IMG/VR virus record: IMGVR_UViG_3300030503_000375
Location: 1 to 32,695 of that record
Origin: a virus
Length of the DNA: 32,695 nt
Reading direction: 5' to 3' (one strand)
Shown one piece after another: positions 1 through 32,695 of the stretch. How positions within the stretch are numbered: the first letter of the stretch is position 1; each line of letters starts with the position of its first letter. The notes under the pieces were generated by a model that did not search any database, had not been told where the DNA came from, and saw only the letters and a program-made list of their open reading frames with translations. The translations under genes were made by a program, and so were the position numbers.

Positions 1-124
1 CGTCACCGACCTGTGCCACACCCATAGCCGCCGCCAACTCCTCATTTGTGAGGTCGTTTGGGTAGACACGCTGAAAGGCTTCTTCAACCAGTTCGCGGCT
101 GCGTTTGCTATCTGTTTCGATCAT
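1..124 (-). CDS. Unknown protein, N-terminal fragment cut by window edge
   Basis: The first 41 codons of a minus-strand gene start with ATG at 124 and run off the left edge. The peptide begins MIETDSKRSRELVEEAFQRV and continues with a segment (NDLTNEELAAAMGVAQVG) that resembles the first helices of a helix-turn-helix domain, but too little is present to assign it. The start is supported by a perfect TATAAT ending six bases before the ATG, with no Shine-Dalgarno sequence between them, so the mRNA is probably leaderless. Function not known. Confidence 0.75.
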   Translation of the reverse strand, partial: MIETDSKRSRELVEEAFQRVYPNDLTNEELAAAMGVAQVGD

Positions 125-130
125 GCCGAC

Positions 131-139
131 ATTATACCA
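131..139 (-). promoter_or_regulatory. Extended -10 promoter, leaderless gene
   Basis: The minus strand reads TGGTATAAT, an extended -10 element with the perfect hexamer at 131-136. The start codon at 124 lies six bases downstream, which places the expected transcription start at or next to the ATG. No convincing -35 box is visible. Confidence 0.7.
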
Positions 140-180
140 GCGGAGACGATCTTTTGGCTAGAAACTGTGGTAATCAAATC

Positions 181-194
181 GGCACAAGCGTGCC
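181..194 (-). other. Small hairpin in the 125-289 intergenic stretch
   Basis: Arms GGCAC and GTGCC surround a four-base loop and are followed on the minus strand by GATTTGATT. This may be a weak terminator for the genes at 290-849, but the T-tract is poor. The rest of 125-289 shows only the promoter at 131-139 and one unsupported 33-codon reading frame. Confidence 0.3.
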
Positions 195-289
195 ATTACG
201 TTACCAGACTTTCGTGTGTTGGCGACTCAGTGACGTTACCGCCGCAACTGATAAGAAACAAAGGCAACGTCCGATAACCAGCCTTATGT

Positions 290-529
290 TCACTCACCGT
301 TTACGCGGTAAAGTATGCGTTGAAACAAGGTGGGCCTATCGAGCGCATCGCATATCGCGGCATCAATGTGGAAGGCGACTAAGCCAACGGCAAGACCCTT
401 TCGCAACCTGCGGACAGCCTTGGTTCGAGGTTTGTAGTCGAAAAGCTCGTAGATGCCCACCGTAGCGATCATCACATGCCAGAGTGACTTGATGGCACGC
501 TCGTCTCTACGTTCAACTTTGGGGATCAT
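290..529 (-). CDS. Hypothetical protein, 79 aa
   Basis: Small basic protein of 79 residues with no recognised family. The centre (RLRKGLAVGLVAFHIDAAIC) alternates a basic patch with a hydrophobic stretch and could be an amphipathic or membrane-touching helix. The ATG at 529 is preceded by AAGGGAAAA, a usable ribosome site, and the gene starts eight bases after the stop of the membrane protein at 538-849, so the two are probably co-transcribed. Its reality rests on ribosome site and spacing only. Confidence 0.55.
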   Translation of the reverse strand: MIPKVERRDERAIKSLWHVMIATVGIYELFDYKPRTKAVRRLRKGLAVGLVAFHIDAAICDALDRPTLFQRILYRVNGE

Positions 530-537
530 TTTTCCCT

Positions 538-849
538 TTAAGGTCTAGCGGTCAATTTCGCCGCCACTTTCATTATCCATCGGGGGAGGTTCTTGGGTTC
601 CAGCGGCTTTGGCACCAGAGGCCAAACACCGAGGGGCATCTCTGCTCGAACTTGCTTGTAAATCCGAATATCTCGAAAATGTTTCGACATCTTGCAGCCA
701 CAAACAATAGACCCGACAGTTGCTCCCACAACCAACGTTCCCATAGTCACATCGTACCAAATACTGTCGTGGGGAATACGGATCAGGACTTCTAACGCCG
801 CGATGAAGATCGCCATCGGGAGGATGAATCCCTTAAGGAAGGCTCTCAT
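538..849 (-). CDS. Small membrane protein, two predicted helices
   Basis: A 103-residue protein. Residues about 4-24 (FLKGFILPMAIFIAALEVL) and about 33-52 (TMGTLVVGATVGSIVCGC) are strongly hydrophobic, giving a probable two-helix membrane protein with a basic C-terminal tail (about 55-103). No family recognised. It starts 12 bases after the stop of the SbcD-like gene, so it may be the tail of that transcription unit. Small membrane proteins of this size are frequent in phage genomes and may be lysis- or exclusion-related, but nothing here shows which. Confidence 0.6.
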   Translation of the reverse strand: MRAFLKGFILPMAIFIAALEVLIRIPHDSIWYDVTMGTLVVGATVGSIVCGCKMSKHFRDIRIYKQVRAEMPLGVWPLVPKPLEPKNLPRWIMKVAAKLTARP

Positions 850-861
850 GTACTGACTCTA

Positions 862-1884
862 TCATGAGAGATTGCATAGTTCAAGAAGTAGTTGCAACAA
901 TTGAAGATCATCGCCACAAAGTTGTTTCGCGATCTCGCGAGGCTCGGATGTTTCGAGCCCATCCACCGCTTCATCCATCTGCGAGAAGAAGTCCAGAACG
1001 TTGCTCGCCTTGCCCGCTCGCTCGACGCCCTTGTCGGCGTGCACGAAGACCACTTCCAACGGCTTGACTGGGATGTCTTTCTCCTTGTAACGAATTCCAT
1101 CCTGAGCAAAGGAGAGGATGGCGGCGACCACGGGGCGATCCTTCTCATCGTAGGAGAACGCGGCCCGAGCCATGGAGCCGAGATTCACGTGAGTGATGTT
1201 GCCGACAGTCTCCGTCTCCTTGCGGCTGTGGTCGTGCCCCCAGAGCAGGAAGTCGAAATCCAGATGAGCCACTTGGTTGTAGCCGATCTTCGGTTCACCG
1301 TACAGGGTGCCGCCATTACCGGGCTCACCGTAAGCGTGGACAACGCCCACTCGATACTTGGCTTCAGGATGGCGCGGCGGGGCGTTCAGCAGGGCTTGAA
1401 GGGTTTTATCCCCCGTGGCATAAGGAAAGGTCTCGACGCTCACCGTAACACTGTCATCGGCATTGGAGAACAGGACGGGCTCGCGGTTCAGGTCACGATA
1501 GCAACCTGCGGCAATCAGCAACCCTAGCGGCTGAGACGGTAGAGAATCCATACGGTCGGCAAAGAGGTCATGGTTTCCAACCGCTCCCCAGACCCTACCG
1601 AGCGGGTAAGAGCCGAATACCCGAATAAGGCGTTCAATCGTTGCTAAAGAATTTCCGGGGGACTTCGCCACTTTATTGTGAAACACGTCCCCGCCGACCA
1701 AACATACCCCATTTAGTTTTTCTGTCAGGTCTAGAACGAACCGAAGCTTATCAAATATCGCCCCCGCATAGTCGTCCCCCCTTCGTCCGGGCGGAATCGC
1801 AGACATGTGGAGGTCGGTGATCCAGACTAAATTTACTCGTGGATGGGGAAGTTTTACAACTTCCAAACCCCTATCATAGGACAT
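862..1884 (-). CDS. SbcD/Mre11-like metallophosphoesterase nuclease
   Basis: Calcineurin-type metallophosphoesterase, 340 residues from the ATG at 1884. The metal-binding motifs appear in order: TDLH near residue 24, GGD near 66, GNHD near 104, a lone His in VGVVHAYG near 183, and GHDH near 216. This set and length match the SbcD/Mre11/T4 gp47 exonuclease family, which works with an SbcC/Rad50/gp46 ATPase on DNA ends during recombination-dependent replication. A candidate ATPase lies at 4189-5343. The start is uncertain: the frame is open to a TTG at 1896, and a TATGAT six bases before an in-frame TTG (VVKLP region) would fit the leaderless pattern seen elsewhere. The C terminus is short for SbcD, so DNA end specificity cannot be judged. 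Confidence 0.85.
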   Translation of the reverse strand: MSYDRGLEVVKLPHPRVNLVWITDLHMSAIPPGRRGDDYAGAIFDKLRFVLDLTEKLNGVCLVGGDVFHNKVAKSPGNSLATIERLIRVFGSYPLGRVWGAVGNHDLFADRMDSLPSQPLGLLIAAGCYRDLNREPVLFSNADDSVTVSVETFPYATGDKTLQALLNAPPRHPEAKYRVGVVHAYGEPGNGGTLYGEPKIGYNQVAHLDFDFLLWGHDHSRKETETVGNITHVNLGSMARAAFSYDEKDRPVVAAILSFAQDGIRYKEKDIPVKPLEVVFVHADKGVERAGKASNVLDFFSQMDEAVDGLETSEPREIAKQLCGDDLQLLQLLLELCNLS

Positions 1885-1887
1885 ATC

Positions 1888-2568
1888 ATGACTCAATTTT
1901 GGACTGTATATCGAACCACCTGTTTAGTTAATACTCATTTTTACATTGGCAGGCACAAAACAACGAACGTGAACGACGGGTATCTTGGGTCGGGTACGGT
2001 ACTACGGAAAGCCGTAAAGAAGCATGGACGAGAAAAATTCATCAAAGAAGTGTTGTTTGTATTCGGCACCAAAGAAGCCGCCGATCTCAAGGAAATTGAA
2101 CTCGTGTACGAAGAACGAGACAACCCTAAATGCTACAATATCGCCAAAGGCGGTGAGGCTGGCTGGGACTACGTAAACGAAGCTGGTGTTGTATCACGAC
2201 ATTGGCGTGATAATCGAGAAAGTCGAAGAGAGGCCATACGTAGGGCGGTTCAAAAGAAGTGGAATGAGCCCGAACACCATGCGACCCACGCGGCGGCTAA
2301 CGGGAGCCCGAATGCCAAGGCAAAACAAAGCTTAAGTCACATTAAACAGTGGGAGAATCTAACTCCAGAAAAGCTAAAGGAGATCAAAGCGAATCGTTCG
2401 GAAATGTGGAAAGACCCGAAGAGAAAACAGGCCCAAGCGAACAAGGTCGCAAAAAGTTGGACTCCAGAACGTTTAGATGCCCAGAAACAAATAGCGATTC
2501 GAGTGAATCACACCCGCTGGCACCAAGCTAAAGGAATCGTAGATGTGGGTTGCGAGTTGTGTCACTAG
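1888..2568 (+). CDS. GIY-YIG homing endonuclease, Seg-like
   Basis: A 226-residue plus-strand gene. The N terminus (VYRTTCLVNTHFYIGRHKT) is a divergent GIY-YIG motif, followed by YLGSG, a KKHGREKF segment and E-rich EIELVYEE, as in phage T4 Seg-type endonucleases. The C-terminal half is a repeated basic helical region (KKWNEP, EMWKDPKRK, SWTPERLDAQK) typical of the DNA-binding modules of these enzymes. The ATG at 1888 has AGGACA upstream; the frame extends to 1843 but that start lacks a site. It lies divergently against the SbcD-like gene and ends one base before the stop of the gene at 2569, so it occupies exactly the gap between two minus-strand genes, as an inserted mobile gene would. Confidence 0.88.
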   Translation: MTQFWTVYRTTCLVNTHFYIGRHKTTNVNDGYLGSGTVLRKAVKKHGREKFIKEVLFVFGTKEAADLKEIELVYEERDNPKCYNIAKGGEAGWDYVNEAGVVSRHWRDNRESRREAIRRAVQKKWNEPEHHATHAAANGSPNAKAKQSLSHIKQWENLTPEKLKEIKANRSEMWKDPKRKQAQANKVAKSWTPERLDAQKQIAIRVNHTRWHQAKGIVDVGCELCH

Positions 2569-2979
2569 CTACTCTCGCATCCAGCGGTTTTGACGCAGGC
2601 CGCTCGGCTGGACAGGTTGGGCGGCAAACGCGCCCTTCCAGTAGTCTTCGAGCAGACATTGCTGGGCGGCGGCGATCACGAGATCGAGAGCGTTGCTGCC
2701 ATCGACTCCCTCTTGTGCCGTCTGCGACCAGCAGTGACCCATGCGGATTTGGTGTCCGCGAATTGTGATCGTGTAATCCGTGTTGCCGTAGGCATACGCA
2801 TAGTCCCAGCAGCCGTTGGGACAGTTGGAATACGATTCGCAGAGGGTGCCCTCAGAGATGTAATCGCGGTAACCGTCTTTGAGGCGACTACCGCAAATGG
2901 GGCATTGAGCATAGCCGAACCGCAGCGGTGCGGAGAGGCCATACGGAAAGCCAAAACTAACGGGCTGAAGCTGACTCAC
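2569..2979 (-). CDS. Hypothetical protein with four-cysteine zinc-like motif
   Basis: A 136-residue protein with CPICG (about 26-30) and two further Cys (about 47 and 53, then C57) in an aromatic-rich stretch (NCPNGCWDYAYAYG), which suggests a small zinc-binding fold. No family is recognised. The start is GTG with GAGG six bases upstream. It overlaps the last 23 bases of the deoxyribosyltransferase-like gene, so it is translated from the same message. Its stop abuts the stop of the plus-strand endonuclease. Confidence 0.7.
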   Translation of the reverse strand: MSQLQPVSFGFPYGLSAPLRFGYAQCPICGSRLKDGYRDYISEGTLCESYSNCPNGCWDYAYAYGNTDYTITIRGHQIRMGHCWSQTAQEGVDGSNALDLVIAAAQQCLLEDYWKGAFAAQPVQPSGLRQNRWMRE

Positions 2980-3439
2980 TGGTTGCCTCGCGCTTGTTCA
3001 ACAGAATGATTTCTGTGACCTTGAGGGCGTCATCCAGATTGTCTACGCGGAACGGGACGGTCTGCCGCACCATCGGGTGGTCATGAGGATTGCCTTCTTT
3101 TTCTATGACCAGAACCGCAGGCTTTCGAGCAGCATCGCACCAACCCATCTCGATCATCGTGCCAACGGAAATCCGCTGAGCGCCCAGCAAGTAGAATACC
3201 ACCAAGTCGGCACCCATGCAATCGTAGCGGTCTTGCGAGGTTAAACCCTGATCTGAGGATAGGGGGAACTGTGCGTATGATTGTTCCAACACACCGAGAC
3301 TGGCGAGGTAGTCCTTACCACGAAGTGGGGAATAGGCTTTGATGCGGGAGTCCACACGGCGAGTGAATTCATTCCGCCATTCCTGTGCCCCGTCGAAAGT
3401 CAATCCCGAAATCGGCCCAGCTAAGTAGACTTTGAACAT
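2957..3439 (-). CDS. Nucleoside 2-deoxyribosyltransferase-like protein
   Basis: A 160-residue Rossmann-like protein. The N terminus VYLAGPISG matches the start of the nucleoside 2-deoxyribosyltransferase/MTH538-like fold, followed by ADLVVFYLLGAQRISVGTMIE, where the S-x-GT-x-xE segment supplies the conserved Glu. This family exchanges or hydrolyses the N-glycosidic bond of deoxynucleosides or nucleotides; the exact substrate cannot be read from sequence. The gene has its own promoter-like motif and a ribosome site inside a short hairpin touching the ATG. A second, divergent member lies at 18773-19291. Confidence 0.8.
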   Translation of the reverse strand: MFKVYLAGPISGLTFDGAQEWRNEFTRRVDSRIKAYSPLRGKDYLASLGVLEQSYAQFPLSSDQGLTSQDRYDCMGADLVVFYLLGAQRISVGTMIEMGWCDAARKPAVLVIEKEGNPHDHPMVRQTVPFRVDNLDDALKVTEIILLNKREATSESASAR

Positions 3440-3456
3440 GGTAAGTGCTCCTTACC
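3440..3456 (-). promoter_or_regulatory. Hairpin containing the ribosome site of the 2957-3439 gene
   Basis: Minus-strand arms GGTAAG and CTTACC flank the loop GAGCA. The Shine-Dalgarno AAGGAG straddles the arm and loop, and the ATG follows the second arm directly. The stem is six perfect pairs. It could limit translation initiation. Confidence 0.5.
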
Positions 3457-3457
3457 C

Positions 3458-3474
3458 TATCAATACTGAGTTTT
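3458..3474 (-). promoter_or_regulatory. Promoter-like motif, CAGTATTGATA family
   Basis: The minus strand reads AAAACTCAGTATTGATA. Close relatives of this string lie upstream of minus-strand genes at 6191, 14026, 16631, 17407 and 19325 (and inside a gene at 6799). Position before leadered genes suggests a phage promoter. Confidence 0.55.
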
Positions 3475-3481
3475 GGAGGAA

Positions 3482-3781
3482 TTACCCCTGTTGAAGCTCG
3501 CGATATTGCTCCATCAAGTCTTCGCCCTGCTCCAATTGGGCGGTTAGGGTCGCAAGTTGCTCGGCGAGATTGGCCCCCAAGCTGGTTGCGAGGGCTTGTA
3601 ACTCTTTGGCTGTCATAGCCTCTGGGTTCTCGATCCCGAGTTCCCGCAGCTTCCTGTAGGCTTCTTCCAGCTTGCCCTGTTCGAGACCCTTCTGTTGGTT
3701 GATCTGATCGCGACCGCTCTGAAGGGTGGTCACCCGGGCTTTAAGCTGCTTCAATCGTTCCTGTGTCTGTTCCAGTTCCAT
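3482..3781 (-). CDS. Coiled-coil protein, 99 aa
   Basis: Almost entirely helical and heptad-like: residues 1-45 (ELEQTQERLKQLKARVTTLQ and following) and 66-97 (LAEQLATLTAQLEQGEDLME) are Gln/Glu/Leu-rich coiled coils joined by a short Pro-containing turn (ENPEAMT). It starts inside the C-terminal coding end of the HNH gene, downstream of the SbcC-like ATPase. It may be a partner or a separately encoded coil of that ATPase; it has no Walker B or ABC signature, so it is not the missing second ATPase lobe. Confidence 0.7.
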   Translation of the reverse strand: MELEQTQERLKQLKARVTTLQSGRDQINQQKGLEQGKLEEAYRKLRELGIENPEAMTAKELQALATSLGANLAEQLATLTAQLEQGEDLMEQYRELQQG

Positions 3782-4196
3782 TACTCACTCCCCGTCCCCG
3801 TTGGAATTCTGCTACTCGCTGCAAATACTGGATGAATTCGGCATACCCCATCTTGCTCTTGGCATAATTGCAAATCGTGCAGCAAGGAAGACAATTCTGC
3901 GGGGTATACCCGAGATCGTTATCCCTTCGGTCTATACCGTTGCAGACCCACCCACCGTTGTATTTAGCTGTAGAGGAGTCAAGTTTCGTGTAGCTCCGTT
4001 CGACTGGCGGTGCACCGCAATAGTGACAGTTTTGCTGGCTCAACACCGTAAAATCTTCGGTTGACAACCCCCAGACTAGACCACGTTCCTTCGCTGCGTA
4101 CCTGTATTGACCTATGATTTTGTTCCGAGTAGCGATTCCCGGCCCACGAAACCTTCGATCAATCGCCACTCGTTTGTAAGTGCCTTTGCTACTCAC
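3741..4196 (-). CDS. HNH homing endonuclease
   Basis: A 151-residue protein with a complete HNH layout: CHYCG at 57-61, NGIDRRDND at 87-95, then QNCLPCCTICNYAKS at 100-114. The paired CxxC knuckles and IDR..N core match phage HNH nucleases. It starts with GTG in the sequence GTGAGTAG, overlapping the ATPase stop, and its C-terminal end overlaps the coiled-coil gene. The C-terminal tail (GTGTDTGT) is low in complexity and may be an insertion scar. The position between the ATPase and a coiled-coil gene suggests that it invaded this operon. Confidence 0.87.
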   Translation of the reverse strand: MSSKGTYKRVAIDRRFRGPGIATRNKIIGQYRYAAKERGLVWGLSTEDFTVLSQQNCHYCGAPPVERSYTKLDSSTAKYNGGWVCNGIDRRDNDLGYTPQNCLPCCTICNYAKSKMGYAEFIQYLQRVAEFQRGRGVSNGTGTDTGTIEAA

Positions 4197-5343
4197 ACGT
4201 ATGCTCGATAGCTCTGCCGCACTTCGGGCAAAGACTCTTTTTCAACTCGTCCTGCGCTTCAGTCAATTTTGAGTCAGTTTCAGTCAACTCGGCTGTCTTG
4301 GCCTTCAGGCTGCGACGAAGCTCAATCACCTGCCCTATGGTCTTAATACTGGAATAGAGTCGCACCGAAGAGGCGTACTGTGGCTCTACGGCGTCGATGT
4401 CGGGGAACACGCGGCGGTTGGCTTTCAGGACACGTAAGGTCTCGACAGCGACCAACTTCCGCCAGATCGGTAGGACGGGCACCCATGCCTCGGAGCCGCC
4501 GTCTATAACCGTGGTGACCTTACCAAGCCACTTCGACAGGATGCGGGATTCCGCCGCCTGATTGAGGTAGGCGATTTGTTGCGTCAATCGCTCAACTGGG
4601 GTCGTATTTGGCACCGCCAGAGCGTTCTGGAGCCGTTCTAGGGGCTTCAGACGGCTAAGGCGTGTCAGAGCCTCCCCAAGCCATACGGACTTGAAATCCA
4701 GCGCCCTAATGCGAAGCTCCAGTTCGTGGAGGGTGCTCAGGAGGCAGCCGCCATTGGCGCTCAGGGGCATGAGCTTGGACTTCCGTTCCTCAGCCTCACG
4801 AATCTCCGCAGCTAGGGTTTTGGCTTCACCGTTTTTGTCACTTATCCGTGACCCGGCCTCCTTCTTGCCAGCTTCCAATTTCTCCGTGCCGCCAAAGGCA
4901 CCGAGGATGGCATTCAGGTCGGCAGGCTTGTAGGCTTTCTTGTCGAGCAGGAATTGGGGGTCATTCTGTACCCCGAAGATGGGGTCAAAGTCGAAGTCCC
5001 CGACAGTGATCTCTCCGCAGAGCAGGTCTTTGACGGGCGGCGGGATGTGGCCGTCCAAGCTGGTGTAGGCGTTCTTCTCGTCGCCATTGAGGACGTACTT
5101 AACCTTCCCCGCCTTGTTGCGGGTTGCCTTGATCGTGATCCCGTTGATACTGAGGGTGAGTTCGAGGGGTTCCTTCTTAGGGTCACGGATAAAAGCGGCG
5201 TCGAGTTCGTTGCGAAGGATACCCCTGAGGGCACGGGACAGGCTGGACTTCCCCTTGTTGGAAGGGCCTGTCAGGACGGTAAGCCCGCCGATTTCTAGCT
5301 CGAAGTCCGCCCACGGTTGGAAGTTACGACCAGAAAGGCGCAA
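4189..5343 (-). CDS. SbcC-like ATPase with N-terminal lobe and zinc-hook CxxC
   Basis: A 384-residue ABC-type ATPase half. Walker A is GPSNKGKSS at 26-34; VQNDPQFLLD resembles a Q-loop; helical segments follow; and CPKCG with a further Cys closes the protein at 372-383. That is the order of an SbcC/Rad50 N-terminal lobe, first coil and zinc hook, but no ABC signature, Walker B or second lobe follows before the stop. The TTG at 5343 is chosen because AGGGAG lies nine bases upstream and the upstream frame (open to GTG 5442) overlaps a credible small gene. Role inferred: DNA-end processing with the SbcD-like nuclease. Half-length phage ATPases of this sort exist, so it need not be broken. Confidence 0.78.
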   Translation of the reverse strand: MRLSGRNFQPWADFELEIGGLTVLTGPSNKGKSSLSRALRGILRNELDAAFIRDPKKEPLELTLSINGITIKATRNKAGKVKYVLNGDEKNAYTSLDGHIPPPVKDLLCGEITVGDFDFDPIFGVQNDPQFLLDKKAYKPADLNAILGAFGGTEKLEAGKKEAGSRISDKNGEAKTLAAEIREAEERKSKLMPLSANGGCLLSTLHELELRIRALDFKSVWLGEALTRLSRLKPLERLQNALAVPNTTPVERLTQQIAYLNQAAESRILSKWLGKVTTVIDGGSEAWVPVLPIWRKLVAVETLRVLKANRRVFPDIDAVEPQYASSVRLYSSIKTIGQVIELRRSLKAKTAELTETDSKLTEAQDELKKSLCPKCGRAIEHTCE

Positions 5344-5345
5344 GG

Positions 5346-5516
5346 CTACTTTCTCCCTGACATTACCTCTGCCATCTTCAGCATATTGACGTGGTAGCGA
5401 CAGATGGGGATGCGGTTTTCGCCGTTTGGCCCTTCGCACCACCCCTCGGCAGGTTTACCACATGGTGGAACGCCTACGCCGCAAGGTTTGCCGATTACGG
5501 TCTCGATTGTGCTCAT
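5346..5516 (-). CDS. Small cysteine-rich protein, 56 aa
   Basis: A 56-residue protein read from ATG 5516 in the arrangement TAATG with the upstream stop, preceded by GAGGTAGAG. Cysteines at 12, 19, 27 and 39 with His42 (KPCGVGVPPCG, GWCEG, PICRYH) suggest a zinc-ribbon-like fold. It ends two bases before the chosen TTG of the ATPase, so the tight spacing supports both starts. Function unknown. Confidence 0.65.
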   Translation of the reverse strand: MSTIETVIGKPCGVGVPPCGKPAEGWCEGPNGENRIPICRYHVNMLKMAEVMSGRK

Positions 5517-5923
5517 TACTCTACCTCAACATCATCGAGGTCGAGTTCTTCAACAGGCTCGAACTCTTTCCCCTCAAGTGTCCCGTAATGTGCTTCCCAT
5601 TTCTTCACAGAAATGGTTAGGCTGAACTGCTTGAACAATCCGAAAAATTCTTCACGAGTAAGGTCTTTGCTAACTTTCCGCACGCCTTCCCATACGCCTT
5701 CTTCTTGTCCTGCTTTGTAGTTCTCCCTGCCGACGATAAAGATGTCAACTGATGCGCGGGTCGTTTTCTCCCCAGTCCACATAGAGATGCCGACGATATG
5801 TTCCCCGTCAGCGAGCGTCACACCCAAGCCCGCCAAGAACTTCTCGCCGTGCTCGAAGTCGATCCAATCAGCCGAGGCTGAGCCCTTGAGATCGCCGTAA
5901 TGTACTCCCGATTGGAAGATCAT
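5516..5923 (-). CDS. Hypothetical protein, 135 aa
   Basis: Mixed alpha/beta protein with a strongly acidic end (ELDLDDVEVE). No family recognised. It starts at the TAATG overlap with the upstream gene and ends in a TAATG overlap with the cysteine-rich gene, so it is an operon member between the 6177 promoter and the ATPase. The sequence (VTLADGEHIVGISMW, ASVDIFIVGRENY) reads as a small beta-sheet domain. Confidence 0.7.
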   Translation of the reverse strand: MIFQSGVHYGDLKGSASADWIDFEHGEKFLAGLGVTLADGEHIVGISMWTGEKTTRASVDIFIVGRENYKAGQEEGVWEGVRKVSKDLTREEFFGLFKQFSLTISVKKWEAHYGTLEGKEFEPVEELDLDDVEVE

Positions 5924-6177
5924 TAGATTTCCTCGATGACGGCTTCAACTGGGCCGAAATCACGGAGTGTTGCCGCCAGTTCGTCGATTTGCTCGTGCGT
6001 GGCGCGTTTGAAGATGAGCGAAACTACGGAGCGTACCTCCGGCATGGGCGACCCGTCTGTCCGACCAGAGTTGTCCAGAAAAACGCCTTGATACTCACCA
6101 TTGGCAGTCTGTTCGTTGTCGATACAGACCGCATAGGTCACGGGGATACGAAGATAAAGCTTGTTTGTTGTGGGCAT
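5923..6177 (-). CDS. Hypothetical protein, 84 aa, first gene of the 6177 operon
   Basis: An 84-residue protein that begins with a beta-strand-rich segment (KLYLRIPVTYAVCIDNEQ) and ends in a helical, acidic part (HEQIDELAATLRDFGPVEAV). No family recognised. The ATG has GGAGGG seven bases upstream and a TATTAT-containing promoter motif further up, so it leads the unit that includes the ATPase. Confidence 0.7.
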   Translation of the reverse strand: MPTTNKLYLRIPVTYAVCIDNEQTANGEYQGVFLDNSGRTDGSPMPEVRSVVSLIFKRATHEQIDELAATLRDFGPVEAVIEEI

Positions 6178-6190
6178 GAGAACCCTCCAG

Positions 6191-6212
6191 TCTGATAATA
6201 CTGGGGTTTCAG
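6191..6212 (-). promoter_or_regulatory. Promoter for the 6177-3482 unit
   Basis: The minus strand reads GAAACCCCAGTATTAT (TATTAT at 6195-6200), a member of the CAGTATT family, about 17 bases before the ATG with GGAGGG in between. This leaves a short leader of about 11 bases. Confidence 0.6.
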
Positions 6213-6225
6213 GAAAAGGGAGGTT

Positions 6226-6588
6226 TTATTCTTCTTCGCCGAGGAGGGCGGTTGCAGGATTGAGCAAAGATGATCGATTCCGCCAACATTTCTTCAGCTT
6301 TGCGGGGTTGTTTTTGCTGTTTCGCCAACAACGGAGTTCGTACCCGCGAACCTTACCCATCTCATCGGGGCCGAGGTACGTGCGGATGAATCCCCCTCTA
6401 CCCGGAACGATAAAGTCCCCAAAGTCGAGATACCAGTCTTCTTTGGGGACTTCGCCCCCAGTGGGGAGTTCTTTTTTGACGCGATCAAGCCCATCGTCTG
6501 GAAGCCGATTCATGCGGGCTTTGAGATGGATTTTACCGTAGGTGATGTCGCCCTCTGGGTACTCGCTCCACTTGGCTAATCGGGGCAT
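6226..6588 (-). CDS. Hypothetical basic protein, 120 aa
   Basis: The frame is open to 6657, but the ATG at 6588 avoids a long overlap with the upstream gene and gives a coherent N terminus (MPRLAKWSEYPEGDITYGK). The protein is beta-rich (DWYLDFGDFIVPGRGGF), then strongly basic (CWRNSKNNPAKLKKCWRN), ending EEE. No clear Shine-Dalgarno sequence is visible. No family recognised; the basic tail could bind nucleic acid. Confidence 0.6.
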   Translation of the reverse strand: MPRLAKWSEYPEGDITYGKIHLKARMNRLPDDGLDRVKKELPTGGEVPKEDWYLDFGDFIVPGRGGFIRTYLGPDEMGKVRGYELRCWRNSKNNPAKLKKCWRNRSSLLNPATALLGEEE

Positions 6589-6601
6589 GAGGGGGGTCTT
6601 T

Positions 6602-6922
6602 CTAGCCAAGCATGTATTCGTGGAGAGCATCGCCCAATGGGTTATAAAGAGGGTCATTCGACGGCAAGGTCTTGAATTTGCCGAAGAGTTCCTTCACGTT
6701 TTCCTTGGTGACAAGGATAGGTTCGGGAGCACGCCCCGTGCCCTGTTCGGGGGCTGCACGCTTCATTGTTTCTGCCGTATACATGGTAGTCCCTAGTGTA
6801 TCACTACTGGATTTTTGACGCAACTTGGGAGTTTCATCGGGGAAACCTCCCCATTCTCCACTGATTTTTTCATCCAGCAGGTCCTCGACCAGATCAGGGG
6901 TGTGGGCGGTAGCAGTGCTCAT
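6602..6922 (-). CDS. Hypothetical protein, 106 aa, with possible internal start
   Basis: The ATG at 6922 has AGAGGAC six bases upstream. The first 45 residues are acidic and look disordered; the last 40 (LVTKENVKELFGKFKTLPSN) look like a small helical domain. An in-frame ATG at 6784 has AGGGA upstream and a copy of the CAGTATTGATA-type motif before it, so a shorter 60-residue product may be made separately. No family recognised. Confidence 0.6.
   Translation of the reverse strand: MSTATAHTPDLVEDLLDEKISGEWGGFPDETPKLRQKSSSDTLGTTMYTAETMKRAAPEQGTGRAPEPILVTKENVKELFGKFKTLPSNDPLYNPLGDALHEYMLG
6799..6816 (-). promoter_or_regulatory. Promoter-like motif inside the 6602-6922 gene
   Basis: The minus strand reads AAAAATCCAGTAGTGATA, differing from the copies at 3458 and 19325 mainly by one T to G change. 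It sits 15 bases before the internal ATG at 6784. Confidence 0.4.
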
Positions 6923-6966
6923 TTGTTGTCCTCTACAACAGTTTTCTGTAGGTCTAATTTTGCCAT
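6919..6966 (-). CDS. Possible 15-codon leader peptide
   Basis: ATG at 6966 opens a 15-codon frame (MAKLDLQKTVVEDNK) whose TGA overlaps the downstream ATG as ATGA. The ribosome site is weak (GGAAA directly upstream). It spans two alternative hairpins around the next gene's Shine-Dalgarno sequence, which is the layout of a regulatory leader, but it may be chance. Confidence 0.3.
   Translation of the reverse strand: MAKLDLQKTVVEDNK
6925..6951 (-). promoter_or_regulatory. Two overlapping, mutually exclusive hairpins at a ribosome site
   Basis: Hairpin A: arms GTTGT and ACAAC enclose AGAGG, the Shine-Dalgarno sequence of the gene starting at 6922 (6925-6939). Hairpin B: ACAG and CTGT around AAAA, extended by CT/AG, spans 6933-6951. 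The two share bases, so only one can form at a time. The region 6967-7067 above shows only a further 6-bp inverted repeat (7027-7045). Confidence 0.4.
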
Positions 6967-7067
6967 TTTCCAGTTAAACCGCTGAAAACAACCTAGTTTC
7001 CCGCAAAAAGTTTCATGCTCATTGGCGGAGAATTCCCTGTTCTCCTGCGGCGTTGAGAACAAGGACT

Positions 7068-7640
7068 TTACGAGGACGGTGGTATCACCAAAGCGGTATC
7101 AGTGGCGAGTTGGTAACTGGCGGGCCTAAAGTGCCACATAGTGGAATCAACGCAGTCATTCATCTTGGCGATCTGGAGATCGTCGAAACCTAAGAACTGA
7201 CCTATCGCCCTCTGAGCCTCTCCGTTGAATAGCTCACTAAAGCCAACGACGACATTCTGGTGATCCCTGATGTAATCGAGCGTGAACTTGTGCCAGTATT
7301 CGGTCTGGTCTGCGTCACTCATCTTGCGACCATCCTTGAATCGCACGATGTCTGCTTGTGATGCGTCAATGCTCGCGACATCACGCAGGATGGTAATGAA
7401 CTGATATTCGCGCTCAGGCGTGAGTCGGTACAGGTCAAACGGCATCACCTTGACGGCTTTGCCTTCGCAGTCAGCGAGTGTCAGCGTGTCTTTCGCCCAA
7501 TCGATCTCATAATGTCCGAACGGGTTAAACTGGGTACGGTTAGGCAGGACGTTCCACGCCAGCGGCATACCTGCGGCCTGCAACATCTGCATCGTAAGCG
7601 ACGTACCGCTGCGTGACGGGGCTGTGACGCACGTTATCAT
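7068..7640 (-). CDS. Sulfotransferase-like P-loop protein
   Basis: A 190-residue protein starting VTAPSRSGTSLTMQMLQAAG, the PAPS-binding-type loop (RSGTS) of the sulfotransferase fold, with a later HPN-like turn (RDHQNVVVGFSELFNGEAQR) where the second conserved segment is expected. Members transfer sulfate from PAPS, but many phage and bacterial relatives have no known substrate. Start ATG 7640 is chosen because TACAAT ends six bases upstream; the frame is open to 7658. It is shorter than typical sulfotransferases (250-300 residues). Confidence 0.68.
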   Translation of the reverse strand: MITCVTAPSRSGTSLTMQMLQAAGMPLAWNVLPNRTQFNPFGHYEIDWAKDTLTLADCEGKAVKVMPFDLYRLTPEREYQFITILRDVASIDASQADIVRFKDGRKMSDADQTEYWHKFTLDYIRDHQNVVVGFSELFNGEAQRAIGQFLGFDDLQIAKMNDCVDSTMWHFRPASYQLATDTALVIPPSS

Positions 7641-7646
7641 GGCACC

Positions 7647-7655
7647 ATTGTACCA
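7647..7655 (-). promoter_or_regulatory. Extended -10 promoter, leaderless gene
   Basis: The minus strand reads TGGTACAAT, ending six bases before ATG 7640. No ribosome site can fit between them. Confidence 0.65.
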
Positions 7656-7661
7656 CAACCG

Positions 7662-7994
7662 TTAACGGACGGTAGCCCGTCCATGCCCGTGCTTTTCGCC
7701 CCCGACCGCCATCTCGACGAGTTGTTCTCGTGACAGCCAGTCAAGCTCTTTGGAGTAGTTCGCGAGAACTTCCACGATGTCTGTCAGGGTTCTTAGGTTC
7801 TTAACCTTGCTGAGTTGCTGAACGATGTTCTCAGTCGAACTAATGAGATGCTGCCTGACATCGGCGGTATCTTTTGCCAGTTCTGAACGGCTCTTACCGC
7901 AGATAGAGCACTCGTGCTCGGCGTGACAAGCGTTGTCACACTGTTGCTCGTCAGAGCCACAGGCCATGAAATCGTGTGTATGCGGCTTAGCCAT
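7662..7994 (-). CDS. Cys/His-rich protein with helical tail
   Basis: A 110-residue protein. The N-terminal 35 residues contain HTHDFMACG, CDNACHAEHECSICGK: at least five Cys and four His, consistent with a small zinc module. The rest is helical (VRQHLISSTENIVQQLSKVK and after). The start ATG 7994 overlaps the end of the upstream gene by eight bases. It is downstream of RecA in the same unit; function unknown. Confidence 0.68.
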   Translation of the reverse strand: MAKPHTHDFMACGSDEQQCDNACHAEHECSICGKSRSELAKDTADVRQHLISSTENIVQQLSKVKNLRTLTDIVEVLANYSKELDWLSREQLVEMAVGGEKHGHGRATVR

Positions 7995-8313
7995 TTTTGA
8001 TCTTCTCGTTGGGCAACATCTTCCCGTGAGCAGCACGGATGCAAGCCCAACTTCCTTCTTCGTCGTAGCAAATCGGACAATCGGGTGCTTGCTTTCCGAG
8101 AATCTTACGGATGGCGTCCAGACGTTCTTCGTCGAACTGAACATCTTTCCCCGGGCCGAGAGGCATGTTCCGCCACTCTATGTCTTGGACACGACTTTCA
8201 AGCTCCGCGAGCTTGGCGAGAGTGTGCACTTGGAACTGCTCGGGATAGTATCCCGTATTTCCGTTCACCGTCAGGTCGCCGCAGAATGGACAAGTTGTTG
8301 GGTCGTGCACCAT
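7987..8313 (-). CDS. Protein with two CxxC zinc-ribbon halves
   Basis: A 108-residue protein with CPFCG at 8-12 and CPIC at 79-82, separated by a helical stretch (LAKLAELESRVQDIEW). The two knuckles could bind one zinc. It starts at TAATG on the RecA stop with GAGGAC upstream, so it is translationally coupled to the recombinase. Function unknown. Confidence 0.7.
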   Translation of the reverse strand: MVHDPTTCPFCGDLTVNGNTGYYPEQFQVHTLAKLAELESRVQDIEWRNMPLGPGKDVQFDEERLDAIRKILGKQAPDCPICYDEEGSWACIRAAHGKMLPNEKIKNG

Positions 8314-9590
8314 TAGTCCTCCTCAACCTCAAACGCCGCACGTGCGGGCAGTTCCACACTGTCGTCGTCCAAGCCTGTCATGTAACGCTCGGTGTCCGCG
8401 TCAACTTCCATGAGATGGCGTCCCGTCTCATCGTTGCGGACGGCTTCCTTGACCAGCACCCGCAGCTTGGCGAGCACATCGGGGTTCTGGTCGATAACGA
8501 GGTCCTTGATAGCCGCTTCCTGATCGGGGTAGCCTGCAATGGCTTCCTCAGCCGATTTGCCGACGAACCACTTCTTGCCCACGTTGCTGATAAAGCCGTA
8601 GTCACGAGCAAGATCACGGACGGTAACGTTGTCGTCGAATCCGATGCCCTTACGCAGGTACATCGAACCCTCACGGTAACCGCCGCCGTTGGTCTTGTTC
8701 TTCAGGATGCGAACCTTGATACGAGTCGCGGCGAAGTCCTGTAAATCACCCTTGACGCCAGTGCCGGGTTCGAGCAGGAATGCATCTTCCTGTTCGCTGC
8801 CTGCACGGATGGCTTTGTGCGTCATCGTCTCAATCATCACACTGGGCGTGAAACGGCAGGTCTTGCCGCCCGGAAGGATGTAAGGCAGGTTGGTGAAAGA
8901 GGGATACTTGATGGCGTACTGGGCGTCCTTCGTGGATTCGATACGTGCGCGAGGCTGGTTGACCATCAGGAACACGCAATCGTAGCGGGCCGCAGGGGTC
9001 AACATGTTCTTGAAGAAGCATTCCATTGCACGGGCGTGTTCACCCGGCGTAGTCTTGTGGGACTTCTTGACATCCATGACGACCTTACGCTCAACTTCTT
9101 CGCGCATACGGACGATGGAGTCAAATACGAACAGGCGGACGCCGCCTTCCATGAATTCGAGGGTGCGCTTTTCCGCGTCCTGAATGCTGTCGGGCATGAT
9201 GAGTTCACAAGCAGCATCATCGACGCCGATCTTGTGGAGGTAGTTCCAGTCGCCAGTACGCTCAAAGTCGAAAATGACCGCAGGCTCACCAGTGAACTTC
9301 TGATACGCGCTGACGATGCCGTAGGTCAGGGTGGACTTGCCGCTGTGTTCATTTCCGTGGATTTCAATGACACGTCCACGTCGAGGCATACCATCCAAAC
9401 CGCACACGTCGTCGAGGGTGACGAAGCCATACGGAATACGCTCTTCCGCCACGTTGGGGTCAACGACTCGATAGTCCTTCTTGTTGCCCGCACGGGCCTT
9501 GGCAAACAGGGCGCAACGTTCCTTCGCGCTCAATGCCCGAACCGCCTGAAAATCAACGCCCTTTACTTCAGCTTTTGCTCTCTTTGGCAC
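8313..9590 (-). CDS. RecA/UvsX-like recombinase
   Basis: A 425-residue strand-exchange ATPase. Walker A GNEHSGKST at 79-87; VIFDFE, with the expected catalytic Glu near 110; Walker B VRLFVFDS at 151-158; and FLMVNQPRA at 207-215, where Q212 corresponds to the RecA sensor Gln. The N-terminal 45 residues are basic and helical, as in oligomerisation segments. The acidic C terminus (FEVEED) resembles RecA tails. It starts with GTG, with GGAGG four bases upstream. It follows the RuvC-like gene by 12 bases and drives pairing of ends made by the SbcC/D-type machinery. Confidence 0.92.
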   Translation of the reverse strand: MPKRAKAEVKGVDFQAVRALSAKERCALFAKARAGNKKDYRVVDPNVAEERIPYGFVTLDDVCGLDGMPRRGRVIEIHGNEHSGKSTLTYGIVSAYQKFTGEPAVIFDFERTGDWNYLHKIGVDDAACELIMPDSIQDAEKRTLEFMEGGVRLFVFDSIVRMREEVERKVVMDVKKSHKTTPGEHARAMECFFKNMLTPAARYDCVFLMVNQPRARIESTKDAQYAIKYPSFTNLPYILPGGKTCRFTPSVMIETMTHKAIRAGSEQEDAFLLEPGTGVKGDLQDFAATRIKVRILKNKTNGGGYREGSMYLRKGIGFDDNVTVRDLARDYGFISNVGKKWFVGKSAEEAIAGYPDQEAAIKDLVIDQNPDVLAKLRVLVKEAVRNDETGRHLMEVDADTERYMTGLDDDSVELPARAAFEVEED

Positions 9591-9601
9591 GTTTCCTCCG
9601 A

Positions 9602-10453
9602 TTACAGATAGAACTTCTCGCGGGACAGGGACTTCTTGGGGACTGCCGCGTTCTTAATGCAGGCGTCATACCCCTGCCGCTTGTACATATACCAATACTC
9701 ATTTCGGTGCAAAAGTCCCTTGGTTACGACGTGGGCGTTGCGCCCCTTGCCCTTGATCTCCTGTGTCGAATTGCACAGGGAGTTCAGGAAGTTCTGAGGG
9801 ACCTCAGAAGAGCACCCCATCACAATTGAGGCGGCGTGGCGAGCCATCATACTCAGGAGGACCGCATCGCAGGAGTCGGTATCCAACTCCGGGTAGTCTG
9901 CCTTGCCGATAAAGTCGTAGGCTCTGGTGATGTTCTCGGCCTTGTTCTTGGCACCCCTTGACGTAAGCCCCATGAGGGACCGCAACGTGGCGGCGTTCGT
10001 GTACATGATGCGAACCTGCCCGAACTGGACGAGGCTGTTGGTGGCCGTCCCATTCTCGAAGAACACCAGATGGATGATTCTGTTCAGAGCGACGAGATAG
10101 TCGTTCATCGGCGTTGGGAATTCCATGCTGATGATAAGCCCTGTGCGTTTCAAGATGTCGGGTGAATAGCTCCCGACCAGAGCCTCAGTGAGGCTCCGAA
10201 GGTAGATTGCCATCAGCTTTGCCCTAAGCCAAATCGTGTTACGCGGGTGCATCCCATTTTCGATGGTGTCCGACTTGACGGAGCCCGCCAGAATCCATTT
10301 AGCCACGGTCGCTGCGCTGGTATCGGTCGATGGGAAAACGTCCAGCATGGCGTACCCGGTGCGGCTCATGGACGGGTCTAGCCCGAGGATGACCCAGCGG
10401 TCAATCTCTTCGACCTTCGGCGGGATGATAAGAGGAACTTCTTTCTTTGGCAT
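9602..10453 (-). CDS. RuvC-like Holliday-junction resolvase
   Basis: RNase H-fold nuclease of 283 residues. ILGLDPSMSRTGYA places the first catalytic Asp at 26; IISMEFP gives Glu111; DTDSCDAVLL gives Asp193 and Asp196, the DxxD pair of RuvC. It is about 100 residues longer than bacterial RuvC, with an extra C-terminal basic domain (GKGRNAHVVTKG and after). The ATG follows directly on the TAA of the upstream gene, with CGGAG as ribosome site. It sits upstream of RecA in the same operon, fitting recombination intermediate resolution and DNA debranching. Confidence 0.87.
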   Translation of the reverse strand: MPKKEVPLIIPPKVEEIDRWVILGLDPSMSRTGYAMLDVFPSTDTSAATVAKWILAGSVKSDTIENGMHPRNTIWLRAKLMAIYLRSLTEALVGSYSPDILKRTGLIISMEFPTPMNDYLVALNRIIHLVFFENGTATNSLVQFGQVRIMYTNAATLRSLMGLTSRGAKNKAENITRAYDFIGKADYPELDTDSCDAVLLSMMARHAASIVMGCSSEVPQNFLNSLCNSTQEIKGKGRNAHVVTKGLLHRNEYWYMYKRQGYDACIKNAAVPKKSLSREKFYL

Positions 10454-10783
10454 TTAGGCTCCGAATCCGGTGCACGTGGGTTTGAGCAAAGGCTTGAATT
10501 TCTTGCAGTCGCAAGGCTTGGTCAGAGCGGGGCGCTCTTCCCGTTCCTTAGCGTCGTCAATCAGCTTCCTGATCTCTTCAATGCTCAGGTTGAGTGGAAT
10601 ATCCCCATTACATTTGCCGCGTAGCGTCTCACCAAAGAGATTGACTCCGAAAGGGTCCTTCATTCCAAAGGGGTCGTTAAACCCAAAAGGATCGAGGATA
10701 CTCAGCAAATCAGACACTTCTTCGTGAACGATTTCGGGGCAACCGCACTCACACAAGTTGAAATGTTCGCGGGACACGCACAT
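10454..10783 (-). CDS. Cys-motif protein with DPFG tandem repeats
   Basis: A 109-residue protein with CECGC plus a His (CGCPEIVHEE) near the start and CDCKKF near the end, a paired CxC pattern that could bind metal. Between them are three DPFG copies (LDPFGFN, DPFGMK, DPFGVN) in a row. It starts at ATG 10783 with TATTAA ending five bases upstream and no ribosome site, so it is probably leaderless. It heads the RuvC-RecA unit. Function unknown. Confidence 0.7.
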   Translation of the reverse strand: MCVSREHFNLCECGCPEIVHEEVSDLLSILDPFGFNDPFGMKDPFGVNLFGETLRGKCNGDIPLNLSIEEIRKLIDDAKEREERPALTKPCDCKKFKPLLKPTCTGFGA

Positions 10784-10788
10784 ACTAC

Positions 10789-10798
10789 TTAATACCGC
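10789..10798 (-). promoter_or_regulatory. Promoter for the RuvC-RecA unit, leaderless
   Basis: The minus strand reads GCGGTATTAA, with TATTAA at 10789-10794 five bases before ATG 10783. GTAGTATG at the start is shared with the 21832 promoter. It begins right after the terminator of the lipoprotein gene. Confidence 0.55.
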
Positions 10799-10832
10799 AA
10801 AAAAGAAAAAGGCAGAGCCCGAAGGCCCTGCC
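10797..10832 (-). terminator. Rho-independent terminator after the lipoprotein gene
   Basis: A nine-pair stem (10811-10819 with 10824-10832, one G-U pair in minus-strand RNA) carries a TTCG loop and is followed by a T-rich tract (TTTTTCTTTTTT) on the minus strand. A-rich sequence on the other side gives only a weak signal for plus transcripts. Confidence 0.85.
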
Positions 10833-10851
10833 TTTTCGTCACGGTAGAGAT

Positions 10852-12519
10852 TTACTGTTTGCTGCCGGGAGGGGCTTGCTGTGTTTCCCGTTGAATCTTA
10901 ACCACGGGCTTGTCCATGTCCATCGTATTCTTCTCGCGGCCCGCGCTGGCTTCGTAGTCATCCGCGTAGTCATCGTACTCGCCCGTGCGTTCCTTGGGTG
11001 GGCTGACTTTCTTCCGCTTGTCGAACTTGCCGTTGGCTGACGAGGATTCAATCCACCACCGCTGCGATCCCTCAGTGAAGGACTTGGCGTAGGGTGTATC
11101 CTCAATGAACTTATTCAAACCCGGGGTGACGATGCCGCTTACTTCCGAGCCATCCTCGAATTCAAACGTCAGCTTACGGGTGTTTGAGTAGTCATCGACC
11201 TTAGCCTCCGTCTTTTTGGCGAAATCGCCCTTTGGACGGTAGTATTCGATGACCTGACCAGCCGAGGCGTCGTAACGCTTACCAGCCTTGGTGTATTCCT
11301 TGGCAATGTACTCGATCTCGCGGTACATGCTGTGGGCGTGATCGCCGTCAGGGTAGGTGGAGCCGTCTGCTGGCATCTGCACCTTCTTGAACTTGATGCG
11401 GACGTTGAAGTTCTCCCCGGTCGTGGTGACGTACTTGTAGGGGACAATCCAGCCATCTGCGTCGGGCGACTTCTCCCACGGGTCAATCGGCTTATCCGTG
11501 CGGGAAATCTCGATCTTGAACAGGTTTTGCGGCGGCAGTTGGCGTAAATCCTTCTTCTTGTCGGCGAAGAGGGTAGCCAGCAGGTTGCCGTTGCGGACCA
11601 CATCCTGAACGTTCGTGATGTCGGAGACCGATTCAAGGATGTCAGGCAATCCGAATCCAGCATCTCGGCCTTCACGGTCAGTGTCGATCAAAACCACGGC
11701 ACCGTAACCATCGGTCGGGAAGAAAATCTTAAGAGCAGGCTTGGACTCTTGCTTGCCGTCAATGACGCGGTAACCCTCGATGTAGTTGCCCTTGTTGTTC
11801 TCGGGCGTCTCTTCGGTGATGATCTTGTAGTTCGTCAGCCGAATGCTCATCTTCTTAGCCTTCCAGATGAAGGCTTCGCTATCATCAGGGTGAGCAGGGT
11901 CAGCGACCTTGTGATCGTAGGGACTGGAGAAGTCCAGTTCAGCCGTTTCGATCTCTTTCAGGGAGCCGTCTTTCTTAGCACCCTCAACCTCGTCCGACGT
12001 GAAGGGGAAAGCCACGCTCAGGTCCTTGGACGTGAAAATCTTGCGGATGTTGTACCCACCGCTCATCTCGGCGTCTCGTCCGTACTCTTCCTTGTCGCCC
12101 ATCTTCTGTTGGAACTCGTTGTAGAGGTAGGCGGTATGCACGCGAGCCTTCTGAGCCTCGGTGATCTCTTCCTCGTGCTCCATGTCCTTGCGGAGATTGA
12201 AGGTATCGAGGTACTGCCGCATATCCGTGTTGTTCGGATCGAGCGAATCGTTCAGGTCTTTCAGCACGGTGTCAATCTGGCTGTCAACCTTGGAAGTTGG
12301 CACCTTGCCGTAGATCACGACGTACTGGCCTGAGCCTTCCTTGACCTCGCGTCCCCACCCGATTTTGTCGTAGTAGGCAAACGCGGCGAGGACCTGCTTC
12401 TTTGTCCAGTGCTTGTCTTTGCCAGCGTCCTCAAACGTCTGACGGTAGGGCGGCACGCAGCCCGCTAAGAACATCGTGGCGACAATCGCGAGAGTTGCTA
12501 GAACGGTACGGAACTTCAT
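10852..12519 (-). CDS. Large lipoprotein of unknown function
   Basis: A 555-residue secreted lipoprotein. Residues 1-20 form a signal peptide (KFRTVLATLAIVATMF) ending in the lipobox LAGC with Cys21 as the lipidated residue. The mature part has no recognised domain: charged, mixed alpha/beta, with a Lys/Glu-rich end and QQAPPGSKQ tail. It starts at ATGA overlapping the stop of the secreted HExxH gene, so the two are coupled and probably act together in the envelope. The +2 residue (Val) gives no inner-membrane retention signal, which is compatible with outer-membrane sorting. A terminator follows directly. Confidence 0.82.
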   Translation of the reverse strand: MKFRTVLATLAIVATMFLAGCVPPYRQTFEDAGKDKHWTKKQVLAAFAYYDKIGWGREVKEGSGQYVVIYGKVPTSKVDSQIDTVLKDLNDSLDPNNTDMRQYLDTFNLRKDMEHEEEITEAQKARVHTAYLYNEFQQKMGDKEEYGRDAEMSGGYNIRKIFTSKDLSVAFPFTSDEVEGAKKDGSLKEIETAELDFSSPYDHKVADPAHPDDSEAFIWKAKKMSIRLTNYKIITEETPENNKGNYIEGYRVIDGKQESKPALKIFFPTDGYGAVVLIDTDREGRDAGFGLPDILESVSDITNVQDVVRNGNLLATLFADKKKDLRQLPPQNLFKIEISRTDKPIDPWEKSPDADGWIVPYKYVTTTGENFNVRIKFKKVQMPADGSTYPDGDHAHSMYREIEYIAKEYTKAGKRYDASAGQVIEYYRPKGDFAKKTEAKVDDYSNTRKLTFEFEDGSEVSGIVTPGLNKFIEDTPYAKSFTEGSQRWWIESSSANGKFDKRKKVSPPKERTGEYDDYADDYEASAGREKNTMDMDKPVVKIQRETQQAPPGSKQ

Positions 12520-13991
12520 TTCACCACCGCCTTGAAATCGGACTTGAACGTGCTGAGGAACTGTAGAGCCTCTACCGGAGACATCTTCTGGAGTTCGGAC
12601 AGCTTTTCCGGGTGCTCACGGAAGTATGTCTCGATGTTTTCCTGCTCACGAGCCGTGAACATGCGGTTGTACTGATCGAGGAGGGACGGAGGGACGCGGG
12701 TAATCATATCCATGCCGCCGCCCTGATTACCGCCGAGACCCTTCTTGAAAGCTTGGTCGCCGATCTCTTTGATCTCTTCACTGTGCGAGTTCAGCCAGTC
12801 CATCGTCTTAGCGGCCCCGCCGAGAAGAGTCGGGTTGTAGTGCAGTGCCATCGTCATGCGGAACACGCTGTTGTTGTCGCCGCGAATGTCGTTGACCGCT
12901 GACCACCAAACAGGATCGGAGTAGAACTCGGGAATGGTTTCGTCCATGAAGAACTTCAACATTTCCGCTTTCATCGTGTCGATCTGTTTGTAGTAGTACA
13001 GGTAGTTGGCGTCGTCGTAGACGATGTTGCCAGCGAAGTCGAACTTCACCGTGTCCGAACGGAATTGATCCCAATCGAAGCCGTAGTAAATCGCGGCCAA
13101 TTCACGAATGTCGGTTGCATAGCCGTGGGTCGGGTAGTCCGTTGTGTTCTCGGAGTACAGGACGATGGGCATGTCCGCCATCAACTCCACGTCGAACGCT
13201 TCGCTCATGGGGAACTTCTCGAAGTTGATGTTACCGTGCACCATCTCGTGCTGCATGATCTTGGGGACGGTGTTGACGTAATCGGTCATCCAAGCATTCG
13301 GATTGTAGTAGATGACGCCCGTATTGAGCCACGTGACGCCAAGGATGCCGCCGAGGGGCGGGTTGTAGCCAAGGTGCAGTTCGCGGGGTACAAAGTCCGA
13401 CGCCTTGGAAGGCTTCGGCAGGCGGTGCAGTTCGCGGAAGGTGATGTTGTAGCCCGGAACTTTCTCGTCAAGCTGCGCCAGCAACTCTTCACGCTTGATG
13501 CCCAGCTTCGCGGCACGAGCCGTAACTGCTTTCTCAGCGACCACCGCATAAAAGTCATTGTCGCGCTTGGCGGCGATGACCGCGATCTGGGTCAGAGTGT
13601 CTTCGACGACCTTCAACTGATCTTCGGTGATGTAGTATTGGTCACAGAGAGAAGTGTAACGGATGCGACCATCGGGCATACGGTATGCGTGGTCGATCAC
13701 GATCTTCATCTTCGCCGGGTTCTCGGTGACGCTGGACGTGCTCACAACGTCGGTGACAACCGCGATGCTGTCGCTGCCGGGAATGGTTGTGCCCAGCAGG
13801 CCCCCTTGGTTACAAAGCGCCGTCGCCTGAAAGATGTGCATGTACTCTTCGCGTTGGCGAAGAAGATCGGTTGTTTGTTGGATGCCTTTTGGGAAGAAAA
13901 ACGGCTGAGCGGTGGGCATGTTCTGGCTAAACGCGGCGGTCGCCAGTAGGAGCAGAGATGCGATGGTCGTGCAAATCTTGCGAAACTTCAT
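12516..13991 (-). CDS. Secreted HExxH metalloprotease-like protein
   Basis: A 491-residue protein. A signal peptide (1-22, basic KFRK start, core SLLLLATAAF) is cleaved after AFS. HEMVH at 248-252 is an HExxH zinc motif, with acidic residues in SEAFDVELMADMP (Glu264, Glu269) at the distance where gluzincins have the third ligand. The rest is helical with an ending region (LSELQKMSPVEALQFLSTFK). The start ATG 13991 has GGGGGAT upstream and gives the signal peptide; the frame is open to 14057. No named peptidase family recognised. It is followed by the lipoprotein with ATGA overlap. Its promoter region has a CRP-like palindrome. Confidence 0.78.
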   Translation of the reverse strand: MKFRKICTTIASLLLLATAAFSQNMPTAQPFFFPKGIQQTTDLLRQREEYMHIFQATALCNQGGLLGTTIPGSDSIAVVTDVVSTSSVTENPAKMKIVIDHAYRMPDGRIRYTSLCDQYYITEDQLKVVEDTLTQIAVIAAKRDNDFYAVVAEKAVTARAAKLGIKREELLAQLDEKVPGYNITFRELHRLPKPSKASDFVPRELHLGYNPPLGGILGVTWLNTGVIYYNPNAWMTDYVNTVPKIMQHEMVHGNINFEKFPMSEAFDVELMADMPIVLYSENTTDYPTHGYATDIRELAAIYYGFDWDQFRSDTVKFDFAGNIVYDDANYLYYYKQIDTMKAEMLKFFMDETIPEFYSDPVWWSAVNDIRGDNNSVFRMTMALHYNPTLLGGAAKTMDWLNSHSEEIKEIGDQAFKKGLGGNQGGGMDMITRVPPSLLDQYNRMFTAREQENIETYFREHPEKLSELQKMSPVEALQFLSTFKSDFKAVVK

Positions 13992-14005
13992 TGATCCCCC
14001 GAAAC

Positions 14006-14021
14006 TGTGACTTGCGTCACA
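14006..14021. promoter_or_regulatory. CRP/FNR-type palindrome or 5' UTR hairpin
   Basis: The plus strand reads TGTGACTTGCGTCACA, a perfect TGTGA-N6-TCACA site like the CRP consensus. In RNA the same bases form a stem with a GCAA loop, six pairs long, right at the expected transcript start and 15 bases above the ATG. Both readings are possible. Confidence 0.5.
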
Positions 14022-14025
14022 TATT

Positions 14026-14043
14026 ACTACAATACTCAGGTTC
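14026..14043 (-). promoter_or_regulatory. Promoter-like motif before the secreted protein gene
   Basis: The minus strand reads GAACCTGAGTATTGTAGT, a variant of the CAGTATTGATA family. It lies between a hairpin above and the palindrome below. Confidence 0.5.
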
Positions 14044-14052
14044 TTGGAAGTT

Positions 14053-14080
14053 GGCAAACAAAATCGTTAGCGATTTTGCC
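14053..14080 (-). terminator. Hairpin after the DnaQ-like gene
   Basis: On the minus strand, CAAAATCG and CGATTTTG pair perfectly around CTAA, with GGC and GCC extending the stem past a short bulge. It lies six bases after the exonuclease stop and ends the upstream transcript before the next promoter. There is no long T-tract, so it may be only partly effective. Confidence 0.55.
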
Positions 14081-14085
14081 ACTAT

Positions 14086-14808
14086 TTATTTGATTACTTC
14101 AATCGAAAAACCAGCAGCCGTGCACTCCTCCCGCTCCTGCTCGACGAAAAGCTCTTTCATTTCTCTGAACCACATCACGAACTTGCCGTCTTTGTACTCA
14201 GCGTGATAGCCCCGTTTCTTCGCCAGTTCGTTGTTGTGGAAGCTCACCAGAGCCTTGACTATTACCATCGGGCTCCGAGCCAGTTCCAGCACCTTATCCA
14301 GCGGGTACTGATCGAGCATCTGCATCATGCTGACCGCATCGAATGCTGCACGATGAGGAAATGGGTTGGGCAGCATCCCATGATCCACGGGCATGTAAGC
14401 GAGTTTACGGGTGTACCATCGGGGCAAGGGAAGATCGGTTAGAGTGTCGATCCAGAGCTTTCCGGGGTCAGAATCAAAGTTATAGCGGTCAGCCCACGCC
14501 TGCGAGAAGCCCTTGTCGAACTTGATGCCATTGTGAGCACAAACAGTCTCAGCGGATTGATACCACAGGAAAAATTGCTTGGCAGCTTTAAGGTCGTCGA
14601 TGCCGTACTTCGCGGCCAACTCGGGCATCTTGGGAAATCTTTCGATGATCTCGGGCTCCCACGGAGCATCCCCCGGGTTGACCAGATAGCCCATGATTTT
14701 GACGGGTTCGCGCAGGTCGGTGTCCCACTGAGTCATTCCCACTTCGGTGATGCGGTGGATCGCTGGGTCCCCGCCAGTGGTTTCGAAATCGAAGCCCAGA
14801 ATCAGCAT
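14086..14808 (-). CDS. DnaQ-like DEDDh 3'-5' exonuclease
   Basis: A 240-residue exonuclease. Motif ExoI GFDFETTG has Asp7 and Glu9; ExoII AHNGIKFD supplies Asp98; ExoIII HRAAFDA supplies His152 and Asp157 (H-x4-D), giving the DEDDh type. Length and stand-alone form match phage exonucleases and the polymerase III epsilon subunit. It may proofread or trim 3' ends; no polymerase is in this window. It starts at TAATG on the MazG-like stop. Confidence 0.9.
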   Translation of the reverse strand: MLILGFDFETTGGDPAIHRITEVGMTQWDTDLREPVKIMGYLVNPGDAPWEPEIIERFPKMPELAAKYGIDDLKAAKQFFLWYQSAETVCAHNGIKFDKGFSQAWADRYNFDSDPGKLWIDTLTDLPLPRWYTRKLAYMPVDHGMLPNPFPHRAAFDAVSMMQMLDQYPLDKVLELARSPMVIVKALVSFHNNELAKKRGYHAEYKDGKFVMWFREMKELFVEQEREECTAAGFSIEVIK

Positions 14809-15194
14809 TACAGCGTGTCCAGTGCCAGACCGAGCGACTTCTTCAGTGCTGTCTTTGCTTTGTACTGTTCATCGGACTTAGCCCGATTCTTTGCCATCTT
14901 CTTGTCGAGAGCCGCCAGCGGATCAATGCCACGCTCAAAGGCGTAAGCATAGACGTTCAACATGCAGTCGGCGACTTCGCCTTCGTCCGATTCTGGGGGT
15001 TGTCCCTCGGCAAGACGGCGGGCGGACTGAACGTAAGAAAGATTGATGGCTGTATTGATTTGGTCTGGGGTGAGTTCTGCTGCAAGTGCTAGTTCAACGG
15101 CTTCTTCTACAACGGCTAACGCACGGCCTTTGGCTCCCGACCATTCGGGGAAAACCCGCCTTACCCACGTACCAACTGTCTCTGGAGTTTCCAT
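14808..15194 (-). CDS. MazG-like nucleotide pyrophosphohydrolase
   Basis: A 128-residue all-helical protein. EEAVE at 30-34 and EVAD at 73-76 form the EExxE and ExxD metal site of the MazG/all-alpha NTP pyrophosphohydrolase fold; KMAKNRAKS near 103-111 supplies the conserved Lys/Asn-Arg. It probably hydrolyses (d)NTPs or a related nucleotide such as ppGpp, as proposed for phage MazG proteins. It has its own leaderless-type promoter, and its stop overlaps the exonuclease start. Confidence 0.85.
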   Translation of the reverse strand: METPETVGTWVRRVFPEWSGAKGRALAVVEEAVELALAAELTPDQINTAINLSYVQSARRLAEGQPPESDEGEVADCMLNVYAYAFERGIDPLAALDKKMAKNRAKSDEQYKAKTALKKSLGLALDTL

Positions 15195-15200
15195 GAGCCC

Positions 15201-15209
15201 ATTGTATCA
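15201..15209 (-). promoter_or_regulatory. Extended -10 promoter, leaderless MazG-like gene
   Basis: The minus strand reads TGATACAAT, ending six bases before ATG 15194, with no ribosome site between. Confidence 0.65.
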
Positions 15210-15221
15210 CAAACCTCTAAT

Positions 15222-15241
15222 GGGGGCGGTTGCCCGCCCCC
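15222..15241 (-). terminator. GC-rich hairpin after the SSB-like gene
   Basis: A perfect eight-pair stem (GGGGGCGG with CCGCCCCC) closes a GCAA loop on the minus strand. It lacks a T-tract, so its function as a terminator is uncertain; it may protect the 3' end of the SSB-like message. Confidence 0.5.
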
Positions 15242-15265
15242 GAACCTTGGAGGGAAGGATGCGGT

Positions 15266-16252
15266 TTAGAGGTCCTCTACGTCGTCGAGGCGAGCTTCTT
15301 CGGCACCAGCCGCCACACCCGACAGTAGGGCTTTCCACTCTTGGAGAGTCAACTTCTTGCCGAGACGCCCCTTGAGAATCTTGCCATCTTCTTTGGTGAA
15401 CTTATCAGCGGCCTGTTTGACTTCTTCGACCAACTGAGGGTTCTGCTTCCAACGAGCCTTTTGGGAGATGCGCTGGAACTGATAGCCGAAAGCACGATCT
15501 GGATCATGCTTCATCACGATGTCGATATCGTACACGCTGACGTTCGGGTTGTCTTCAACCATCTCGTCAATCAAGTGCGACACCGCACGGTAGTTGGAGC
15601 GGGTCAAGTCAACGTACTGAACTTCCCACTCGATGACCGCGCCCTTGTCGTAGCCGCCCGTCTTGGAGTCCGCGTTGGTGTAGCGGATAACGAGGGCTGC
15701 CACGTGCAACTCGCCGTCTTCGCCCAGCTTGGCGCAGCAATAGCCTGCGTCGGGGGAGTTGGCGGGAGTCAAGCAACGTGCCGTCAGTTTCTTGCCCGGA
15801 AGTTCGACGAAGTGATTCTTCGCGCTCTTCGGCTTGATGAATGGGAGCAATGCGAAACGCACGGCCTTGCCCTTTTCAGAGGGGCGGCAACGGTTCAGCA
15901 TGTTCGGACGTGTGGCGAGCTTGTCGTCGCCGAATTCTACGTCCAAATCGTCTTCGTCGCCTGCGGCGGCGGGAGCAGCGCCCTTGGTGCCCTTAGCGGC
16001 GTGTGCTGCGGCTGCCTTCGGGGTTGGTTCGTCGAGTTCGTCTTCGGCGACCTGCTTTGTTTTCGCGGGGGCTGTTGCGGCAGCAGCTTGCGGTTGTGCT
16101 GCGGGTGTAGCCTGCGCTACGGGTGCGGATACGGCGGCTTCGGCATCAGCGAGTGCCTTAGCTGCGGCTGCGGCAGCGGCACGGGCCTTTGCAACAGCGT
16201 CGGATACAACGGGCTTTACATCTGCGAGTTCGTCTTCGTTGAATTGGTTCAC
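15266..16252 (-). CDS. Probable single-stranded DNA-binding protein with Ala-rich leader domain
   Basis: A 328-residue protein in three parts: residues 1-105 are Ala/Pro/Gln-rich and disordered-looking, 115-310 form a globular basic/aromatic domain (VRFALLPFIKPKSAKNHFVE), and the C terminus is acidic (EEARLDDVEDL). A globular DNA-binding-type core with an acidic tail resembles phage SSBs (gp32-like), which recruit partners through the tail. The match is by architecture and context, not by a motif. The start is GTG with AGAGGAA upstream. It follows HU and is followed by MazG-like and DnaQ-like genes. Other structural roles are possible. Confidence 0.5.
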   Translation of the reverse strand: MNQFNEDELADVKPVVSDAVAKARAAAAAAAKALADAEAAVSAPVAQATPAAQPQAAAATAPAKTKQVAEDELDEPTPKAAAAHAAKGTKGAAPAAAGDEDDLDVEFGDDKLATRPNMLNRCRPSEKGKAVRFALLPFIKPKSAKNHFVELPGKKLTARCLTPANSPDAGYCCAKLGEDGELHVAALVIRYTNADSKTGGYDKGAVIEWEVQYVDLTRSNYRAVSHLIDEMVEDNPNVSVYDIDIVMKHDPDRAFGYQFQRISQKARWKQNPQLVEEVKQAADKFTKEDGKILKGRLGKKLTLQEWKALLSGVAAGAEEARLDDVEDL

Positions 16253-16289
16253 TTGTTCCTCTTTCAGGTCGGTTTTTATTTTTTGTTCT

Positions 16290-16607
16290 TTACTTTACGA
16301 CTTCCTGCTTACGCAGGTCCCCGAGCGTGATGAACTTGACTTTGCGCTTGGCATTCGTCATTTTGATCTCGCCCGTAAAGGGTATCTTTCGTCTAATACC
16401 CGATTTGTGGCGAATGGAAAACTTACCGAAAGAATTTAGTTTCAGTTGGAATCCATTCACTGCAAGGTTGTTCAACAAGGTGTGCTCTAACTCAGAGATC
16501 ACCACGGTGATAATGTTTTCGGCTTCTTTTTTGGTCGAGAGATTCAACGCCTGTTGAACCCGTACCGTTAATTCGTCGCGGCCAGCTTTCGATTTGCCTG
16601 TGGACAT
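16290..16607 (-). CDS. HU/IHF-family DNA-bending protein
   Basis: A 105-residue histone-like protein. Residues 8-45 are the helical dimer region (LTVRVQQALNLSTKKEAENI); GKFSIRHKSGIRRKIPFTGE is the HU beta-arm segment, with FTGE where HU has PTGE; IKMTNAKRKVKFITLGDLRK matches the HU tail. It bends and coats DNA and can organise the phage chromosome. The gene has a promoter-like motif, and its start codon sits in an eight-base inverted repeat. Confidence 0.9.
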   Translation of the reverse strand: MSTGKSKAGRDELTVRVQQALNLSTKKEAENIITVVISELEHTLLNNLAVNGFQLKLNSFGKFSIRHKSGIRRKIPFTGEIKMTNAKRKVKFITLGDLRKQEVVK

Positions 16608-16630
16608 GTGTGATATTCCCCTACATGTCC
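16602..16630. promoter_or_regulatory. Inverted repeat covering the HU ribosome site and start codon
   Basis: Arms GGACATGT and ACATGTCC are perfect over eight bases with a 13-base gap. The HU ATG lies in the downstream arm and AGGGG, the ribosome site, lies in the gap. As RNA it would hide the start codon; as DNA it is a dyad just below the promoter motif, so an operator is also possible. Confidence 0.55.
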
Positions 16631-16644
16631 TAATACTAAGTTTT
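16631..16644 (-). promoter_or_regulatory. Promoter-like motif before HU
   Basis: The minus strand reads AAAACTTAGTATTA, the CAGTATTGATA family with a variant end, just upstream of the inverted repeat. Confidence 0.5.
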
Positions 16645-16654
16645 GAGGGTTTTA

Positions 16655-16690
16655 TTGGGAAAAAAGAAAAGCCGCCCAGAACGGGCGGCT
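16655..16690 (-). terminator. Rho-independent terminator after the barrel-like gene
   Basis: The stem AGCCGCCC with GGGCGGCT (16670-16677 and 16683-16690) around a five-base loop is followed by TTTCTTTTTTCCC on the minus strand. It lies 28 bases after the stop codon. Confidence 0.88.
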
Positions 16691-16718
16691 CTCTGACTTA
16701 CGGGAATCGAGCGATTCC

Positions 16719-17366
16719 TTAGAACACAACCTTGATACCAGCCGAGCCTTGTGCTCCGCTGATACGCTGACTCAGACTCACGCCGCTGGCTGTCAACTGA
16801 TTGATTGACGAGTTGCCAGAGACATCCTGAGTCAAGCGAATGCCGCCCTTTTTCGTCACGTAGAACTCGTTGTGAAGAAGAACGGTACGCTGGTTGGTTG
16901 CTGAACGACCCGGAAGTTCGTACAGGGCCGTAACGCGATCACGGCTGAACTGGAACCCGCCGCCGACCAGAGGAACAAACGTGGTCGCCGAAGTCGGGAT
17001 CAATCCCTTGAAGTTGCCGTTAATGACCTGATCGGTGTACAACGCCCCGCCGCCAAGCAACAGCTTGCCGACCTTCGCGTAACCCGTGCCAGTGACGGTG
17101 CCAGCGAAAGCTGAGGTATTGTAGTTCTGGAAGTTGCGGACGTTCTGGGTGTTGAACTGTCCATTGACATCGATCAACAGGAGCTTGGAGTTGATTTCAA
17201 CGCCAGCACCGAGGTTGAAGGAAGGGTTGGAAGCCGTCACGCTCGACGTGCCCGTGAAGGTTGACTGATAGCCGACGCCAGCGTCAACGTATGGCTTAAC
17301 CTGAGAGAATGCGGACCCGACGAACAGAGCCAGTACCGCAAGGATTGATAGCAAAGTAGTCTTCAT
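16719..17366 (-). CDS. Outer-membrane beta-barrel-like protein
   Basis: A 215-residue protein. Signal peptide 1-19 (KTTLLSILAVLALFVGSAFS) with Gln after the cut. The mature part alternates hydrophobic and polar residues and is Gly/Ser/Thr/Asn-rich with repeated strands (YVDAGVGYQSTF, NLGAGVEINS, VGKLLLGGGALYT, FVPLVGGGFQFS), and ends GIKVVF: a C-terminal Phe is the typical barrel-insertion signal of outer-membrane proteins. About eight strands are expected at this length. ATG 17366 is chosen for the signal peptide; GAGGAG lies 12 bases upstream. It has its own promoter-like motif and terminator. Possible roles include receptor masking; none proven. Confidence 0.72.
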   Translation of the reverse strand: MKTTLLSILAVLALFVGSAFSQVKPYVDAGVGYQSTFTGTSSVTASNPSFNLGAGVEINSKLLLIDVNGQFNTQNVRNFQNYNTSAFAGTVTGTGYAKVGKLLLGGGALYTDQVINGNFKGLIPTSATTFVPLVGGGFQFSRDRVTALYELPGRSATNQRTVLLHNEFYVTKKGGIRLTQDVSGNSSINQLTASGVSLSQRISGAQGSAGIKVVF

Positions 17367-17384
17367 GTTTTGTTGTTTCTCCTC

Positions 17385-17402
17385 GTGGGACTGTATCCCC
17401 AC
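17385..17402 (-). other. 5' UTR hairpin of the barrel-like gene
   Basis: Arms GTGGG and CCCAC flank an eight-base loop, directly upstream of the GAGGAG ribosome site. It may stabilise the message. Confidence 0.4.
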
Positions 17403-17406
17403 ATTT

Positions 17407-17423
17407 GATATACTACTGCGTTT
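17407..17423 (-). promoter_or_regulatory. Promoter-like motif before the barrel-like gene
   Basis: The minus strand reads AAACGCAGTAGTATATC, a CAGTATT-family variant, overlapping the last codons of the upstream gene at 17413. Confidence 0.5.
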
Positions 17424-18270
17424 CCCAGATTTTGGCAAGCTTGAGGGCACAGATGTACGGGTCGCCCTTATGCATTCGCCATCTGGAAAGCTCAACAATA
17501 CTGTCAAAAACGCAGCCTATGGGGAGTCGTAATTTTTTCAGCATATTGAACTCCCGAGGCTTAAATTTGCCGATTTTCCGGGCTGCATACTCGTCCCCTT
17601 CCCGGGCAAAAACGTAGACCACCAGTTCCTTGTACAGGGAGTTGAGACGCAGGCTGGGGTTCGTTCCGCGAGGGAACCACGTCAGGTGGTTGTTCCACGG
17701 ATGAGGCCAGAACTTGAACGGCGGGGGTTCGGGACCTGTCAATAACCATGCGGCTGCCCAGATCGCGGCATACACGTCGTCCACTTCTTTGTGAACGCTC
17801 AGGTCGCTCATCATCCTAACCATTGCATCGCCGAACTTCTCCACCGAGGCGCGGGCAGGGCGTTCCAGCCCGAGTAACTCAGCGGCGTAACGAACGATGG
17901 CATTGGCTCCATCACTTCCTTTGGTGATCGGGGCGAGAGCCCAGATGCCTACGTTTGCTTTTACTTTGGATGACAGGTCAATGTCGCGGTTGCGATCAAC
18001 TCGAAGCAGGGAAGGCTCGTCTTTACCCAGTACCATCTCATCTTGGACTGACTCGACTTCAACGCACTTGAGTTTGAAATGGTTCACTTCCTCACAGCCG
18101 TCTGTGCAGAAATGTGCGTGGGATAGATAGTGCTCCGCGAAGCGGATTTGTGCCAGATCGTCCCCAACAAGAATGTTGTGCTGTTTGGGAGTCGGCTTTT
18201 CGAGGAGCAAAGGCGTCGAAGGATCACCCGATACTCGGACGCCCGTCCTCAGTTTTCCTTGTGTAGCCAC
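17413..18270 (-). CDS. Hypothetical phage protein, 285 aa
   Basis: A 285-residue protein of unknown function. Residues 80-150 carry KVKANVGIWALAPITKGSDG and a helix; 155-185 (SDLSVHKEVDDVYAAIWAAA) look like a folded helical core; the C terminus is basic and aromatic. A lone Cys/His pair (FCTDGCEEVNH) may bind metal. The start is GTG at 18270, with TATTAT six bases upstream and no ribosome site, so the message is probably leaderless. Confidence 0.7.
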   Translation of the reverse strand: MATQGKLRTGVRVSGDPSTPLLLEKPTPKQHNILVGDDLAQIRFAEHYLSHAHFCTDGCEEVNHFKLKCVEVESVQDEMVLGKDEPSLLRVDRNRDIDLSSKVKANVGIWALAPITKGSDGANAIVRYAAELLGLERPARASVEKFGDAMVRMMSDLSVHKEVDDVYAAIWAAAWLLTGPEPPPFKFWPHPWNNHLTWFPRGTNPSLRLNSLYKELVVYVFAREGDEYAARKIGKFKPREFNMLKKLRLPIGCVFDSIVELSRWRMHKGDPYICALKLAKIWETQ

Positions 18271-18276
18271 AAGGAG

Positions 18277-18291
18277 ATAATACCACGATTA
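18277..18291 (-). promoter_or_regulatory. TAATCGTGGTATTAT promoter, leaderless GTG gene
   Basis: The minus strand reads TAATCGTGGTATTAT; the TAA is also the stop of the gene at 18289. TATTAT ends six bases before the GTG at 18270. Copies at 21839 and 25100. Confidence 0.7.
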
Positions 18292-18468
18292 CAGCTTCTT
18301 GGCGTCGGCTTCGAGCTTTGCGGCGTCGGCCTTGGCTGCGGCTTCGGCTGCTTTCAGCTTTGCGGCGATCCACTGCCAAGCCTTGTGCGCGAATGCACCA
18401 CCTGCAAGCTTGGCTGCGGAAGCCCAAGTGAGTAGGTCTTTTGCGATTGCTGCGTAGTTAATTGCCAT
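18289..18468 (-). CDS. Small Ala/Lys-rich helical protein, 59 aa
   Basis: A 59-residue protein. The first half has a hydrophobic, Trp-containing stretch (DLLTWASAAKLAGGAFAHKA); the second half is an Ala/Lys/Glu helix (AEAAAKADAAKLEADAKKL) that looks like a coil or charged amphipath. The ATG at 18468 has GGAGGG ten bases upstream. It may be membrane-bound by its first helix. No family recognised. Confidence 0.7.
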   Translation of the reverse strand: MAINYAAIAKDLLTWASAAKLAGGAFAHKAWQWIAAKLKAAEAAAKADAAKLEADAKKL

Positions 18469-18495
18469 GGGGTTAAGTCCCTCCTAAAATAGGGG

Positions 18496-18807
18496 TTAGG
18501 AAGTCCGTTTTGTGGAGGGGTCCGGGTGGTTCCAATACCTGTAGACAAGGTACAAAACCCCTGCGGTTGCAACGGTTTGAGTGATGTACCACAGGACTAG
18601 AAACGGGGCATGTTCCGAGTGCGCCAGCACGCCATTATTGACCTGAATGAGGAAGTTGAGCCAGCAGGTGCTTTTGCAGAAATCTCGCGTGTGCTTGCGG
18701 CGAACCAAGCGACGGTACAGGACGACATACATCCAGATCGCCATGACCATCGAGATCGAAATGCAGATTGTCTTATCCGAGAACCCCGAAGGTAGAATCC
18801 CTATCAA
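18496..18807 (-). CDS. Two-helix membrane protein, 103 aa
   Basis: A 103-residue protein with two hydrophobic helices: about 15-35 (ICISISMVMAIWMYVVLY) and about 72-92 (FLVLWYITQTVATAGVLYLV), joined by a basic, Cys-containing loop. The TTG at 18807 is chosen: GAGGAG lies six bases upstream. It overlaps the last 35 bases of the deoxyribosyltransferase-like gene. No family recognised; size and topology resemble small phage holin or exclusion proteins, without proof. Confidence 0.65.
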   Translation of the reverse strand: MIGILPSGFSDKTICISISMVMAIWMYVVLYRRLVRRKHTRDFCKSTCWLNFLIQVNNGVLAHSEHAPFLVLWYITQTVATAGVLYLVYRYWNHPDPSTKRTS

Positions 18808-19291
18808 TGTATTCTCCTCGTGCGACCATCGTGCCGATGAACTCGTCCCACGTGTTGTAATGCTGTACGGGTTTGATTCCTTCTTGCCGCAGGTCCGGGG
18901 GCAGGTCTTTGAGGAACACGAAGATCGTGTCAATGTTCGCCCGCAACGCGGGGTCCTCAGGACCAATGACCACACACTGGCGACCGCTGAGCAACGCACC
19001 GCCAAATTCGGCCAGTCGAGTATTGCGGATGATCGCGGTGCCCGAACTGAACAAGACCAGAGTGTCGGCGGCGAGGATGTCTCGAATGTCGCGGATGGCA
19101 CAGCCAAACGCAAATAGTTCGCGGCTCAAGTCCGTCGAGCCGTCTTTGTTGGTGAGATTCGTTGCGCCCGTAGTAGACTGCTCGTCATGCCAGCGGGACG
19201 TAACGGTCAGACCGATGGCACGGAGTTCCTTGGCGTGCGCTCGAATCTTTTCGAGCCAGTCAAACGTCGCGGCTAGGTAAATTTTCTGCAA
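18773..19291 (-). CDS. Nucleoside 2-deoxyribosyltransferase-like protein, second copy
   Basis: A 172-residue protein. IYLAATFDWLEKI at the start and CAIRDIRDILAADTLVLFSS with GGALLSGRQCVVIGPED in the middle follow the deoxyribosyltransferase-like fold, with RDI..AD as nucleotide-side residues. It is clearly divergent from the copy at 2957-3439, so they are not a recent duplication. The TTG start at 19291 has GGAG seven bases upstream, and the frame is open to 19330. A seven-base inverted repeat includes the ribosome site. Confidence 0.72.
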   Translation of the reverse strand: MQKIYLAATFDWLEKIRAHAKELRAIGLTVTSRWHDEQSTTGATNLTNKDGSTDLSRELFAFGCAIRDIRDILAADTLVLFSSGTAIIRNTRLAEFGGALLSGRQCVVIGPEDPALRANIDTIFVFLKDLPPDLRQEGIKPVQHYNTWDEFIGTMVARGEYIDRDSTFGVLG

Positions 19292-19298
19292 AAGAAAA

Positions 19299-19324
19299 CT
19301 CCATGAGGAAAGCGCCCCATGGAG
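19299..19324 (-). promoter_or_regulatory. Inverted repeat around the ribosome site of the 19291 gene
   Basis: Minus-strand arms CTCCATG and CATGGAG pair perfectly over seven bases with a 12-base loop. GGAG of the second arm is the ribosome site for the TTG start. Confidence 0.5.
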
Positions 19325-19341
19325 TATCAATACTGAATTTC
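19325..19341 (-). promoter_or_regulatory. Promoter-like motif, CAGTATTGATA family
   Basis: The minus strand reads AAATTCAGTATTGATA, sharing the 11-base core with 3458, just upstream of the hairpin. Confidence 0.55.
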
Positions 19342-19348
19342 TCGGGAA

Positions 19349-19711
19349 TTAGTCACTTAACAGGTTGATTAGACCGCCCGCCACGGTGCCGATAACGGTG
19401 ATGACAATCCAAATGTGGAAGCAGGTCCCGATCATGGCGTCCGAAATTTCGCCGCCTCTGACAACCGCGACGGCAGCGCCGAAGAGGACCATCAGGATGA
19501 ACGTTCCGATGCCAGCGATCATCAGACCGCTGACAAACCCCGTGAATACACCGAATGGCGTGGGGGTGGTGTCATACGAGATGCCGATTCTGGGCTGAAC
19601 GTTAACGCGGGTCAGGCCGCCGATACCTACCGGGTAGGTCTGAATATCGAAGTCCCCGCCGCCCTGTGCTCTTGCGATGTCGAGAACCGAATCCGACTCT
19701 GTGTTTTGCAT
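19349..19711 (-). CDS. Membrane protein, 120 aa
   Basis: A 120-residue protein. The N-terminal half is Gly/Asp-rich and probably soluble (RAQGGGDFDIQTYPVGIGG); residues 54-83 (FVSGLMIAGIGTFILMVLFG) and 96-117 (TCFHIWIVITVIGTVAGGLI) form two membrane helices. The start at ATG 19711 is set by GGGGG five bases upstream and by the TATAAT at 19733, which would lie inside the longer frame. No family recognised. Confidence 0.65.
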   Translation of the reverse strand: MQNTESDSVLDIARAQGGGDFDIQTYPVGIGGLTRVNVQPRIGISYDTTPTPFGVFTGFVSGLMIAGIGTFILMVLFGAAVAVVRGGEISDAMIGTCFHIWIVITVIGTVAGGLINLLSD

Positions 19712-19732
19712 AATGCCCCCTTGAACACTTCT

Positions 19733-19803
19733 ATTATACCCCAAAATGAGCGGGAATCGATAGGAATTTTTGCGTTTATTTACTTTAGTTTCAACAACTT
19801 ACG
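19733..19803 (-). promoter_or_regulatory. 71-base promoter module, copy 1
   Basis: On the minus strand CGTAAGTTGTTGA leads, then ATAAA, AAATT, CTATCG and CTCA segments, ending in TATAAT. The spacing from the leading element to TATAAT equals that of the copy at 24363-24433. It overlaps the end of the GIY-YIG gene, so the leading element is also its coding end. Confidence 0.7.
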
Positions 19804-20271
19804 TCCCACCATACGACCATTGATCCTACTTTGCTGTTTCTTCGCCTCGCTCTTTACGCTCCCACCTAAGCGTCCTCCTCTAACCCGTGCTTCGCGTGGG
19901 ATTCGACACCCCACTCTCTTCGCGGCGTCCGAAAGCTTTTTACGGTGGGCTTCGGTACGAGTCCCCGTAACTCCCTCCCCGCCGCGACAGACGTTGTAAC
20001 CGTACTCGGGGTCTTGAGATTTTAGGAAGCTGATGAAGTCTTTCTCATACTGATCGAGGTCGGCTTTGGTTTGAACACCGGAGATGAGAACGTGAATGGT
20101 GAAAATTTCTTCGGGATGACTACGCATCGCAGCAAAAAGCCGCGAGCTTCCGAAGAGCTTTCGTTTAGCGGTGGTGAATTTATCATGAAGGTACTTCTTT
20201 AGATTGTTGCCTTTATGCTGTCCTACGTAGTACCTTCCTGTAGCATGGTTGACGATGAGATAAATGTTCAT
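19780..20271 (-). CDS. GIY-YIG endonuclease
   Basis: A 163-residue protein. NIYLIVNHATGRYYVGQHKG is a GIY-YIG start; YGYNVCRGGEGVTGTRTE follows as the conserved Gly-rich catalytic end; the rest is basic with RKKLSDAAKRVG-type helices like NUMOD DNA-binding repeats. ATG 20271 overlaps the upstream stop (ATGA). It lies in the opposite orientation to the GIY-YIG gene at 1888 and is not similar enough to be a recent copy. Confidence 0.87.
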   Translation of the reverse strand: MNIYLIVNHATGRYYVGQHKGNNLKKYLHDKFTTAKRKLFGSSRLFAAMRSHPEEIFTIHVLISGVQTKADLDQYEKDFISFLKSQDPEYGYNVCRGGEGVTGTRTEAHRKKLSDAAKRVGCRIPREARVRGGRLGGSVKSEAKKQQSRINGRMVGRKLLKLK

Positions 20272-20972
20272 GACATACTGAGCTTGGGTTTGGTGGTTTG
20301 AAACCGGGTATGAGCCTTGCTCATCTCCTGAACGAACCGCTGCGCGTCTACCATGTGCAGGAAAACTCGCTTGCCGAGCGGCGTCAAAGCGATGCCATTG
20401 CGTTTCGTACCCGAATAGTTGGTCTGCTTCGCCACGCTCACGATGCCGTATTGAGTGCCAACGGCGATGATGGCATCCGCCAGATCGGTGCAGACTTGTC
20501 GTTTGATCGCCTGCTCTTTCCCGGGCGCTGCCTTGGACGTTATCGTCAGGCTTCTCTCCATCGGCTCCACGAGATACTTGTGACGCGGGTGGTTGAGTTC
20601 GTCGAGCAGAAGCAGAAGCATGTGCCGCAGCACGGGCTCAAGATGCGGCTGCATTCGTTTGAGTTCTTCGACGATCAATCCACCGACGAGAATCGCAACG
20701 CCGAAAGTCGCTCCCCATTTTGTGCCGTTCATCAGGGCATCGGGCTCCGCACTCATCTCCGACATGGTTGGGTAGTTGGCGTACTTCGTGAGAAGCTTGC
20801 GCTCCTCGGCGACGAACACGGGTGCGGCTTTCGGGTTGCCCATGCCGTCTGTGGCGATGGAAAGCATTTCGTTCTTCGCCTGCTCGGTCACGGTTTTTTG
20901 GATGAAGAGAATTTTCTTCAACTCTTCCATGCTGTTGATGGGGATTAACGGTCGATCAAATTGTGTTTTCAT
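20268..20972 (-). CDS. Hypothetical protein, 234 aa
   Basis: A 234-residue, mostly helical protein. Long Leu/Met-rich helix pairs (HLEPVLRHMLLLLLDELNHP) and a C-terminal part (GIALTPLGKRVFLHMVDAQR) that looks like a winged-helix piece, but no family can be named. The ATG 20972 has GAGG upstream; TATCGT sits about 16 bases above it as a weak -10. It is upstream of the GIY-YIG gene in the same unit. Confidence 0.6.
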   Translation of the reverse strand: MKTQFDRPLIPINSMEELKKILFIQKTVTEQAKNEMLSIATDGMGNPKAAPVFVAEERKLLTKYANYPTMSEMSAEPDALMNGTKWGATFGVAILVGGLIVEELKRMQPHLEPVLRHMLLLLLDELNHPRHKYLVEPMERSLTITSKAAPGKEQAIKRQVCTDLADAIIAVGTQYGIVSVAKQTNYSGTKRNGIALTPLGKRVFLHMVDAQRFVQEMSKAHTRFQTTKPKLSMS

Positions 20973-21013
20973 GTTGCCTCTAATCAGGATACGATAATTA
21001 CCGAAACTTTGTC

Positions 21014-21042
21014 TTTACACGATCCTCTTAATGAATGACAAT
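21014..21042 (+). promoter_or_regulatory. Plus-strand promoter for the 35-residue gene
   Basis: TTTACA at 21014-21019 and GACAAT at 21037-21042 with exactly 17 bases between them resemble a sigma70 -35/-10 pair, 20 bases upstream of the ATG. Confidence 0.5.
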
Positions 21043-21062
21043 CTAGAAACCGAGGTATCGCC

Positions 21063-21170
21063 ATGACAGACTTGAAGATGCAGTTCTGGATCATTTTGTA
21101 CCGTCTGTTCGGCAAGGCAGAAAGTTTCTGCCTCAAAAAAGCAATTCGCACCAAGCTACGCTCTCAATAG
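21063..21170 (+). CDS. Small plus-strand protein, 35 aa
   Basis: A 35-residue basic protein (MTDLKMQFWIILYRLFGKAE and KKAIRTKLRSQ tail). The first half is an aromatic amphipathic helix, possibly membrane-active. The ATG has GAGG eight bases upstream and a spaced promoter above. It ends 15 bases inside the tail of the convergent gene at 21156. Small size and opposite strand make it easy to miss; confidence rests on the promoter and ribosome site. Confidence 0.5.
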   Translation: MTDLKMQFWIILYRLFGKAESFCLKKAIRTKLRSQ

Positions 21171-21443
21171 CATACGCCGCAAATAATTCACAAGCGATGG
21201 AATTGACTTGCAGATTTCGGATGAGCGATCTCCAACTGTGATGACATAGTGTGCCCCGGCGTATACGTCCACAAACCACGTGAGCCCCTCAGTCTGGCTC
21301 TGCAATCGGTAGTTCGGCACGTTGTTCACCGAGTACCGCCAGCCCTCTTGAATCTCCGAATCCATGAGAATCGAGTTCACCAGCACGGTCTTGACTACAC
21401 CAACGTCTCGGGGGTGGGGGAAGCGGGGACGGCCTTTTCTCAT
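21156..21443 (-). CDS. Hypothetical protein, 95 aa
   Basis: A 95-residue protein, basic start (RKGRPRFPHPRDV), then a beta-rich middle (LTWFVDVYAGAHYVITVGD) and a helical basic tail (NYLRRMLLRA). No family recognised. It begins three bases after the stop of the 21446 gene with no strong ribosome site (AGG only), so it is probably coupled. Confidence 0.6.
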   Translation of the reverse strand: MRKGRPRFPHPRDVGVVKTVLVNSILMDSEIQEGWRYSVNNVPNYRLQSQTEGLTWFVDVYAGAHYVITVGDRSSEICKSIPSLVNYLRRMLLRA

Positions 21444-21445
21444 GC

Positions 21446-21832
21446 CTAGTACCTGACGTAGCTGACCAGCGCGGGGTCGAGTTCGTCGATGCCTGTCTGC
21501 CTTGCCTGCTTTGGCGGGGTGTAGATCAGCGGGAACGGGGCATCGCCGTTGTACTGGCGTACCGTCCAGTCGATGACCACGCCCTCAACGTAAACCACGG
21601 TGTGCCCCTCGAAGATGATATTTGGATACCACTCTGGACAGAGATAACGGTCATGCTCGTCGTCCAGCACGATCTCCCATGTGGTGCATTTGAGACCGTC
21701 TTCAATCGCCAGCGTTCGGAAGGCGTAGCTGGCTTCGGTGCAGCGGCCGTGGGCGCTATGGTGGTCTGCCAGCGAGGGGTTACCCTGCTTGAAGTTCTCG
21801 ATGAGTTGCTGGAGCCGCTTGCTAAGTTTCAT
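21446..21832 (-). CDS. Protein with a possible Cys-His-Asp triad
   Basis: A 128-residue protein. GRCTEASYAF places a Cys at 31 at a helix start, GHTVVYVEGV places His77, and IDWTVRQY gives Asp88 with Thr and Gln. Cys-His-Asp in this order with strand segments is the layout of transglutaminase-like or related Cys hydrolase folds. Leaderless start: TATTAT ends six bases before ATG 21832. Function unknown. Confidence 0.6.
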   Translation of the reverse strand: MKLSKRLQQLIENFKQGNPSLADHHSAHGRCTEASYAFRTLAIEDGLKCTTWEIVLDDEHDRYLCPEWYPNIIFEGHTVVYVEGVVIDWTVRQYNGDAPFPLIYTPPKQARQTGIDELDPALVSYVRY

Positions 21833-21838
21833 ACTACG

Positions 21839-21853
21839 ATAATACCACGATTA
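21839..21853 (-). promoter_or_regulatory. TAATCGTGGTATTAT promoter, copy 2
   Basis: Identical over 15 bases to the copy at 18277. TATTAT (21839-21844) ends six bases before ATG 21832. The plus-strand gene at 21882 starts in the opposite direction 29 bases away. Confidence 0.7.
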
Positions 21854-21881
21854 CCGATTTCTAGGGTAGGAGGGTTTCCCC

Positions 21882-22421
21882 ATGTTTTCATACTGTCCCG
21901 GTTACCAGAACGTTTTCATTCGTGCGTTGTACAGCTTCTTCGTCACGCTGCCCGAGCAACTCTGGATGCGTTGGCTCTGTCTCGTCATCCCAAGCAGCAA
22001 GACACTCATCAACAAGACTGGCGTCACGGATGCAGTCCTCATGGCATCGTGGGCGGCGGCACAGCAAGGTCTTGCGACTGCCCCATTCCCGCTGAATGAT
22101 TCGGGCGGCGAGATACACCCTGCTGACCCCCGGGCACTCACTGTGCAGCCGAAGAACCTCACAGTTGTCTCCGTACCGGATTGGTCTGTTGCCGATCTCA
22201 CGAAGATCGACGCGGCGTGGGCAGGGCACGCGGTGCCTACGGGCTCATTCGCCATCATGCAGGGCAGTGGGTTGTTCGGGTATGAGACCGTGGCGGGTAT
22301 GACTTGCCCATGGACTCGGCCTCGCGTCTATGGGGCGACTAGCGTACTCGCCAACGTGTGCGTGTACGAATTCCAGAATGTAATCCTGAAAGAGCTAGGC
22401 TACGACGTTTCCGCCCGTTAA
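21882..22421 (+). CDS. Hypothetical plus-strand protein, 179 aa
   Basis: A 179-residue protein. Residues 13-35 are hydrophobic (IRALYSFFVTLPEQLWMRWL), then a mixed region with several Trp and Pro (AVPTGSFAIMQGSG, MTCPWTRPRVYG). The ATG has AGGAGGG eight bases upstream. Its stop overlaps the stop of the minus-strand gene at 22418. No family recognised. It is one of only three plus-strand genes, all short. Confidence 0.65.
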   Translation: MFSYCPGYQNVFIRALYSFFVTLPEQLWMRWLCLVIPSSKTLINKTGVTDAVLMASWAAAQQGLATAPFPLNDSGGEIHPADPRALTVQPKNLTVVSVPDWSVADLTKIDAAWAGHAVPTGSFAIMQGSGLFGYETVAGMTCPWTRPRVYGATSVLANVCVYEFQNVILKELGYDVSAR

Positions 22422-22573
22422 GCGGCGGCAGCCATCGCCTTAGGCTTCTCTTCGTTGCGGGGCAGACCCATCACTTCCGGGTCGTGTCTCCGCAGGGCGT
22501 TGAACGTGATCGTCATGCACTGATCGATAAACCCGAAACGCTCTTTTGATCGGCGATCCCCTGTTGGCGGCAT
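22418..22573 (-). CDS. Small basic protein, 51 aa
   Basis: A 51-residue protein (MPPTGDRRSKERFGFIDQCM and AMAAAA end) with ATG at 22573 and AGGAG seven bases upstream. It converges with the plus-strand gene, sharing the TTAA stop overlap. It is downstream of the helicase gene. Function unknown. Confidence 0.6.
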   Translation of the reverse strand: MPPTGDRRSKERFGFIDQCMTITFNALRRHDPEVMGLPRNEEKPKAMAAAA

Positions 22574-22623
22574 AATATGTCTCCTGTATGAAAAGTGTGG
22601 GGAGGGCGGGGGAGGAATCCCTG

Positions 22624-24345
22624 TTAAAAGCTGGATGCGAAATCTGGTGCTTCCAGCCCGATGATTGAGTCCGTCCACCACTTCGACAACTGGATGCTCG
22701 TCGAAGTCGTGCACTGGTTCTTGTTGTAGAAATCGCGGAACCCTTCGTCCAGAATGTAGGTGTGAGCCTTGTCCGTCATGCTGCGGACCACGCGGCCCGT
22801 TGCCTGCTCAAGAACCAGAGCCGTCAGCCATTGATACCACGCGGGGTCGCGGTCCATGCGAGCCTTAACGTAGGGGTCCATGAACGGGTACGGCACCTTC
22901 GTGACGACGCAGAAGCGAGCCAAGTCTTCCTTCAAATCCAAGCCTTCGGTCATCGACGGGGAGAACAGAACTGTCGGCTCGGGGCTGGCAATGTGCTCCA
23001 TCACAGCGCGGTCACGCGAACCCTTCGAGTTGTCGTGGGTGATGATGCGGTATCCGAATTCAGCTTTCAGGTACTCCACGAAGTAGCGGTTGTTCTCGTA
23101 GCTATGCGTGTGGATGATACCCTTCTTGGTCGCGTACTTGCGGAGAATCTGCGCCATAAAAGCAGCCATCTTCGGCATGGTGTTCTTCTTGAAACGGAAG
23201 CCCATATTGCCGCACGGCTTGAAGAAGATCGGGCGATTCTCAAGGGGAAATTCGCTGTCCACCGCGAGGCAGGTCGCGTCCTTAGGGTTGATGCCCAAAT
23301 TACGCATGAACGTCGGGAAGTCCAAAATCGTCGCCGACATCAACAGAACTTTGTCCGCCTTGCTGAACAGGATGTCGTTGGCGAACAGGGTAGCGGTCAG
23401 CGGCTTGATGGCGAGATCGGTCGTGCCCTTGCGCTTTTCCGCGTCCCAATCGCTCCATGCCAGCCAGTCGCGGCGATCAGCGGCGTTCAGGAAGAAATTG
23501 ATCTTGCCCATGAACCGCTCAGCCGCCTGAACCTTCTTGAGCAACTTCACGGCGAGTTCCTTGTCGCCAGTCTCTTTGGCAACGGTGATCTGGGTCTTGA
23601 GGTTGCGCTTGTGGCTCTCGTAGGCGGGAACGAACGAGCCGCACAGCCAGTTCGCCACGTCCTCGTTGTAACCAGCTTCGAAAATTGGCAAGCCGCCGAC
23701 CACACCGTACTCCTCGCAACGGCGCTTGTCGATGACGGTATCCGTGAAGCCCAGAATCTTGCCCTCGGCGTTGTGTGCTTCGTCGCACACCAGCAGGTTG
23801 CGATTCTTCAACTGACCAGCGTGCATCGTCTCGTTGAGGTAGTAGTCGAAATTCGTGACGCCCATCGGGGTCGATTGGAAGATGCGCTTGGCAGGCTTGT
23901 AACCAGTGCAGGTCTCGACGTTGTGCTCTTCTTCGTAAAGCATCGCGGCGGTCTCGCAGTCGATTTCCATGCCAGCCTGCTCAGTGAAGCCGTGGCAGGT
24001 GTAGTTCGACTGACCCTTGAGTTCCACAAGGCCGTTCGGGGCGAAGTCATCGACGTACTGCTTGGTGAGAACTTTCTGCGGGGAGAGGATGTAGCCGCCC
24101 TTCTCGTAAACTTCGCCGACTGCGGAGTTCAGAGTCTTTGCCCAAGAGCAAGCGGCGATGCCGACGCCTGACTTACCGAAACCAGTCGGACCTTCGAGCA
24201 CGTAGAACTTTTTGTTCTGTTCGCGGAAGGCGTCCTGCACGCCAAGCATGGCTTGGGTCTGGGTTGCGCGTTGAGTGGGGAAGGGGAAGTGAGCCGCGAT
24301 GTCGGTCGAAAACTCGTGATTCAGATTTTTATCTACGGTTGGCAT
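22624..24345 (-). CDS. DinG/Rad3-like superfamily 2 helicase
   Basis: A 573-residue helicase. Walker A GPTGFGKS at 52-59; DEAH at 188-191 in LLVCDEAHNAEG; VLLMSATILD as motif III; PSMTEGLDL and QATGRVVRS as motifs V and VI of the DinG/Rad3/XPD group. Three Cys at about 117, 130 and 146 (TCHG, DCETA, ETCTGYKP) lie where XPD/DinG proteins have the iron-sulphur cluster, although four are normally present. It unwinds 5'-3', possibly at D-loops or RNA-DNA hybrids. The gene has the second copy of the 71-base promoter module. Confidence 0.85.
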   Translation of the reverse strand: MPTVDKNLNHEFSTDIAAHFPFPTQRATQTQAMLGVQDAFREQNKKFYVLEGPTGFGKSGVGIAACSWAKTLNSAVGEVYEKGGYILSPQKVLTKQYVDDFAPNGLVELKGQSNYTCHGFTEQAGMEIDCETAAMLYEEEHNVETCTGYKPAKRIFQSTPMGVTNFDYYLNETMHAGQLKNRNLLVCDEAHNAEGKILGFTDTVIDKRRCEEYGVVGGLPIFEAGYNEDVANWLCGSFVPAYESHKRNLKTQITVAKETGDKELAVKLLKKVQAAERFMGKINFFLNAADRRDWLAWSDWDAEKRKGTTDLAIKPLTATLFANDILFSKADKVLLMSATILDFPTFMRNLGINPKDATCLAVDSEFPLENRPIFFKPCGNMGFRFKKNTMPKMAAFMAQILRKYATKKGIIHTHSYENNRYFVEYLKAEFGYRIITHDNSKGSRDRAVMEHIASPEPTVLFSPSMTEGLDLKEDLARFCVVTKVPYPFMDPYVKARMDRDPAWYQWLTALVLEQATGRVVRSMTDKAHTYILDEGFRDFYNKNQCTTSTSIQLSKWWTDSIIGLEAPDFASSF

Positions 24346-24362
24346 CTCTTCTCTCCACCACC

Positions 24363-24433
24363 ATTATACCCAAAACTGAGCCCAAACCGATAGAAATTTT
24401 GGACTTTATTGCCCATGTTATCAACAACTTACG
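24363..24433 (-). promoter_or_regulatory. 71-base promoter module, copy 2
   Basis: Shares CGTAAGTTGTTGA, CTATCG and TATAAT with copy 1 at the same spacing; by eye 54 of 71 bases match. TATAAT (24363-24368) is followed by a short leader with GGAGAGAAGAG before ATG 24345. Confidence 0.7.
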
Positions 24434-25094
24434 GTATGAAGATACGGAAACAATCAGCCGTACACTGGAAGTCGGCTATTTGCTCCTTGTCGCAGACGCT
24501 CCGCTCGGCCTCGGGTAGGAAATTGCGAACGTTGTCGCGGATGTCCTCGATCTGCGCTCGGAAAAATACGTCCGTCACTTTACCCGGATATGTCGCCATC
24601 AGGCCTCGCATTTTCTGCATGTAATGCTGGCACACGTCCGTGGGCAGGTAGCTGGTGGTCGAGCATTTACGCAAAAGCAACAGCGCCTCACCCATCCGCT
24701 GCTGTGGATCGTCCAGATGATTATACAGGCAATTGAGCTTTGCCCACAACTTCTGTGGGTCGGATAATTCTCCCCACCGTGGGGCGAGCTTCGAGCCGAT
24801 CACCAGAATCACGTCGTCGTACATCTCTTCGGCCCGCAAATACCGTTCACAAGCCTTGAACTCTTCTTCGTCCATGGCAAGGAATCGCTCGCGGCGGCGG
24901 GCTTTTTCCCGCTGGATGAGCCGAGGTGTGCACGCGGCATCGCCAGCGTTGCCTATACCCGCGAGGTGGAGTTGGTGGTAAGGGAGGAGTTGGAGGGAGG
25001 TCTCGTCGAACTTCTTGTCCTGTTCGATGAGGTCGCTGCGGAGATCGTAGAAATCCCGCCGTGCTGCCCCGTATGATTCGACATCAACCTTCAT
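24429..25094 (-). CDS. Hypothetical helical protein, 221 aa
   Basis: A 221-residue helical, charged protein with eight Cys scattered (AACTPRL, KCSTTSYLPTDVCQHY, CDKEQIADFQCTADCF). No family recognised. ATG 25094 is chosen because TATTAT ends five bases upstream and no ribosome site is present; the frame is open to 25253 but the upstream part overlaps the fibre gene. Confidence 0.65.
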   Translation of the reverse strand: MKVDVESYGAARRDFYDLRSDLIEQDKKFDETSLQLLPYHQLHLAGIGNAGDAACTPRLIQREKARRRERFLAMDEEEFKACERYLRAEEMYDDVILVIGSKLAPRWGELSDPQKLWAKLNCLYNHLDDPQQRMGEALLLLRKCSTTSYLPTDVCQHYMQKMRGLMATYPGKVTDVFFRAQIEDIRDNVRNFLPEAERSVCDKEQIADFQCTADCFRIFIP

Positions 25095-25099
25095 ACAGG

Positions 25100-25114
25100 A
25101 TAATACCGCGATTA
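25100..25114 (-). promoter_or_regulatory. TAATCGCGGTATTAT promoter, copy 3
   Basis: The minus strand reads TAATCGCGGTATTAT; the TAA is the fibre gene stop. TATTAT ends five bases before ATG 25094. Confidence 0.68.
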
Positions 25115-28100
25115 GGCGTATGTTACGTTGTTGGCACCGATGACGTACCAGTTGCCCTGATAAGCCATAAGTTCTACGGTTGCACCCGGAGAGGCGGCAA
25201 AAAGAACCATAGTGACCGCCGCTGTGCCGGGGCGTAATGTACCCCCTGAACACGTAAGCGTGGGCGTTCCTGTGGTGCCAGATGTGAGCGAAATTACTAC
25301 ACCATCATCCACGGTGACGGTCGGAGCGGCGATTGTCATGGCATCAACACCAACAGTGTTAACCATGTAGGTCGCCGACGTGTGCGGGTCGATAGCATCG
25401 GCAACGCCAGTGAGAGCTATCGGAGAGCGCGTAAGACTCGAAGCGGCTGGTGTCTGCCAGTTCGCTTCTGTGGCGCTGACGGCGGTAAGCACCTTACCCG
25501 CAGTCGGGGCAGTCGAATCAATCCGCACGCCGTACAGGAAGTTGGCGTTGATCTCCCCTTCACTTGGGGGTGAACCGCTACCACTGAATGTCAACACAGC
25601 ACCCGGCCCCACAACCATCGTTGCGGTGACATTGGTGCCACTTCCGATGTTGTCAAACGTCACGGTGGATGCGGGGATGGGAGCAGCCGAGAACAACCCC
25701 GTAACCGCGTCATAGCCCGTGAGGTACTCAAACTCTGGAGGTGAACCCGCCAAGACGGGAGTAAACGTCTGCGGTGCTGGAACCCATAGCGTTGCCGTGC
25801 CCGTGGAACTAAGCATGTAGCCGCTTGCCCCCGGTGAATCCGTACCATCATACAGGGCTTCGCCCAGATGTAAATTGCCGAGTACGTCAATCCAGACTGA
25901 AGGCGATCCGCCCGTGTTTGTCCAGAATTCCGCGATATCATCGGATGTGCTCGCCGCTACCACGGTGAGGGCTGATGAGCCCGCACCACCTTCTGGGGTG
26001 ACGTGCAGGGAGCCAGTGAAGTCCACATACACCGATTTGATGATGGAAGCTGGCTTGTACCATTGCTGAATGTCTGTACCGCCCGCATCTCCGTAGACCA
26101 CTAGAGCGACCGTGACGTTCGTTCCCTGCGGTTGAATGACCACTCCACCGAACTCGTTAACGTAGATCGCTGGTGTGCCGCTCACCGTACCGCCGCTCGT
26201 CAGGCGACCATAGATGTCGAGGATGTGGCTAGTGTTGGCGTCTCCCGTCAGTGAGAGAGCTACGCCCGTACCAGTCGGTGCCAAAGCCATCAAACCATTT
26301 ACGCCATCAGCCGTGCTACCTGAAATGCCGCCGAATACGCCGCTGTCGTTGAACTGGATGTTCGTCGGAATGCCGCCCGGGGCCGTTGTAAAGGATGGAA
26401 GCGCGGCGGCAGTGAATAACCCAGTACCCGCGTCATAGCCCGTAAGATACTCATACTCTGGGGGCGACCCAGCGGGGGTTGGAGTGAATGTCTGCGGCAA
26501 CTGCGGCGTACCGCTGAGGATTGAGTAACTGATGGTCTGCCAGCTTGCAGCCGTGCCGCTAGTCGCTATGAGAGCTTGGTTCGCTGTGGGTGCCGCACCG
26601 CTGACCAACACGTTCCAAAGTTGAGTCGCTTCCACCACACCAGTCCCAGTGACCACGATGGACGCACCTGTGTCCACGGTCATTGTGGCGATGGTGTTGA
26701 TCCCCGTAAGAATGTCGGAGAATGAGAGGGTCGCCACAACGGGAGCAGCCGAGAATAATCCTGTGCTCGCGTCATAGCCTGTGAGGTACTCAAATTCTGG
26801 AGGTGACCCCGCTGGGGTGGGGGTGAATGTCTGGGGTAGAACGATGGTCTGCCATGCGGGTACGCCAGCGACCACCATCAATACTTGACTCGTTGTACCG
26901 ATAGGCAGACGCAATGGACCGAGCACTGCGGGGGAACCCGATAACCCCTCATAAATCATGTCCCCATTCGTAGTCATGGGGTTGACAAAGATACTGCTAA
27001 GCACACCCTCCAAAGAGATACCCGAATCCTGTGTGTTGCCGAACACGTCGTAGGTGACGATATCACCAGCGATGATGGCTCCTGCTCCTGATGGGACCGT
27101 GACAGCGGTTGCGGCAGAGATGCTAACGGCACCGTTACCACCACCCACGGCAAGGGCACGCCCAGTGAGAATGCCGCCGCCCAGCGTGATCGAAGCATAC
27201 GCCAAGATGTTACCAACCATCGTGCTTGTAGCAACCGATGTGAATGAGCTTCCTACAGTCCAAACCACGTTGGCGGCTTGAGCGCCATTGACCAGAAGAA
27301 TAGATGCTCCGCTTTCGAGCGTGACCGTAGAGGCTGCGATGAAGACGAATACGGCGTTTGGATTACCTTGTGCATCAAGAGTGATCGTGGTCGGAATGTC
27401 GAGGGCTCCACCAGAATAAACGCCCGCATTGTAGGTCGATGCGTTTGCACCGTTACCGCTAACGCTGAGGTTGGACAAACCCGTAAGAGTTGGCGTCAGC
27501 CCGCTGTAGTAGGTGTATGCCGCCTGACCCGCAGTTCGGGCGGCGGGGGCAGAGGCGTTGTCCACTGTAGCCGTAGGTGGGTTGAACCCCGTGATGCTCA
27601 TGGTCGGGGCTGAACCAATTTTGCCGCCCGTTATCGAAGTTGCGGGTGCCGCATTTGTAATTCCGCTGTAAGCCAACAGAGCATAGTTCGCGGATGACCC
27701 GAGTTGCGTGGTGACGGGAGACGGAGGCGGTGCACCGCCCGTCAGTTGAACGTAAGCTCCCGTGCCCTGCGTGCTGCACAACTGACTCGTCAACAGGCAA
27801 CCCGAGATGCGGGTGAAGTCGTTGTAGCCAGCGAGGAAGATAGCAGTCACAACGTTCGGAGCCGTGAAAGCTACGACGTACCCAACGGTCTGATCGAGGA
27901 TGCCGCCAGTTGTCGATGGTCGAGTGAGAGTGATACCGCCCGGGGTCACAGCCGACAGGTAAACTTCCTGACCAACGCTGCTGAGAGAAAACTCGCTGTT
28001 TGGATCGATATAAGTGAACAGGCCGCTAAACGCGACAGTTCCAGATTGTCCCGCGTCGATGGGTGAAGTTAGGAAACCTTGAGCGGTCAGGGGTAGGGAT

Positions 28101-28429
28101 GCGGGCGATCCTGTGCCAGCTTCAGCAAGCTCTGCCGTCAGGACGCCGCCGACACTGTAGAGATGGACGAGCGGGGCTCCCAAGGAGAGATTCACACTCG
28201 CGACAGCGGAGACGCCTGTGTTCAGCAATGAGGGATCAATGACGCCATTCGGATTCAGAACTACTGGCACGCCATACGACGCGGCTCCGAGCGAAGACAC
28301 GACCACGCCGTCGCAACCCGTCACGATGTCAATCAGATTCGATCCCGTCTGATTGGGCACGACGGGGGGCGCAAACTGTTGGTTCGCCTTAACGTTAAAA
28401 ACGCACACGCGAGTGGGTCCGTTCGCCAT
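25112..28429 (-). CDS. Large fibre-like protein with DUF3494 ice-binding-like domain
   Basis: A 1105-residue Gly/Ser/Thr/Ala-rich protein. Residues about 240-450 (YALLAYSGITN, ITLDAQGNPNAVFVFI, INGAQAANVVWTVGSS-type, MVGNILAYASITLGG, GRALA) match the DUF3494 ice-binding-like beta-solenoid layout. Before it is a domain with DIVTGCDGVVVS. After it, three copies of PQTFTPxxAGSPPE[FY]EYLTGYDA at 532, 645 and 886 separate beta-rich modules. Low complexity and modular repeats with a host-facing fold fit a tail fibre or other surface adhesin. It starts at TAATG on the HNH stop. No recognised tailspike catalytic motif. Confidence 0.75.
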   Translation of the reverse strand: MANGPTRVCVFNVKANQQFAPPVVPNQTGSNLIDIVTGCDGVVVSSLGAASYGVPVVLNPNGVIDPSLLNTGVSAVASVNLSLGAPLVHLYSVGGVLTAELAEAGTGSPASLPLTAQGFLTSPIDAGQSGTVAFSGLFTYIDPNSEFSLSSVGQEVYLSAVTPGGITLTRPSTTGGILDQTVGYVVAFTAPNVVTAIFLAGYNDFTRISGCLLTSQLCSTQGTGAYVQLTGGAPPPSPVTTQLGSSANYALLAYSGITNAAPATSITGGKIGSAPTMSITGFNPPTATVDNASAPAARTAGQAAYTYYSGLTPTLTGLSNLSVSGNGANASTYNAGVYSGGALDIPTTITLDAQGNPNAVFVFIAASTVTLESGASILLVNGAQAANVVWTVGSSFTSVATSTMVGNILAYASITLGGGILTGRALAVGGGNGAVSISAATAVTVPSGAGAIIAGDIVTYDVFGNTQDSGISLEGVLSSIFVNPMTTNGDMIYEGLSGSPAVLGPLRLPIGTTSQVLMVVAGVPAWQTIVLPQTFTPTPAGSPPEFEYLTGYDASTGLFSAAPVVATLSFSDILTGINTIATMTVDTGASIVVTGTGVVEATQLWNVLVSGAAPTANQALIATSGTAASWQTISYSILSGTPQLPQTFTPTPAGSPPEYEYLTGYDAGTGLFTAAALPSFTTAPGGIPTNIQFNDSGVFGGISGSTADGVNGLMALAPTGTGVALSLTGDANTSHILDIYGRLTSGGTVSGTPAIYVNEFGGVVIQPQGTNVTVALVVYGDAGGTDIQQWYKPASIIKSVYVDFTGSLHVTPEGGAGSSALTVVAASTSDDIAEFWTNTGGSPSVWIDVLGNLHLGEALYDGTDSPGASGYMLSSTGTATLWVPAPQTFTPVLAGSPPEFEYLTGYDAVTGLFSAAPIPASTVTFDNIGSGTNVTATMVVGPGAVLTFSGSGSPPSEGEINANFLYGVRIDSTAPTAGKVLTAVSATEANWQTPAASSLTRSPIALTGVADAIDPHTSATYMVNTVGVDAMTIAAPTVTVDDGVVISLTSGTTGTPTLTCSGGTLRPGTAAVTMVLFAASPGATVELMAYQGNWYVIGANNVTYA
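25679..25774 (-). repeat. Fibre repeat copy 3
   Basis: Encodes residues 886-917 of the fibre-like protein (PQTFTPVLAGSPPEF, then EYLTGYDAVTGLFSAAP). It shares peptide and DNA with the copies at 26405 and 26741. Confidence 0.7.
26405..26497 (-). repeat. Fibre repeat copy 2
   Basis: Encodes residues 645-675 (PQTFTPTPAGSPPEY, then EYLTGYDAGTGLFTAA). Confidence 0.7.
26741..26836 (-). repeat. Fibre repeat copy 1
   Basis: Encodes residues 532-563 (PQTFTPTPAGSPPEF, then EYLTGYDASTGLFSAAP). The three copies lie at irregular distances, 240-725 bases apart, so they are protein modules and not a DNA array. Confidence 0.7.
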
Positions 28430-28998
28430 TACTTCGCCTCCGCAAAACTCAACTTGTTTGCTCTAAACCGCTTCAACGCCGCTGTCATGCAAACCCACTC
28501 TTCGTAGGTGTAACGATGCGCTTTACCGTGGTTGCAAACTCCGCAACAAACAACGAGGTTGTTTTTGACATACTCCAAATCATTATTCTTGCGGTCAAGA
28601 TAGTATCTTCCATAGGTTTGTCTATTGCTGTAAGGCATCCATGTGATGGGAACCCCGCAATAATGGCATTCATTGATTTTCGTGAACTCTAAAAATTCTT
28701 CAAACGATAAATCAACAACTCTGATTTTTTTACGTGTGCGATGAACAAGGGCATTGTAGATGTGCTCGAACGGACGGAAAGCCTTGCGTTTGGCTTCCGA
28801 AGCACGCTCTCGCTGCAAGCACCCGCAGCTTTCAGTATTGGGTCGTGTCCCCTTTCTCCCTAAGTTAGTTCCAAAAACCTCAGTCAGGGTTCCACAAGCA
28901 CATTCACATGAGTATTTAGCGGGCTCCCGCTTACCCGATACCCGAGCAAGCACTTTCAGCCTGCCGAACGTCTCTCCGATTTTGGTATCTATTTTCAT
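28429..28998 (-). CDS. HNH homing endonuclease with zinc-ribbon
   Basis: A 189-residue protein. Residues 10-60 are the GxxFGRLxV..CxCxCG..SCGCL module seen at the N terminus of many phage HNH proteins. CHYCG at 111-115, YLDRKNNDLEYV and VVCCGVCNHGK at 149-159 form the HNH nuclease. It has the TAATG overlap with the fibre gene and starts four bases after the previous stop, so it is an insert between 29002 and 28429. It may target the fibre or the flanking gene. Confidence 0.87.
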   Translation of the reverse strand: MKIDTKIGETFGRLKVLARVSGKREPAKYSCECACGTLTEVFGTNLGRKGTRPNTESCGCLQRERASEAKRKAFRPFEHIYNALVHRTRKKIRVVDLSFEEFLEFTKINECHYCGVPITWMPYSNRQTYGRYYLDRKNNDLEYVKNNLVVCCGVCNHGKAHRYTYEEWVCMTAALKRFRANKLSFAEAK

Positions 28999-29001
28999 GT
29001 T

Positions 29002-29667
29002 TTATCTGTTCCTCTGAGGCCACTCGACTCGCTTGTGCTTGATCTCCGCTAACTCAGGAAATTCTTCCTCTGCCTCGTAGTCTTGTGCCACGGCAACGGG
29101 GTTCGGTGGAGTGTGTTCAAATTTGGGAGAGTTTCCCAGATCGTCCTGTGCTTTATCGTTTCCGCTGGTGCCGCCTTGCTCGTGGACTTCCCCACTAACA
29201 TCGTATCCGTAGGCTAGTTTTTGCTGAGACCCACGCTTCTTGTTGGCATCCAGAGTCAGTGTGTCGAGCACTCGATGGAGCTTCATCGCAGAATATGATT
29301 GATACACTGTGCCCATCCCAAAATCACCTGCCCGCCCATACGACTGAGCGACATCAGCGTCGTGACCAGCGTTCGTTACATCGCGAAGAATATCCCTTCG
29401 AGTAGAGAGTTCTTTGGAGACATCCCCCAAACCGACGAGGAGTTCGCGAAGGAGAGGTTCCGTTGCTTGAAACAACTCGGCGTCCTGTGCGGGGTCTTTC
29501 AATCGATCCCAGAGAGCGTAAATTTCCATGTACGTATCTCTTAGGTAATTCACATCCTGCGGCCACGTTACCCCCGATTGAAGCAGGTCGTTCGTGAAAC
29601 GTGGAGAGGTTTGCAGCGGGGCTACCGCTGAAGCAGCGAGCTTGGAGATTGGGAGGCGTATCGGCAT
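29002..29667 (-). CDS. Hypothetical protein, 221 aa
   Basis: A 221-residue helical, charged protein. Residues 50-115 (RDTYMEIYALWDRLKDPAQD and after) are helical; the C-terminal third is Glu/Asp/Pro-rich and disordered-looking (PNPVAVAQDYEAEEEFPE). No family recognised. No ribosome site is visible above the ATG; a small hairpin lies directly upstream. Its place beside the fibre gene makes a structural or assembly role possible, not shown. Confidence 0.6.
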   Translation of the reverse strand: MPIRLPISKLAASAVAPLQTSPRFTNDLLQSGVTWPQDVNYLRDTYMEIYALWDRLKDPAQDAELFQATEPLLRELLVGLGDVSKELSTRRDILRDVTNAGHDADVAQSYGRAGDFGMGTVYQSYSAMKLHRVLDTLTLDANKKRGSQQKLAYGYDVSGEVHEQGGTSGNDKAQDDLGNSPKFEHTPPNPVAVAQDYEAEEEFPELAEIKHKRVEWPQRNR

Positions 29668-29669
29668 AG

Positions 29670-29688
29670 GGGCTCATTAAAAGAGCCC
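29670..29688 (-). other. Hairpin before the 29667 start
   Basis: Arms GGGCTC and GAGCCC surround a seven-base loop rich in T and A on the minus strand, two bases above the ATG and just after the HNH gene stop. Could be a weak terminator or a translation control. Confidence 0.4.
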
Positions 29689-30119
29689 TAAAGTCTTTCT
29701 AGGTAGGCGACTAGCTGTCGAAGCTCATCGAGTGAAGCGTCACTCTTCAACCTGTTGGCTTTATTGGAGATGACCCGCACGTTGCCCCGCACATACCCAA
29801 GTTCCGGTTTGTTTCGGTCAAGACTAGGTGCCCAATCGTGGGAAGACCGCGTTCCGCGCTCTAGTTTGTGCCCGAAAACGGGGCAAATTTCTGGGATTAC
29901 TATATCTTCGAAGGATATCGTGCATGGGACAACCGCTCTTTTTGCTCTACGCCGAGCGGATTGGAGCATATCCTTGGAACGATTTTCACGCACCCAATTC
30001 ATGTGTTGATCGACCTCACATTGACGACAGCGCCAACGAAAGCCTCTCCCAGTGGAATTGATGCGGAAATATTTTTCGGTTAACTCTTTTGGTTGGTCAC
30101 AAACGCGACAGGTTCGCAT
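29688..30119 (-). CDS. HNH-type homing endonuclease
   Basis: A 143-residue protein. N-terminal TCRVCDQPK and RCRQCEVDQ form a four-Cys ribbon; ICPVFGHKL, SLDRNKPELGYVRGNVRVIS and NKANRLKSDAS form the HNH core common in phage endonucleases of this type (SLDR..GY..GNV..IS..AN). The ATG follows a nine-pair stem with TAGGAG in its loop, so its translation may be controlled. Confidence 0.87.
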   Translation of the reverse strand: MRTCRVCDQPKELTEKYFRINSTGRGFRWRCRQCEVDQHMNWVRENRSKDMLQSARRRAKRAVVPCTISFEDIVIPEICPVFGHKLERGTRSSHDWAPSLDRNKPELGYVRGNVRVISNKANRLKSDASLDELRQLVAYLERL

Positions 30120-30143
30120 GGCTTATGTCTCCTAACATAAGCC
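30120..30143 (-). promoter_or_regulatory. Perfect hairpin presenting the ribosome site of the HNH gene
   Basis: Minus-strand arms GGCTTATGT and ACATAAGCC pair over nine bases around the six-base loop TAGGAG, which is the Shine-Dalgarno sequence. The ATG follows directly. The fold is exact and unlikely by chance. Confidence 0.65.
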
Positions 30144-30152
30144 TTTGAAAGT

Positions 30153-30788
30153 CTAGGAAATGGGATTGGCGAGGACTGGATTATCGGTAAAGACGGGATT
30201 TGCGGTGTAGGACTGCCAAATTTCGGTGTCGAGTTCGCGGGCGGTCTTGCCCCGCTTCTTAGCTTCGGCGATAAACGCCTGCTCCAATTGGAGATACCGC
30301 TTGCCAGCCTGTGGCGTGCTCTTCGGGGCGTCATAGCCCTTCAGTCGAAGCCACTTCAGGATGTGCGTGTCGAGAACTGCAACCTCGCCTGCCGTATCGG
30401 GGAACCCGTACATGGCGGTCATGCGGGCGGTTTTAGGACCAATGCCCGGAACTTTTTCGAGGGCTACGACGGAGATATTGTCGAGGTCGATGTTGACGGC
30501 GGCACGGAAGGCTTTGTTGAACAGGGCGTACTTGCCCATCTTGACGTGCTTCAGGGCGATGGCGAGCTTCTTGTGGCGGATCATGAACCGCACGCGCTCG
30601 AACGGCGACATGGGTTTGTTGCTCCCCATGTTGGTGTAGGGGAATTCCATGAAGGCTTGGACTTTCTTCTCGGTGCCCTTCGCGCTCTTGCCTGCCACAC
30701 AGATACCGAAAAGAATCCACCACTCAAGCTGCGGGCGGCTCATCCGTTTTGGCAAGTTGGTCGGGTCTACTGCCGCTGACGCTACCAT
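30153..30788 (-). CDS. HhH-GPD DNA glycosylase, endonuclease III-like
   Basis: A 211-residue repair enzyme. KVPGIGPKTAR at 112-122 is the helix-hairpin-helix with Lys119 in the place of the lyase Lys of endonuclease III, and VLDTHILKW has Asp140 as catalytic acid. No FeS Cys cluster is present, as in some phage and archaeal members. It excises damaged bases; the target base is unknown. ATG 30788 has AAGGA upstream; the frame is open to 30938 but that part overlaps another gene. Confidence 0.82.
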   Translation of the reverse strand: MVASAAVDPTNLPKRMSRPQLEWWILFGICVAGKSAKGTEKKVQAFMEFPYTNMGSNKPMSPFERVRFMIRHKKLAIALKHVKMGKYALFNKAFRAAVNIDLDNISVVALEKVPGIGPKTARMTAMYGFPDTAGEVAVLDTHILKWLRLKGYDAPKSTPQAGKRYLQLEQAFIAEAKKRGKTARELDTEIWQSYTANPVFTDNPVLANPIS

Positions 30789-30984
30789 TTTCTTCCTTAA
30801 CTTCACTCCACGTTCCATTGACAATCGTGTTGAGAAAAACCCTGAACTTGAAACCCTTGCGTTGGAAATCGGGCTCCACTTGAATCTGGGCACGCGACCC
30901 CAAGTCCTGAAGCACCCCCTCAGGAATGAAGACCTCATAGCCGCCGTCGATCCTATGACCGAACTTGCGGATGAGCAACCCCAA
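30724..30984 (-). CDS. Hypothetical protein, start uncertain
   Basis: At least 86 residues from TTG 30984 (GLLIRKFGHRIDGGYEVFIP), ending acidic (SRPDQLAKTDEPPAA). Upstream in frame, NQDPLAALGLLIRKFG reads like a natural N terminus, and an ATT codon at 31008 has AGGAG seven bases upstream, so a non-standard ATT start is possible. The middle (EVFIPEGVLQDLGSRAQIQV) looks like a small beta domain. It overlaps the start of the glycosylase gene. Function unknown. Confidence 0.55.
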   Translation of the reverse strand: MGLLIRKFGHRIDGGYEVFIPEGVLQDLGSRAQIQVEPDFQRKGFKFRVFLNTIVNGTWSEVKEENGSVSGSRPDQLAKTDEPPAA

Positions 30985-31003
30985 CGCAGCTAGAGGGTCT
31001 TGG

Positions 31004-31165
31004 TTAATAACCGATCTCCTCGACGATGCCGATAATCTCGGCGATGATGAGGAGCCCTGCGGCGGCGTACACGGCGGGGTGGTGATCTACGAGGAACAGA
31101 CAGCCGTACCCAAGAATTCTGACACCGCTCTTGACATAACTAATTTTCGCGTGTGCGCTCGCCAT
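31004..31165 (-). CDS. Small membrane protein, 53 aa
   Basis: A 53-residue protein. Residues about 10-26 (YVKSGVRILGYGCLFLV) and about 31-47 (AVYAAAGLLIIAEIIGI) form two helices. It starts at TAATG on the upstream stop with GAGG ten bases above. The order 'KSGVRILGYG... LLIIAEIIGIVEE' is a pattern common to small phage membrane proteins. It may be a holin-like or replication anchor protein; unproven. Confidence 0.65.
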   Translation of the reverse strand: MASAHAKISYVKSGVRILGYGCLFLVDHHPAVYAAAGLLIIAEIIGIVEEIGY

Positions 31166-31464
31166 TACTGATTGACCTCATCTCCCGATTTGTGTTTCCG
31201 ATGAGCCTGCTGGTAATTGAACACGGCGTTATCGTCGTTGTCTTTCTTTTGCTTCGCGATGCAGGCTTCCGCATCTTTATCCAAGGGACGAATGACCTTA
31301 GTGTCCCCGTAGCTGTTCAGGTTCTCGACCTTGTAGTCGCAGCCATCGTAGGTCACAACTTCTGGGCCGATTGCCTTCTCGATGGCTTTGACGCCTGCGA
31401 AAACGGGGTAGACTGCGATTAGGCAGCCGAGGAGGACGTATGCTCTGATCTCGTCGCCGCTCAT
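31165..31464 (-). CDS. Membrane-anchored protein, 99 aa
   Basis: A 99-residue protein. Residues 9-28 (YVLLGCLIAVYPVFAGVKAI) are a single N-terminal helix; the rest is a soluble charged tail with two Cys and a Lys/Asp/Asn-rich end. ATGA overlap with the upstream gene and TAATG with the downstream one. No family recognised; one-helix plus tail is a spanin-like shape, but there is no lipobox partner beside it. Confidence 0.6.
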   Translation of the reverse strand: MSGDEIRAYVLLGCLIAVYPVFAGVKAIEKAIGPEVVTYDGCDYKVENLNSYGDTKVIRPLDKDAEACIAKQKKDNDDNAVFNYQQAHRKHKSGDEVNQ

Positions 31465-31685
31465 CGCATTAACCCCCGACCATGGGTATTGACATCAGTC
31501 GCGCCTTGGGACAACAGGACATCCACCGCTACGCGAGCGTGGAAGCGAGCACCTGCGGGGCTCAGGTTGTACTTGGGGTTGCGAAACTCCTTGATCTTCT
31601 CGTTCAGAAGTTTGTGGCGAAATTGCCGACGTGCTGCCTTGCGTGCGCCATCACCGCGATGTTCCACTACGCTTTTTTCTCTCAT
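31461..31685 (-). CDS. Small basic protein, 74 aa
   Basis: A 74-residue Arg/Lys/His-rich protein (GARKAARRQFRHKLLNEKIK). The start ATG 31685 has GAGGAG five bases upstream and ATGA overlap with the HNH gene. The frame is open to 31751, but that part overlaps the HNH tail. It may bind nucleic acid; function unknown. Confidence 0.6.
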   Translation of the reverse strand: MREKSVVEHRGDGARKAARRQFRHKLLNEKIKEFRNPKYNLSPAGARFHARVAVDVLLSQGATDVNTHGRGLMR

Positions 31686-32095
31686 ACCATCTCCTCGACC
31701 ATTCTGTGGCGTGGGTGATTCTGTTGCTTCACGGTACGCCTGTAATGACAATTCTTACACACAACCTCACATTTTGCAATCTCGGCTTCAATTTTCGACC
31801 ACGGACAGCCCTGATTGCACATATCGGAGATGCTCTTTACCTTGTCCCCTTGGTGGTCAAAATCCAGAACGATAATGTCCGCCTCACCGCAGCCGACGCA
31901 AGGATGGCTCCGAAGATAGATCGCCACGTTTCCGTAGTTTTCCTTTCTTCGTTGCAACATCCACTCCCGATCCGCCTTATATTTGCACTCCTTGCAGTAG
32001 CCCTGTCGCCCACCGTAAGCGGCCCTGTTCTTATGGAAGTCGTCAACCGATTTGTCTGATTCACAGTGCGGGCACCATTTCAATTCATCAGACAT
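31682..32095 (-). CDS. HNH-family zinc protein
   Basis: A 137-residue protein. CPHC and CKEC form one four-Cys ribbon; HPCVGCGE, VLDFDHQGDKVKSISDM and KCEVVCKNCHYRRT form an HNH-like core with the FDH His and the CxxC/CxxCH knuckles. This FDH variant is widespread in phages and plasmids. ATG 32095 has AGAGG six bases upstream. It may be a nuclease or a regulatory relative that lost activity. Confidence 0.75.
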   Translation of the reverse strand: MSDELKWCPHCESDKSVDDFHKNRAAYGGRQGYCKECKYKADREWMLQRRKENYGNVAIYLRSHPCVGCGEADIIVLDFDHQGDKVKSISDMCNQGCPWSKIEAEIAKCEVVCKNCHYRRTVKQQNHPRHRMVEEMV

Positions 32096-32695
32096 CGAAG
32101 ACCTCTGCTTTGTATTCTTGCTGTCTCGGACCCATGTTCAGTCGCTCGTGCGGGTAGCCGAACGGATAACACACTACGTGCGTTTCTCCAAGAAAGTATT
32201 CCGCCATCCCGTGCGTGTGCCCGTGAAACCAGTATCTCGGTTGCTTGGCCTCGATCACTGCCGTCTCATCCGATGTGAAAAAACGGTTGAGCGGACTGTT
32301 GACAAACTGTGGAGGCGTGCTGCGTGGATGCGGCAAGTGATGGCTCAGCACCACAGTCTGGGGCGTCACCAACCGCATCGCGGCCTCGCGGAACGCCGCA
32401 TTCTCCACGTACACCCACTCACGAAAGTCCTTAATTACGCTGAAATCCGACATAGAACTCTCATACAACTGGTTCAAGGGCTGATCGGGAAACCACAGCG
32501 TGCCGCCAAAGAAATGCACGCCGTCGAGGGTCACGTCGCTGTTTTGCAACCAGACGAAGTTCTTCGGCATGTACGACCTGAGGACGAATTCCGCCCTCTC
32601 GCGGGTGCCGCCGTAGTATTCGTGGTTGCCCGTGGTGTACAGAACGTGCCGCGCCTTCGTGCTTAGGAAGGCCAACACCTGCTGAACGATCTTCC
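32088..32695 (-). CDS. Metallophosphoesterase, partial at right edge
   Basis: At least 202 residues; the start is beyond the window edge. GNHEYYGG, LSHHLPHPRS and FHGHTHG are the late motifs of the calcineurin-like fold; the early DxH and GD motifs would lie to the right. It differs from the SbcD-like gene: short with GHTH, like single-domain phosphodiesterases/phosphatases. Its C terminus overlaps the HNH-family gene. Confidence 0.8.
   Translation of the reverse strand, partial: KIVQQVLAFLSTKARHVLYTTGNHEYYGGTRERAEFVLRSYMPKNFVWLQNSDVTLDGVHFFGGTLWFPDQPLNQLYESSMSDFSVIKDFREWVYVENAAFREAAMRLVTPQTVVLSHHLPHPRSTPPQFVNSPLNRFFTSDETAVIEAKQPRYWFHGHTHGMAEYFLGETHVVCYPFGYPHERLNMGPRQQEYKAEVFDV

Follow-up and report, generated by a model that had tools for sequence, protein, structure and literature searches.

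An exported HExxH protein and its partner lipoprotein, a putative zinc peptidase module shared by jumbo phages and Patescibacteria

Phages alter host surfaces with small proteins. The superinfection-exclusion proteins T5 Llp and Cor are, like Ltp, small stand-alone proteins that lack a partnering enzyme. Spanin pairs (Rz/Rz1), each consisting of a small inner-membrane protein and a small outer-membrane lipoprotein, belong to the lysis cassette, and morons have classically been described for temperate phages. Ltp of Streptococcus phage TP-J34 is a superinfection-exclusion lipoprotein (PMC3952083). The window analyzed here, a stretch of 32,695 nucleotides, is phage DNA, as indicated by its synteny with contigs 455 and 463 kb long. 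Inside the replication/recombination block of this phage genome lie two overlapping genes, for an exported HExxH protein and a lipoprotein (Table 1), which are a genuine undescribed module.

Table 1. Positions of the features discussed, in window coordinates.
Feature	Position	Strand	Remarks
RuvC-like gene; downstream border of insertion site	9602..10453	-	
Terminator hairpin after lipoprotein gene	10806..10837	-	14 pairs, T tail
Partner lipoprotein, 555 aa	10852..12519	-	Lipobox, conserved residues
Lipoprotein signal peptide and lipobox (..FLAGC)	12457..12519	-	+2 residue V, not D
ATGA stop/start overlap between peptidase and lipoprotein genes	12516..12519	-	
Exported HExxH protein, 491 aa, gluzincin-like putative zinc peptidase	12516..13991	-	Signal peptide, invariant motif set
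H289-x-Y291, candidate transition-state residues	13119..13127	-	Y291 26/26, H289 25/26
E269, candidate third zinc ligand	13185..13187	-	Invariant in 26/26 homologs
HEMVH zinc-binding motif, residues 248-252	13236..13250	-	Invariant in 26/26 homologs
Signal peptide of HExxH protein, MKFRKICTTIASLLLLATAAFS	13926..13991	-	By eye
Sigma70-like promoter TTGCCA-N17-TATTGT upstream of pair	14029..14057	-	Conserved; consensus level only
DnaQ-type exonuclease; upstream border of insertion site	14086..14808	-	
Terminator hairpin after barrel gene	16667..16693	-	12 pairs, T tail
Putative outer-membrane barrel protein, 215 aa, neighbor outside module	16719..17366	-	

The initial annotation had described an envelope cluster of three proteins with export signals, and the ORFs, signal peptides, HExxH motif and lipobox were all located where it had placed them, the three ORFs lying on the minus strand. 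Signal peptides were recognized by visual inspection and from their conservation. The HExxH protein reads MKFRKICTTIASLLLLATAAFS-Q from position 13991, and most of its homologs start with a similar N-terminus. The lipoprotein N-terminus, MKFRTVLATLAIVATMFLAGC, is a proper lipobox, whose Cys21 is constant in all 25 partners, each time preceded by a hydrophobic stretch; D279-x-D281 and P292 of the lipoprotein are also invariant. The conserved signal peptide and lipobox point to export of the pair, at the level of signals. The terminators reported after two of the genes were confirmed as hairpins with T tails behind the lipoprotein and barrel genes, and an Rfam search of the window found no element.

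The third protein begins MKTTLLSILAVLALFVGSAFS-Q at 17366 and ends ...VVF, shows weak OmpW / OMP_b-brl scores and is 57-81% identical to close relatives. Genes for the DnaQ-type exonuclease, a MazG-like protein, HU and a 328-aa protein of no assigned family separate it from the pair. It is present in phage L051, which lacks the pair, while in some other phages the surroundings of the pair showed no copy of it, and because of this distribution of its own the barrel was ruled out as a third component of the system. The grouping of all three genes as one cluster is therefore not upheld, as ordinary phage genes intervene and the barrel is distributed differently.

The assignment of the larger exported protein as a zinc peptidase rests mainly on its motif set, since structural matches were weak. 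By our own rough estimate, HExxH by itself would occur by chance in about 1% of proteins of this length. H248, E249, H252, E269 and Y291 are constant across 26 peptidase homologs with identity down to 19%; the finding goes beyond chance because HExxH, E269 and Y291 are all kept in 26/26, the lipobox Cys is kept in 25/25, and dN/dS is low (0.07-0.20 for the peptidase and lipoprotein genes alike). E269 falls in a D-x-E-x-x-A motif 16 residues past HEMVH and is a presumptive zinc ligand. The AF2 model of this protein reached a pLDDT of 76.8, and that of the lipoprotein was poor (63.7). Foldseek searches of both models against the PDB returned no confident match, with no E-value below 0.5 for the HExxH protein. 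In a structural second look at the HExxH protein, the aligned structures were mostly gluzincins, all weak (best Z 5.2, rmsd 5-6 Å); neurotoxin light chains turned up among the weak matches as other zincins, with no relationship implied. For the lipoprotein, OspA/LolA-like matches were set aside, having Z below 6 and a poor model behind them.

Searches of the pair against Pfam, PHROGs, NCBIfam, PADLOC and PDB sequences gave chance-level matches only. Among these, the PADLOC models of anti-phage defence gave one HNH match (E 0.02), and a VWA_CoxE match (E 0.02) was rejected as spurious because it covers the upstream extension of an over-long TTG ORF. No paper describing such a pair was found in the open-licence literature. 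The suggestion of an undescribed system thus holds for the pair, as the sequence-family and structure searches gave no described family, and the pair matched no known virion protein.

The coupling of the first two genes was also borne out, by strict pairing as well as by overlap geometry: the proposed ATGA overlap is exact (12519-12516), and the genes overlap by 4 nt in each of the 11 jumbo-phage copies as well as in 7 of the 13 Patescibacteria copies. Carriers of the pair are jumbo-phage contigs from soil, Thermus phage YS40_Isch and chromosomes of Patescibacteria (CPR). Every jumbo contig found with homologs keeps both genes, and the peptidase searches and a separate lipoprotein search retrieved the same 10 genomes of 384. 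The mirror-tree correlation between peptidase and lipoprotein was 0.84, with a Mantel p of 0.0005 for Patescibacteria alone. Within this phylum the pair is rare (10-11 of 384 genomes of the class), because a phylum-wide draw of 380 genomes yielded a match in only one, the centre genome. When the proteins of YS40_Isch and Harrisonbacteria were used to scan viral sequences, no further carriers emerged, and a plasmid search gave no match.

The Patescibacteria copies adjoin ruvB, ruvC, dnaN, dnaA, rpoBC, groEL or ftsK, with names of neighboring genes assigned by eye. Contamination of the bins by phage contigs was rejected, since the pair adjoins chromosomal genes such as dnaA, rpoBC and ftsK; since some Patescibacteria carry it in their chromosomes, the pair is not phage-specific. 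The jumbo-phage clade nests among Harrisonbacteria-type copies (99/99), and we infer that Patescibacteria-like donors passed the pair to phages on two or more occasions, a direction that depends on sampling and root.

In the jumbo phages, the pair occupies the DnaQ/RuvC junction. This site is empty in the relatives L049, L050 and L051, where the DnaQ and RuvC-like genes are adjacent, and in L044 it holds a lone secreted trypsin-like protease in place of the pair; in another phage, a trypsin-like gene flanks the pair. Ten phage contigs contained only two PF13365 genes, both at this site. Of 10 Patescibacteria loci, 4 also have trypsin-like genes close or adjacent to the pair and a fifth has an S41 peptidase (binomial about 7e-6); S8 and S9 peptidases and a GH5 enzyme were likewise found near Patescibacteria homologs. 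Such neighbors might instead mark a locus for secreted enzymes in general. The promoter spacing upstream of the pair is identical in L001 and L009, and L008 has TTTACA-N17-TATTGT. The pair is gained or lost as a unit at defined sites, as a comparison of YS40_Isch with YS40 also shows, and its conserved promoter-like sequence and terminator make it a moron-like unit.

We lean toward the prediction that the pair comprises a Sec-exported gluzincin-type zinc peptidase and a dedicated lipoprotein partner, which together remodel the envelope of infected cells. Both proteins would be exported through Sec, and the lipoprotein would end up on the periplasmic side of the host membrane or on its outer face, because its +2 residue is not Asp and the host is presumably diderm. 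There it may bind the peptidase as an anchor, folding helper, cofactor or regulator, and the peptidase would cut proteins in the envelope or on the surface of the infected cell. The likeliest benefit would be a remodelled surface or periplasm during infection, e.g., receptor removal barring competing phages. Surface remodelling and superinfection exclusion fit the pair as putative roles, and phages probably took it over for use on the envelope of infected cells. A wider version, which we regard as possible but doubtful, is that two-component envelope proteolysis is native to Patescibacteria, where it would be used on neighbors or on their own surface, and that jumbo and Thermus phages captured it at least twice as a weapon or shield at the infected cell's surface, swappable with a secreted serine protease in one and the same genomic position.

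The secreted peptidases and the GH5 enzyme near Patescibacteria homologs, together with the trypsin-like protease that stands in for the pair in one phage, would also suit a nutrient or auxiliary role, in which the peptidase digests extracellular or periplasmic protein to supply amino acids in a long infection or to support the growth of scavenging-dependent Patescibacteria. This is unlikely: a soluble secreted enzyme would suffice, which leaves the large, strictly kept lipoprotein unexplained, and few Patescibacteria genomes carry the pair. Strict pairing, coupled translation and export signals on both proteins are likewise what a toxin with its immunity protein might show, the peptidase attacking neighboring cells and the lipoprotein shielding the producer, and Patescibacteria do live attached to other bacteria. 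However, the lipoprotein is conserved as much as the enzyme, known immunity lipoproteins are smaller than the 555-aa partner, and Pfam-level searches found no delivery domain, so we regard this reading as improbable. That the HExxH protein is another zinc hydrolase (with peptidoglycan or glycans as substrate, for example), or is inactive and serves in binding, has a slim chance: no peptidase family matches it in sequence and some HExxH proteins are not peptidases, but invariant E269 and Y291 stand at gluzincin-like places, peptidases dominate the structural second look, and proteases adjoin or replace the protein. A virion or lysis function, either as a particle-bound protease or through spanin-like outer-membrane disruption, is very unlikely despite the spanin-like overlap of a lipoprotein gene with a second exported gene, as the pair lies among replication genes, is accessory in phages, occurs in cellular chromosomes beside rpoBC, dnaN or ruvC and has no PHROG match; its location and its occurrence in cellular genomes likewise make the suggested aid to release unlikely.

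Envelope remodelling by the pair remains our preferred reading. The role of the pair is directly testable in YS40_Isch, for which a culturable host (Thermus thermophilus HB8) is on record and whose close relative YS40 lacks the pair. Through gene exchange, the pair also ties the little-understood Patescibacteria to jumbo phages that infect other hosts. As far as we found, no large exported protein of this kind, a putative zinc peptidase joined to an obligate lipoprotein partner, has been described.

Among known systems, the gluzincins of clan MA(E) (M1 aminopeptidase N, M4 ProA and M13 PepO, among others) likewise combine HExxH with a downstream invariant Glu and Tyr, but the HExxH protein has no detectable sequence similarity to them, has N- and C-terminal regions of its own and is paired with an obligate lipoprotein partner; its HExxH-x16-E spacing also differs from that of M1 (HExxH-x18-E). 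Compared with spanins, the two proteins are large (491 and 555 aa) and encoded among replication genes, and the neighbors examined include no lysis gene. Ltp, Llp and Cor are also accessory, phage-encoded lipoproteins of the host surface, whereas the partner lipoprotein here has 555 aa and a coupled peptidase. Like phage morons, the pair consists of extra genes that interrupt an otherwise contiguous phage gene order and have, at consensus level, a promoter and a terminator to themselves, but unlike classic morons it is found in jumbo phages and is of Patescibacteria type. The closest counterpart is the hypothetical pair AZU97695.1 / AZU97696.1 of YS40_Isch, which is homologous and alike in order, short overlap and motifs, but shares only about 19-26% identity with the window pair and occupies another site, at dNMP kinase / tRNA-Thr.

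The window, a 32.7-kb piece of a virus record, has its main genes on the minus strand. Since the neighbours of the peptidase and lipoprotein genes (hereafter, the pair) share many-gene synteny with IMG/VR contigs (455,708 and 463,033 bases), which carry weak but consistent terminase matches, the window is jumbo-phage DNA. The three exported proteins reported in the initial annotation, namely an HExxH protein (the putative peptidase), a lipoprotein, and a putative outer-membrane barrel, were all located at their claimed positions, and the ATGA overlap between the first two genes and the terminators after the lipoprotein and barrel genes were likewise present. The pair lies within a replication/recombination block.

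Positions of the exported proteins and of the replication/recombination genes in the window
Feature	Position (nt)	Strand	Length (aa)	Setting
Calcineurin-like phosphoesterase	862-1896			Replication/recombination block
SbcC-like AAA protein	4189-5442			Replication/recombination block
UvsX/RecA	8313-9590			Replication/recombination block
RuvC-like	9602-10453			Replication/recombination block
Lipoprotein	10852-12519	-	555	Pair
HExxH protein (putative peptidase)	12516-13991	-	491	Pair
DnaQ-type exonuclease	14086-14808			Replication/recombination block
MazG-like	14808-15194			Replication/recombination block
HU	16290-16607			Replication/recombination block
Putative barrel	16719-17366	-	215	Neighbour of pair
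Helicase	22624-24345			Replication/recombination block
Ice-binding-like domain protein	25112-28429	-	1105	

The ice-binding-like domain protein (PF11999, E 1e-29) is probably another exported phage protein. The RuvC-like region (9602-10783) is mosaic: the gene shows 93 and 59% identity to the jumbo-phage loci L009 and L001, respectively, while the flanking UvsX is 95–98% identical to both. The barrel shares only 57% identity with its L001 counterpart (4679-5338), unlike UvsX and a 328-aa neighbour protein (98%). Its dN/dS (0.37) was the second highest among 13 genes, after the nearly unchanged SbcC-like gene (0.49), and the barrel may be a diversifying surface protein or may have undergone recombination.

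The peptidase and lipoprotein form one unit. In every homolog whose downstream flank was inspected (jumbo-phage contigs, Thermus phage YS40_Isch, and Patescibacteria), the lipoprotein gene adjoins the peptidase gene, and all 11 jumbo-phage copies share a 4-nt stop/start overlap. In YS40_Isch, the adjacent AZU97696.1 has a lipobox and aligns to the lipoprotein over its length. A peptidase search of 384 genomes of the Harrisonbacteria class yielded 10 clear cases in addition to the centre genome, one genome having a second, short partial match; the eleventh match was at chance level (E 9e-4). An independent search with the lipoprotein returned exactly these 10 genomes. Among Patescibacteria, distances within the two families were correlated (r 0.84, Mantel p 0.0005).

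Among 26 peptidase homologs, with identities to the window protein down to 19%, P192, F200, H248, E249, H252, E269, and Y291 were invariant, and D267, A272, and H289 had one exception each. The resulting pattern, HExxH-x16-E followed later by H-x-Y, matches that of gluzincin zinc peptidases. Foldseek searches of the AlphaFold2 model (pLDDT 76.8) gave no significant match in the PDB; the best viral match (E 6e-16) was a 474-residue protein, the same length as the YS40_Isch homolog. A second look with VIA-align retrieved mostly gluzincins (M1, M4, M13, and others; best row Z 5.2, rmsd 5.4 Å over 177 residues), which supports a gluzincin fold, short of proof. The lipoprotein gave a poor fold model. 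Its lipobox Cys was invariant (25/25), as were D279, D281, and P292, which fall within a possible calcium-binding stretch resembling D-x-D-x-x-G. The YS40_Isch lipoprotein (L011, 8918-10255) has DSDGDGTFDKRKEV near its C-terminus, resembling a calcium-binding loop, and the window counterpart (ANGKFDKRKKV) is degraded.

Using the RuvC-like gene as an anchor, we recovered 12 jumbo contigs, and in 8 of them the pair separates the DnaQ-type gene from the RuvC-like gene. The gap between these two genes was 18 nt in L049 and the near-identical L050 and 94 nt in L051, all without the pair. In L044, a single secreted protein with a trypsin-like domain (9030-9761; PF13365, E 9e-8) replaces the pair, and no copy was found elsewhere in the available sequence of the records behind L044, L049, and L051. 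In L021, a trypsin-like lipoprotein (11675-12433; PF13365, E 2e-10) lies just downstream of the pair. Ten phage contigs (~2.3 Mb) contained no PF13365 genes other than these two, both at this slot; one of the two proteases has a lipobox-like LSAC. L006 has the pair in an unrelated context. The Thermus phages differ more sharply still: in YS40, tRNA-Thr follows the dNMP kinase by ~70 nt, and the YS40_Isch insertion between them consists of the pair only. Neither gene was detected in other phage records among 50,697 at the sensitivity used. A promoter-like TTGCCA-N17-TATTGT with conserved spacing precedes the pair in the window and L001, with variants in L009 (TATTAT) and L008 (TTTACA-N17-TATTGT), and the window pair has its own terminator. 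Both genes showed purifying selection (dN/dS 0.07–0.20). Judged from sequence, the phage pair thus has moron-like features: insertion at a slot, its own promoter-like sequence and terminator, and purifying selection.

The Patescibacteria homologs are chromosomal, judging from their neighbours (named by eye except where scanned), namely ruvB/RNase J/ruvC/dnaN/dnaA (L013, L014), rpoBC (L060–L062), groEL (L055, L056), or ftsK (L060–L062). The pair is rare, occurring in 10–11/384 genomes in the class, 4/244 in the order, and 1/380 in the phylum draw. When 84,980 species genomes were scanned with tight motifs, just four loci emerged, of which three were labelled Harrisonbacteria and one Paceibacter; more distant homologs in other phyla may lie beyond the reach of such motifs. 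Immediately upstream of the pair, three Patescibacteria share a conserved gene (SILATLAYYDILDFPLT..; L053 7701-8687, L055 4977-5978, and L056 8637-9716). The peptidase tree nests the jumbo-phage clade (100/99) within a clade that also holds the Harrisonbacteria-type copies (99/99) and places YS40_Isch apart, on a long branch with a different Patescibacteria group (98/94). The phage label requires at least two changes, indicating at least two transfers. The lipoprotein tree gave the same picture for jumbo phages, with YS40_Isch unsurely placed. Most simply, phages would have received the pair from Patescibacteria-like donors; a third, as yet unsampled source may instead be involved.

For this coupled, conserved, and mobile pair with chromosomal relatives, the best functional hint comes from the unrelated secreted proteases beside or replacing it. 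A trypsin-like gene is directly next in 3 of 10 Patescibacteria loci (L053, L060, and L062, the last below the cut-off) and two genes away in L056, and an S41/PDZ peptidase is the second gene downstream in L061. As each genome has 1–6 trypsin genes, finding four at a distance of no more than two genes across ten loci is unlikely by chance (~7e-6, the loci being partly dependent). This recurrence suggests that the slot supplies extracytoplasmic proteolysis, whatever the fold. Both proteins would be exported by Sec. The lipoprotein, displayed on the periplasmic or outer side of the membrane, would anchor, assist, or regulate the peptidase, which would cleave envelope proteins. Surface remodelling or superinfection exclusion is the favoured role, and nutrient supply and toxin-immunity remain as rivals. 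In the family libraries and literature searched, we found no description of these protein families, their obligate pairing, or their joint occurrence in Patescibacteria and in phages that infect other hosts; the gluzincin-like fold and the moron-like arrangement are of known kinds.
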